Of a stretch of DNA of 64,000 bases, positions 1 to 64,000 are shown piece by piece. Numbering within the stretch: the stretch's first letter is position 1; each line of letters starts with the position of its first letter. This stretch comes from Falciphora oryzae (lineage: Eukaryota > Ascomycota > Sordariomycetes > Magnaporthales > Magnaporthaceae): positions 54,786 through 118,785 of the forward strand of contig JNVV01000055.1 in assembly GCA_000733355.1 (NCBI GenBank), given 5' to 3'. The notes under the pieces are model-generated. The model saw only the letters and a list, made by a program, of their open reading frames with translations, had not been told where the DNA came from and did not search any database. A program made the position numbers and the translations under genes.

Positions 1-448
1 CGGAATGCATTACAAAGCGGAGACTTTGGAAGACCTCGTCGCCACAGCCTAAGTCCTTTGGGATACCCTAGGTACGGGTGCTCGCGCCCCGTACGACGAG
101 AAGAAAGATTCCCATAAGTCCTCCTATAAAAAGGACCAAAAGGAATCGAACAAGGACGGGAAGCACAAGTTTCGAAGCAAGCAAGAGGGGCGTGACCAAC
201 GCAACGGTAATGGCAAAGGCAACGGACGTTCGACGCTTTCAAACGCCGAACGCCAACGACGCCGGGACGAAGGCGTATGCCTTAAGTGCGGCAAGCCTAA
301 CCATATGGCGAAAGATTGCAAAAACCCCTTTTCCGCTACCAAACCTTCGACTAAGGAGGGCGAATCCCCCCAGGAGGAAAAAGCCAAGGTCAACTCCTTG
401 AAGCGCCGGAAGGAGGAAGGTGGAGAAGAGCAGAGCGAGAAGCGCTAG
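1..448 (+). pseudogene. Element A gag, C-terminal part
   Basis: The gag frame has a lysine/arginine-rich stretch followed by one CCHC zinc knuckle at 278-319 (spacing C-x2-C-x4-H-x4-C), the RNA-binding end of a Ty3/gypsy Gag. The frame carries a TAA at 50-52 and ends at TAG 446-448. Pol lies in the -1 frame and overlaps the gag end, so Pol would need a -1 frameshift or an equivalent bypass. The N-terminal capsid part is outside the window. Confidence 0.75.
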
Positions 449-3400
449 AAAAACTAAAGGGGAACCCGGTCATCCCCGCACCGACGTTCCGTGACGACCA
501 GATACGCACAGCCCCTGCGCTCGTTACTAAGGGGACCGTTGGCTTTTCCAACGGCGGCCCGAAAGTTGAGGTCGAGGTCGGCCTAGACACGTTCGCCGAA
601 GTCAATACCGTTTCCATCACCTTTTGCAAGTCCCTGGGCTATAAGCCATGCAACCGTCCTAAACACGATCACCAATCCCTCACTCTCGCCGCCGCAGGCG
701 ACCAGGGCGTTAAGACCTATGGTGTCTACCACTTACGATTGAGCCTTCGTGACCAGAATGGCACTCCGGTGGAAGTTATCCGGCTATTCCTCGCTATCGA
801 ACGAAATTTGGCAGACGCCCCTATCCTAGTGGGCATGCCACTAATGCAGGAACTGGCTATGGACCTCCACCCGGCTAAAGGCACCTGGTGTTTCAACCAA
901 CGTCCTCGCATCCATCAGCTATCCGCATACCATTTCCGAAGGAGCCTTCAAGCTAAAGATCGCGTGCTTGTTTGTTCCTTTCGCTTCAACCCTTCCGTCG
1001 GCAGCACCGGGGAGGACGACCCTTTCGAGGACCGTCCAAACGAACCGCCAGATTTGAAGAACGTCCCTGCAAGTTTACGGATAAGTCACTTCGACGTATT
1101 CGACGTCCGTAAAGGGAAAATGCTTCCAAAGCATGGCCACGGCGACCATGCCATTAATCTGCTCCCGGGCAAGGAGCCCCCGTGGAAGCAGATTTACCAC
1201 CTGTTTCCAGCTGAGTCGACGGCACTCCAGGAGTACCTCACCGATGCCCTCGCACAAGGCATCATCCGCGAGTTACAGTCACCAGCAGGAGCCCCTGTCA
1301 TTTTCGTCCCGAAGAAAGACGGCACGTTACGATTGTGCGTTGACTATCGAGGACTTAACGACATCACCATTGTAACACCCGCCAACCAACGCGCCCGCGG
1401 GCGCGATATCAGCCAGCCACGCCCTCGCCCGCCAACGGCTTTGGCGATTAGCACCCGCCAACCCAACGCGACCGCAAGCACGATATCTGCCAGCCAATAG
1501 GGTGGCGCATGCGACGTGCTGTTTTAGGAGAGTTAGATCCAAGGGGTTGTGACACGCTGGTACAGAGGGATCCCTACATGACACATCTAAACCCCGAAGC
1601 GTTGATTCGGGACGGAGCATATCCAGACCCGTACGGGCGCCGCGGGGAAGAAGGCATGCCGACGGCAGGCCGACGGCAGCCGAAGGACTGTGTATAAGAA
1701 GGGCCCGAAGGACCTCCTGTAAAGGGGGTTTGGAGGGCAAGCAATCGTTTTTCTGTTTCTCATCATTATACACTTGTCGAGCCTCGCACTGATAAACCGC
1801 TGAACCTCTGAGATCCCCTTTCCCTACAGGCGTGACCCTTTCCCTTAGGGGGCCACAGTCTGTTACAACCATTAAGAATAAAGCACCGCTTCCGTTGATC
1901 GGGGAGATGCTCGACCGCTTGAACGGTGCCAAGTGCTTGTCTAAAATCGACCTCGTTAATGCGTATTACCGATTTCGCATTAAAGAGGGGGACGAATGGA
2001 AAACCGCGTTCCGCACCAAGTACGGGCACTACGAGTACCTCGTGCTACCGTTCGGACTTACCAACGCCCCGGCATCGTTCCAAACCTACATTAACAAGGC
2101 CTTACGGGGCCTAGTGGACGACTTCGTTATCGTCTACTTGGACGATATCCTCATTTACTCCGGTAGTAAGGAGGAGCACCAGCACCACCTAGAGCTGGTT
2201 TTGGATCGACTTCGCAGCTTTGAGCTTTATGCCAATCCCAAAAAGTGCACCTTTTTCCAGCAAGAACTTGAGTTCCTAGGTTTTATCGTTAATACCGAAG
2301 GGCTCAAAATGGATCCTGCGCGTGTTCAGGTCGTTCGCGAATGGATCGACCACCCACCTCGCACGTACAGAGACATCCAGGTCTTTGTGGGATTTTGTAA
2401 CTTTTATCGACGGTTTATCCGCGGCTTTTCCCGCATGGCGAAGCCTTTGCACGACCTATTGCAAGGAATGAAGAACGGACGCAAGCCAGGCCAGATAGGC
2501 CATCACTGGCAGGAACCCCAACAGTAGGCATTCGAGGACCTAATTAACGCGTTCACGACCGCACCAGTGCTGCGGCATTACGACCCGACTTTACCGTTAC
2601 GGATCGAAACGGACGCTTCCGACTTTGCCATGGCAGGCATCCTATCGCAAAAGCACGACGGCCAGTGGCACCCTATAGCCTACTGGTCCCAAAAGTTTGA
2701 AGGTGCCGAAACTCGGTATCTTGTGTACGATAAGGAACTTTTCGCAATAGTGGGAAGTTTTCGCCATTGGCGACATTACCTCGAGGGGGCACAAGCCACG
2801 GAGGTGTTTTCGGATTATGAGAACCTTAAGGCTTTCATGAAGCAGGAGCGCTTGAACGGACGACAGGCACGCTGGCTATTGCAGTTAGCACCCTACGACT
2901 TCGAGATCAAATACCGGCCAGGGTTTTTAAACCCAGCCGACGCTCCGTTTCGCCGGCCGGACTATATGGACGGTCGCGAGGAAGGACAAGAGACTTTCAT
3001 TGAGAAACTTCTGCCGACGCTATCTAATAAGATGGGTCGGGAACAAGACGTGTTTGTTCATGAGCAGCACGCAAAGGACACTGCCGAGGGAGCGTCGCCT
3101 AATAAGCCTCCCCAGCCAGTGAGCGCAGAGAGCGCACCCAACGAGCGATCCCCTAGAGATTTTATCTCTGACCGGCGAAGCGAGCGGGACAGCGTACGTT
3201 TGGCACAACTCACGTTAGCCGACGATCCAGACGCCCTTAAGGTCATCCATGCCTTACAGGTGCAATCTGTCACTCGTTAGGAGGCACGCACTGCTTTGGA
3301 TTGGCTTGAGAGCAGCGTAACCACGGACTCCCCGGAGGAGATCCCAACGCCGCTAAGGAAATGGATTGGGGACGTACAAAAGCGGGATCCGGCGAGCATG

Positions 3401-4939
3401 AATTTGCTTAAGAGGCTGACAGTAGTCAAGAAGCCCCGCCTGGCAGTACCTGACGTGAAATATACCGCACCGCACCGAGATACTGCGATGACGACTCGGC
3501 AGCAAGGAGCATCGTGCTTCCACCTAGCTGACGGTGACGAGTTGATCTTCCGGGGAAATCAGGTTTATGTCCCTGCAGACGAGGCCTTAAGGACCGAAAT
3601 CCTGAGACAGTTTTACGATTTCCCGGGAGCCGGTCACTGGGGCGTGGCCAAGACTCTAGATCTCATCCAGCGCTTCTTCTGGTGGGATGGAGTCAAGGGG
3701 GATGTTACGGCATATGTGGCATCGTGCCCTTAGTGCCAAGGGAAGGCGATTCATCGTCACAAGCCCTACGGCAAACTTGAACCCCTACTACCACCAAAAG
3801 ACGGGCAGCTTATGAAAGAGATCTCTTTGGACTGGGTGACCGGCCTACCTGAAAGCAGGACGGCGGGTGGTCAGGTCTTTAACGCGATTCTCGTCGTCGT
3901 GTGCCGATTAACCAAGTACGTGGTCCTTATCCCCATACGAGCTGACACAAGTGCAGGACAGTTCGCAGAGCTGTTTTTCGAGCGTATCGAATGCGTGTTC
4001 GGTACCCCCAAAAGCATCGTTAGCGATCGCGATAGCCGCATCACCAGTGGCTTTTGGGAAGAAGTGTGCAAGCACCAAATCATCAAAAGACGCATGTCGA
4101 CCGCCTACCATCCTCAAACGGACGGGCAGACGGAAGTCCTTAACCGCGTCATCGAAGACTACCTCCGCAGCTATTGCGCCGGTTCGGAAAACTCCTGGGC
4201 ATCACTGCTACCGTTAGCAGCTTACGCCTACAACAACAGCAGGAACTTCACTACAGGGCACTCGCCGTTCTATTTCCTGTACGGATCGGATTGCGAGATG
4301 CGGATTGATATCGCGGACAATATCCCTAAGGGGAGGGTACCCGCAGCAAAAAACCGCATCGAACGACTTCATGCATTGCGCAAGGAGCTTAAAGAGACGT
4401 TGCTGCAGGCACAGGAACGGTTAGCTAAGTACTACAACAGAAACCACATCCCTATGCAGTTCGCAGTTGGAGATTTGGTTAAGATGTCCACGAAAAACCT
4501 GCGTTTAAAGAACAAGAAGTTAGCACCTAGATGGATCGGTCCCTTCCGGATTACCGAACGCATAGGCCAGCAGGCCTACCGTTTGGCATTTCCCGAGCAT
4601 CACCGCCGTCTTCACGACGTCATTCCCGTGCAGAACCTCGAGCGGTATACTGCTAGAGAACAAGGAGACGAGGTGCCGCTACCTATGCCAGAGTACGAGG
4701 ACGACCAAGAGGAATGGGAGGTTGAAGAAGTACGAGATGAGGGACGGATCCGAGGCAAGAAGTACTACCTGGTCAAGTGGAAGGATTGGCCGGCAGAGTA
4801 CAACACTTGGGAACCCGAAGAACACCTTCGCGGCGCACCCACGAGAGTACGAGCCTTCCAGAGGGCCCGGAACAAGAGGAACCGAGAGATCCGCGAGCTC
4901 CAGGACGTGGAGCCAAGCAGTGAAGAAGGGGACACCTGA
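391..4939 (+). pseudogene. Element A pol: protease, RT, RNase H, integrase, chromodomain
   Basis: Read in one frame after removing the solo LTR at 1371-1867, this gives a retropepsin-like region (about 560-900), RT with an LPFGLTNAP box and YLDD catalytic motif (about 1180-2450), RNase H starting ETDASDFAMAG (about 2600), an integrase zinc-binding region (about 3600-3760), a DDE core (3820-4290) and a chromodomain near 4700-4850 (VEEVRDEGRIRGKKYYLVKW). The protease active site reads DTFA instead of D(S/T)GA. Three TAG codons interrupt it (2525, 3278, 3731), each one transition from CAG or TGG. The reading frame is otherwise intact. Confidence 0.92.
1371..1867 (+). repeat. Solo LTR inserted in the RT of element A
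   Basis: A 497-bp block runs from TGTAACACCC to CTGTTACA and is flanked by perfect 5-bp duplications ACCAT (1366-1370 and 1868-1872). Removing it with one ACCAT rejoins the RT frame (LNDITI to KNKAPL). Its ends and the internal string GCAAGCAATCGTTTTTCTG match the 3' LTR of element A, but most of the U3 differs. It is therefore a solo LTR of a related subfamily, left by LTR-LTR recombination. Confidence 0.93.
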
Positions 4940-5109
4940 AATCGCCAAGTTGGTCATCCTTTTTCGAGGGTTTTACTGGAGACCAGCGCTTACCCCAGGC
5001 GAGGGAGAAAGACGGTCAACGCCCTTGCGAGTCCACGAAGACTTGTCGTTGCACCAGGGAAAAGGAGAAAGTTAGAGGCCGAGGACAGCCTCTTTAGGAG
5101 GGGGATAGT

Positions 5110-5641
5110 TGTAACACCCCACACAGAACCATGGCCAGCAGCCGCAGGGGACGCCACCGGTGATTACAAGGGAGGCCTCCGGGTGGTAGCCGGAGGGGCG
5201 CAAGCCCTGACGGATGTGCGGATCAGGAGAGTTCAACTTTGCGACACGCGCGCCGATCAGCCCCCGCAGATCAGCCCGGCCCGGAACCCTAAAAAGGACG
5301 AAACACATCCGGCTCCGACGGACGCCGCGGAGGAGGCAGCGTGCCGATAACAACCGAAAGGCAGACCCCGACGGACGCCACGAAGGAGGAGGCAGCGCCG
5401 ACGACAACCGAAGGACGGCCGGAGGGTCAGAGCATAAAGAGGGCCCGAGAGACCCCCTGTGAAGGAGGTCCGGAGGGCAAGCAATCGTTTTTCTGTTTCT
5501 ACCTACACCATAAACCTGTTTGAGCCCTGCACGAATACAACTATTGAGCTGCTGAACCTTTGAGACCTCCCTGCGAGAACCCCCCTTTTCCAGGCCTGAC
5601 ACTACTGTAGCTGGCTATAGTAGGGCCAAGGCCTGTTACAA
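5110..5641 (+). repeat. 3' LTR of element A
   Basis: A 532-bp LTR runs from TGTAACACCC to CCTGTTACA, directly after a purine-rich tract (AGGAGGGGGATAG, about 5096-5109) that serves as the plus-strand primer. It has an internal imperfect duplication of about 50 bp near 5317-5420 (two copies beginning CCGACGGACGCC). A related LTR recurs at 47632. Confidence 0.92.
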
Positions 5642-8600
5642 TAAGGTTATCCGATTTTTTACCTTCGATTTTGAGGGAGACGAAATGCGCTATTTTGGTA
5701 AAGGGGTTTACCATTACCCAAATTAAATCGCACCTATCGCTTAAAGGGAGGTCCGTGATGAAGTTTATAGCCACCGTTTTCCAGGGCTGGTAATGCAGCT
5801 CTATGGGTTGTAGGGGTCCAAAGGGGGCATGCCTTGGGGCCTTATTGCGTTGGCACTCCAGGCATCCCTTTACGTATTCCTGGACTTTTGCCTCGATATT
5901 GGGCTATTAAAAGTGCCGAGTAATTAACTCGAGGGTTTTATCCATAACGTGGTTCATCAGCGAGCGACACACATCACCGAGCGACACACTTGCAAAATGC
6001 ATATTAAACAGCGCTTTTTTTCAACCAAATAACTCGCTTAATTTACAACCGAATTGTACCAAAATTTACATAAAGATATTTAACTATATAAAGAAATTAA
6101 TATATTTTTTTCGGATTTTTATTATTACTTTATTAGGGTTAGTTCGACAAAATTGGAAAAAGTGCACAGTATTTTATACAGTGTTTAAAACTCACCATAA
6201 TGAGGTAATAATAAAAATCCGAAAAAAATATATTAATTTCTTTATATAGTTAAATATCTTTATGTAAATTTTGGTACAATTCGGTTGTAAATTAAGCGAG
6301 TTATTTGGTTGAAAAAAAGCGCTGTTTAATATGCATTTTGCAAGTGTGTCGCTCGGTGATGTGTGTCGCTCGCTGATGAACCACGTTACCCATATGTTTA
6401 GCGACTTTTGTGTTATGTTCGGACTCGAGGACTTCCTTTTGCAGGGCCTTTGTTGGCACCTATAATCTTTCCTTATGATAAAGGAGGCTATCCTTTACTT
6501 TTTTACCCTTTTCGGGCTTTTGGAGGCGACCCTGGTATTCGGGATCCGATATACCAGTTTGCTTAACTTTGTTAGTAAATTCCGTAGCCTATTTTAGGAT
6601 TGGAATATTGTAAAGCCGGCTTGGGGATAGGAGGAAAGAAGGTGCTTTTTGCGGCAAAGCTTTTTCCATAGGGTTATTTCCTTATCCTTCCAGGGCCGAA
6701 ATTCTTGCTGGGAAGTGTTTTTTTTGCAGGATCGTCGTAATCGGCTGATCTTTACTCCCCCTTTTTTTAGGTTTGTGCTGGGGTAATTTCGATAGCATAT
6801 CGGCCTTTTCATTTTGCTTTCCTGGCCGGTAGTTGATTATAAACCAATAACTAGCTAGCTGTTGTGCCCATTTAGCTTGCTTTCGATTAAGGACTTTAGC
6901 CGTTAGGAAATATTCGAGGTTCCGGTAATTCGTATAAACCTTTATCCGGTGCTTTGCCCTTTTAAGGTAATGCTTCCACCTAGCGAAACAGTCGACGACC
7001 GCTAAAAGTTCCTTATCGTGGATTTTATAGTTGATTTCGGCGGGCGACATTTTGCGTGAATGGAAGGCAACGGGGTGCAGTTTATTGGTTTCGGGGTCCT
7101 TTTGGGATAACACCCTTTTAAGGGCAAAGTCCGAGGCGTTTATTTCGATTTGCGCCGGGAGAAACGGATTGAAATGCCGGAGTATTGGAGGTGAAACGAA
7201 AGCGACTTTAAGGGTTTCGAAGGCCTGTTTCATTTCGGGGGTCCATCGCCATTGGCTTTTGGGCAAGGCGTTAGCCGTCGTTATAGACCTAACGATTTCT
7301 GAAAACCCTTTAATAAACCTCCTGTAAAAGTTGGCAAAGCCGACGAACGATTGGGAGTCCTTAAGGCAGTTGGGGGCCTTTTATTGGATGATAGCATTAA
7401 CTTTGTCCTTGGATATAGCGATGCCCTCGGGTTTTATTATGTGACCAAGAAACTCGACCTCGTGCACCCCCCAGACGCATTTGCGAGGGGCTACGGCCAG
7501 GTTGTGTTTAGTAAGGCGGCGAAGCACTTCCTTTATTAAACTATCGTGTTGTTTTTTGGTTTCTGCGTATATTAGGAGGTTATCCAAATACACGAGGAGC
7601 CCGGCATCGATAAGGTTTATAAAGATATGGTTTATTATGCTTTGGAAGGTAGCGGGGGCGTTGATGAGGCCTATTGGCATAACCGTGAACTCGAAAACGC
7701 CGTATTTGCAGCGGAAGGCCGTAAGCTATTCGTGCCCTTTTTTTATCCGAATCAGGTTAAACCCGGTTTCAAGGTCGATTTTCGTTTTCCATTTGGCATT
7801 TCGAAGTTGATCCTGGAGCTCCGTAATGAGCGGGATAGGGCACCGAATCGGAATCGTTTTAGCGTTTACGTCCTTGTAGTCGACTATTACCCTTAAGGGA
7901 TTGAGGGGGTTTTTCTTTTTTGCGAACATAAGGGGCGAACTGTTGGCAGTTTTGCATGGCCTGGCCCGACCGATTCGTACTTGCTTTTTTAGCTACGGCT
8001 TTAGGACATCCAATTCCTTTTGGCTTATTGGGTACAAGGGGCTATGGGTTAATTGAGCTCTTTTTTTAAGGTGAATTTCGTGGTCCCAGGGCTGATGATC
8101 GGGAAAACGGGTGGCAGCCGCTTCCGTTATAATAGGGAGAAATTCCCTAAACTCCTGTGGCACCGATTCGAGGCCGTCCGAATCTGCTTTGTTTATTTCC
8201 TTAAGGGAAGGAATACCGTGCCCGTATTTAATAACGGCAATAATCGCGGGCTCGACTGTTTTCATGTTTTCCCGAAGGCGTAAGCCTTTGGGCGGCCGTA
8301 AATCCTGTGGCTTTCGGGCCCGGGGCTTGTTGCACTTCCGGCATTTGTCCGAATCCATCCGGATATCCCGAAGGTCGCGATCCAGTAACCCCAGCGGTGG
8401 GTGTTGCTTTTGCCATGCGAAGGGCAGGATAATATCGCAATCTGGATCCGTAGGACTAACTTCGAGCGTTTTCGTAGAATAGTGCGTTTTGTGCCGGAGG
8501 GTAACGTCGACGACTAGTTGCTTTCCGGCCTCTGGTTCGATTTTCCCTGAAAAGGAGGTTATTACGCGAGGGATAGCTTTGTTAACCAGGTGACCCGGGA

Positions 8601-8969
8601 GTTGCTTCGCTATTTTGTCCGACATGACCTTCGTATCGCTGCCTCCATCCAAAAGGACCCGGACAGGTATCTCCTTCGATTCTTTCGCCCGTATATACAT
8701 GCGGAGGATCGGTTTTGCGAGTTCCTTATCCGTTAAGGGCCTTCGGAACTGGTTAGCGGCGATAGTTAATGGTTGTTAACAGTTATCGTCCGATTCCGAA
8801 TCTAATAGTTCAAAGATTCGTGGTTCGCTCGGGGCTTCTGAGGTAAGGCCAGCGATTTTAGCCTTTTTGACCTGTAGCTGTTCCTTTTGTTCGTCCGTTG
8901 CAAAGCGTTTAAGGATGGATTTGGCACCGGCCGTTTTTGCTGGTGTAGGAGGGAGTTCCTTGCCGTTGG
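5642..8969 (-). pseudogene. Element B1 gag end and pol (protease to integrase)
   Basis: Reading leftwards: the end of gag (about 8950-8780), protease region with LLDGGSDTKVMS (about 8660-8610), RT with MPIGLINAPATF and VYLDNLLIY (about 7930-7380; the catalytic YxDD reads YLDN), RNase H (about 7210-6800), integrase linker, and the start of the integrase core (FITDLPLSD, about 5760). Stops such as TAA near 7380 fall where copy B2 has TAG and other elements have tryptophan. The MITE interrupts the integrase zinc region and element A interrupts the core. Confidence 0.9.
5947..6386. mobile_element. 440-bp palindromic MITE, TA target, Tc1/mariner-type
   Basis: The 182-bp arms (5947-6128 and 6205-6386) are perfect inverted repeats by eye, around a 76-bp loop; the ends read ACGTGGTTCATC / GATGAACCACGT. 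The element is flanked by TA (5945-5946 and 6387-6388). The paralogous site in B2 (TA at 29758-29759) is empty with a single TA, proving a TA duplication. It is AT-rich and has no ORF. TA duplication points to the Tc1/mariner superfamily, possibly pogo/Fot1-like. The transcript could fold into a very long hairpin. Confidence 0.93.
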
Positions 8970-9180
8970 TGTCATGGCACGGCCGGCCCTCACGGGCGCT
9001 TGGGCCATGGCTGCAAGGATGGCCCTAAAGTCACCTGACCTAGGACCATCGGATGCCATACTAATCTCTGTGCGCACGGGTGTCGCAACGCGCAATTGTT
9101 TTTACTTCCTTAGCTTTAGATCGTGACAATGATGAAGGGTATACTGCAGCCTTGCCTCGGTTCCTATCGTTCCCGTTACA
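8970..9180 (+). repeat. 5' LTR of element C
   Basis: A 211-bp LTR, TGTCATGG to CCCGTTACA, preceded by TSD GTTGG. It appears identical to the 3' LTR. AGCTTTAGAT at 9112-9121 is complementary to ATCTAAAGCT at 9183-9192, just after the LTR. Confidence 0.95.
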
Positions 9181-9182
9181 TT

Positions 9183-9192
9183 ATCTAAAGCT
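9183..9192 (+). other. Candidate self-priming primer-binding site of element C
   Basis: ATCTAAAGCT starts two bases after the 5' LTR and is the exact complement of LTR bases 9112-9121. There is no TGG start as expected for a tRNA-primed site. In Tf1 (established), the 5' end of the mRNA folds back on the primer-binding site and primes minus-strand synthesis; this layout fits. Ten base pairs is short, so this is weaker than the 15-bp case in B2. Confidence 0.5.
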
Positions 9193-9304
9193 CAAACAAC
9201 GATTTCACTGCCTGGGAAGGCCTCTAGAATATCCCACCGAAACAGATCCAACGAGCTTGAACGAACTGGGCGACTGGCCCTGCGACTACCCGAAAACGAC
9301 CACC

Positions 9305-11008
9305 ATGGCTATGTCCGCTGCCGAGCGCGAGGAGCGCGCTCAGGAAGCGAAGAAGCAAGTGCGCTTCGCCTTGGGCGACCTGGAGGGAGCTTTCCCCCGA
9401 TCCGACAAGCAGCGAGAATCGCTGCTGTCGACCCATCAGCAGAACACCCGTCAGAGTGCGGTGGGAGTTCCGCAGCCCGCGACTACGATCACGGTGGGCA
9501 ATGAGGATGATGACGACGAGGAGGAGGTCCCTCTGACCTACGAGCAGTACGAGAAGGAGGTTACCGACAAGCTGGACGGAACGAGATACACCCTCACCAG
9601 CAAGGACCTGGAGGACGACCTGCACTCTAAGGTCGACGACTTGGCCGCTTTGGCGGGCAAGTCGGGAAACAAGGACGAGGATGTGGCATTCTTCTTCCGG
9701 CCAGTGTCGGAGGACGGCAAAGCTGCCTGGCCCAACTTCAAGGGCCTGCTAACTCAGGGACAGTTCCAGGCAATGGTCAAGGACCACCCAGAGGCGATGT
9801 ACCGGGAGCTGAAGCTCCGTTCGATCGCCTGGATGGCTTCCTACACACAGGTCTTGGAGTTTCACGAGCTCGCCAAAGATCTCGATCGCACAGTCCAAGT
9901 GGTTCATTCGTGGGCAAAGTGCTTCGGCAAGGAAACCCGGGACCACACTTGCCAGACTCCGCTGCCGGCCCCGACGGATCCAGGAAACCAGCAACGCATT
10001 GACGAACTCATGGACCAAGTGGTGGCCCTGCAGGATACCATAGCGACCAAGAATGCCACGCTGGCTGATTGCGCGGAGCAACTGATGGCGCGACGCGGCC
10101 AGACCCCCGGCTCGAACAACTCTGACCAGGAGGGAGGACGCCAGAGGGCCAAAATGAAGGATCCCCCGGAGTTCCACGGAGACCTCGCCACGGACAAGGT
10201 GACCTTTGAGTATTGGCACCGACAGGTCAAGAACAAGATTCAAGTCGACGGAGGAAATTGGACCGACCCCGAGAAGTTCGCCTACGTGTTCGGCCGCCTG
10301 GCAGGCCGAGCGGCCTCAGTGCTGCTGCCCTACACCCGAGACACTCACCCCGATCGCCTCCGCACCTACGACGAGCTGATGAACCACCTCTGGGAGGAGC
10401 ACTATGATAAGAACGCGGAGGCCAAGGCCTACGCGGACTTCAAGGAGCTAGCCATGAAGGCCGGAGACAAGTTCCCCGATTTCAAGAACGACTTTGTGCG
10501 TCTCGCTGGGGAATGCAAGGTCCCCCGGACGAACTGGAAGCGCGAGATCTACGACCGCCTCACGCCTGGCCTTCGGACTCAAGTCATCCGAGAGTACACC
10601 AACCAGAGCGTTACGTTCGAGGAGTTCTGTCGTCAGGCACAGGAGTTCTCCTTCCAGTATGAGCGAGTGCGTAAGGAGAAGGCCGCGACCGAGGGCAAGA
10701 AGAAAGCAACACAGGGAGGCAGCTCGGCACCTGCCCCCAAGCCTCGTGAGACTCCCAACAAGCCTTCGCAGACCCCTGCCGCAAATGCCGCCACTCGCCT
10801 GCCTCGCGAGGAAATGGCCCGCCTCCTGAAGGAGGGACGCTGCTTCAACTGCAAGGAGACCGGACATCGCACCCGCGAGTGCCCTTCGCGCGACAAGAAC
10901 ACCAACGAGGCCCGAATCAACGAGATCCTGGCCAAGCACTACCCGCCCAAGTCAAACAAGGAGCGCCTTGATGAGGGCAGCGACAGCGAGGCCGAGTCGA
11001 AAAACTGA
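9305..11008 (+). CDS. Element C Gag, intact
   Basis: The 567-aa Gag starts at an ATG in good context (CACCATGG). It has an acidic stretch (DDDDEEE), a central retrotransposon gag (capsid) region around the WTDPEKFAYVFGRL motif, a basic/proline-rich linker and one CCHC zinc knuckle (CFNCKETGHRTREC) near the C-terminus. It forms the virus-like particle and binds RNA. The frame is open upstream, but the gag ATG at 9305 is the natural start. It ends at TGA with AAA AAC TGA, and pol continues in the -1 frame, so a -1 slip here is plausible but not proven. Confidence 0.88.
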   Translation: MAMSAAEREERAQEAKKQVRFALGDLEGAFPRSDKQRESLLSTHQQNTRQSAVGVPQPATTITVGNEDDDDEEEVPLTYEQYEKEVTDKLDGTRYTLTSKDLEDDLHSKVDDLAALAGKSGNKDEDVAFFFRPVSEDGKAAWPNFKGLLTQGQFQAMVKDHPEAMYRELKLRSIAWMASYTQVLEFHELAKDLDRTVQVVHSWAKCFGKETRDHTCQTPLPAPTDPGNQQRIDELMDQVVALQDTIATKNATLADCAEQLMARRGQTPGSNNSDQEGGRQRAKMKDPPEFHGDLATDKVTFEYWHRQVKNKIQVDGGNWTDPEKFAYVFGRLAGRAASVLLPYTRDTHPDRLRTYDELMNHLWEEHYDKNAEAKAYADFKELAMKAGDKFPDFKNDFVRLAGECKVPRTNWKREIYDRLTPGLRTQVIREYTNQSVTFEEFCRQAQEFSFQYERVRKEKAATEGKKKATQGGSSAPAPKPRETPNKPSQTPAANAATRLPREEMARLLKEGRCFNCKETGHRTRECPSRDKNTNEARINEILAKHYPPKSNKERLDEGSDSEAESKN

Positions 11009-14000
11009 CGACCCTGGGGAAAGTGGACTCCCTCCCAGGAAACGTGTCGACATGGCGGAAAACTATAAAAGAAGGAGAGTTGCCTTTTAACTTTCTCCAT
11101 AGATACCTGGGCGGCAGCTCGTTCACGCTGCCCAGCACCATATCGTTCAATGGACTCTCTCTTTCCACACAAAGCCTAATTGACACGGGAGCAAATGGTT
11201 ACCTTTTCGTGAACCTACGCACAGCAAAAAAAGTGAGGAAGCTACTTAAAGCTGCCCGCTTCGATGATTTTGTCCCACAGACAGTCGGAGGTTACAGCGG
11301 AGAGGGAGCACAAGCGGTGGACGTGGCGGTGATCGCGCATTTCCGGATCCAACGCCGAACGTTCCACAACGTCCCCCTGCTGGTTTTGGATATGAAGCAA
11401 GATCTGATAGTCGGATTGAAGTTTTTGGAGAGTTACGATATTTTCCCCGACTGTCGGCGACGGAGACTTTTGTTTGATGACGACGCCAACCCTCCGACCC
11501 CCGAGCCACAAAACATCACGATGGACAATTCTCCCACGCCAACCCGCTGCCCACAAGGGTCTTACGATAAAGAGGTTCGCCGGAGAGAGGCCTTGATGGA
11601 AGCGGAAGATAAGAGGAGAAGAGACGGCAGGAATGCGCTGTCCGAGGTGCGGCGACACATTGACAGGCTGGAAGCGATCACCCGGGAACCTTTAACCAGC
11701 AAAAAGCCCCCGCTGAAGACACCACCAACAAGGTTGATGCCCCGACTGACCGCCGGTCCGAGGCCAAGATCGCGATCACGGCCGGAACGAGACGGAGGGC
11801 TTCAAGCCTTGACACAGGCCCTGTCCCCGACTGAGGACCTCATTTCCGCCGCGGGAAAGCCGAGCCCCGGTAAAGCGCAAGACCAGCCGAGGGTTCAAAT
11901 CCAAGAAGACGCGCACGGAAAGTACACCCTGAAGAGAGACGCCGTGGGTTGGTACAAGGACCGCGCGGTCAATACCGCCTTTATCGGTGCAGTGGGCCTG
12001 ATGCAAATCGCCACGCGGCATGAAGCTCCCCTGGCAGTGACCAGCCTATTCGAAATCAACCGACTCATCGAGGGCAAGAGGGATAACCAGGAGGATCGAG
12101 AGCTGATGCCGCACGATGAAGAAGAGCTCCGACAACGAGCAAGGATGCTGGTGCCCCCCGAATACCACGGAATGCTGGACGTATTCAGCAAGGCGGAATC
12201 CGACCAACTCTCACCGCTCCGCCCTGAAGTCGACCATCAAATCGAACTAAAGGAGGGACGCGACGCCGGCGAGCTGAGTTACTCCCCGCTGTACAAAATG
12301 TCCGCCGAAAAGTTGGAGGCGTGTCGGCAATACATCACCGACAATCTGCACAAAGGGTTTATCGAGGCCAGCAGCGCATCCTTTGCCGCACCCATCCTGT
12401 TTGCGAGGAAAGCGGACGGTAGTCTACGACTGTGCGTGGACTACAGAAAGCTCAATGCGATAACCAAAAAGGACGTATATCCGTTGCCCCTGATCGAGGA
12501 GACTTTGGCTAGGATATCGGGCGCCAAGTTTTTCACCAAAATAGATATCCGCCAAACCTTCCACAGGATCAGGATGAAGCCGGAAGCCAGGGAATTGACG
12601 ACGTTCCGCACACGCTACGGGACCTTTAAGTATAACGTAATGCCTTTTGGGCTTACGAATGGCCCGGCGACGTTCCAAAGGTTTATCAACAACACCCTGA
12701 TGGAATATTTGGACGACTTCTGCTCTGCCTATATCGACGATATCATTATCTGGTCGTCGACTTTGGAGCAGCACCGAAAGCACGTGTCTAAGGTGCTGCG
12801 GAGGCTACAGGAGGCCGGTCTTCAAGCCGACTTGAAGAAATGCGAGTTCCATGTCGAAGAAACGAAATTTTTGGGCTTTATCATCGGAGTGTCCGGAGTC
12901 AAAGTTGACCCTGAGAAGATCTCGGTGGTGAAAAACTGGAAGGCTCCAGAGTCTTTGAAAGGGGTGCAATCTTTTCTTGGCTTTTGCAATTTCTATCGCA
13001 AGTTCGTCCCAGAATACAGCCGAATCGCCAAACCTTTGACCAGCTTGACGAGAAAAGGCGAAGCGTTTGAATAGACGAAGCCGAGGGCAGAGTCCTTTGA
13101 AGAGCTTAAGCGCCGGCTACTGCACGCCCCGGTGCTCAAGCATTACGAACAAGACCGGCAGACCCGGGTGGAAACGGATGCCTCCGACGGGGTTCTGGCA
13201 GGCGTGCTGTCCCAGGAGCACGAGGATGGGTGGCACCCGACAGCGTTCTTCTCCGAAACGATGCACGGGGCCGAACTCAACTATCCCATCCACGACAAGG
13301 AGCTGCTGGCAGTGGTGCGAGCGCTTAAGCACTGGAGAGCGGAACTCGTGGGGTTGCAAGCCAAAGAGTTCCTCGTCATCACAGACCACCAGGCTTTGGA
13401 GTACTTCGGAACAAAGAGACACTTAAACGCCAGGCAGGCCGCTTGGTCGGACCTATTCTCCCAGTACCGCTTCGAAATTACTTATCGTCCTAGATCCGAG
13501 AATGCTGCGGCGGACGCGCTGACGAAAAAGACGGAGGAGACAAGGCTCCAGAAGGAAAAGAAGGAAGCTGAGCGGTACCGAGCGATATTTGCCCCGGCAC
13601 CACGGGAAGGCTCGGAAAACCTGCTGTTCGTATTAGGGACACCCACCTCGGAGAAGCCGGAACCGGAGAAGCTGTCCGAAATGATCTTGTCGGACCGACT
13701 GCTGAGAGCAAACCTTGGGGCGCCTTCTTTGGAAAAGTACCGAGTCAAGGCCAGAAAGGGACAGAAGGGGTGGACTCTGCTCAGCGATTCGGAAAAGCCA
13801 GACCATCAATATGTCCTCTACAAGGACAGGCTAGTCGTCCCCATCCTGGAAAATGCAACATGGCCAGCGAAGCTTATCGCGGAAGCACACGGCCGAATCA
13901 CGGCCGCACACCCGGGACGCAACAAAACGAGGAGGCTCGTCAGTGGGAAGTACTGGTGGCCCGGATTGAGTGCAGACGTTGATCAGTTCGTGGCCAACTG

Positions 14001-15297
14001 CAGCTGCAGATCCGCGAAGGTACCCAGGGACAAAACGCCCGGGTTGCTGCACCCCCTCCCTCCCCCCATGCGCGCCTGGCAGCATATGGTCGTCGACTTT
14101 AAAAGCATACCTAAGGATAGGAAGGGGTACGACAACGCACTGGTGATAGTGGACTGCTTGACCAAGCGTTCATAGACGATCCCCTGCGACACAACGGTTA
14201 CAGGGTCAGCAGCGGCGAAGCTATACTACAAGGGACCATACCGGGTGTACGGGTTACCCCTAACCGTCGGATCCGATCGTGGCCCCCAGTTCGTCTCCGA
14301 TTTCACCAACGAGTTGTCGAAGATTTTGGGCATAGATTGGAGGCTGTCCTCGTCCGGCCACTCCCAATCAGCAGGACAAGCCGAAATCATGAACCAATAC
14401 TTGGACCAGCGTCTACGCTTGTTCGTGAACCATTTTCAGGATAACTGGTCAACCTTTTTGCCCGCCTTCGACCTGGTTCAGGCGACACTCCCGCACGAGT
14501 CGCTAGGGGGTATGTCACCTTTCGAGGTGTCGATGGGCTTCCCGTACTCTCCGCACTGGGATTGGGCCCGTCGGACGACGCTCAAAGGGTTGACGGCACA
14601 GGAGAAGATGTCACGAGGAGATGCGCAAAAGGCGGCGAAGAAGTTGTTGGAATTTAGCGAGGAGGCCCGGAAGTTGTTACTCCGGGCTCAGGAGAAGACA
14701 ACCATCCAAGCCAACAAACATCGTCGAGTTCCGGACTTCGGGGTGGGCGACGAAGTCCTAATCATCAAAAAGAACTGGGCGACGGACAGGCCCAGTGATA
14801 AGCTCGACTTCCCGCTAACCAGAAGGCCATACCGGATCGTGGCCCTCAAGGGTCACTCATATGAGCTGGAGGTCCCCCAAGGATGGAGAGGGACGAGGGT
14901 TTTCCATGCGGATAGGTTGAGGCGATTCCCAAACAACCCCTTGCCGGGACAAGAGCTGGAGCGACCCGAGTCGGAGACTGTCAACGGCGAGGAGGAATGG
15001 GAGCTGGAGACCATCCTGTCATCGAGGCTGTACTACGGACGCCTCCAATACCAAGTGCAGTGGCGAGGCTGGGACCCCGACCCCAACTTTTACGACGCCG
15101 CTGGTTTCAAGAACGCGGCCATCTCGCTCAAAGCATACCACGAGGAGTATCCGGACAAGCCAGGCCCGCCGAAGCGACTGCAGATTTGGCTGGAGACCGC
15201 GGAAAAGGACGCCTTCGCAGAAGATCACGCCGATGACAACAAACCAGCCGACGGCGGGATCAAGCAGGGGTTGCGACGGAGGATGCCGAGGCGTTGA
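11009..15297 (+). pseudogene. Element C pol, interrupted by two TAG codons
   Basis: Domains in order: retropepsin with LIDTGANGYLFVN (about 11180), a charged linker, RT with MPFGLTNGPATF and YIDD (about 12360-13050), RNase H (about 13130-13520, ETDASDG), integrase zinc region and core (about 13860-14540), and a C-terminal chromodomain-like segment (about 14990-15160, YQVQWRGWDPDPNFYDAAGF). TAG at 13072 replaces the usual tryptophan (FEWT in relatives), fitting TGG to TAG. TAG at 14173 breaks the integrase. No frameshift is seen. Confidence 0.92.
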
Positions 15298-15364
15298 AAA
15301 AGGAAATCGTTGGGAAAGGACCGCACAATTTTTTCTTTTTTCGGCCCTCCTGGAGGGGGGGTAA

Positions 15365-15575
15365 TGTCATGGCACGGCCGGCCCTCACGGGCGCTTGGGC
15401 CATGGCTGCAAGGATGGCCCTAAAGTCACCTGACCTAGGACCATCGGATGCCATACTAATCTCTGTGCGCACGGGTGTCGCAACGCGCAATTGTTTTTAC
15501 TTCCTTAGCTTTAGATCGTGACAATGATGAAGGGTATACTGCAGCCTTGCCTCGGTTCCTATCGTTCCCGTTACA
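15365..15575 (+). repeat. 3' LTR of element C
   Basis: A 211-bp LTR apparently identical to 8970-9180 and followed by TSD GTTGG. The preceding G-run (about 15352-15361) is the polypurine tract. Confidence 0.95.
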
Positions 15576-16788
15576 GTTGGTATCCTTTTTAGCGTAGCAT
15601 TTTAACGTATGGTGCCTTTCTTTTCCGTAGCGCCAGCAATCGGCTTTGGCCAACTTTGTGCGTCGATATCGCGTTGTTCGATTCCTTCGAGTGCCAATTT
15701 GGTGGTAGTCCAAATGTTGTTCTTTTTGTCGGCGGCCTTTTTATCGTTGGCCTTCTTTCCGGAACGGGAGTTTGAGGATGGATTTGGGTTCTTGTTTTTG
15801 GAGCCTTTGCCGCGGCGACGGCCTACGTTCGAGCGCTCCGGGGTCGAAGCGGGCTCGTCTTTTCCCTTTTCCTTTTGGCCCGTTCCTTGCATTAAAGCCT
15901 TAATGGAGGCTTTATTCGCGAGCTTTTGCTCGTAAGTGATCCCTGCCTTTTGGAAGGCTTCGAGGAATTCGGCGTCGTCCGTAGGGATTCGACCTTTATT
16001 GGCATATACCAAATCGGCGATACTTTCAGGTAGCGAAGATCGGACGAAATCCCGGAAGGTCGTGCCGGTTTATCGGGTAGTGATATTGTATTGCCCCAGT
16101 TCCGTTAGGTAGCCGACGATATCGCCGTTGTACTTTAAGGACCGGAGCTTTTTGGCATCGGTTCGTTCCTCGTTAGGGTCTTTGTAGTGCTTTTCTAGCG
16201 ACGAAGCGTATCCTTTCCAGGAATTTTAAACGTTTATAGATTCCAATGAACGTGCCCTAGCTACGTGCCATTGGAGGGCGGCTCCTTTTAGGACGGACTT
16301 AACCCAAGTGATACGGTGCGGGTTACCCGTAAAACTTTAGGGGCAGGCGTTTATATAAGCCTGTACCACGAACCACCAGTTTTTAAATTTGGTGCGATCC
16401 CTTTCGAAAGCGCTGGGGGTTTTAAATTGCACGGGGTTGATTATAAAAACCGTGCTTTAGGGAATTCCCCTAGGGGGTTGCGAAGCCCTATCGCCTGGCG
16501 GAAAGGGTGATTGGAACAGCCGTGGCTTTCGGTTAGGAGGTTTCGGTGGCAGGTTATTATCGCTATTATCCGATTCCGAAAAGTTTGAAAAGTCCGGATT
16601 ACCGGCGGGTTGTCCTTGTGTCCGTCCCGGCGTAATGCTTGTGCGGGTTTGGTTTGCTCGGGTTTGTAAATCCCTTAGGGTTTTTTCCATTTGTGCGGCC
16701 AGCAAGCCGGCGTTTAATCCGACGATCTGTTCCCGCGCTATCGAGCTTGTTTATTTAAAAGCGGAAGGCGGAAGTATATCGGTATTAA
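15576..16788 (-). pseudogene. Element B1 gag, middle and zinc-knuckle part
   Basis: Reverse-strand gag segment between insertions C and B2. It includes a QMEKTLRDL coiled region (about 16700), a low-complexity serine/lysine linker and the start of the zinc knuckle (ADCWRYGKERHHTLKCYA). The second knuckle cysteine reads as tyrosine (CWRY; B2 has CWRC), a G-to-A type change. Several stops interrupt it. B2 carries the same region in the opposite orientation at about 18600-19600. Confidence 0.82.
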
Positions 16789-17083
16789 TGTCACACGGAA
16801 GAACCCGTGGACCTAACTAGTCGGCATCACGAGTCGGCCTCACGGAGGGTCGAAGACCCGCATAGGCGGTTAACGGCCCTAAGGCCAAGCGGTGAAGGTC
16901 GGAAGGCAGTGTGAATCATGTACTCGATACTTCGCACGGATTACAAAGGGTTTATATAAACCCTGCCATCTCCTATGTCCTTCACGAAAGATTCCTTCCT
17001 CCTCAAGCATCTCTTAAGCTCATAGAAAGATTATTTGCAATCTAGAGATTCTTTTTCCAAGCCGTTTTTGACCCCTTGTTACA
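16789..17083 (+). repeat. 5' LTR of B2
   Basis: LTR from TGTCACACGG to CCTTGTTACA. It has a TATA-like box (TTTATATAAA) near 16950-16960. CATAGAAAGATTATT at 17021-17035, about 65 bp further on, would lie at the mRNA 5' end if transcription starts there; it is complementary to the bases right after the LTR. Confidence 0.94.
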
Positions 17084-17098
17084 AATAATCTTTCTATG
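17084..17098 (+). other. Self-priming primer-binding site of B2
   Basis: AATAATCTTTCTATG begins at the first base after the LTR and is the perfect 15-base complement of 17021-17035 inside the LTR. In B1 the equivalent site (32654-32668, minus strand) is kept with one change. There is no tRNA-type TGG. This is the Tf1-style arrangement (established for Tf1), where the mRNA 5' end primes reverse transcription. Confidence 0.85.
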
Positions 17099-19795
17099 CT
17101 CTGCCCCTTGACGGAAGCCTCATTATCTTTCCTCCTAAGCTTTGGAGAGGCCCTGTTAGTTGGTACCCCCAAGCCCCAACTGTTGCCTTTTTTAGCGAAT
17201 AAAACCCTAGGGCCACACCACAAACATTTTGACTGTCACCGGTGTTTTCGAACGAGTGAAAGCGAGAAGAATATACAGGAGGGTCGTTTCACCCTCTCAG
17301 TCGCTTTGGCGAAGTCACGGGACTTTAAAAAAGGCCGGAAGATCTCCCTTGTACCTTTGGGATTTTACGCTGCCCAGGAATACAGGGAACCGGACCCCTT
17401 CATTTCGTCTGCAACGACATCTCCTTCCCTACCAAGCGATTTTGGCATGCCGGCCGTGGAATTAACGGAATCCCCCTTTTTGCCTAGCAATTCCGGTATA
17501 CCTGCCGATACCATGCCGGCCCAATTTGAAAAAGCGGCCGGAAAAGCCCCCGAAGGCCCCTCCCGGTCTGCACCGGAAGAACGTCAAGATACCCTTATGC
17601 TCGACGATTAGGGGGCACTTATCCTTTATTCGGCACCTCCTTTTGATATGGCCTTCGAACAATAAGCCCTTATATCCGTAGGGCGCCTTTAAAACCCCCC
17701 GGGCTGGATGACCGAAATCCAGCGGGAATTTATTAGTACGTACGAAGCAATTTCGGCCCTATCCCGAGGTGTGAGCTAGGAAATCCTCGCCGATTGGGAA
17801 CAAATCCGCGAAATTAGGACCTATTACGACCGCGTCACCTACGCGTACCATACCGTCGTTTCTTTATATAAAGAAGGCCTAATCGCTTCCGCCGATTAAC
17901 AAAAGGCATTCCGGCAACGGATTATCGGAGAAAGCCAGGCATTTGCATAACAAGTTTGGGCTACGGTCGCCACTTTGGCCGAAAAGCAACAAATCCGTTT
18001 GGAGGCCCTAGTTTAGCTCCGGGACGTTATTCGGGCCTAATAAAACCATTTGCAGGACCTACAAGCACGACTTTCCACCTTCGAGGAGGGAGTTACTAAC
18101 TGGGCCGTTAATAAGGATGCCCAGATCTAGGATTTCCTAACTAAGGAGCACGTATCGCCCGAAGCCCTTACTAATGCCGAACGGCGCATATTGGCCTAAA
18201 CGCATTAGCTCGTTAGGGACGCCGTACGGGAAAGCCGGCGATTTTCGGCATAAAGAAGGCGGTTTAGATCAGCTACGGTATTTTCGGCCTTTTAAAGGTC
18301 GTCCTTTCCACCGGGCTTACGTTAAAGCACTCCAGAAATGGAAGAACCCGTCCCTTTTACAAAGAAACCGCTACCCCAATCGGCGTTTAAAACGTCGGCA
18401 TCATCACGCCAGGGTCTTTAGGACCCCTTATTATCCGATAACCTCCGACGGCAACAAGTTCGGGCTATTGCTTCCGCTGCCTAACAATAGTATAGGGCCG
18501 TAACGGCAGGTCCTAGGCACTCCGGAAGCTTTAGAGAACTTCTTTAGGGGCCTCCCCAAGGGCCACCTAACGAACCTCCCGAGCATATTGCTATTCTTTC
18601 GGAACTTTTAGAACTTTCGGACTCCTTTTCGGAAGACGATGCCCCCGAAAATAACGGACGGGCCTTTAAGGACCCCGATTTGCGGGACCTTATTAAAGCC
18701 ATCCAATAGGGAACTGCTTACCCGCATAGTCGGATCCCTACGGCCGTTATTAACCCAGTCCAGCTTAATAAGCCACCCAGTTACGACGGCAAAGACCTGG
18801 CTAAATTTAGGCCATAGTAGCTTCGCGTTACCTCCTATATAGAGATTTACGTCGAAAGCTTTCCTAACGATATAGTTAAAATCAATTGGGTCGGGTCCCT
18901 ACTTACGGAAAACGCATAAGTTTGGTACCATTAACGCTTTCGGTCCCTTCGAAGCGCGTAGCTCGAAAACAACTGGCGGGCCTATTCGGCGGCCCTATAG
19001 GAACGCTTCCGGGACGCTACCGAATACTACCGCAATGCTAAAAAAATGCGGGAGCTTAAGTATAAAAGAAATACCGTTTAGTACCTTACTAAGCTTTTTA
19101 ACCTTAACGAAGCGGTCCAATGGTCCGGCGTTATGTTTAGGGAGCACATTTCCCGCACCCTTCCAAAAGAAATTACTAAATTGGTATATTCCCGTTGCGG
19201 AGGAGTCCCTAATACGGACGAAGAATTCCTCGCCGCAATCTAAAAAGCCGGCAAAATCCACGAGGTTATGCTCTAGGACCCTGGATTAACCCCGAAGGAT
19301 AAGGGAAAAGACGAGCCCGTTTCGACTTCGGAGCGCTCGAACGCGGGCCGTCGCCAAAGCAAAGGCTCCAAAGACAAAAGCCAAAATCCATCCTTAAGCT
19401 CCCGTTCTAAAAAGAAGGCCAACGATAAAGCCGATAAAAAGAGTAACGTTTGGACTACGACCAAATTGGCATTCGAAGGGGTCGAATAACGCGATATCGA
19501 CGTACGAAAGTTGGCCAAGGCCGACTGCTGGCGCTGCGGAAAAGAAGGGCACTATACGTTGGAATGCTACGCCAAAAAGGACATTAACGGTAAAGAACTT
19601 CCTTTTGCACCTGCAAAAACGGCCGGAGCCAAATCCATTTCTAAACGCCCTGCAACGAACGAACAGGAGGAATAGCTATAAGCCAAAAAGGCCAAAATCG
19701 CCGGCTTCGTTTCGAAAGCCCAGGAAGGGAACGCTTTTACCAAATCCCGAATTTTCGAGCTGTCAAATTCGGAATCGGACGATGACTATTAACAA
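17096..19795 (+). pseudogene. Element B2 gag
   Basis: Gag frame with many TAG/TAA stops (from 17609 on). It holds an N-terminal segment with HHKHFDCHRC, a central coiled region, a capsid-like region (about 18780-19260) and one zinc knuckle (CWRCGKEGHYTLEC, about 19529-19570). It continues in the same frame into pol. The ATG at 17096 is not kept in B1 (ACG), so the true start is uncertain. Stops are nearly all one transition from CAG, CAA or TGG. Confidence 0.83.
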
Positions 19796-20761
19796 CCATC
19801 GATTATCGCTGCTGCCCGAAGGCCTTTAACGGATAAAGAGCTCGCAAAGCCGATCCTCCGTATGTATATACGGGCAAAGGGATCGAAGGAGATACTTGTT
19901 CGGGTCCTTTTGGACGGAGGTAACGATACGAAGGTTATTTCGGACAAAATAGCCAAGCAGCTTCCAGGGCATTTGGTCGACAGAGCTATTCCCCGCATTA
20001 TGACTACCTTTTTAGGGGCGGTCGAACCAAGGGCCGGAAAGCAATTAGTGGTTAACGTTACCCTCCGGCACAAAACGCACTATTTTACGGAAACGTTCGA
20101 AGTTAGTCCTACGGATCCAGATTGCGACGTCATCCTACTTTTCGCATGGCAAAGGCAACACCTACCGTTGGGTTTATTGGATTGCGACTTTCGGGATATC
20201 CGCATGGATTCGGATAAGTGCCGAAAGTGCAACAAGCCCCGGGCCCGGAAGCCACAGGATTTACGGCCCTTAAAAGGCTTACGCTTTCGGAAGGATATAA
20301 AAACGGTCGAACCCGCAGTTATTGCGGCCATTAAGTACGGGCATGGTATTCCTTCCCCTAAGGAAGTGGCCAAAGCAGATTCGGACGGCTTCGAATCGGT
20401 ACCAGAGGAGTTTAGGGAGTTCCTTTCTATTATAACGGAAGCGGCCGCTACCCGTTTTCCCGATTATTAGCCCTGGGACCACGAAATTCATTTAAAGGAA
20501 GGAGCCCAATTAACCTATAGCCCCCTATACCAAATGAGCCAAAAGGAGCTGGACGTTTTAAAACTTTGGCTGGAAAAGCATATGCGAACCGGTAAGGTTA
20601 GGCTATGTAAAACTGCTAACAGTTCGCCCTTTATGTTCGCATAAAAGAAAGACCCCTTTAATCCTTTAAGGGTGGTGGTCGACTATAGGGACGTTAACGC
20701 TAAAACGATCCCGATTCGGTGCCCTATCCCGTTTATTACGGAGCTCCAGGATCGATTTCGG
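19796..20761 (+). pseudogene. Element B2 pol, first part (protease, start of RT)
   Basis: Contains the protease region LLDGGNDTKVISD (about 19906-19944), a linker with CRKCNKPRARKP, and the RT start (VVDYRDVNAKTIPIRCP). It stops at 20761, where element D is inserted after the TTCGG target. The same DGG in place of D(S/T)G occurs in B1, so it appears to be the family state rather than a lesion. TAG codons at 20468 and TAA at 20642 interrupt it. Confidence 0.9.
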
Positions 20762-20905
20762 TGTCAAAGCAGTCGAGGGCAGAGATATTGGAGTAGCAGG
20801 AAGATGATATTCGGAGTAGGTTGGAGGCCGGAGGCCTGGCCCTGCAGAGATTTGGGATATCTCTGTGCGGGATCCACCTTGTGGAGCCTCCACCCTTATC
20901 TGACG
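20762..20905 (-). repeat. 3' LTR of element D, visible part
   Basis: Matches 28138-28281 with two G/A differences. The remaining ~59 bp of the 203-bp LTR fall in the run of N. Confidence 0.93.
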
Positions 20906-21257
20906 NNNNNNNNNNNNNNNNNNNNNNNNNNNNNNNNNNNNNNNNNNNNNNNNNNNNNNNNNNNNNNNNNNNNNNNNNNNNNNNNNNNNNNNNNNNNNNN
21001 NNNNNNNNNNNNNNNNNNNNNNNNNNNNNNNNNNNNNNNNNNNNNNNNNNNNNNNNNNNNNNNNNNNNNNNNNNNNNNNNNNNNNNNNNNNNNNNNNNNN
21101 NNNNNNNNNNNNNNNNNNNNNNNNNNNNNNNNNNNNNNNNNNNNNNNNNNNNNNNNNNNNNNNNNNNNNNNNNNNNNNNNNNNNNNNNNNNNNNNNNNNN
21201 NNNNNNNNNNNNNNNNNNNNNNNNNNNNNNNNNNNNNNNNNNNNNNNNNNNNNNNNN
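20906..21257. other. Assembly gap (352 N)
   Basis: A run of N inside element D, where one LTR copy meets pol. A repeat-induced assembly break is likely. Any protein translated through it is meaningless. Confidence 0.99.
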
Positions 21258-24200
21258 CAGGGAGCTTGAATCCGAAGAGAAACTCGTGCGGTGAGCAGTC
21301 CGTGGCCGACGTGGTCGAGTTGTTGATATCCCACTGAAGTGCAGGGAGAATGTCGACCCAGGCGGAGTGCTCCTGAGCATGGAAGCGGATGGCCAATTCC
21401 ACCAGTTGGTTTTTCCTCTCGGATTGGCCATCTGCTTGGGGATGGTAGGCCGTGGTCATGGCAAGCTTGGTCCCAAAGCCTTTCCAAAGGGTCTGCCAAA
21501 AGGTCCCGGTAAATTTGGCATCCCTATCGGAGATGATGACGCGGGGACAGGGCCAATCAGCTATAAGGAAGTGCCGTAACAGCAGCGAGGCCCAATGCTT
21601 TGCACCATAGGTATCGTGCCCGGGGATCAGGATAGTCCGCTTGGACGTTTTGTCGGTAACGGTAAGGAGGGCGTTAAAGGAGTCGTGGGTGCTGAGCTGC
21701 CAAGGGGTATTCGCCGACGGTACGACTGGGAGTGCAGTAACAAAGTCCATAGTCAACACGCTCATGGGTTCAGTTGGGGCCTGGATGGGCTGGAGCGTGC
21801 CGATGGGCTTCTGGTTGTTGGTTTGGTTCATGCCGCAGGTGTGACAGTTTTTGATATACTGGTCGATCTGGCGCCTTTTGGACCGGAAGTGCACACCGGC
21901 GAGGGCGTCTGTCATGCGTTAGCGGCCGAAGTGGTGCTTGTGATCATGGGCCTCCTCCAGGAAGGTCTTCACCATAGGGAACGGAATCACAAGTCGCTCG
22001 ATTCCGTCATTGTCCCTGTTGTAAAGCAGGCCATCGACAACGCGGAAGGGGTGCCCGGCTTTGGAAGCATTCAGCACGTCCTCGTGCTCAGGGGGTGCTT
22101 TGCCGGGGCGAGGCGTGGCGAGCTCCGTAATCAACTTGTAGAACACTGGGTCCTCCTTGTAGTGCTTGATAAACTGGAGGCGCATGCTATCCTCCATAAC
22201 AGCTTCGGCTACCTGCAGGACGTGCTCGACGTCGTCCTCGTCATGTCGGTCGTCGGGGCCCTTTTCCCAAAGTGAGTCCAGGACGGGCTCGTCGGGCCTG
22301 GCACGCGTCTCAGCATCCCCTGTGGTGGCTGGAAGGCGAGATAATGCGTCAGGAACAAGGTTGAGGCGTCCTGGTACGTGGTAGACATCTAGGGGATAGG
22401 CGCTAAGGTAGATGGACGCGTTGATTAGGCGTCGGTTGGCGCGGTCCGTTGAGACGGTGTTAAGACAGGTCCTGTTGACGATGCCGGAGGTTGCGTCGTG
22501 GTCTGTGAGAACAACGATTTTGGGCTGGTTGTTGGAGTGAAGTAGGGTGCGCAGCCTCTTGCACGACCACACAAGACAGGCTACCTCTAACTCGGAGGGT
22601 CCGTAATTCAACTCAGGGGCCGTAAGGCAACGACTTAAAAACATGACGGGCTGGATGACGGTGGCCGGGATCACGGTCTTTGGCTTCCAGACATAGTCGG
22701 GTTGGGTCTGGAAGACCATGACTCCAAAGCCTCGCTCAAAGGATCCGTCGATTTGAAAGTAGAGAGTCCGGTCCGGATCATGGTGGTGCAGCCTCATGTG
22801 CTTGCAGATGTGGTCTTGCAGGGCCTCAAAGGACTTGAGCTCGTCGGCAGTCGGGGTGAACTTGGTGCTTTTCGCGTAGTGCTGGCGTTAACCCCCTTCT
22901 GTTTTTCCCTGCTTGCGGCCCTCAGCTAGCAGAAGGACCTTGCGTCTCTGGAGAGGCTCGGCGATTTTGGCGTAGTAGGGAATCATTGATCGGAGGAAGC
23001 CAGTGCTACCGAGATAGGTTTCTAGTGATTTAAGGGTATCAGGGAAAGCGAGGTCGCGGAAGCCTTGCACCCGAGATTCGGTGGTTGAAAGCCCGAGGGC
23101 GTCGACGTAAAATCCAAGGAGCTCGATGTTCGGGTAGCCAACGAAGCTCTTCTCGGGGGAGATTGCAATGCCTTTGCCCTGGAAGAGTCCAAAAATCTCC
23201 TTCAAATGCTTTTGGTGGTCCTGGAAGTTGTCCGAAAAGATGATGATGTCGTCGACGAAGCAGCGGCAAAAGTGTTTATAAGGACGAAGCAGGTTATCCA
23301 TAAAGCGTTGAACGTAGGCGGGTGAGTTCCGGTAACCCATAAGGGCGACGCGCGAGCGTTCGAAACCTCTGTGGCTTAAGATCGTAAGCCGGTCTCGATG
23401 CTCGGGGTATACGAGGAACTGGAAGAAGAAGGCGGTGGCATCGACAGCGGTGGCATACTTCTTGCCTCTCAATGCGTCAATAACGTCCTGTTAAAAAGGA
23501 AAGGGGTACGCGTCCGGAACTGAAACTTTGTTAAGCTGGCGGAAGTCGACGACAACACGACTCTTGGGTTGACCGTGAACCATGCGCCATACAACGAAGC
23601 AAGGGAACGCGAAGGGTGTAGCGTGGTTAACTGGCTCTAAGCGATCCTGTTCGTTGAGTTTGTCGTGCGTTTTGTCGATGACGTCCTTATCCTTGCGAGC
23701 GACAGGATAGGGTCGGTTAAGTAGCTTGGCGCCCTGGTTCTGCCATCCCTCAACGAAAGGGATCTTCATCTGTTCGTCCTCGGGGATATCGATCGGTCCC
23801 CTGTCGCGCCAGATGTCTGCGCGTTCACAAATATTCTTAAGGATCCGGGCTTCCGTTGGGTCTCCGTTGTACACGTAGACCTTGTCCTTGGTCAAAATGT
23901 AGGGTGCCTTCTCAAAGGCACGGATATTGCTCCTCTTTTCCGGGACACGGGGAAAAGACTCCGGGAGGTTGAGCATAGGGTCTCCCAACGGGATGTTAAC
24001 GTCCGGTCCAGATCCAGGCTCTTTGGGAGGCTTCTTTGGCACTGCGGGCATCCCAGCCTCTTCTCCTCCCAGTGTCATATTGTAGATTTAATCAGATAGT
24101 GAGTTAGAGTTTAACGTCACTGTCTTCTTTTTGCCTTGGCCGGAGCCAGCGATGCTAATCACCTCGGGGATGATCGGCTTAGGACCGGTATCCTAAGGAG

Positions 24201-25080
24201 CTTTGCCCGCAACGGGTGCCTTAAAGGGAAGGAAGGTCGAAAGGGTCTCGAGGCCGTACTCGGCGCTATACTTAGCTTGGTGGCCCATGGCGGCGGCGGC
24301 CAGTGCTGTCACACCGGTGATAGCCTTAAAGGCTGTCTTGAAGTCAAAGACTTGGTGAACTTAGTCCGTATGCTCTCGAATGGTGGCCATGCGTGTGTTT
24401 TTGGTAAATCGCATGGGTTAACCTGTGGCGTTGTGCACTAGGCACACGGGCTTGGTGTTGCAGTCAACCACGGCATTAAAAGCAGCAGGATGGTCTCCCT
24501 CCATAGAGAACGTACGTCCCTTGGGGAGCGGGAAGTACTTCACCGGGACTGCGATAATCTGCTGCGCCGGGATCACGACGGCGCTGGCAGTCTTAACGGC
24601 TCGGACGACTGCAGTACCTCCCTTAACTGTAGCGATCGGGACGTGGAAGTGGTCCAAAGGGAGGTTGATCAAATCGGCCGCAAAATCAATCGAAGCCTTC
24701 CGAGGCTTGAAGAAGGCAACGCCAAGGATCATGCCCGCAGCCAAGTGCTCGACGATCCAGGCGTAGGCTGACTGCTTGAGCACGGCGGGAAAGCCGTTAA
24801 GGTAGTAGCCAGGCGTATAAAAAGTGACGCATGCGAACTTGGTGGTACGCTTGGGGCGCTCGGAGTTCCATCCAGAAAGGATAGGCTGAGCGTCAGGATC
24901 GTTCACGTCGTAAACCTTATGCTCGTAGTGGCGGAGGAAATCGGCAGCTACCAGGTCTCGGCCAAAGCCGGAATCAGCACAGATTTGAGTCTCTTGGCCG
25001 TTAAAAGACGGGCGGATCGTCATTCTGGCGTAGGAGTAACCGCCTAATGCGACTGTGTCCGGGTCGACTTTGGTAGCCTC
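21258..25080 (-). pseudogene. Element D pol: protease, RT, RNase H, integrase
   Basis: From right to left: protease with CADSGFGRDLV (about 24965), RT (about 23620-22890) with a catalytic FVDDIII, RNase H (about 22770-22330) and integrase with HTCGMNQ zinc region, DFVTALPVV and DAKF / HPQADGQSE core motifs (about 21860-21370). Its frame is the same as gag. Stops fall between the domain blocks and inside the linker at about 24060-24420. Much of the integrase C-terminus is in the gap, so a chromodomain cannot be judged. Confidence 0.9.
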
Positions 25081-27630
25081 CTCGATAACGTCTGCCTCTG
25101 TGAACTGCTGAGGAGTAGAGGGCTCCTCATCAATCTAATGAACGGGCTCGCCAGGGCAAGCGGTGAAATGAGCAAAGAGCAGATTGCAAGAGAGGGTAAC
25201 GATGCCACAGCGCTTGCAGGTGTGCGACTCCGCACGCTCCTCGACAGCGTAAAGCTCATCCGCGTCGACGGATTCTGCAATGCTCGAAACGCTGTCATCG
25301 TCGTTCTGGTCAGCCGGCGAATCTTCGGCGCTGGCGTCGCCGTCCTCAACGTTGTGGACTCGGTCGCGCTGCTTGTAGTCTGAACGCTTGTAATCGCGAT
25401 CCTTGTCGCGACGGTCACGGCTGCCACTCCTCTTGTAGTCGTCCTTGCGACTATCACGGTTCTTGTAGTCGTCTCGCTTGTAATCGCGAAATTTGTAATC
25501 GCGATCCTTGTCGCGATGGTAGTCCTTGCGGTCAAAGTCACGACGAAAGTCGTAGTGGCGAGAGTCGTGGCGGCGAAAGTCTAAAAGGCGGTAGTCCCGG
25601 TCATAATCCCGACGCTTGTCATAGGATTTGTCGTAATGGCGACTGCCAGACTTGCCAGAGCTGTAGTTGTCGCGCTTGCCACTGTAATCGTCGTCATAGC
25701 CCTTGCTGCGAAGGTCGTATCTCTTAGCCACAGCATTGGGATAGTGCTTCCGGGCCACGGCAACCAGCACCAAGTTGTTTTCCTCAATGTAGCGGAGGTA
25801 CTCAGCGCGAGTCTCAATCGACTTGGGAGCTCTCAGCCGCGTCTGGATGCTCAAATCAAAGCGGTTCCAAATCTGGATCATGGTGCCGTACCAGTTGCCG
25901 TTTTAAGTAATGCCCATGCCCTTGGCAAGACGGAGCATCTTGAAGACGAACTGGTGCAAGGCGGACTCATCTGCGGCAAGGTTTCGGAGGGTGAGAGTCG
26001 CTTCAGTGAAAAGCTTAGTGGCCTTGCCAGCGTCTGGAGCGAACTGTCGCTCAAGGGCTGTAAGGATTGCTGTCAGGCCTTGAACTCTCAAGGTGGCGCG
26101 TTCCTCACGATCAAGCTGGCTGCTCCACCAGATAGCTGCTGAGCCGCTGAGGAGGGTCTGGAAAAGGTTAAGCAGCTGGTAATCGACGTCCTGAACCGTG
26201 TCTGGGTTTTCGCGGAAGGTCTCGATCCGCTCGGTAAAGGAGTAAACGTCTGTAAAGATTGTCAGCTTAAAGTCAAACAAAATACCCTGGTTGTCGGGGT
26301 CTTCTTAGTAGGGATCGAAAACTCCGATCATCTCTCGCTTGAGGAGGAAGCGGTCTCCGTTAGGGCGAGTAGAGACGTGGGTGTCGACTGTCTGCTGCCT
26401 GTAGTCACGGGTGGCGCGGTCCTCTACATCCTCTCGAGCGTCCCGGTCCCGATCTCGATCTCGGTCCCTCCTATCTCTCGGCAAAGGGACGTAAGGGTTG
26501 CCTTTGCTCCGAGCTGGGTCCTGGATAGGAGTGTTGATGGGAGTAGACCGGAGAGGACGAGGGTCTGCCAGTGGGCGAAGCGGAGGCTCCTTTGGTTCTC
26601 GGTCGAAAGGGGCTCCTCCATCATCGTCGTCGTTGGAAAAGGATGAGGGGTCCGACGGGTCGCCGTTGCCGCCCGCAACAGTATATGTTACGTGGGCCTG
26701 TTTGGCTAAGGGCAGCTAAGGCTTAGGACGAGGTACTCCCGCATTGGGCCGTCCGAGGTGTGCCTCAAGCTCAGCGTCCAGGTGACTGTTGCTGTAAAGA
26801 GAGGTGGCGCGCGCGCCAGAAAAGGGGTCTTAGTCGTCGCGCAATGGCTATACCGGTACGTTGTAGGCTCGAATCTGTTCACGTCGGACTTCGCCCAAGC
26901 GGCGTCGTGCTTCGCTAAGGTCTAGCGAGGTGGCACGACGGTTGTGACTGGATCGCGAAACGCTGGAACTGTAGTGTTGCTCGTGTCGGGAACGGCGAGA
27001 GCGCTCTCGGCTGTTTTCGATGCTTCCCAGCTTGGCCATTATCTATTTCATGGTTTTGCTCTAATCCTCGTCTCGCTTGCGCTATTCCTCGTCCCGCCGA
27101 TTCTAACGGTCTTGCATGCGTTGGAGGACGTCAAGGGTGCGATCCATGCGGTCGCTCTGGTGCTTGACCTCTTCGTCGAAACGTCGGATGGTTTTGCTGT
27201 TGGATCCAAATCGTGGGTCGCCTTAGGGCCGAAGGGCATGGTCGTCTACAACGGTCTGTAACGTGGTCTCACGTTCTCCACGCGGCGGGTGGTAAATAAC
27301 CGATACTAACCTGCCAAGGCGGATATCTCGAGTAAGGTCGTACTCGAAATTATAGCTGTTATTAGGCGGAGGGTCGAAGGCTGTCGCGGCAGCAGGAGGT
27401 TTGGTGGGTGGCTTGGTACCCGGTGGTTGCATCACCTCAAACCGACTGTTGGTTCGCTTCGCCCTCTCGAAATACACACTGTCGTTGTGCGGTAAGTTGG
27501 TAGTAGCCCGATAAGGTGCTAGGGAATCGACCTCAACGATTAAGGATTCGGGCATTGCGCCAGGCATAGGCGTACTTATCGATTGGTTAGTGCCGGTTCC
27601 CGGAGGATCCGTGGTTAGAAAGTCTACCAT
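25081..27630 (-). pseudogene. Element D gag with unusual C-terminal zinc finger
   Basis: Starts near ATG 27630. The N-terminal half is low-complexity and Arg/Asp/Ser-rich. A capsid-like domain lies at about 26280-25800 (FQTLLSGSAAIWWSSQL), followed by a long Arg/Asp/Tyr-rich repeat region (about 25740-25370). The C-terminus has CKRCG...H...C (about 25215-25155), a C2HC-type finger in place of the usual CCHC knuckle. Stops (for example near 25904 and 25136) are TAA or TAG. It is fused in frame to pol. Confidence 0.85.
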
Positions 27631-28119
27631 GGTGTTTAGGCACGAAATGAAGGCAGGATAATCCGAATCTCACGCCCGCCAAAAGCTTAACGTAACAAAC
27701 AAAGGGTTATCCTTTGCAGCCCTAAAAAGGGGATCCGAATGGTGCGAGCCCGTCACCGCAAGCTAGAAAGTGGTGTTTATCGACGTCGCCAAAAGCTGAC
27801 GCCGACGGGGATAGATGACTTGTGTTTGGCGCCGCCGAAAGCAGGAGCCGGGGATGGGATATCTATAAGGGAATTGGTAATTGACGCAGCCGAAAGCGTG
27901 CGCCGGGGTAAATGACTTGTGCAGGGGAAGGTAGCGGTAGGTAAAGCGTCTTGGCCGCCGAAAGCTAGCCGGGAGACGTAAATCCAGTGCGTCGCCGAAA
28001 GCTAACGCGTGGGGAGAAGGATTATCGCAGCCACAAGCGTGCGAGAATCGAAAAAGTAGGGGAAAGGTAGGGTCGTAACTTGATCTACGCGGTCACGTCC
28101 GCGCCGGTCGCTTAGGTTG

Positions 28120-28137
28120 TCCGGAGTTGCTACCAAT
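28120..28137 (-). other. Primer-binding site of element D, tRNA type
   Basis: On the minus strand, TGGTAGCA starts two bases after the 5' LTR, complementary to a tRNA ending UGCUACCA. UACCA at the 3' end is typical of initiator tRNA-Met. Pairing beyond about eight bases cannot be checked here. Confidence 0.55.
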
Positions 28138-28340
28138 TGTCAAAGCAGTCGAGGGCAGAGATATTGGAGTAGCAGGAAGATGATATTCGGAGTAGGTTGG
28201 AAGCCGGAGGCCTGGCCCTGCAGAGATTTGGGATATCTCTGTGCGGGATCCACCTTGTGGAGCCTCCGCCCTTATCTGACGATAAGGGTCTCCAGTCCCA
28301 ACTCCTTCTATCTACAGTCAGGGCCCTACTGGCCGTGACA
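28138..28340 (-). repeat. 5' LTR of element D
   Basis: A 203-bp LTR with plus-strand ends TGTCAAAGC and GGCCGTGACA. It is followed by TSD TTCGG. Confidence 0.95.
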
Positions 28341-31012
28341 TTCGGAATGCCAAATGGAAAACGAAAATCGACTTTAAAACCGGGTTTAACCTAATTCGAA
28401 TAAAAAAAGGTTACGAATGGTTTACAGCCTTCCGCTGCAAATACGGCGTTTTTGAGTTTACGGTTATGCCTATAGGCTTTATCAACGCCCCCGCCACCTT
28501 CTAAAGCATAATAAACCATATTTTTATGGACTTTATCAATGCCGGGCTCTTTGTATATTTAAATGACCTTTTGATATACGCCGAAACTAAGGAACAATAC
28601 GATGATTTGGTAAAGGAAGTGCTTCGCCGCTTTACCAAGCATAATTTAGCCGTAGCCCTTTGCAAATGCGTTTGGGGGGTGCACGAAGTCGAATTTTTTG
28701 GTTACATAATAGGACCCAATGGCATCGCAATATTTAAGGATAAAGTGGACGCCATTGTGCAATAGGAAGCCCCCAAAAGCTTTAAAGACTCCCAATCCTT
28801 TATTGGCTTCGCCAACTTTTATAGGAGGTTTATTAAAGGGTTTTCCGGAATCGTTAAGCTTATAACGACGGCTAACGCCCTGCTTAAAAACCAATAGCGA
28901 TGGACCCCCGAAATGGACCAGGCCTTCGAGGCTTTTAAAGTCGCTTTCGTTTCGCCTCCGATACTCCGGCATTTCGATCCGTTTTTCCCGGCGCAAGTCG
29001 AGGTAGACGCTTTGGACTTTGCCTTTGGAAGGGTGCTATCCCAAAGGGACCCCGAAACTAACAAACTGCACCCCGTTGCCTTCCATTCGCGCAAAATGTC
29101 ACCCGCCGAAATCAATTATAAAATCCACGATAAGGAACTTTTGGCGGTCGTCGATTGTTTCGCTAGGTGGAGGCATTATTTCGAAAGGGCAAAGCACTGG
29201 ATAAAGGTTTATACGGATTACCGGAACCTCGAATATTTCCTAACGGCTAAAGTTTTTAATCGAAGGCAAGCTAAATGGGCATAATAACTGGCTGGTTATT
29301 GGTTTATAATCAACTACCGGCTAGGAAAGCAAAATAAAAAGGCCGATATGCTGTCGAAATTACCCCAGCACAAACCTGAAAAAAGGGGGAGTAAGGATTA
29401 GCCGATTACGACGATCTTGTAAAAAAAACACTTCCCAATAAAAATTTCGGCCTTAAAAGGACAAAAAAATAACCTTATGGAAAAAGTTTTGCCGCAAAGA
29501 GCACCTTTTTTCCTCCTATCCCCAAGCCGGCTTTGTAGTATTCCAATCTTAAAATGGGCTACGGAATTTACTAACAAAGTTAAGCAAGCTGGTATATCGG
29601 ATTCCGAATACCAGGGCCGCTTTTAAAAGCCCGAAAAGGGTAAAGAAGTTGAGGATGGCCTCCTTTATTATAAAGAAAAACTGTAGGTGCTAACGGAGGC
29701 CCTGTAAAAGGAAGTCCTCGAGTTTAAACATAACACAAAAGTCGCTGGACATATAGGTATGGATAAAACCTTTGAGTTAATTACTCGGCACTTTTAGTGG
29801 CCTAATATCGAGGCAAAAGTCCGGGAATACGTAAGGGGATGCCTGGAGTGCTAACGCAATAAGGCCCCAAGGCATGCCCCTTTTGAACCCCTACAACCCA
29901 TGGAGCTGCATTACCAGCCCTGGAAAACGGTGGTTATGGACTTTATTACGGACCTCCCTTTAAGCGATGGGTGCGATTCAATTTGGGTAATGGTAAACCC
30001 TTTTACCAAGATGGCGCATTTCGTCCCCTTTAAAATCGGGGGTAAAAAAACGAAGGACCTTATCCGCATTTTCGCCAAAAAATACTAGCGATTGCACGGT
30101 GTGCCTTTGGATATTATCTTTGATAGAGATTTTAAATTTACGAGCCACTTGTGGAAAGATTTCCTCCGTTTGGTAAGCATTAAGCCAAAAATAAGCATTG
30201 CTTTCCATCTTTAAACGGATGGACAAACCGAAAGGCTTAACCAAAGCCTGGAGGCTTACTTTAGGTCTTTCGTAAATTACGAAATGACTAACTGGGTCGA
30301 GCTGTTACTTACGGCGGAATTTGCCTATAATAATATATTTTCGGCAAGTACTTCCATTACTCCCTTTTTCGCCAACTACGGGTACCACCCAGCTTCCAAT
30401 AATCCCCTTTTCCCAGGACGAGTACGCAATCCAGCAAGCCAACTTTACCGGTATTGGATGACCTAGGTGTACGAAGAAGCCAAACAACACCTCGAGAAAG
30501 CCCGGGAACGAATAAAGCATTGGGCCGATAAAAGGAAAAGCCCCTCGCCGGTCCTTACCGAAGGACAGTTCGTTATATTAAACGCCCGGCATATAAAGAC
30601 CCGTCGCCCCGCCAAAAAACTCGATGCTAAAATGCTCGGGCCCTTCCGGATCCTTAAGGTTATCTTTCCCACGGCGGTACGACTGGCCCTGCCTAAAACC
30701 TGGAAAATCCATAACGCTTTCCACGTATCCCTTATCGAACCCTACCGCTTTGGCATTTAGGCACGACCTGACCCTGACCAGGTATTGCGGGAGGCCCTTT
30801 CGGTTATAGGAGATTTCGTTGTAGAGAAAGTTATGGATTTTATGGATACAAGCGGGAAAGTTCGTTACTTTGTCCAGTGGGAGGATTACCCACGCAAAAA
30901 GGACTGGACGTGGGAACCTTGGGAGCATTTCGATACCGACGGATTTAAGCAGCACGTTATTGCTTTTTATCGGCTTAACCCCGATAAGCTTAGGGACCCC
31001 CGCGTGCCATAA
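28341..31012 (+). pseudogene. Element B2 pol, second part (RT to chromodomain)
   Basis: Resumes RT after element D in the same frame. RT has [12 protein letters not shown] and a YLNDLLIY catalytic region, with the YxDD reading YLND. RNase H follows (about 28990-29340), then an integrase zinc region (about 29740-29850), core (FITDLPLSD, about 29940) and a chromodomain (VRYFVQWEDYPRKKDWTWEP, about 30860-30920). TAG/TAA stops include 28763, at the tryptophan of a QWEAP-type motif. It ends at TAA about 31010. Confidence 0.93.
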
Positions 31013-31085
31013 GACATAGGCACGGCCGCATCCCTTAAGCGGGCTTCGGAAGGTTTCGAGACGCGCTTTAGGAAGAGGAGGATAG

Positions 31086-31380
31086 TGTTATACGGAAGAA
31101 CCCGTGGACCTAACTAGTCGGCATTACGAGTCGGCCTTACGGAGGGTCGAAGACCCGCATAGGCGGTTAACGGCCCTAAGGCCAAGCGGTGAAGGTCGGA
31201 AGGCAGTGTGAATTATGTACTCGATACTTCGCACGGATCACAAAGGGTTTATATAAACCCTGCCATCTCCTATGTCCTTTACGAAAGATTCCTTCCTCCT
31301 TAAGCATCTTTTGAGCCCATAGAAAGATTATTTGCAATTTAGAGATTCTTTCTCCAAGCCGTCTTTGACCCCTTGTTACA
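31086..31380 (+). repeat. 3' LTR of B2
   Basis: A 295-bp LTR after a polypurine tract (GGAAGAGGAGGATAG). It differs from the 5' LTR at 14 sites, all transitions. It is followed by TSD ATTAA. Confidence 0.94.
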
Positions 31381-32650
31381 ATTAACTTCGGCCTTATTTT
31401 TTTTAGTAGGGACGGGTACGTCCTAGGGAGAGCTTCGGTTTGATCCAGGTTGTTAAAACGATCGTTGCAGGGCTGAAAGTACAGTAGCTGATTTAGGCCG
31501 CTTTCTTTGTGCTGTAAGCCGCCGGCTTTCCCGTACGGCGTCCTTAACAAGCTGGCGAGTTTGGGCTAATATGCGTCGCTCGGTTTCGGTAAGGGCTTCG
31601 GGCGAAATATGCTCCTTGGTTAGGAGATCTTGGATTTGGGCATCCTTATCGACGGCCTAGTTAGTAACTCCCTTTTCGAAGGTGGAAAGTCGTGCTTGTA
31701 GGTTTTGCAAGTGGTTTTGTTGGGCCCGAGTAACGTCCCGGAGCTGAATTAGGGCCTCCGAACGGGTTTGTTGCTTTTTAGCCAAAGTGGCAATCGTAGC
31801 CCAAATTTGTTGTGCAAATGCCTGGCTTTTTCCGATAATCCGTTACCGGAATGCCTTTTGTTGCTCGGCAGAAGCGATCAGGCCTTTTTTATATAAGGAG
31901 ACGACGGTATTGTACGCGTGGGTGATGTGGTCGTAATGGGTCCTGATTTCGCGGATTTGTTCCCGATCGGCGAGCATTTCCTAACTCACATTTCGGGATA
32001 GGGCCGAAATTGCTTCGTGCGTACTAATAAATTCCCGTTGGATTTTAGTTATCCAGCCCGGGGGATCCTGAAGGCGTCCTACGGATATAAGGGCTTGTTG
32101 TTCGAGGGCCATGCTGAAAGGGGGTGCCGAATACAGGATAAGTGCCCTTTAATCGTTGAGCATAGGTGTATTTTGACGTTCTTTCAGTGCAGACCGGGAG
32201 GGGCCTTTGGGGGCTTTTCCGGCCGCTTTTTTAGATTGGGCCGGTATGGTATCGGCAGGCATACCGGAATCGCTAGGCAAAGAAGGGGATTCCATAGCCG
32301 GCATGCCAAAGTCGCTTGGTAGGGAAGGAGATGTCGTTGCAGACGAGATGAGGGGGTTCGGTTCCCTGTATTCCTGGGCAGAGTAAAATCCTAAGGGTAT
32401 AAGGGAGATCCTCCGGCCTTTTTTAGAATCCCGTGGTTTCTCCAGGGCGATTGAGAGGGTGAAACGACCCTCCTGTATATTCTTTTCGCTTTCACCCGTT
32501 CGAGAACACCGGTGACAGTTAAAATGTTTGTGGTGTGGCCCCAGGGTTTTATTCGCTAAAGAAGGCAACAGTTGGGGTTTGGGGGTGCCGATTGACAGGG
32601 CCTTTCCAGAGCTTAGGAGGAAAGATAGTGAGGTTTCTGTTAGGGGGCAG
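31381..32650 (-). pseudogene. Element B1 gag, N-terminal part
   Basis: Minus-strand counterpart of B2 gag at 17096-18260 (shared ANKTLGPHHKH, CHRC and GRFTLS motifs). It is cut by B2 at 31381. Stops interrupt the frame. The codon aligned with the B2 ATG reads ACG. Confidence 0.85.
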
Positions 32651-32668
32651 AGCGTAGAAAGATTATTT

Positions 32669-32951
32669 GTAACAAGGGGTTAAAGACGGTTTGGAGAAGG
32701 ATTTTTATATTGCAGATAATCTTTTTATGGGCTTAAGAGATGCTTGAGGAAGAAGGAATCTTTTATGGAGGACATAGGAGATGGCAGGGTTTATATAAAC
32801 CACCCTGTGATCCGTGCGAAGTATTGAGTACATGATTCACATTGCCCTTCCGGCCTTCGGCCTTTGGGCTCGGGGCCGTTGGGCACCTATACCGGTTCCC
32901 GGACCTTTTGTGTGGCCGATTAGGTGAGTCCACAGGTTCTTCCGTGTAACA
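32669..32951 (-). repeat. 5' LTR of B1
   Basis: A 283-bp LTR in minus orientation (plus-strand ends TGTAACAAGG and CCGTGTAACA), related to the B2 LTRs but more diverged. The adjacent site at 32654-32668 corresponds to the self-priming site of B2. Confidence 0.9.
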
Positions 32952-32954
32952 GTT

Positions 32955-33755
32955 GGTTACGGTTGGGTAATCCACCAAGCCGGCCAACGCAAACTTTCCG
33001 GGCACGGCCGGCTGGCATACCCGGCGGAAGTATTAGACGGCGAAGCGGAAGGGGGCCGGATGGGCCTCCGTAAAGCCGTTCGGAGCTTCCGTAATTGCAC
33101 TTTCCACCTATGCCTCGACAATACTTCGGCGGCTAACGGCTTTTTAAGTACGGCCCCCGACAGCTCACAAGGGGCTTTTAAAAAGGTCCATTACTTTATG
33201 GATAAATACCGGGTACACGTCCGTTAGTCCCCGGGCCACACGGGAATCCCCGGGAACGAAAAGGCCGATACCGAAGCAAAGTTGGGATCGGCTTTGCCGA
33301 TACCCCAACACTTCAAACCAACAGTGGCTGGAGTAAAGGCCTTAGCCCGGAAAATGGCCCCGCACGCCCGAAACGCCTGGTACGAAAGCAACCTACCGGA
33401 CCGGTATAAGGCCATAGGCCTCCCGCCGGCACCACGGCCTGCACCCGAAGCTTTACAGTTGCACCGGAAAGTGTTACAGCGGCTAATAGCCGCACGCACG
33501 GGGCACGGGGACTTCGACTGGTACCACCGAAAGTTCCAGCACGAAAACGACAACCCGTGCCGTTGCGGAAGAAACAAGTCTCCTTCCCACCCTATATATT
33601 GCAGGTTAGCTAAGGCGGTAGAAAACAAATGGCCCAAAGCGGACCCTTCCCCGGCTTTTGATAGGCCCGGGTATTGGAAACGGTTATTGCAAAAGCTTTT
33701 CCTTTTTGCTTCGTTCGCCGAGGCCACTAACTATTACACTATCGCTGGGCGGTAA
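32955..33755 (+). pseudogene. LINE ORF2 C-terminus: RNase H and zinc-like tail
   Basis: RNase H features: GYGWVIHQAG at the start, CLDNTSAANG in the middle and SPGHTGIPGNEKAD at the end. The codon before SPGH is TAG (33225-33227) where relatives have tryptophan, fitting TGG to TAG. Downstream is the usual C-terminal region with CRCGRNKSPSHPIYC, a cysteine/histidine cluster. The ORF ends with TAA at 33753-33755. Confidence 0.85.
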
Positions 33756-33784
33756 TAACAGGGTGTAAAAGCCCGCATATAACC

Positions 33785-33862
33785 TTTTTCCTTTTTCCTT
33801 TCTCCTTTTTCCTTTCTCCTTTTTCCTTTTTCCTTTTTCCTTTTTCCTTTTTCCTTTTTCCT
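33785..33862 (+). repeat. TTTTTCC minisatellite in the LINE 3' UTR
   Basis: About eleven tandem units of TTTTTCC or TTTCTCC. Confidence 0.9.
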
Positions 33863-34292
33863 TGGCACTGTTCACCTTTTCCTTTATATTATTAGGACTA
33901 ACAGTAGGCTCGTTGGTCCCCCGTACCTCCGGCCGGGCCCAGGGGGGGTCCCGACGACCCCCCCCTGCCCAAACCCGGCCTAACCCCCTTTTCCGGCACA
34001 CCCGCCGGCCGATAGCACTACTACCAACAGCAGCGCCTACAGCGCCCAGGCGTTTATTCGCCCCCTCTGCCGATTGCCCGCTCACTAACAAGGAGCGCCG
34101 GAATGCGGCCCGAACTCCGTGTGCCTTGGGCTTGCCCCAGGGTTTGATTTTGTTAGCCGCCTCGATAGCAACACGTAGCCTAGTGTCAAGCTTAGGTAGC
34201 GCTAGCACGTCGTATGCCCCCTGGGAGGCAGGGACTGGTAGATCCCGATTTTCCGACGTTAAATAAACTCTCTCTCTCTCTCTCTCTCTCTC

Positions 34293-35727
34293 AAAAGTGG
34301 CCGGTATCAAAGTCGCGATGCCCGCTATTGTGTCGGGAAGAAAGGTGGGTTAGTGGTTGTGGGAATGGGTGAAAATTTTTCAAGTAAGGTGGAGGCGGGG
34401 TGAGTCTATTATAGCGCTAACCGCATTTGGGGCTTTTGGCACACAGGTGCCTACAGACCTCCGTAGCGACGGCAATCAGCGACCCGACGTATCGTTGAAT
34501 CGAGCTAATGCCCTCTTGCTTCATCTGACCGTCTTTTGCTGCCAATACTCGCCGTGACCGCACGTCAGGAATTGCTGCACGGCGGGGTCGATGATTGGGC
34601 GGCGATGCCCCGCCGTCGAACTCAGCCGCATGCGTCCGCATCCAGTCCGGCCAGCTGTAGGAGGGGGGACAAAAATACGGACAGGTTTTTTCCCAACCCC
34701 GCCTCAACGTGGTGCATCGGATCGACTTCGCGAGCGCATCCGTGCGAACGGGTGGTACAGTCCCTCGGTTGTGCCACTACTGACGTAACCCGAGTTGGCG
34801 CTGCTCCGTCCTGCTCCAGCGCCTGTCCAACCACCCGCCATGCCCACGCCATCAATCGATTCCGTTTCCCATCCCGAACAAAAATCGCTTTCAGTATCCC
34901 GCATTCGCGCAATCGGGGACGTCGCGTGTCGCATCGCATCCCCAATCGACGAGCGCGGGTTTTTGCAGCAGCTTTTGGGTATTCCGTTGTGCGACGCGCC
35001 CAATCTTCCACAGCCCGACGGTCGCAAGCGCAAGCGACCCAGCGGGGGCCTCCAAACCCCCGCCTCCCGGCGATCCCGACACCGGCACCATGGCGACGCC
35101 GGGCGATGCATCACCAGGTGCCGCGACGGGCCCTGACAATGACCAGACCCCACGCCCCGCACGACAGGGGCCGTCGGCGCCAACATCATCGCTGCCCTCG
35201 ACCTCCTCCTCCTCCAAGACAAACCAGACCGGCAGCAGTCGCGGGTCCCCGATCAAGAGGAACGCCTGGAGCTCGACTTCGAGGAGGCGAACGGAGGCCA
35301 GTCGTTTTGTGGTCTTGGAGGGCCGAAATCGAAGCCCTGGTTTGAGCAGAAAGTTTGGCTGGTCCGAAACAGATGCACGACCAGCGTGGCTATTTTGCCC
35401 GCTCTCAGTGCAAAAGGAGTGTTGAGTGTCTCGGCATGTCGAGCCGCCACGAACTGTCTCAGCGTGTCGAGCCGCCACGAACATAGGCACACATGTACAT
35501 GTAGGTGGCGAAGTGACGCCACGCGTCCCGCGTTCACGCCAGCGGCCATGGCTCAACCAGTCGTGGCAGGTAAGAAAGAGGAGGCTGATGAAATAAATAG
35601 AAATTGCCAATGCTGAATTAATCTCGTTGCGCGATGGAGGAAGAGTCAGAGACGCCCTCCCGATTTTTGTTTTTCCCCCGACCGACCAGCCGGTTTTTCT
35701 TCCGTGCGGCGCCCCGCGACACCCGCC
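34293..35727. other. Intergenic, possible decayed PD-(D/E)XK-family remnant
   Basis: No intact gene. About 34960-35330 (+) encodes in shifting frames a KRKRPSGG segment, TPRPARQGPSAPTSSL and a serine-rich stretch ending GSPIKR. This resembles the low-complexity N-terminus of the fungal PD-(D/E)XK-like family found intact at 44915. No catalytic domain follows. Resemblance only; low confidence. Confidence 0.3.
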
Positions 35728-38086
35728 ATGTCGTCACACGAAGAATACCTAGATCTCGGAGCCGACCTCTCAACAGCAGATTCGTCGGACCCCAACCCCA
35801 TGCGCAAACGGATCGAGCGCGCTATTCGGCCCTCTGGGTCCGAGGTAGTCGGGAGCACGGCTCCATTCATAGGCATTACAGGCCTTCCAAGCCCAAAGGC
35901 CGAAAGAGCGCCGCCTGGCTTGCCGCGTCTCGATAGCCGCGACCACGGACCCAGCAGTTGGGTTACAGGGTTAAGGGGGCCTGAGGGCAGCTCTGAGTCT
36001 CTCTGTAGCCGATGCTCAGGACTGGGATATTCCCACTTTCGAGTCGGCCTCATTCACGACGTCGGCGAGCCCCGAGACTGCGCGCTCTGCCGCATGCTGC
36101 GAGCGGAAGCTTCGGCGCGAAGCCCGAGCTTCTGCGCGCCCTTGCAATTCAAGATCGTGGGGAGTGACCCGTATTGCTCGGGACATGAAAGCGGTCGTTT
36201 CCGATATGCTGCGACTAGCAGTACTACCACTGGCACCAGCGGTAAGTGCGCATTCCTGCTTTGCTTGGGTGTTGGCAGTTACTTGCAAGAATACTCCCCT
36301 TCAGTACACACAGCGAGCACTACGCCGTCCGGAAATTCACACGCGCTCCCGCCGTACCGTGGCGTTGTCTCGGTCGTCTCGCAGGAGATGCTCGCGGGGA
36401 CATTGTGCTCCCGGTCATGCACGTCCGGAAGACGGACAGTGCCGATGCCAACCGCGTCGACCCCAGCGCCGATACCCTCCCGGGCGAGGACCTGCGCAGC
36501 AAGCAGCAGCTACCTGCCGTGCACGGCATCGTGACGCAGTGGGCCGACCTGCGTCTTGCCCGGCGGTGGCTGCGTGGCTGTCTGCATCCCAATTTGGAAA
36601 GCTCACACCTCCACTTGGCCGACATGTTTAAGGGGGAGACGCTGCAGCTGAGCCCCGAGACGCGCTTCGTCGATGTGGAGAGCCACCGGCTGGTGCGATA
36701 CGGAGACATGGGGGATGGCACCATCCCGGCATACGCGGCGCTGAGCCGCGTCTGGGGAGACCCGAGCCGGAGCCACCAGCTCCGGACTCTCAGGTCCAAC
36801 CTGGCCAGCTTCGGGAAACGCCTCCCTCCTTCCCACTCGTCGACAGGCGACGGGAATACCTCCACTACAAACCGGCTCCCAAACACGATACGGGACGCCA
36901 TGGCCGTGGCGCACGAGCTGGGGTTCCGATACCTCTGGGTCGACGCGCTCTGCATCGTCCAAGACGACGGGCGCGACCAGGGGATCCAGATCGAGCGGAT
37001 GAGCGTGATATACCGCCAAGCGCTGGTCACCATCGTCAACAGCGGCTGGAGCGATTCCGACTCGGGGATCCCGGACATCTCGATCCGGCGGACCACACCT
37101 GGCCTCGGCGCCGAGGTCACGCTTCCCAGCGGCGTCGCAGTGGGGCTGTCGCGCGTCGTCAGCCACGTCGAGGACATCCCGTACCGCACGAGGTGCTGGA
37201 CGCTGCAGGAGCAGCTGCTGTCGAAGCGGCGGCTGGAGTTCACCGGAGCCGCATGCTGTACGTCTGCGAGGAGGGGTCGCAGGTGGAGAGCGGCGACCCG
37301 CCGGCCGATCGCCCGTTTCAGCGAGCCTCGGAGGATTTCCAAATGGCGACGACGCGGGGCAGGAAAACATATTTGGGAGGGATAACCAAACTCCTGGGGC
37401 CGCAGGTAATAAGGACCGAGACGCCGGTAGAGCCTCTGGAGAGCTCCGACGTCGTCTGGCGCGAGGTAAAGCTCGAATCCTCGGCGAGGAGCCTCACCAT
37501 GCAAAAGGACCGGCTAGCGGTCATCTTGGGGGTCACGCGGGAGGTGGGCCGCGCTAGAGGCTCGCGGTTCGAGTGCGGACACAACTGCCAGAAGCTCTAC
37601 CACGAACTGCTCTGGACGCCCAGGCCCGGCACGGCCATGACGGACGAGTGTGGTGCCTTTGCCTCGTGGAGCTGGCTCCGGCGGTGGCCGATCGCCATCC
37701 CGCATGCGTACAAACCTGTCGGAGGCTGCAGGCTGGGCCTGAGACGACGCGGGCTGGATCTCGACGACGAAGGAGCCTGGGAACTCGCCATCGATGCGCC
37801 CATGCTCCGCCTGTCGGGAGGCGTGCCACCCGGTCCGCTATCTGTCCACTACGATGACGCCTCCCGCCCACATGACCAGGACCCCGTCGAATGCGTTGCG
37901 GTGGCGCACGTGGGTGAAGGGTACCTTAAGGCTGACGGCGGCTTCGAGGCAACGGGACCTTTCCGCGTGGGCGTGCTGCTACTACAGAAGGCGAAAGACG
38001 GTCCGCATTACTGCCGTGTAGGCGTTGGCTTTGCAGAGAGGGGCATCTGTGAGGGGGCTGAGAGAAGAGCGATGGCTTGTTGGTAG
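35728..38086 (+). pseudogene. HET-domain (heterokaryon incompatibility) protein, apparent frameshift
   Basis: The start ATG at 35728 (CCGCCATGTCG) begins a 171-codon exon with a cysteine-rich segment (LCSRCSGLGY, CALC). A likely phase-1 intron at 36242-36384 (GTAAGT, TCTCGCAG) joins it to the HET frame. The HET domain runs from YAALSRVWG (about 36730) through YLWVDALCIVQDD (about 36930) to CWTLQEQLLSKRRLEF (about 37240). The C-terminal half (DRLAVILGVTRE, FASWSW) is in another frame from about 37245 to the TAG at 38084, so a one-base indel or assembly error is likely. I found no intron that fixes it. HET domains trigger cell death after non-self recognition. Confidence 0.8.
36242..36384 (+). 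other. Predicted intron of the HET gene
   Basis: GTAAGT donor and pyrimidine-rich TCTCGCAG acceptor. The length of 143 bp restores the frame from the cysteine-rich exon to the HET domain. Shorter AG choices within 80 bp do not give the right frame. Confidence 0.55.
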
Positions 38087-38090
38087 GATA

Positions 38091-38155
38091 CCTAGAAATA
38101 TTTCGCGGACAGCGACCCAAGCATCAACGTCTTCGAAAAGCCTCCTATCTGTGTG
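38091..38155 (-). pseudogene. Fragment of an NLR (NACHT) gene
   Basis: On the minus strand this encodes DRRLFEDVDAWVAVREIFL, nearly the same as residues 227-244 of the NLR at 57107-60349. The DNA also matches 59627-59672 closely. It begins a few bases after the HET gene stop. Only this scrap of the NACHT domain is recognisable. Confidence 0.75.
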
Positions 38156-39639
38156 CCTGGTGGACGCTCTCTGCCAGCTAAGCTTGTCACCTGGAGAATC
38201 AAGAGGCCATGCCAGAGTGTGATCGACCTTGTGCGGGGCCTTCCTTCTTGTATTATCCCGCCCTAGTCGCCGCCGCCGGCACCCGTCCCTCGATCCCCCG
38301 CCGCAATCCGTTGCAGAGTCGTCTGGCCGTCGACTGAGGTGACTCTGGCCTACACCAGGAGAAGTTCGCCCCGCAAGTGCACCCGGACACCCGCACCGGT
38401 CGACTTTGAACCTCGGCAGGCTTGAAACGGGCGGCCGGATCAGCTCCATCATGGCACCCACTGGGACCTGCTGTGGCCCTGCTGCCGAGCGGCAACGAGC
38501 CTCGTGAGTCTACATGTTTCTAGAGCCTCCACAGTCCACAGCAAGCCTGCATTGAGATCCCGCTCCCAGACTCGGCCAATAAACTGCTTTTGTGGATGCT
38601 GCAAACCTACTCGATACCCCGGACAGAGCCGGCAGGGTGTCATGAAATAGCGGCTGCATCGCCCGACTCGTTCCCTCCTACCCTACCCCGGCCGCCGCGA
38701 CTTTATACTAATCTTTATTCTAAGTTAAATAAGGTATGTTTTGGGCAAGGGAAGTCCCCAGTCCGCATTTTAATCCCACGCGGCGTATAAAAGCTGCGGG
38801 TGGAGAGGCCCCTGGGATAGCAGCGGTCGAATTAGAGCGAGGCCGCCGAGCCAGCCGAACACTTTACGGTGTAACAATAAGCTGGCGAACGCGATTGAAC
38901 AGGGCGAGTTTGAATCATCCATCGCTGCCACCTCGGCCGTCAAATCCATAACTGCGGGTCAATACCAGTAACGCCTCGAAACCGTGACCACAGTGTCGCG
39001 GCCGGCGACGATCTCGACCAGCCCATCTCGACTGCCAAACCGACGACGACTAATGGACCGGGCCGGACCGGACCTGCGACAATGTGGCGGCCAGGACGGA
39101 CAGTATGAGAGGCTCTGTACGCGTGCCAGAAGCACATGCCTATGAGGGAGGTCTCGGGGAGGCCCGTAGGTGGGGGCTTGAGAAGTTGCTCTCCTGTGCT
39201 TCGACGCTGTTGTGATGGCTCGGGCAAAAAAAAAAAAAAAAAAGGCAACCAGGCTTCAGGATTGGTGCTGAAATTTCACTGCCACAGCGCCACGTCAACA
39301 ATTCCTCAGCCCGCAGCCCGCACTACCCCTGTCGAGCCTTACCAGCCCATCATGGGCATTGGATTGGTTATTTGGTGCTGAGCCCGGAGGCGAAGGCACG
39401 CCAGGCGCCAGGAACCCCGGTAGGGCATAACCCTCCGCCTTCCTACAACAATAGGCGGACTGCCAGCTTTTCAAAATTGTCCATTGATGGTCGAGGCTCA
39501 TGCGTGCGCCGGGCCCCAGAACACGAACACGCCAGAGAGAGCTTGACGAAGCACCGCAACCCAGGTTCGACCTGCGTCTCAAGAGCGACCTTCCCTCCTG
39601 CATCCCTCGCGCTTCTTCCTTTCGGCGGGCACAGCAGCA
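38156..39639. other. Intergenic
   Basis: No gene supported. A run of 18 A lies at 39226-39243. The last few hundred bases are presumably the promoter and leader of the gene starting at 39640. Confidence 0.6.
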
Positions 39640-42611
39640 ATGTCGCAGCTCGGCTTGGGTAAGCTGCAGGCCGCGCTGGCCTCGGTGACCAGCGAGGTAA
39701 CGGTGGCGGCGGCCAACATCAACTTTGACTTCTCGCTGGTCAAATGCGAGCCGCCCCCGGAATACCGGTCGTTGGGCCTCCAGCTGTCGGCTCAGCGCAA
39801 GGCCGAGGCCGAGAGCGGCTCGCAGCACGTCACGGCCAGGAGGCTGGGTGCCCTCTTCGAAGGCGTCTGCCCCGCGACCCCGAAGCTCATCGCGGCCTTT
39901 GGCAGGCGCGCCACCGAGACCTCGGAGGACGCCAACAGCAGGTTCAGGCAGCAGGCGACGGCGGCGAACTGGATCTTCTCGGACTACGTCGGGGTCGACG
40001 CCACGTCCCTGTGGGCCGCCGCGACGTCCAGCAAGGCCGCGCTGCCGCTGTACCTGCTGGCCTGCATGCTCGCGCGCGTCTGGGACGACGCGGCCGCCAC
40101 GTCGCTCTGGGTCGAGATCGTGGCGGAGAGGCGGCGCGAGATCATGAGGCGCCTCGAGGCGGGCGAGGCGCTGCCGTTCGCCACCACCACGGCCGCCGCG
40201 CAGCAGGAGATCAGCCGCGACCAGCTGGCCAAATGGGACGCCAGCGCCCGCGCCTGGCAACGGACGGCCGACGACGTGTGGCCGAAGCGGCGCAAGCAGT
40301 TCCTGCTTATCGCCGACAACATCGAAATCGAGGTTAACAACAACCGCCAGCCCTACCACAGCGTCATAGCCGCCTGGGTGTCCGCCATGCAGACGATGGA
40401 AAAGCTGATCGGCGGGGAGCCGCACGCCGTCAAGGACGGCTCGCTCCTGCTTGGGATCTCGTCGTGGCACATTTACCCCAACATGAATGTGTTTGGAACC
40501 GCCGGGTGCAAAACGGTGGCCATGGACGACCCGCTGGTCCACAAGGGCGGAGTTGTCTCCCTCGGGCTCAAGGATCCTTCGCACAGGGCCACGCGCGGCG
40601 TCGTCTGGTCTCTCTCGCTGGCGCACCACAAATTCTACGGCAAGCCGATCCGGAAATCGTCCGAGTTGAATGGCGATGCGGGCAGGCTTACCTTCGGCGA
40701 GGTGCAGGTCGCCGCGATTGGCGCCGTGCTCACCCGGTGGAGGGTGTCTGTCCCGGACACGGACGTCGCGCTTAGCTGTCTCCAGACGCTTGCTTCTGCC
40801 CTACCTTACCAGGACGAATCACAATCTGACCAATGGATCCAAATGCTGCTTACGCCGATCAAGGCTTATTTTCAGGGCGGTGACCTGGAAGCGTCTCTGA
40901 TCTCCCTCGGCAGGCGTCGCCCCGAGTTCATCCCACCAAGCCCTCCCCGAGGCGACCCGGAGTTTTTTGGCCTGACAAACATCCACTCGATCCTGCCGCT
41001 AATTTCAGAAGCCACTGGCCGGGTCAGTCTTCTGTGGAGGCTGGCACAGCGGGCAAAAGGTTTCAGCAACGACGAAGTCGTGCTTGTTTACCGCCCAGAC
41101 GACGAATCCGGCGAGTTTAGGGCTGCTGCGCCCGCGTCCTCGGGTCCCAGGAGAGGCAAACAAACCAAACGGGCCCGGAAGCAAAAGCATCTTCCCCTCA
41201 CAGGAGGGAATACAAACCTGCAGAGCGTGCCGATTTCCTATCGATCCGGGTCAGCCTCGGTGAACTTCTCGGGTAGGGATTATCGCTTGGTCATGGGCGA
41301 TGCATCGCTCGCAGCTATTTTTATTGCCGGCGACACTGGTGCCCTACCGGAAGGCGGTGCCCAATTTCTTCCTTCATTCGGATACGAGGATCTTACCTGG
41401 TGCATCCAACACGAACTTATCCCGCCCCTGGAGCTCAAAAATTGGATCCTCAGAGATCCATTGATTAGGGCAGACAGAGTTCTGGTGACTTTGGCCAACC
41501 TCGGAGTCGCGTCAGGCATCTACAAGCAACTAAGCCGCCAGGGCGCGTCGATCTCGCCCAAGGCACTGCTTCAGCCGTTCGAGTTTGGGTGTTTCGAGGC
41601 AGTCGAACATCTCTACAGTCGCACGGCGAATAATAGGCACGAGACTATAAGCCTGTATGATGCTTTCCACTCAAAGGAGCTCATAAGTCCATGGCTGGGG
41701 ATGCGTCTCATCTCGTTCTTTGAAACTGGGAAGGTGGCGAATGGTCTCAAAAACTATCAAGAAATTCTCGGTCTCGCGGTTGGAGACTCCATCTACGTGC
41801 CGGCAGAGGTACGTAGCGGGTTACACCCAAATACCAGCTTTTTGATGGCCCGTTGGAAAATGGCGGTGGTGCGAGACCGTCGGGCTAACACAATGTGCAG
41901 CTGCTGTTGGATCCTGCAGACCCTACGGGGAGCTACCGCTGCAATTTCAGCCGGATGCTTGGTAGCCTTGGCCGGCCTGGGTTGACGATCCTGACAGGCC
42001 CGCCGCCGAAAGAGTTGCAAGCGCGGGAGATCGACCCCGGTTCATGGCGAACCGCGCTTCCACGTTTCCGCGGGGAGCGCGAGGACTCCTTCTCGCGCAC
42101 GTCCCTGCATCTCAGCTTCACCGATTGGCAGACGCCCCTGTTCCTCCCGGACTCTGTCGGTCAACGCGACTCCGAGGTCAACCACGTCGAGGCCGTCGTC
42201 TCGATCCGCGACTCGGGCCAGTGGGTCGCGGACGTGAGCGTCCAGGCGGCGCTCGAGCACGCCGACGTGCAGCAGCTGCCACCGAGCGCGGTCGTGGGCG
42301 GGGCTGCTGCGCAAACGTGCCACGCCTGCCGCCGGGACCTACACGGCGCCGACGCTTCAAAGACGGCCCGGAGCCACGCAGAAACGGAGCCGGAAGGGAT
42401 GCTGGCGCTCGAGACGTGGGACCAGGTCCTGGACGTCCCCGAGGGTCGACTGGTCGCCAAGTCGTTTGGAAACTGGGTGTCGCGGCTGGCCATCGTGGCG
42501 GCCCATGCGCAACACTGCCGGCTGAGGTCGAAGCGCGTCTTCATCTGCCCCGAGAACGTGTGCTGGGCCTGCGTGGGCCGGGAACACCCCAATGCAATAT
42601 ATGTGTATTAG
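39640..42611 (+). CDS. Conserved hypothetical protein, 959 aa, two exons
   Basis: Exon 1 is 39640-41808 and exon 2 is 41901-42611, joined by a phase-0 intron of 92 bp (GTACGT...GTGCAG). Splicing joins VPAE to LLLDPADP. The ATG context is GCAGCAATGTCG. The N-terminal third is helical and alanine-rich, without signal peptide or membrane span; the middle holds a basic linker (GPRRGKQTKRARKQK, residues about 503-517); the end has cysteine pairs (CHAC, CWAC) that could bind metal. I recall similar proteins in other Pezizomycotina but no function. Codon use and length suggest a working gene. It lies between a HET gene and repeat-rich DNA. Confidence 0.85.
41809..41900 (+). other. Intron of the 959-aa gene
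   Basis: Donor GTACGT, acceptor GTGCAG, 92 bp, phase 0. Reading through would replace the conserved-looking exon-2 sequence with a short junk tail ending at 41985. Confidence 0.85.
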
Positions 42612-42727
42612 CTAGGTGGTTCTCGAGGCGCAACCCGGCTATGTGCGTGGAAGGCCAGTTGCTAAAACACCGCCCTGGCGGCACAGCTGCATGATGTTTC
42701 AGGCCGCCCTTGCACGCGATGGTGCTG

Positions 42728-43080
42728 CTTGAGAGAGAGAGTGAGTGAGTGTGTGTGTGTGTGTGTGTGTGTATCTATATATTTAACGTCGGCTAGTCGG
42801 GACCTACCATTCCCCGCCTCCCAGGGGGCATACGACGTGCTAGCGCTACCTAAGCTTGTCTACACCAGGCTATAGTGCTGCTATCGAGGCGACTGACAAC
42901 TTGAACCCGAAGGCACACGGGGTTCGGGCCGCATTCCGGCGCTCCTTGTTGGTGAGCGGGCAATCGGCGGTTGGGGAGTAAACCCAGGGCGCTGTAGGCG
43001 CAGCGGGTGGTAGAAAAGCAGTCGGCCGGCAGGTGTGCCGGAAAAAAAAATCGTCGGGGCCGGCCGCGGGGATTCGGAAT
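42728..43080 (-). repeat. 5'-truncated LINE 3' UTR copy
   Basis: The reverse complement matches 34000-34292 over about 270 bp, including the GCCGATTGCCCGCTCAC block and the CATACGACGTGCTAGCGC block. It ends in (GT)n and (GA)n at 42733-42771, the counterpart of the (CT)n tail. The flanks match the continuous sequence at 47471-47570, so the copy looks inserted there. Confidence 0.85.
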
Positions 43081-44436
43081 AGTTGGGATGCAAAGGTTCT
43101 CGGCTCCCAGGGGCTCGATCCTCCGGATGCCGGCCTGGTTGATGCACGGGCTGCACTTGGATTGCACTGCACCACCCAACCACCTAGACCAAAATAAAAG
43201 CTACTTGGCTGTGCGGAAAGTTGAGGGCCTCAATCTGCAGCCATTCTCCTATTTTTCTGGCTTTGATCCGAGCTGCCGAGGTGCACGTTTTTTTGTCTGG
43301 ACCGTGAAGCTACCAAGGTGGTGAGGGGAGCAGACAAGGGAAGCTACTCGGCTCACCACGACTTGGGTCCACGACGCACTCGAGTGTACGCACCATTAGG
43401 AACGCTCCCGCCTCACATGCCAACAAAGCATGCAAGCACGGAGAGGGCAACAAGATCAATTGAAACCTGCCCGTCACTAGTTGTCGGCACCACCACCGCC
43501 ATCAGGCCGGCCCAGGAAACGCCCCGGGGCCGACAATCACCCAGGGTGCGCACACCAGCCCCCACTAGCTCAAGTCAGGTCCACCCCACCATGACGTGTG
43601 CGTAGGGTTGAGCTCTTGAAGCTATTCGCAATATAAAGGAGGTTTCCCAGGCCTACAGGCCCGTTCGATAGGCATAAACGAATCAGGGGGATTGCTGCAG
43701 TCAAAATAGTACCACAAGTTGCTTTCCTCCTTCCAGTCCTCACAATGTCGTTTTTCCCTACCCCGTTCCCAGAGTCATCATCTTTCCTCCAGGACTTTGT
43801 CCTGGCCCCTCTCGTCGCCAGGAACCTACTACGGGTTCCAAAATGACGTCCTTATATATATACCTGGGAGGGACATTTCTTCCCGTTGGAATCACCAGGG
43901 ACGTCGTACCAAAAACCAAGAGCCTAACTGCGACCCAGGCATGCAACCTCTGTAACATCTTGTTAAGCCGGCACCCTCTTTTCTTTGCACGCAAATCAAT
44001 ATCAGTTAAGCGTGGTTATTATTGATGGTTGAGCACAGATACATGGGCAACATTCAGTATTAGCATGAATAGATGAGCTGTGTTTCAAACAACCGCATTC
44101 GTCAAGCTGAACATAAGCAATGAGGTGATGGTGAAAGGGGAGATATCAGGGTGATTGCGTTCCTTTGGCCTCGGGACAACGTGCTGACGTCCTTATTCCT
44201 TCCCCGCCGTTCTGCAAGCCCGTTCCGATACCCCAACCCCTTTAAAAGGAGGCCAAGCACTGCCCGGAATCCCTCTCTCTCTCTCTCTTTGCATCGTGGT
44301 ACGGATAATCGTCTTCTTCCACGAAAGCCTCGGTTGTCTAGGCCCGGTAAAGCAATCCGCCGGCGGCTGGGCAAAGGCTCCAAGCATTTTCCTGGGCTGC
44401 TGCATCCCATTAGCAAAAAGCGTCCGTCCGCCTTTT

Positions 44437-44485
<49 letters not shown>

Positions 44486-44770
44486 CACCACATGTGTGTT
44501 TTGATGCAACCAACCAAACCAGCGTGCGAGCGCCTGGGCGGGATGGATTCCGAGGGTGCAATCAAGCCGGTCCAAGTCGCCGCTCCCCCCTCTCTCTCTG
44601 CGGTTGGCCGTCGGCGGGCAGTGTATCCCGGTGAAAAGCCCGAGATCTCCAGACACCCAGCTTATGCAGCCGGATTACCTGGCACGTTCCCCGGGAGGAG
44701 AAAAGAGAAAAGCCTGCAGTCCGTATAAACTGCACAACCTTGGTTGGAATACCCAAAAACTTGTTAGTTC
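43081..44770. other. Intergenic with duplicated scrap and poly(A)
   Basis: 43140-43260 repeats 47500-47580 (shared CCAAAATAAAAGC and CTATTTTTCTGGCTTT). A run of 42 A at 44439-44480 may be a retroposed tail, but no SINE body or target duplication could be shown. No coding signal is supported. Confidence 0.6.
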
Positions 44771-44774
44771 TTCA

Positions 44775-44895
44775 GGATACAGAAACAGGAAGGGGAATAG
44801 GAAATGGGAGAGGAAATAGGAAATAAAAAAGGATATAAGGGATAGGAAAGGAGATGGGAGATAGGAAAGGATACAGGAGACAGGAAAGGAAACTT
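44775..44895 (-). repeat. CTTTCC-type minisatellite after the PD-(D/E)XK gene
   Basis: On the gene strand this is a degenerate TTTCCTTTCCTG-like array directly after the stop codon, introduced by TTCTCCTGTAAG. The same lead-in and array, far more regular, follows the pseudogene copy at 52354-52455. Confidence 0.8.
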
Positions 44896-44914
44896 ACAGG
44901 AGAACTGTATACCC

Positions 44915-45667
44915 TTATTTGGCCGCCGTGCCTGGGTCCTCCTTGGCAACACCAAGCCTGTCCATCCACCAGCCGCGCAGAGGTCCCTCTACCCACTTGA
45001 CAAGCTCAACCAAAACCCCAAACAGACGGTACAGAGAAGCCAAGCAGTCAGTCCCTCCAATATCAACAGGCCCCACCATCTGGATCTGCTGGCCGCGGTC
45101 ACAGGCAAAGTAGATGCTCCAAGAATGCCCCCGGCAGAGGAGCGGCAAGGTGATCAGGGGGCTTTGGAAACCCAAATCCTGGACGCGGCGGTACCAGGCG
45201 GCCGTCCAAACGCCGAGCTGGGTGGTGCCCTCCTCGGCGGCGACGAAGCTTTTGGCTTCGATGCTGACCCCGATGGGGTTGATAGTTAAAGGTTTGTAAA
45301 GGGATTGGTTGATGCATTGCGACCGTTCATGCTGGCCCCTTAGGGTTTCGATAATCTCCCGGTACAAGGCCTCGTCGCAGGGACGCTCTCTGTGAATGTC
45401 GAGGGTTAGGGCGTAATCGACCATCTTGCCGCCCACAACCGCATTTTGGTTTATCGCCGGGAGCCACTGGCTGGCGATGCCCGCCCCCATGATCGGCTCA
45501 CAGACGACGCCGCCGCGAGGGGCGGAACGAGCTGCGAGCTGAAGCAAAGGAAAGTGCACAGCATTGTTCCAAGCCAGCTCGCCGCGTCCCCGCTCCTCGG
45601 CCTCTAGGGCTTCGTTTTCGATCTCGCACAGGGCGTCCAACTGCTTCCGGGCAAGCTTCGGGCTCGT

Positions 45668-45705
<38 letters not shown>

Positions 45706-46312
45706 CGTCGTCGTCGTCCTTTTGGAACCAGCTGCTTGGCCACTCGGCACTGTCAGGCACCTCTGCCAGGACGATGTCGCGTACGGCAGCCGGTATGAAG
45801 CCTTGGTACCAAACCGCGATGCGCCTGATGCGGGAGTACAAGTCGCGGGCGTCGTCGGGAAGATGGGCGAGCAGGTCGCCACGGGGTTTCGTGAACTTGA
45901 CGGGCCTGGTGAGGAGGAACAAGGCCGGGGAGTGCTTGACGGGGCTCGTGGACCGTGTCGTCCGTGAGCGGTACTGCCCGGAGCTCACGCCTGTGATTGT
46001 TGTGCCCAACCTCGATCTGGCTCCCGAAGTCGACGGCTGCAGGCTCGGTATCGCAAGGTCGTCGAGTTGGCGAAAGGGCAGAGGAGCGACTGGGTGATGC
46101 TGCTGCTGCTGGCCGTCGGTCTCACCCGCGGGCCCTGGGGTCTCTTGGCCACCACCGTCGTCGTCGGACCGGGCTAGGCGCCTCTTTTTGGGGGAGGAGG
46201 GCGCGGCTGGAGTGGGGTGTTTCTCGGGGCTTTTTGGTTGGTCGACGGTTTCAAGCCACCGGGTGATTCGGCAGAAATTACCAGCCCATGTGTCGTTGTT
46301 ATAATTCTCCAT
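44915..46312 (-). CDS. PD-(D/E)XK nuclease-like protein, 465 aa, intact
   Basis: Single exon starting at MENYNNDTWAGNF (ATG at 46312); the pseudogene copy at 48706 supports this start. A low-complexity N-terminus (KKRRL, poly-Q) is followed by STSPVK (121-126), a helical region, an Asp/Gly tract (199-215) coded by pure GTC/CCG triplets, then the fold core: AWNNAVHFPLL (247-257), MVDYAL with Asp299, GVSIEAKS with Glu352 and Lys354, and QLGVWTAAW (Gln365). These match the D...ExK...Q pattern of the PD-(D/E)XK superfamily and the fungal nuclease-like group within it. Such genes are often multi-copy and accessory; the substrate is unknown. All catalytic positions are present. Confidence 0.85.
45663..45720 (-). 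repeat. Trinucleotide tract coding Asp/Gly run
   Basis: About twelve CCG followed by GTC units (plus strand), encoding DDDDD then about twelve Gly. The paralogue at 48706 has only KDDGGTG here, so the tract has expanded. Confidence 0.9.
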
Positions 46313-46536
46313 GGCGGAGAGAGAGAGAGAGAGAGAGTGGAAAGGAGAGGCGGAAACTAAAATAATAAGGCAGTTTTGTTTGACCTTGTTGTCTTCTTCC
46401 AAGTTTGGGCACGCGCCTGGCTGGCGATTTGTTTCCGTGCTGGATGTCGTGGAACATTACTGATAGTCCGTGCATTCGAGTGTGTATGCAACAGTTGAAC
46501 TACATGCACCAACCAGCTGTCCGTCAAACACCTCTG

Positions 46537-46760
46537 CTAGGGTGGTGTCGCGTGCGGCAGCTGGTATGAAGGGCTTGGTTCCGAATTCACGACGCGTCTG
46601 ATGCGGGAGTACAGGTCGTGGGCGTCATCGGGAGGATGGGAAGAGCAGGTCGCCCCGAGGCATCGCGAACTTGACGGGGCTTGCCGAGGAAGGATAAACG
46701 TATAACGGGGGCTCGTGGACCGTTGTCGCCCATGTTGTTGTTGTCGTGACTTCTCCATGG
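46537..46760 (-). pseudogene. Truncated PD-(D/E)XK-family copy
   Basis: The minus strand starts MEKSRQQQ, then jumps to the segment equivalent to residues about 120-185 of the intact gene (DDAHDLYSRIRR, then FIPAA and RD in another frame). It has an internal deletion and a frameshift, and no catalytic part. Its 5' leader (to about 46870) resembles the leaders of both other copies. Confidence 0.75.
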
Positions 46761-46859
46761 AGGAGAGAAGTGGGGCAGGTTTTAATTGATCCTCGTTGCT
46801 TCTTTCCAAAGGTTGCGCGCACCCCTGCCTAACTCTGTATAGTGATTTGCTTTCGTGTT

Positions 46860-47590
46860 TCCCCTGGACGCCCGCATTATAATTGCTGGTTGGTGCGTTG
46901 AAACCTCATGGTGGGAAAGCTTTTGCAAAGGCGGACGGACATGGGATGCAACAGGCCCAGAAAACGGCTCCTTAATACGGTCAATGCCCGCCGAGCTTCG
47001 AGCACGACTTGACATGTTGCCTGCCTCCGCCCTCCGCCGCGCGAGCGTCCAAGAAGTCGGAGAGATTGATAATTTACAACCCACTGCGCTCGATTGAGAT
47101 TTTTTTTTTAAGGGCAGGGGCCGTTCGCTTATCCTTTACGCCCGCCGGGCGAGGTAGCAAGTAACGTCGGGCTCAAGGGCTGGAGGTAGCGGGTGACATC
47201 ATCATCAGGCTCCATGGCGGATGCTGGGCTACTGTTGTTGCCTTTCAAGAAACCAAGCATTGATGCCCTGGCCGGCTGGCTTAGGATTCGCTTGATGGCT
47301 GCCGTATGGTTTGGATTTGCCCGACTGGGTCGCCGACGAGGTTAGGTGCAGATGCCGGGGAGCTGGAGTAGCCGATGTTCCTCCTCTGTGTATGGGCGTT
47401 TCGCTCTGCTTTCGCTGGCGACTAGGACGGGGGCCGGCTGGTCCTGCTGGATACGGTAAGCGTCTCCTTGTTGAAGCACCACCCTAGCGGCACAGCTGCG
47501 CTGCTGCACTTGCACCACTCGCAACGCCTGCACCACCCAGCCACCCAACCAAAATAAAAGCCGCCTATTTTTCTGGCTTTATTTGGCAGA
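46860..47590. other. Intergenic with shared flank repeat
   Basis: 46865-46975 (GACGCCCGCATTATAATTGC onward) recurs at 52496-52600 after the second PD-(D/E)XK copy, in the same orientation. 47471-47580 recurs, split by the LINE tail, at 42659-43260. No gene is supported. Confidence 0.65.
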
Positions 47591-47596
47591 AGGTTG

Positions 47597-48080
47597 GAGG
47601 CCGAGGACAGCCTCCTTAGGAGGAGGATAGTTGTAACACCCCACGCAGAACCACGACCAGCAGCTTCATGAATCATCGCTGGAGGTCCCAAGGGAGGACT
47701 TTGGGTGGTGGCCAGGGGGGCGCAAGCCCTGAGTGACGCACTGATTTAGAAGGATTACCTGACGCGCTGTGCCAGAGGGTTTAACTCTATGACACGCACC
47801 GCGGCAGGGCTTTGCGGATACGAGCACTCGATCTGCTTGAAGGCGTGCCGCCAGTAGCCGAGGGCCACTGTACGGAGGACGCCACGAAGGAGGAGGCATG
47901 CTGACGACAGCCGAAGGACGGCCGGAGGGTCGCGTGAAGGGAGTCTGGGCCAAGCTATCGTTTTCTTGTTCTACCAACCCCATAGCATTGAACACGACTA
48001 TTGAACTGCTGGGCCTCTGAGATCTCCCTGAGAGAACCCCCTTTCCAGGCTTCACACCACTGTGGCCAGCGTCCGTTACA
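47597..48080 (+). repeat. A-family LTR with its polypurine tract
   Basis: GGAGGCCGAGGACAGCCTC and the polypurine tract (47597-47631) lead into an LTR of 449 bp (47632-48080, TGTAACACCCC to CCGTTACA), clearly related to 5110-5641. No matching second LTR or target duplication is seen. Confidence 0.8.
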
Positions 48081-48093
48081 ACCCGATAGCTTC

Positions 48094-48445
48094 GCCTGCT
48101 CAGACCGCCTACCGTTTGGCATTTCCTGAGCACCACCGCCGTCTTCACGACGTTATGCCCGTGCAGTACCTCGAAAGGTATACTGCCAGAGAACAGGGAG
48201 ACGAGGCGCCGCTACCCATGCCTGAGTACGAGGAAGGCCAAGAATGGGAAGTCGAAGAAGTACGGGACGAGGGCCGCATCCGAGGCAAGAAGTACTACCT
48301 GGTCAAGTGAAAGGACCGGCCGGCCGAGAGGGCCCGGAGCAGAAGGAATCAAGAGACCCGTGAACTACAGGACGTGGAGTCGAGCAGTGAAGAAGAAGGC
48401 ACCTAAAGCCGCCGAGTTGGTCATCCTTTTCCAAGGGTTTGTTTT
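48094..48445 (+). pseudogene. A-family integrase C-terminus and chromodomain remnant
   Basis: Close match to 4574-4970 of element A (TAYRLAFPEHHRRLHDV, VEEVRDEGRIRGKKYYLVK). There is a TGA right after YLVK (48308), and about 65 bp encoding the rest of the chromodomain are deleted. It lies after the LTR rather than before it, so the order is scrambled relative to an intact element. Confidence 0.85.
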
Positions 48446-48705
48446 CGGGTTGGTGCACAGTCGGGGTGCACAGGGAGCAGAGAAGGGATGCTTCTTCCTG
48501 CCCCACCACGCATGACGCACTCGAATGCTCCCGCCTCGCCACGACTGGGTGCCGGCAGCTGTCAAACAAACGACGAAGCACGCGGCGCGGAAACGCGAAA
48601 GCAAACTACCACGGCAGGCGCGCGCCCAAATAGAAAAAAGTAAACAAGAGCAATCGAAGCCGCTCATTACTCTAGTTTCCGCCTCTCCCCTCCACTCTCT
48701 CCGCC

Positions 48706-48801
48706 ATGGAGAATCACAACATCTCCACCATGGAGGGTCACAACATCTCGGCCATGGAGAATCACAACATCTCCGCCATGGAGGATCACAACAACACATG
48801 G
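48706..48801 (+). repeat. In-frame tandem repeat at the start of the pseudogene
   Basis: Four units of 24-27 bp, each starting ATGGAG and coding ME(N/G/D)HN(I/N). The intact paralogue has one such unit, so this is a local expansion that also multiplied in-frame ATG codons. Confidence 0.85.
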
Positions 48802-49750
48802 GCTGGCAATTTCTACCACGTCGCCCAGTGGCTTGAAACCGTCCACCAAGCCCCACCACCAAAAAGCCCCGAGAAACACGCGCTCGGCATGTCTCCTCCC
48901 ATTCCGGCCGCGCCCTCCTCCTCCAAGAAGAGGCGCCTGGCCCGGTCCGACGACGGCGAAGATGGCGGCCAAGAGACCCCAGGGCCCGCGGGCGAGACCG
49001 ACGGCCAGCAGCAGCAGCGGCAGCAGCACCCAGCCGCCCCTTTGCCCCTCCGCCAACTCGACGACCCTGCGACACCGAACCTGCAGCCGTCGACCCTGGG
49101 AGCCGAATCGACCATAGGCGCGAGCTCCGGGCAGTGCCGCTCACGGACGACACAGTCCGCGGGCCCCGTCATGCACGCCATGGGCTTAGCCTTCCTCGCC
49201 AAGCCCGTCGGGTTCGTGGATCCTGGTGACGATCCGCTCGCCCGTCTTCCCAACGACGCCCGCGACCTGTACTCCCGCATCGAACGCTTCGCGGATTACC
49301 GGCAAAACTTCATACCGGCTGCCGCACGCGACATCATCCTGGCGGAGGTGCTTAACGCCGCCGAATGGCCAAGCAGCTGGTTCCAAAAAGACGACGGCGG
49401 CACGGGCCCGAAACTTGCCCGGAAGCAGTTCGACGCCCTGCGCGAAATCGAAACCGAAGCCTGAAAGGCCGGGGAGCGGGGCCGCAACGGGCCGGCTTGG
49501 AATAGCGTCGTTGTTGCATGCGATGCAGGATTTGATTAGTCAAGTGCACGGACGTGTTGGGCAGGACGCGTTACGGGCAAAATTTTGCGGGAAATCTGTC
49601 CAGGCGGGTATGGCGCATCATCAATCAAACAAATCAATCAATCAATCCAATCAGATCAATTCATTTTCGTTACGCTATGCAACAGATTAAGAGTTTTATT
49701 CGCGTTGTCCAGTTTACCGCGCAAATCAGCAGCGTCCAACGACACCAACA

Positions 49751-50350
49751 ATGGCTACCACCGAGTACGGCCCAACCCTCGAGGACTACACCGGTTGGAA
49801 GGGATAAAATACGGCCTTCCTACGGAAAATCGATTCCTTTAACCTGACGCCCTTCGTTTTAGGCGAGGAAAAGTGGCCTCGACTCCCTTCGCCTCCGAAA
49901 ATTTCGCAAATAAGCCAAAAAGCCCCCTAAGGTCCTCCTTCGAGGAGAAACACGCGGTTAAAAAATACGAACTCCACTCCTTTAACATCCACGAAAATCC
50001 CGGCCGATCCTTTAAACTAAAAAAACGCCTCCGAGATTATGTCCGATTTTTTAGGTGTGCCTTTCTAAAAGAAAATGGCCGGCTATCAGCATGCCCTACA
50101 CATATATAAAAAGGGATATAAAAACGCACAAAGCATTTACAAATGGATGGACCAAACGGTTTGCGAAACTTTAAAAAATAGGCATTTTGCTTTAAGGAAC
50201 GGGCATATAAAGGTCGCTATCCAAAAAAGCTATGCCAATTTCTAAAAATACGGGGAATCCTACTTTTTCGAAAATTAGGAAGCGGCGAAAGCCGCATATA
50301 AAAAGGTTATGCGAAAACAGAGGAATTTTAAAAACATATATTAATATTGG
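49751..50350 (+). pseudogene. Element E gag remnant
   Basis: Starts MATTEYGPTLEDYTGW, typical of a copia Gag N-terminus. It continues with many TAA/TAG stops to about 50350 (YKKGYKNAQSIYKWMDQTVC). AT-rich relative to the flanks. Confidence 0.65.
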
Positions 50351-50354
50351 GAGG

Positions 50355-50935
50355 TCAAATCGGGGATTTGCAGCGCAGTCACAGTGGCCAGCAGGGTCTC
50401 GGTTAGTTGGATTGGGCCCTGACAGGCGCTATAAATAGCGCTGTCGGGGCCCCAAGCTTAGTGGGTGGAACAGGCTTGTATTGCAGGTGAGGGGCGCCAA
50501 CAATCGCTTCCCTCATATACCCACCGACATCGATCCCGCGGGTTCTCCGCCGTGGGGGCTTCCGGTGCCGCAAGCGATTTTCCGAAAAATTATTTTGTAT
50601 GAGATTTCCAAAAAATCGACCCACGGCCACCAAACCCATCTCCGCGTTGGGCCTCCAATTCTGACTTGTGCAAATTGACTCCTGACCAATTCTGTGCAGG
50701 GTAGATGTGCAGGGTAGGCGAGTCAGTGCGACCCACAACGGCTGACTTGGGTGCTTAGGCATCCTACAGGGGCTACAGGCCACCTTCAGGCTTTCAGTAA
50801 GCGCTGTAGATGCTGTAAGCCACCCCCGGGTACGCTATAAGCCCTGCCCGCTACTCCTGTGCACAACCCCACAACAGTACAGGGTAGATAATCTAATAAG
50901 GGTAGTACATGGTAGGTTCGGCCTATGCACCCAAC
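50355..50935. other. GC-rich insert of unknown origin in element E
   Basis: Differs in composition from the AT-rich copia flanks. It contains a strong palindrome at 50414-50453 (arms GGGCCCTGACAGGCGCTA and its near-complement around TATA) and repeated CAGGGTAG motifs near 50697-50885. No ORF or terminal repeat was recognised. Confidence 0.45.
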
Positions 50936-51405
50936 CTAAGCTAAATACATTAGTTCTTTTAACAGGAGCTATCCCTTTTAATGCTTAAAAAGCTGAAACT
51001 TATTACTTTGAAGTTTTGGACCACCCGGATTTTGTGTAATAACACGTTGATAATCCAAATGCTTACGCCGGGAAAAGCCCGATTAAACTTTCGGTTTAAG
51101 TACGTTGATATATACAATTGCTGGGTGCGATAAAAAGTATAAGCCGGTAGGGTAACCGTCGAATACGTTCTAACGGATTCCTAATTGGCGGATAGGTTAA
51201 CCAAACCCTTTACCAAAGCAAAATGGGAGGGATTTTTACAATAATTGGGATTTGTTAACGTTTCCCTGCAAATCTCGCTGGCAGAAGAGACGGAGATCGA
51301 TTTGGAAGAAAGAGAAAACGCATTCCCAAGGGGTAAGGCCGGCCTAGAGGCTTTTATGGAGGCGGCCGATACAGATCCTACCCTTCCAATTACGACTGTT
51401 ACGTA
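50936..51405 (+). pseudogene. Element E pol C-terminus (RNase H end)
   Basis: Encodes FKYVDIYNCWVR, VTVEYVLTDS and LADRLTKPFTKAKW, with TAA and TAG breaks. These match the end of copia RNase H (H.DI..HWIR, VEYV.T, LAD.LTKPL). This identifies element E as Ty1/copia. Confidence 0.8.
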
Positions 51406-52373
51406 ACGTTGGAAGGCTTGACTTTATCCCCTACCGGGATTTGAAGGCAGGAACCGCCGAAAGGGCGATCCCTAAGGGGGTGTGTTGCATGCGATGCAGG
51501 ATTTGATTAGTTAAGTGCACGGACGTGTTGGGCAGGACGCGTTGCGGGCAAAATTTTGCGGGAAATCTGTCCAGGCGGGCATGGCGCATCATCAATCAGA
51601 CAGATCAATCAATCAATCCAATCAGATCAATTCATTCTCGTTACGCTGTGCAACAGTCGTGCATTGTCCTTTGCTTCAGCTCGCGGCCCGCTCCGCCCCG
51701 CGCGGCGGCGTCGTTTGCGAGCCGCTCGCGGGGGCAGAAGGCATCGCCGGCCAATGGCTCCCGCCGGGGGTGCGTGGAGGCGCGGCGGTCGCGGACGACG
51801 GGATGGTCGATTTCGTTTTGGCCCTCGACGTCCGTGGGAGGCGTCCTTGTGATAGCCCTTTATGCCAAAAGGTGATCGAAACCCTTAAAGGCCGGGATGA
51901 ACAATCGCAATGCATCAACCAATCCCCCTACGAGCTTTTAACTTTCAACCCCGTCGGGGTTAGTATCGCCATCGAAAGCCACGCCACCGCCATAGAGGCC
52001 ACCACCCGGCTCGGCATCTGGACGGCCGCTTGGTATTGCCGCGTTTAGGATTTGGGTTTCCAGGGCCCCCTTATCACCCTGCCGCTCCTCCTTTGCCAAG
52101 GGCGCAATTGGAGCATCTACTTTGCCTGCGACCGCGGCCAGTCGATCCAGATGGTAGGGCCTATTGAAATTGGGGGGACTGGTAGCTTGATTTCTTTGTA
52201 CCGTTTGTTCGGGGCCTTGGTTGAGCTTGTCAAGTGGGTAGAGGGACCTCTGCGCAACTGGTGGATGGACAGGCTTGGTGTTGAGGAGGACCCGGGCGCG
52301 GCGGCCAAGTAGAAATCTGCAGCTCTGACAACGCTAATTGAACCACGTTACCCGGACTTCTCCTGTAGGTATC

Positions 52374-52460
52374 CTTTCCTGTTTCCTTTCCTGTTTCCTT
52401 TCCTGTTTCCTTTCCTGTTTCCTTTCCTGTTTCCTTTCCTGTTTCCTTTCCTGTTTCTCG
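52374..52460 (+). repeat. TTTCCTTTCCTG minisatellite
   Basis: About seven near-perfect 12-bp units, 60 bp after the stop of the PD-(D/E)XK pseudogene. It is the counterpart of the degenerate array at 44775-44895. Confidence 0.92.
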
Positions 52461-53949
52461 TCTCCTATATCCTTTCCTGTTCCTGTCCTAGCCCTAGACG
52501 CCCGCACCATAATTGCTGGTTTTAGTGTATTAAATACGCATGGTGGAAACTTGATAAGGCGGATGCTTTGCCGTAAATGCACCCCAGAAAACGTTTGGAG
52601 CCTTGCCAGCCGCCGGATTGCTTTAGCCCAGCACCTACAACCCAGCCGGGCAATCCAGACCATACGGCGGCACCAAGCGACCCTAAACCAGCTAGCCCGA
52701 AAAAGACGACGAGGTTGAACTACTGAGTTCGTAAGATGTTCGGCAAACGGTCGGGCCCGCGGGAACCACACCGGTACCCGACCCGGATGATTGCTTTGAT
52801 CGGCTAACTCGTGCGGGCGGGCGGGCGTTCATCGATCTTGCTCTTGGCCGTGCAGCGGGCGTTCGTTGATCTTGTTCATGGCCGTGCGAGCGGGCGTTCA
52901 TCGATCCCGCTCTTGGCCGTGCGTGCAGCGGGTTAAAGGTTGAAGTTGTAGGCCATGGAGCAAAGCTGGCAAGCAGGCCAGGCAGTCGATGTTCGCTTCT
53001 TGCAAGCAGCCAGGGAATCAATGCTTGCTTCTTGTCGATGAAAAAGCCCCGCAACCGCCGGCGATGCCGTTTTTGAACCACAACGCACGCTTCCCTTTTT
53101 TTCCCTCTCGCAACCCGCCGCTTACGGCACGCGGACCCTGCCTCTATGAGCGCGCTTGTATTTGCGCCCGTCGCGCCCTCCAACGTATCGTCGCGTACGA
53201 TTTCCTTTCCGATCGCCGTGGATCCCAGCCGCCTTTCGTCGCATCGTTTTCACTCGGGGCCTCGGCTGCACCCGCACAGCCTCTACGGCGAGGCAGCCCT
53301 CGTTTTACGCGCCATCTCGAAAGCGCAGCCGTCGTGTTGGCATGAACCCTTCCTGATCCGATCTTCCCCCTTCCTTGTATTCGCTACATGCCAAAGAAAC
53401 TCCCTCCCCCATCCTTCCGCTTTCGACCCGCTGGCCCGCGATGGCGTCGTCTTCCGTGTCTTCCGGTACGCCTTGGTCGATCCGGAGTCCTACTTCACTC
53501 CCTCCCTCAGTCGCTTTTTCATTTGCCAACCAACCCGCTTCTGCAGCTCGTCCTGCCGCTCAACCCCTCCGAGGCCGAAGACCAGCCAGCTCCACCGCCA
53601 CCCAGACGCGCCCGTGTCCGGCCCAGCAAGGCACGCGCAGCTTTCCAATCTGTTCCGGTCACCCCCCGCCGTCGACGCCCTCCAGCGCCACTATGATGCC
53701 GGCGGGCCCACGGCCGAGCTTGCCGGACAAGGACCAGCGAGGACCCAGCCAGTCCTGAGTGTGATTTACGACGCCAGGTCGCACGGTTAGAAGCCGGTTC
53801 CGCACAGCGTCTTCGATCTGCCCTCCCCGAAAACCGCCCTCCTCGACGGCAGGCCGGACCGCGACATATTCGTCGGCCTCCCGTCGCGGCGATGCCATGA
53901 GTCTCTCTGCCTCTACATCGTCGAGGATTACCATATCCGTTTCGTCCCC
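52461..53949. other. Intergenic, with a short tandem repeat
   Basis: 52821-52927 holds three units of about 35 bp (GCGGGCGTTCATCGATC...). ORFs here on both strands show no recognisable domain. No gene is supported. Confidence 0.6.
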
Positions 53950-54545
53950 GGCCGGATGCGGCACTCCGGGTTCGTGCGCATGACGTGGTGCAGCAGCGCG
54001 CAGCTCGTGTTGGACGTCGTGTCGGAGCCCGCGACCAGCTGCGTCAGCGCCTCGGCCGTGAGCTCCTCGCGGCCGCAGCGGCTCGCCCTTGTCGTCGCGG
54101 GCCTCCATCAGCCGCGCGAGCAGGTCCTTGCGCTCCGCAGGAGAGTGGTTTGTCGAGCCGCCGGCGCACCTGCGCGATGGCGATGCCCGCCAGCGACTTG
54201 ACGGCCTCGAGGCCCCTGCTGAAGAAGGGGTCGGGGATGTGCTTGGCGAAGGGCAGAATCTGCGGCATGCAGCCCAGCGTGGCCGACACCTCGCCGCGCA
54301 GGTTGAGGATCTCGACGGCGGGCGCATACACGGGCTCGCTGTCGGGCGAGTCGCGCATCTCGGCCACGTCGGCGCCCGCGCGGAGCATGCCCAGCGGCGC
54401 GCCGAAGGCCAGGTCGCCGATGACGTCGAAGGCGATGTAATCGAACCGGTGCAAGTAGTCGACGTGGCAGCTGCCGTCCTGCGAGCCTCCTGCTGCCGTC
54501 GCCGCCGCCTTTGCCGCCATCTCGTCCCAGCGCTGCACAAACAGC
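53950..54545 (-). pseudogene. Cytochrome P450 fragment
   Basis: The minus strand carries FDYIAFDVIGDLAFGAPLGML (helix C/D region of benzoate-4-monooxygenase-like fungal P450s), then [18 protein letters not shown] and, in a third frame, [20 protein letters not shown], the oxygen-binding I-helix. At least two frameshifts are needed. The N-terminus, ExxR and the heme-cysteine loop are all missing, so it cannot be active. It lies next to a decayed multicopper oxidase. Confidence 0.85.
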
Positions 54546-54845
54546 TCGAGGTTGCCCCTGCACCTTCGGACTGCGGGAGCCCGTGATCACCACCGTTTTC
54601 AATGTCAGGAGCGCGTCCGGCTCGATCCGGCTAATCGACAACGAGCTTCCCGACCCGCACTCTCGAAACTCTGTCTTGGTGACCGACGTGGGGGTCTGTC
54701 CGCCTCGAGGGCTGTGTACGTGACCCCCTCGGCTGCCCTTTCACGATTTTTGCTGCCCAAAAGTTTCCCGTAATTCGCGCTTGTGGGAAGTCCCGCGTCG
54801 CAACCGGGTTTCTAAACTTCAATCCTGCGTCTTCCAATCTGCAAG

Positions 54846-56273
54846 ATGGAGCATCCCATCTATCACCTCCGCCAGGAGCAGGGACGGCACATGCAGAGCT
54901 TATAACCTGCAGCGGCGTCGGAGCACCTCCCAGGCACCGAGGCGGACAGCGAGCAAAAATCGGCCCCGGCCCGTCCTGGCCAGGCTCGCTGCTATCTTCC
55001 TCATCTTCGGAGCCCTCGCCATCGCAAGCTTTGTCCAGTACTCCCCTTTCGGCTGGTGGCTGGGACAGGACCCCCGATCCCGCGCCGTCGCGGTCGCGTC
55101 CGAGGCATCCTTACCTTGGTCTTTTACGACCGAGGGGCATACAGGAGAGCCGAGGATTCGGCACTACAACCTGACCCTTGGGCAGCGATGGGTCAACCCG
55201 GGTACGGAGACTTCGGGAAGGTAGATTGAGTTGAGGACGAGATGATGGTCGAGATAAACTCGGCGCTAACCACTTTCGTTTGTTCCAGACGGCGGAGGCT
55301 GGCGAGTGCATACCCGTGCAATGGCCGTTTCCCTTGTCCCGTGCTGCATGCAGAAGAGGGAGATCTCCTCGGGATCACTCTGTTCAACAAATTGAGATCT
55401 CAGAAGAGCATCCACTGGTATAGGTGACGACCCCCATCTCTTTGTTAATCATGGATTCAACTGGCTTCCGGGATTAATACAAACCACAGGTCTGGCGGGC
55501 ACAAAATGTGAGTATCAGAGAGCTTGGAGCCTTAATATCTCAGAAATGGAACCATTTCTGCTGACCAACGGCAATATCAAGGCATGGCTCTTGGAGAGAC
55601 GAAGCTGCCGGCATCAAGCAGGTACTTACACCCCAAACCCCTGGGATGCCAAAATAACGTCGCAGTCATACTAACCCATGGATTCAGCATCCCGCGCTCC
55701 CACAAGGCAGCGCAGCATCGCTGTTTGACACGACGGGACACTGGGGCCTCGGCTGGTACATAGAGCGTACCATGGGACAGGGGCTCTACGGCGGCGTCTG
55801 GGTTGCCCCGGACCCGGACCGACCCAAGCCCTACAACCTCTTAGCCAAAAGCTCTGCAGAACTGGCCGAGATTCTGGAGGCGGAACACGGCATCAGGCAC
55901 TTGCTTATTGCAAACCACACGGGCCGCGACCCCAGATCCCGGATCTTCAGGACGCGAGCCGAGGGGAGCGAGATGCACCGCTCGGATTCCATTCTCGTCA
56001 ATGGTGCGCTTGGTCTCCCATTTTCTTTCCAAAAGGCTCGCTTGATATTCTCACGATGGATGTTATGACAATAGGCATGGGCCGCGTTCACTGTCGTCAG
56101 GAGGGCTACGACAAGATTGACGGCCACCCATTAGACGAGCACGGGTGCGTCGAGCGCCCCAGAGTCACAAGCACGAAGTACAGACCGACGCTGGAAGACT
56201 ACGAGGTGCTCGAGACAGGAGACGGGAGCTACGCGATGATTAATCATCTCAACTGGAGTGCTGAAACACGCTG
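54846..56273 (+). pseudogene. Multicopper oxidase (laccase-like) remnant
   Basis: Pieces in order: a membrane anchor (LARLAAIFLIFGALAIASF, about 54970-55030), a cupredoxin-1 start (IRHYNLTLGQRW), a probable intron at about 55222-55289 (GTAGAT...TTCCAG), NGRFPCPVLHAEEGD with SIHWYR in place of the copper motif HWHG, then HWGLGWYIERTMGQGLYGGVWV in place of WYHSH, and SILVNG joined over a likely intron to MGRVHCRQEG. Copper ligands are lost and cupredoxin domains 2-3 are missing. Confidence 0.7.
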
Positions 56274-57106
56274 ATGTCGGCGCACTACAGCATCTGAACA
56301 CTGCTGTCTGTGTGGTGGCAGGCGTGCTAGAGGGGTTCGACCTGCCGAGGAGGCCCGGGGCCTCCTGTCCCTTGGCGGTGTTACACACTGGTTGAGGGCT
56401 TTGCCAAAGGCCTGTGCATACAGTGACGTTATCAAGGTGCGCGACGGCTAACAAATGCGACCAGGTAGAACCACATCGCAAGATCGTGTAGCTAAACATG
56501 CGGCGGTGGCAGGCACGGCTTGGTGCTGTGACAGTTCCAACACTTTCCGTAACGAACAGTGATGCGGGCCTTATGCCACTGTGTCAGTAGCACTCGAAAA
56601 CCATGAATTCAGGCTGCTGCTTCAATCACCCCGTCCGCACAGCTTATCTAGGGAGACAGTGCACGCCACCGCTGGGCGGTCGCACTTTTCTTCATTTGCC
56701 TCGACTGTTCACATCAAGATCACGCGCCGGCATGCCGTGGCGATAAAGTGCCCCGCCATGACATTGTTGACTAATGGAAAAAGCTAGACTATTCCATAAT
56801 ATTCTTTCAACGCAGCATAAAATTATAAATTTACCCTGCCCCCTACAACCCGTTCACGGGCAAAGATATAAAAAAGTAAAAAATCAATTTGATCAAGGCT
56901 TTTTGTAACAAGGTTGAGGGACAATCTAATAAAACAAAACTTTTCAAAACCGAAAGAACAGCACCCGCCCTGACCCGCAGCCTAAGGCCATTGTCGAACC
57001 CGCTCTAATCAAACATACCGGTCGGTGTTCAGAAGGCAGCCATAGCATATTCTTCCCGTTCCAGGTGATCCATACCTTATCGGCACTTATGCCAATGCCC
57101 TCAACA
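56274..57106. other. Intergenic, AT-rich end
   Basis: No gene supported. About 56780-56945 is AT-rich, probably the 3' flank of the NLR gene read from the right. Confidence 0.6.
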
Positions 57107-60100
57107 TTATGGTGTTGCTGCAATGCAGCTGTATAAGTAGCCGGTTGCTCGCCAAGTAACATAGCGCCAAAAATCGGTATTAAGGTACGAGCCTGTTGCA
57201 TCAAACGATACACTATCGCTATGCACCTCAAACGTTGCAACGCACGCGCCCGTCGCCGCATCCCAAAGCTTAACGGTTTTATCGCCGGAGCCCGACGCGA
57301 GCTGCCGGCCGTCGGGCGAAAAAGCGACCGACCGAACCCAGCCGCTATGCCCTTCGAACGTTGCAACGCACGCGCCCGTCGCCGCGTCCCAAAGCTTGAC
57401 GGTTCCATCGTCAGAGCCCGACGCGAGCTGCCGGCCGTCGGGCGAAAAAGCGACCGACCGAACCCAGCCGCTATGCCCTTCGAACGTTGCAACGCACGCG
57501 CCCGTCGCCGCGTCCCAAAGCTTGACGGTTCCATCGTCAGAGCCCGACGCGAGCTGCCGGCCGTCGGGCGAAAAAGCGACCGACCGAACCCAGCCGCCAT
57601 GCTTTTCGAACGTTGCAACGCACGCGCCCGTCGCCACGTCCCAAAGCTTAACGGTCCCGTCGCTAAAGCCCAACGCCAGCTGCCGGCCGTTGGGCGAAAA
57701 AGCGACCGACCGAACCCCGCCGCTATGCCTTTTAAACGTTGCAACGCACGCGCCCGTCGCCGCATCCCAAAGCTTAACGGTTTTATCGCCGGAACCCGAC
57801 GCGAACTGCCGGCCGTCGGGCGAAAAAGCGACCGACCGAACCCAGCCGCTATGCCCTTCGAACGTTGCAACGCACGCGCCCGTCGCCGCGTCCCAAAGCT
57901 TGACGGTTCCATCGTCAGAGCCCGACGCGAGCTGCCGGCCGTCGGGCGAAAAAGCGACCGACCGAACCCAGCCGCTATGCCCTTCGAACGTTGCAACGCA
58001 CGCGCCCGTCGCCGCGTCCCAAAGCTTAACGGTCCCGTCGTCGAAGCCGTTAGGGCCGCCGGAGCCCGACGCCAGCTGCCGGCCGTCGGGCGAAAAAGCG
58101 ACCGACCGAACCTCGCCGCTATGCCCTTCGAACGTTGCAACGCACACGCCCGTCGCTGCGTCCCAAAGCTTGACGGTTTTATCCTCGGAGCCCGACGCCA
58201 GCTGCCGGCCGTCGGGCGAGAAAGCGACCGACCAGACCTCGCCGCCATGCCCTTCGAGCGTTGCAAGACAAGAACCCCAATGTTCCTCCATTTTTGGCTC
58301 GATAACCAGCTTTGTTAGTTTCTCCTTCGCAAATATTTGTCGAGTCAGGCTCCGTTCGGGGCTGAATATAAGCGCGGAGCCATAGGCCTGTAGAGGTGCT
58401 TTTTCGATGGCAACCCGATGCAACAAGACCAATAGCAGCATATCTTGAACCAGACGGCATAGATCGGGGCTCCCTGTTGTACCCTAAGCACCTTTAGTGT
58501 TAGAACTGCGAAATAGACAATTTAGATTACAAAGACGCACCTGGAGTAGGCTTTGCAGATTTTGTACTGCAAGGATTCCTTTCGGAACAGCTCGAGCAAA
58601 GGTCAGTGCCTCAAGCCAGTTGAGGAACTTTTCGCGTAGGAAACCATTGACGGTTTGTACATCATCTGTGCTTATCTGCGCATCGACCAGATGATCAACC
58701 CAGTACACGCACGAGTATCGTGCTGGACCTAAGGGGTCTGGGCTGGGCGGTGTCACATCTTCCACCGTGGTTCCGGGATGTGACAGGCGGTAGATATCAC
58801 GCTGTAGTGTTCGAGATAGCAGCTGACGCGATTTCGAAAAGAGGGCGTGGTGGACTCCTTCGATTTTGTGAGGAAAGACCGCAGAAAAGTTGGCTTTGCG
58901 CGAAGGGTCGCACAGGAAGTCCTTGGCTGACTGGTGGACGAAGTGTATGGTGCGGTCTCTGATGGCCAGAAAGGACCCGCAGAGCCCGACATAGTATTCT
59001 AGGGCACTGGTATCCAGAGGCTCGTCTTTTTGGAAGGGATTGTCGACAAAGGACCTTAGCTCATCTAGCGTGAGAGGCTGGTATACCGTCGATGCGGTGG
59101 ACAGAATCTGCAGGCACAGGGCCACGTCGTCGGCATCTTCCAAGCCGCAGATGGTGTGCATCATTCGGCCGTACAGAGCGTCTAGGCCAGGGGGGAAGCC
59201 GTGTAGCGTTTTGATGGCCTTGAAACTGGGGACACCTTCCAGGCGGCGACAGACGAGGGCTACCCACAGGAACGTGTCTCTGGCGTTGGATAAGAGGTAT
59301 TCTGTGACTTGGGCGGTTGTCTGCGTGTTGTAGCACTTTTGCTTTGCTAGCGCCTGCGCCTTCTTTCGTACGTATAGCTGGACGGCAGCGGATACGGAAG
59401 CGGCGTTCAGCTCGAGGCTGAGTGGGACTTTATGTTCGGCCTGTGCAAGCCTTTCCTCGATCTCGGGCCAGTTCCTGCTGGAAACGACCCATTTGGCACC
59501 GGACGCGGCTGAGCCGAACGCAATCAGGCCCAAAAGCTCGGAGCGACCAGCTTGGCACTCGTCGAGGGCGTCAACCACCAGATACGGTGATTGCAGAGCG
59601 GGGTCGCCCAGGATGTTCAGAAAGATCTCGCGGAGAGCGACCCAGGCATTGACGTCTTCGAAAAGCTGTCTGTCTGCGTGGCCGTACTTCTTCTGCACGT
59701 GCGAAATAAGGGACGGCTGCTGATCGACGAACATGTAGATCAAGCCGCGCAAAACTGCCGTAGCGCTGTTGATACGCTTGTCGGTTGCTTGACAGAAGAA
59801 ATAGGACAAGTGGCCGCCTTCTTTCTCCAGCTCGTTGATGATGCCGCACAACAGCATGGTCTTGCCTTTGCCGGGGTCCCCCTTGACCCACAGCAGTCTG
59901 TTCTGGTTGTCCTGCCGCCATCCGAGGAATTCGTCGTTGTCGAGGACCCACTGGTAGACATCGTCCAGCAGGCCCCCCTTGTCCCCCTCGATCCGTTCCT
60001 TGTCGTCTCTTGGGTCGGTGGTCCGCAAAGCTGCGAGGCAGGCTGGGGGTTCGCCGGTCTGATGGTTGGTAACATTGCCCTGTTGCAGGATGGCACCGGG

Positions 60101-60349
60101 ACCTAATGTGTATGAACCGCTGTAGGAAGACCCTTGCTGAATAATCTGAGCGCTCTGTTCCTCTGGAACGCCGGTGCCCTCTAGCGTGTTGGCTCTCATG
60201 CGCGTCGCTAAGTTGTCCTCGTCATCTTTGGCAAGGCGGCGCCGTTTCTCTTCTCTCGATGGCCCAGCCTCCTGCTCCTCGGCTTTGCGCCGATTCCCAG
60301 AGGCGGCTGTATCTCCCACGGTTTGCTGACTCGGTCGATCGGGGGCCAT
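57107..60349 (-). CDS. NLR-type STAND protein: motif, NACHT, WD40 (NWD family), 1061 aa
   Basis: Exons 60349-58541 and 58483-57107, joined by a 57-bp phase-0 intron. Residues 73-96 form a short Gly/Gln motif (Gly73, Tyr76, Ala86, Gln90-Gly91-Asn92) just before CLAALRTTDPRDDKERIE, the usual lead-in to NACHT in this family. Walker A is GDPGKGKT (157-164), Walker B YLVVDALDE (256-264). From about residue 675 there are eight WD40 repeats of 42 residues and a degenerate ninth. Family members (HET-E, HNWD, NWD2 of Podospora) sense ligands with the WD40 part and oligomerise through NACHT to trigger cell death. The whole reading frame appears intact. It lies 752 bp downstream of, and on the same strand as, the SesA-like gene. 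Confidence 0.92.
57230..58270 (-). repeat. 126-bp WD40 coding repeats
   Basis: Eight tandem units, nearly identical in DNA (GACGGCCGGCAGCTCGCGTC recurs with small changes). One unit carries a small extra insert (GGPNGFD, about 58045). Differences cluster in the blade-surface segment after ATF (EGHSGWV, EGHSGEV, KRHSGGV, EKHGGWV). Confidence 0.95.
58484..58540 (-). other. Intron of the NLR gene
   Basis: On the minus strand: donor GTGCGT, branch site TTCTAAC, acceptor GCTTAG, 57 bp, phase 0. The TAG that seems to end the NACHT frame is the acceptor itself. Splicing joins SLLQ to GTTGSPDLCRLVQDM. Confidence 0.8.
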
Positions 60350-61101
60350 GTCGGGACGCGGAGCGCCTTGATTGCAGACTGAGAAGATCGCTTGTGAGGA
60401 TCCGAGGATTGGACATTAGCCACTTGGTAGGGAGCGAGGGGCTGCTGCAATCGACGCAGGTTGCTAACACGAAGACCTAAGGCATTGAATCAAGCCCGCA
60501 GGCTTCTCGGTGTCTTGGAGATAGGTGATGACTCCGCTAGTTGGCGGGTGGATGAAGGTAAAACTTCTTGGGCGTTGCCCCGACTTGGAAAAAAGCGAGG
60601 AAGGACGAGGGACAACAAGGTCCGGAGAGGGCAGCTGCGGGGCGCGGTACTCTATCGGGCGAAAAGTTGGTCAGGCTGCGCTCAGCCCCTTAGCGCCCGC
60701 ACAAATCTCAGCCCAACGCTAACCTGCCCAAGAACCAGAACTGTGTGCGCCTCAAATATGCACATCACAGCGCGTAGACAGAGGGCATCTGGATTGGGCT
60801 ATTTTCTGGTACGCGCCCCACAGCCGGCGTCGCGACTCCGAGCAGAGGGCACCTGACGTCGGGTTCCACACCGCGCTGCCAGGCCGCTGCCACCTTTGCA
60901 TGAAAGCTTGACCGTGCTGCTTGACCCGGCTGCACTCAGCGTCGGGATGTGATTGGGCAGGCAGAGAAATTAATGAGCACTGTTTCGGACGCTGTACAGA
61001 ACCCCGACTAAGGTCAATCCTCCAAAAAGGCAATCGCCCAGGTGTGCGGCACAAGATTTCATTGGCAGACTATTTGGAGCAGCCTCCTCGCACGAACAGA
61101 A
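60350..61101 (-). promoter_or_regulatory. Spacer between effector-like gene and NLR
   Basis: 752 bp between the SesA-like stop and the NLR start. It must hold the terminator of the first and promoter of the second. No clear TATA box or known site was recognised. Confidence 0.4.
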
Positions 61102-61966
61102 CTACTGCTGCTCAAGCCCATCCCCTGCTCCGGCCTCATCCTTAATTCCCAGTCCATCGATCTCATCACCCTGCGTCAGTTTTGCGTCCTCGGTCCCCTC
61201 GATTTCCCCCTCAAACGCCGACCCTTCCTGCTCAATATCCCCCTCAATGATACCCCTGATCTTGTTGCCCTGGTTTGCTGAAGCGTTGCCCCCGAGTTTA
61301 ATTTTGCTCCGAAATGTGGACCCTGTCTGCTTAACCCGAAGACGTGGGGACGGCGAACAGCTTCCGAGCCGGGTCCCCAGCGCGTGTTCGGCCCTGCAAC
61401 GGCCGTCAGCAAAGTTCCTACACAATCCACACGGCCAATACTCACCTTGATCCATCACCTGATCTCGTGCTGGTGGCGTCCAGGCTTGAACTGGCGGTAG
61501 TGGCTTTGGTGACGACAGAAGTGGCGATTCTCTCCATGTTGATTCGGAGCGCTTGTTGGTCCTCGGCACTTCCAGAGACGACCATAAGAGTGAGGTGCTC
61601 CGTCGATTTTTGCGCGTCCATAAAGGGGACGTCCAGCTTCCGCGTCAAGCTACCGCTCATTATGGCCCACTGCTGTAGCGCTCGACGCGACTGTTGGAAT
61701 TTCGTCAGGATCTTCTTGGCTTTGTCAATGTTGTCCAAGATGGCGGCCAGGCAGGTCTTGATTTCGGTGGCCTGTAGTGCCCCGTTCTGATCGATGAGCG
61801 CCGTGACAACTTCGAGTTCCTTTATCTGGCGCTCGTACTGCTGGAGTTTGTCCGGCCCGCCCCGGATTCGGGCACGAACGTCACTGAACCCGGACGAGAT
61901 CGTGATGGCGTAGCCCAGCAGTTGGGCCACTGCCGCGCAGGCGCCGAGTGCTTCCAGCCCCGACAT
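61102..61966 (-). CDS. SesA-like protein with two C-terminal amyloid-type motifs, 270 aa
   Basis: Exon 1 is 61966-61446, exon 2 61393-61102; the 52-bp intron (GTGAGT, GCTGAC branch, TTGCAG) is phase 2. Residues 1-160 start MSGLEALGACAAVAQLLGY and are helical; with YERQIKELEVVTALIDQN they resemble the SesA N-terminal domain of fungal STAND proteins (likely, from memory of the family). Residues 198-221 and 231-254 are two repeats in identical register: Gly, Phe, Ile, Ala, Gln-Gly-(Asn/Asp), Ile, Gly at fixed spacing, 33 residues apart. The neighbouring NLR has one copy of the motif. The layout predicts an effector activated by amyloid templating. Confidence 0.82.
61394..61445 (-). other. Intron of the SesA-like gene
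   Basis: 52 bp, donor GTGAGT, branch GCTGAC, acceptor TTGCAG. Without splicing the frame ends at TGA directly in the donor, and the motif-bearing exon is lost. Confidence 0.88.
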
Positions 61967-64000
61967 TCTCGTGTCGGTGTAGCAAACGGCCGGATTCTAA
62001 CGTTGCCCACCCTTGATGTTGGGTAAGCGCTCCAGGAAGCTTCGGCGCTGCCGGAGCCGCATGGAAGGGGTATCAGGTAGGTTGGGCCGACGTTGTCGTT
62101 GACGCCCGCAAACCATCTTGGGCGACGACGTGGCGCCAGTCGGTGCCCTAAAGCGACTGTGCTACCAAAACAGGGCAAATTCTCGACTGCACACCGACTC
62201 CAGGCGAGCCTGTACAACGAGTGTACTGACGGTCGGAATCGGGCAGCCTTGCTTCAGCAGAAGTGACGAGAAAGAGGAAGTGGTAAGGTTGGCGGGGTCC
62301 AATTGGAGGATGCTACGTGTACGAAGGGTCCGGCAGATAACACTGCCTCCCAGCTGTGCAGGCGGGGATGCTCGCACCGGGGGGCTGTGGAAGGGGGATT
62401 GGATCGTACGATGGCTTATCGGAGACGCGAACTCGGCGCCCAACAAAGCTGCACTTCTCCACGGCGCTGGAATTATGACCTTCACCTTCGGCCTTCACCT
62501 GGGAGGTGCTGGTGAGGCTGCACAACGGGGCGGGCAAACTCGCAGAGCCCGAAAGCGCCCAAGCAACGTGCAGCCTGCCCTACGGCATCCGACCTGTGAC
62601 CTGTCCCCCTGAGTGCCGCTAGATGCTTGTCTGCAGATCAGCGCCAATCCAGCCAACCGAAAACTTTATTTTTTCGGTACCTCCAACGCCGCCTTATTTA
62701 GCCCGTAATATAGGTACCAGCAAGGCCATTGGTCCGTCGGGCTCCCCGGAGACTGTACCCGCGAGTCACAGCGACAAACAGGAGTGGGTTTGCTGATCCC
62801 TTTCCTATTCTGTGAGTACTGCATCTAACGGCACTCAAGGGGATGGAATCGCCAAGATTCCCTTCAAGCCTTACTGCCGATCCCACGAGCGAAGCGCCGG
62901 TTAAAGGCGTGTGGATGCTTTTGGCTTTCAACGTCCTCGGTTGTCGCCTTCGTCAGGCAGAGTCCGTCCGGCACGTGGGGTGGACGAGATATTGGCAGGC
63001 AAGTCGCAGAGCCGTGAGGGGGGCTTGGGTGATCCGCGGCGTGCAGGGGTGGTGGCGTTCCCATTGTTTGCTTGCCTCGATAACGTCGGGCGCGAAGCAA
63101 TGGCGTGCGCCAGTGCTGCCGAGCCGACAGCGGGAGGCACAGAAACCCGTGCGACTCGCGCGGAGGCCGACGCAGCTAGCGTCTCCGAGCGTCCACTGCC
63201 TCTATCAGCACCGCGTATCCAAAAGGCGGCCGCCTGGGACGCCACCACTGGCAGCTCGAAACCCGACAGACCCAGGGGACGCACTGTGCGTACATCGGCG
63301 GTCCATGGTGAGTCGGAGTGATCGTCCTCGGCGGCCCATCGCCTCGAGTCGTGATGTCCAGCTTCCGAGTCATCCTGCCCCCGGAAACGCTTCGTCGGAA
63401 TGGTCCCGCTTATCCGCGTGGTCGTGGTCGTGCATGTATGGTGCGGGCGTCCCCGCGACGGCCAACCGCGATTGTGGGTCTGGGCCCGCCGTCCACTCGT
63501 GGGCCGTGGGTTGCGTCATGGTGCCCGACATTGCTAACTGCGCAGGCTGGACAGAGAGTGATCCGCGTCAGCCCAGTATCAATTAGCTGTGGTAGCTTCC
63601 ATAATTCTAGCTACCTAAATGTAGCATTCGACTTACTGGTGCCAAGTTACCGGGAAATGCTAGACTTTGGGCAGTGATCAGCGAAATGGTAGCCGCAACA
63701 AAACGGTGGTAAATACACTGTACGCCCGTGCTGCGCCACGAATTAGTGCGTGCTCGGAACAATTCAACATGCAATTGAGCATGGAAGTCCGTTCATACTG
63801 TATGGCGGCAGGATGAGAATGTATGTAGCCAGGTCGACTTGGAGCAGGCTCGTGTGGAGAACCGGGGGATTGCGCAGGGATTGGCGGGTCCAGAGCCCGG
63901 CCCTGGTCCACAACCGCATGACGTGCACTATGTACTAGTTTTGCTACCGGTTGTTGTTGCTATCCCCTGTGTTCGCCCCGGGTTCCCCAACGTGTGCCCG
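61967..64000. other. No supported gene
   Basis: Upstream flank of the SesA-like gene. ORFs at 62118-62612 and 62843-63586 (+) show no domain, biased composition or splice pattern that would support them. No transposon ends or repeats were recognised. Confidence 0.55.

Follow-up and report, generated by a model that had tools for sequence, protein, structure and literature searches.

A shared motif links an NLR gene and its small neighbor in Falciphora oryzae: a candidate receptor–effector pair outside the standard amyloid motif profiles

Is the small gene that adjoins an NLR gene in Falciphora oryzae the effector partner of that receptor, and might the motif that the two share act as a signaling amyloid? 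Signaling amyloids are short and diverge past the reach of profile searches. In the window—the whole stretch of DNA analyzed, 64,000 nucleotides in length—a small effector gene (270 aa, two exons) adjoins a gene for a 1061-aa NACHT/WD40 receptor (NLR), both on the minus strand, as are all features located below. Both gene models are predictions from sequence alone. The effector model comprises exon 1 (61446..61966; residues 1–173 and two bases of codon 174), which encodes a putatively helical, remotely SesA-like domain; a 52-nt intron (61394..61445; GTGAGT..TTGCAG, with CTGAC ahead of the acceptor); and exon 2 (61102..61393, including the stop), which encodes a C-terminal tail with both motif repeats. 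The NLR model comprises exon 1 (58541..60349), with the motif-bearing N-terminus and the NPHP3_N/NACHT region; a 57-nt intron (58484..58540; GTGCGT, CTAAC, CTTAG); and exon 2 (57107..58483), with the WD40 repeats. The predicted splice sites of both genes were chosen because they follow the consensus; alternative splice combinations also leave the frames open. An Rfam search of positions 56000–64000 returned 0 matches at gathering score. Retroelement fragments are also present within the window.

Pfam matches in the larger gene describe a NACHT-type NTPase followed by WD40 repeats (PF00400 in eight stretches), the composition of a fungal NACHT-WD40 NLR, with the NPHP3_N match at 59474..59956 (E 5.9e-35 on the exon) overlapped by a NACHT match (E 4.2e-11). 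The first 116 residues of the protein have no Pfam match, that is, no recognized N-terminal domain; that such an NLR adjoins a small protein whose domain precedes the motif speaks for a receptor/effector pair.

What joins the two proteins is a 24-residue motif: the effector has two copies, both in its C-terminal half, and the NLR has one ahead of its NACHT domain. The preliminary description of the locus had placed the copies at effector residues 198–221 (r1) and 231–254 (r2) and at NLR residues 73–96 (r0), with aligned G, aromatic, A, Q, G, and N/D positions; an ungapped alignment bears out the placement, and all of these aligned positions were found. In window coordinates, r1 occupies 61252..61323 (28-residue register, 61252–61335), r2 occupies 61153..61224 (61153–61236), and r0 occupies 60062..60133 (60062–60145). 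The optimal three-way register begins four residues earlier than the motif itself (194/227/69) and so takes in a conserved Gln that precedes the first Gly by two residues. It is in the coding frame that the copies resemble one another, with pair scores of 47/36/30, versus 28/−7/5 and 19/9/−16 in the other two frames; DNA identity among the copies is 44–52%.

In a shuffle test that preserves composition, the three-way ungapped BLOSUM62 score of 113 was reached by 0/2000 shuffles (mean 38.3, sd 9.1, maximum 86). This result bears directly on the reading that the motif is a chance or low-complexity likeness between two disordered tails, and that the genes are unrelated neighbors. Such a reading gains something from the length of the motif (only 24–28 residues), from the weaker pairwise likenesses (r1–r2 equalled by 4/2000 shuffles, effector–NLR by 12/2000), and from the 151 NPHP3_N matches in the genome, which make a neighboring NLR less surprising. 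However, the three-way test argues against it, the charge pairing described below adds weight on the same side, and the motif appears confined to this pair among the sequences searched. A protein query found no further copies in the same genome. In a profile scan of 90 loci (L001–L090; 282,861 bases), which counts the pair itself twice and which an intron-split motif would escape, the top score outside the pair was 20.0, versus 64–66 for the three copies, and was on a level with a reversed control (20.3); 80 of the 90 loci cover the surroundings or the immediate upstream flank of NPHP3_N matches drawn from the leading entries among the 151. Neither search points to a wider family of the motif in this genome, which also weighs against the signaling-pair reading given below. 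A chance origin thus seems very improbable.

The three copies also differ in charge. Across the 28-residue register, r1 has six charged residues, all basic, and r2 has 11, giving a net charge of −9, while r0 has none (0/28). When r1 and r2 are placed in register, 6/6 charged r1 residues oppose an acidic r2 residue and there are no like pairs, an arrangement in which the six opposite pairs were equalled in 64/100000 permutations. Basic r1 facing acidic r2, together with an uncharged r0, fits parallel rung stacking.

It is likely, in our assessment, that the pair is a receptor/effector module of the NWD2/HET-S kind, signaling by amyloid templating. In such a module the WD40 part of the NLR would sense a ligand, and the NACHT part would oligomerize, clustering the N-terminal r0 copies; these may then fold as beta-arch rungs and template r1 and r2 of the neighboring effector, with basic r1 stacking in register on acidic r2. 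Stacking would in turn activate the N-terminal domain, helical and SesA-like, which probably causes cell death by acting on membranes, in what may be a role in self-defense or allorecognition. A motif shared between receptor and effector could also work as a homotypic binding element that forms no amyloid: r0 would bind r1–r2 through a small beta-arch or a peptide contact, recruiting the effector one-for-one to the NLR oligomer with no self-propagation. The common motif and the in-register charges show pairing, not amyloid, and both the charge-rich r1 and r2 and a hydrophobic core poorer than that of the HRAMs would suit simple binding. Yet the Gly/Gln/Asn-rich features of a beta-arch are retained, and fungal pairs of this layout, where characterized, act by amyloid templating (PMC5485727). 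Binding of this simpler sort is an unlikely account of the pair, if one that retains some standing.

The effector domain had been described as SesA-like, a claim that is weakly supported: the Pfam match is absent, with neither exon 1 nor the whole effector matching PF17107 (SesA) in Pfam up to E 10, but a weak likeness to SesA-type domains of the same genome is detectable. Against a profile of these in-genome domains the effector domain scores 27.1 bits (best of 4000 shuffles, 12.3), and against the same profile without C51, its closest relative, 13.5 bits (best of 4000 shuffles, 9.6). Compared directly with the SesA-like domain at C51 it gives E 0.09, and hhalign against the SesA type gives a probability of 14% and E 0.0019. 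These values weakly suggest that the helical domain may be a remote SesA relative. Its predicted structure is all-helical at low confidence (mean pLDDT 59.5), and in two fold searches with this low-confidence model the matches listed are generic helical bundles, with no HeLo or MLKL entry among them; the AlphaFold model of the effector tail is unusable (pLDDT 41.0). An NCBIfam search with the effector domain gave no match, and PDB sequence searches found no match to the tail and none to the domain better than E 0.16. The best Pfam matches of the domain, Thioesterase (E 0.0015) and HrpF, fall below cut-offs and are taken as chance.

This distance from Pfam SesA, with only a remote likeness to the in-genome domains, could also mean that the pair is real while the effector is no longer a killer, serving now as a decoy or in regulation, or persisting as a decayed copy whose motif remains but whose domain has ceased to work. 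The retroelement pieces within the same window are compatible with such a loss, but the open frames and consensus introns of both genes speak against it, and it appears distinctly unlikely.

If the pair is the templating module favored here, it would represent NWD2/HET-S logic carried by a motif that escapes the standard profiles, with two sigma clusters present in the same genome. It raises the questions of how far a motif may drift and yet template, and whether the charges on the rungs set who seeds whom. It is possible, though we put this forward only tentatively, that the motif is a further fungal amyloid signaling family beside HRAM, sigma, PP, PUASM, and GDQN, one whose rungs follow an explicit charge code: one is all basic, another is acidic, and the template rung is uncharged. 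Were such a code to operate, each effector repeat could stack only in alternation with the other or on the uncharged copy from the receptor; this would restrain the effector until the receptor seeds it, and would insulate it from both sigma systems present in that cell.

Comparison with known systems places the pair near several of them. Sigma clusters, of the sesA/sesB/het-eN kind, are similar in that a SesA-type effector adjoins an NLR and a motif is common to both; however, sigma effectors have one motif region, whereas the effector here has two repeats. Two clusters of the sigma type, their SesA effectors clearly recognized by Pfam, lie in the same genome and show such signaling to be at home there. 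Used as positive controls for the sigma patterns GxGxQFN and GGTQNINT, these clusters matched at 5/5 and 6/8 positions in the NLR (0/500 shuffles) and at only 3/5 and 4/8 in the SesA protein. The window motif has no match to the sigma profile PF17106, and its agreement with the two patterns, 2/5 and 3/8 positions, does not exceed that of shuffles. Agreement with PP (2/5), PUASM (3/7), and GDQN (3–4/13), scored on published consensus patterns rather than the authors' profiles, is likewise no better than shuffles, and assignment of the motif to sigma, PP, PUASM, or GDQN is rejected on these grounds. The GDQN pair of Fusarium oxysporum (PMC12261475) does resemble this one in joining an NLR to a SesA-domain protein through a motif that belongs to none of HRAM, sigma, PP, and PUASM, but its 13 fixed positions agree here at only three and four, and its effector matches PF17107.

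The remaining comparison is with NWD2/HET-S, the Podospora anserina pair, and with the HRAM1–5 families (PMC3321046, PMC4518210). The preliminary description held that the motif is not that of HET-s, and this is upheld: the pair has no PF11558 (HET-s 218–289) match in Pfam up to E 10, and the HRAM core pattern is missed. PF11558 is a weak test of HRAM membership because only 38/155 published HRAM proteins match it (117 do not). The pattern itself, taken from the text of the paper rather than from its logos, has a hydrophobic core at positions 5/8/10/16/18, of which r1, r2, and r0 agree at only 3, 2, and 3 of 5; position 5 is hydrophobic in 0/3 copies, with the aromatic at position 4 instead. 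Further, the motif begins at NLR residue 73, whereas most HRAM and PP motifs lie at residues 5–9 (PMC9815663), and the aromatics common in HRAM protein tails are absent after r2. Set against these differences are several likenesses. As proposed at the outset, the genes show the receptor/effector pairing and two-plus-one layout of NWD2/HET-S, seen here in adjacency and the shared motif: an NLR adjoins a small effector, with the motif at the N-terminus of the former and the C-terminus of the latter. HRAM surveys describe two effector copies with a linker of 6–18 residues, one NLR copy, an anti-correlation of charge between r1 and r2, and few charges in the NLR copy (PMC4518210). Here the repeats are spaced 33 residues apart, leaving a linker of 12 if repeats are taken as 21 residues; the invariant Gly is present in 3/3 copies and is followed by Asn/Asp, as in NWD2/HET-S and the HRAMs; and r1/r2 complementarity accompanies a charge-poor r0, although only position 7 coincides with a published charge site. 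The Gln before Gly is an HRAM4 mark (PMC4518210), and position 18 is Gln in 3/3 copies, the same as HRAM4 in the text of that paper. Layout and charges would suit HRAM, but the motif failed a test against the core pattern and is for that reason not filed there; most likely, it is either a divergent HRAM-like motif or a new one.

The pair's anatomy, in both its genes and its motif layout, is clear. Effector and receptor genes lie on the minus strand, with the effector first and 752 bases between their coding regions. The predicted effector (270 aa) depends on a 52-nt intron whose donor fits the consensus, with CTGAC as a branch-like site and TTGCAG at the acceptor; the predicted receptor (1061 aa) depends on one 57-nt intron and carries Pfam matches to NPHP3_N (E 5.9e-35), NACHT (E 4.2e-11), and WD40. 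Tandem Repeats Finder recovers WD40-coding units of 126 bp at window 57217–58266 that are 92% matched, a likeness that points to probable recent homogenization of the NLR sensor. Elsewhere in the window, an open frame about 20 kb from the pair encodes a HET domain (PF06985, E 3.5e-28; 36246–37385, + strand), the nuclease-type profile PDDEXK_12 matches a 513-aa open frame (E 1.4e-45; 44918–46456, − strand), and there are LTR-retroelement-like gene pieces (3734–4936, +; 9065–14172, +; 20899–22887, −) with zinc knuckle, protease, reverse transcriptase, RNase H, integrase, and chromo domains.

The preliminary description had placed one motif copy in the NLR (r0, residues 73–96) and two in the effector tail (r1, 198–221; r2, 231–254), and these places are borne out. 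Aligned three ways without gaps, the copies score 113 at best, a value reached by none of 2000 shuffles (mean 38.3, maximum 86); pairwise scores are weaker, being reached by 4 and 12 of 2000. The likeness is confined to the coding frame, with DNA identity between copies of only 44–52%, and does not, therefore, reflect recent DNA duplication. Beyond its own copies, the motif was recovered neither in 90 scanned loci (282,861 bases) nor by protein queries of the whole genome.

The two effector repeats are also complementary in charge, a feature absent from the preliminary description. All six charged residues of r1 (register 194–221) are basic, and in register each lies opposite an acidic residue of r2, with zero like-charge contacts at these sites; r2 carries a net charge of −9 from 11 charged residues, and the 28 residues of r0 include none. 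Six opposite pairs were reached in 64 of 100000 permutations, although Lys/Glu scores mildly positive in BLOSUM62, so that the motif and charge tests are not wholly independent. Among tail spacings of 20–49, opposite pairs are most numerous at the motif spacing of 33 (eight, with two like). The consulted portion of the HRAM survey likewise describes oppositely charged r1 and r2 and charge-poor receptor motifs, and explains both trends by parallel in-register stacking (PMC4518210).

The best supported mechanism is a scheme like that of NWD2/HET-S, as described in the portions consulted of PMC5485727, PMC7889193, and PMC12881547. A ligand would drive NLR oligomerization; r0 in the oligomer would nucleate, and r1–r2 would be templated by it, freeing a helical, probably membrane-active effector domain; amyloid formation, templating, and killing by the pair are inferred. 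In the NLR oligomer, the neutral r0 could stack on its own copies, and it could also stack on r1 or r2; r1 would repel r1, and r2 would repel r2, forcing effector rungs to alternate.

The SesA-like identity first proposed for the effector domain is weakly supported. Exon 1, which encodes this domain, scores 27.1 bits against a profile built from five SesA-type domains of this genome (best of 4000 shuffles, 12.3), and 13.5 bits (best of 4000, 9.6) when its relative on contig C51 is left out. However, Pfam SesA does not match the domain, and hhalign gives SesA-type likeness a probability of only 14% (E 0.0019). AlphaFold predicts an all-helical domain, although with low confidence, and the matches listed by fold searches with this model are generic bundles. 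Apart from itself, exon 1 has one match in the genome (C51:251514–251687, E 0.09), overlapping a PF17107 SesA match (27.9 bits) that contains one in-frame stop, either an intron or a sign of a decayed gene. This SesA-like region directly precedes an NLR match (C51:250492–251025) within locus C51:250492–251687 (L011).

The genome (50.2 Mb, 123 contigs) holds at least 151 NPHP3_N matches. It probably belongs to a Sordariomycete: one exon for ribosomal protein uL3 shares about 94% identity (211 of 225 by manual count) with chain 7r81_E1, and 8oo0 and 7olc come next; these are ribosome structures from Neurospora and Chaetomium. NACHT_sigma (PF17106) occurs six times, at two loci with three matches each: on an NLR N-terminus, at the C-terminal end of a SesA protein that Pfam recognizes clearly, and on a further open frame of about 400 aa. 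In these sigma-type clusters (C102:42437–44588 and C71:114969–116955; L093, L094, L044, L040), the NLR and SesA protein stand head to head. Known amyloid clusters with SesA effectors are therefore present in the genome, and the window pair is separate from them. Across the genome, PF11558 gave no match above its cut-off. A frame encoding a HeLo domain (99.8 bits; C117:17184–17810, +) and an NLR match (C117:15660–16166, −) form a head-to-head pair, and no window-type motif was found upstream of that NLR. Another NLR has a fused SesA domain (97.1 bits; L047:433–900, C2:644331–644798); its Gly/Asn/Phe-rich stretch between SesA and NACHT resembles, by eye, an internal amyloid-type motif.

The earlier claim that the motif is not that of HET-s agrees with its lack of a match to the Pfam HET-s profile, though this is a weak test, as the same holds for 117 of 155 published HRAM proteins in the consulted portion of the survey (PMC4518210). 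Consensus patterns for sigma, PP, PUASM, and GDQN, taken from the consulted portions of PMC3321046, PMC9815663, and PMC12261475 rather than from the authors' profiles, fit the motif no better than shuffles. As a positive control, the sigma NLR at C102 fits both sigma patterns (5/5 and 6/8; 0/500 shuffles); its SesA partner fits poorly (3/5 and 4/8), and the pattern test is therefore not fully sensitive. The motif was not found in the consulted main text of the open-access papers retrieved, which does not prove its absence. In HRAM numbering (invariant Gly at position 19), hydrophobic residues occupy 3/5, 2/5, and 3/5 of positions 5, 8, 10, 16, and 18 in r1, r2, and r0. Unlike HRAM, no copy is hydrophobic at position 5, all three being aromatic at position 4 instead, and only one has the preferred positive charge at position 15; like HRAM4, for which the consulted survey text gives this as a mark, all three have Gln at position 18 (PMC4518210). 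Of the six charge sites, only position 7 is among those the same text lists (4, 6, 7, 11, 12, 13), so that the principle agrees but the places differ (PMC4518210). The proposed signaling logic is that of known pairs, and the motif could be placed in no known family; the pair is a variation on known logic.
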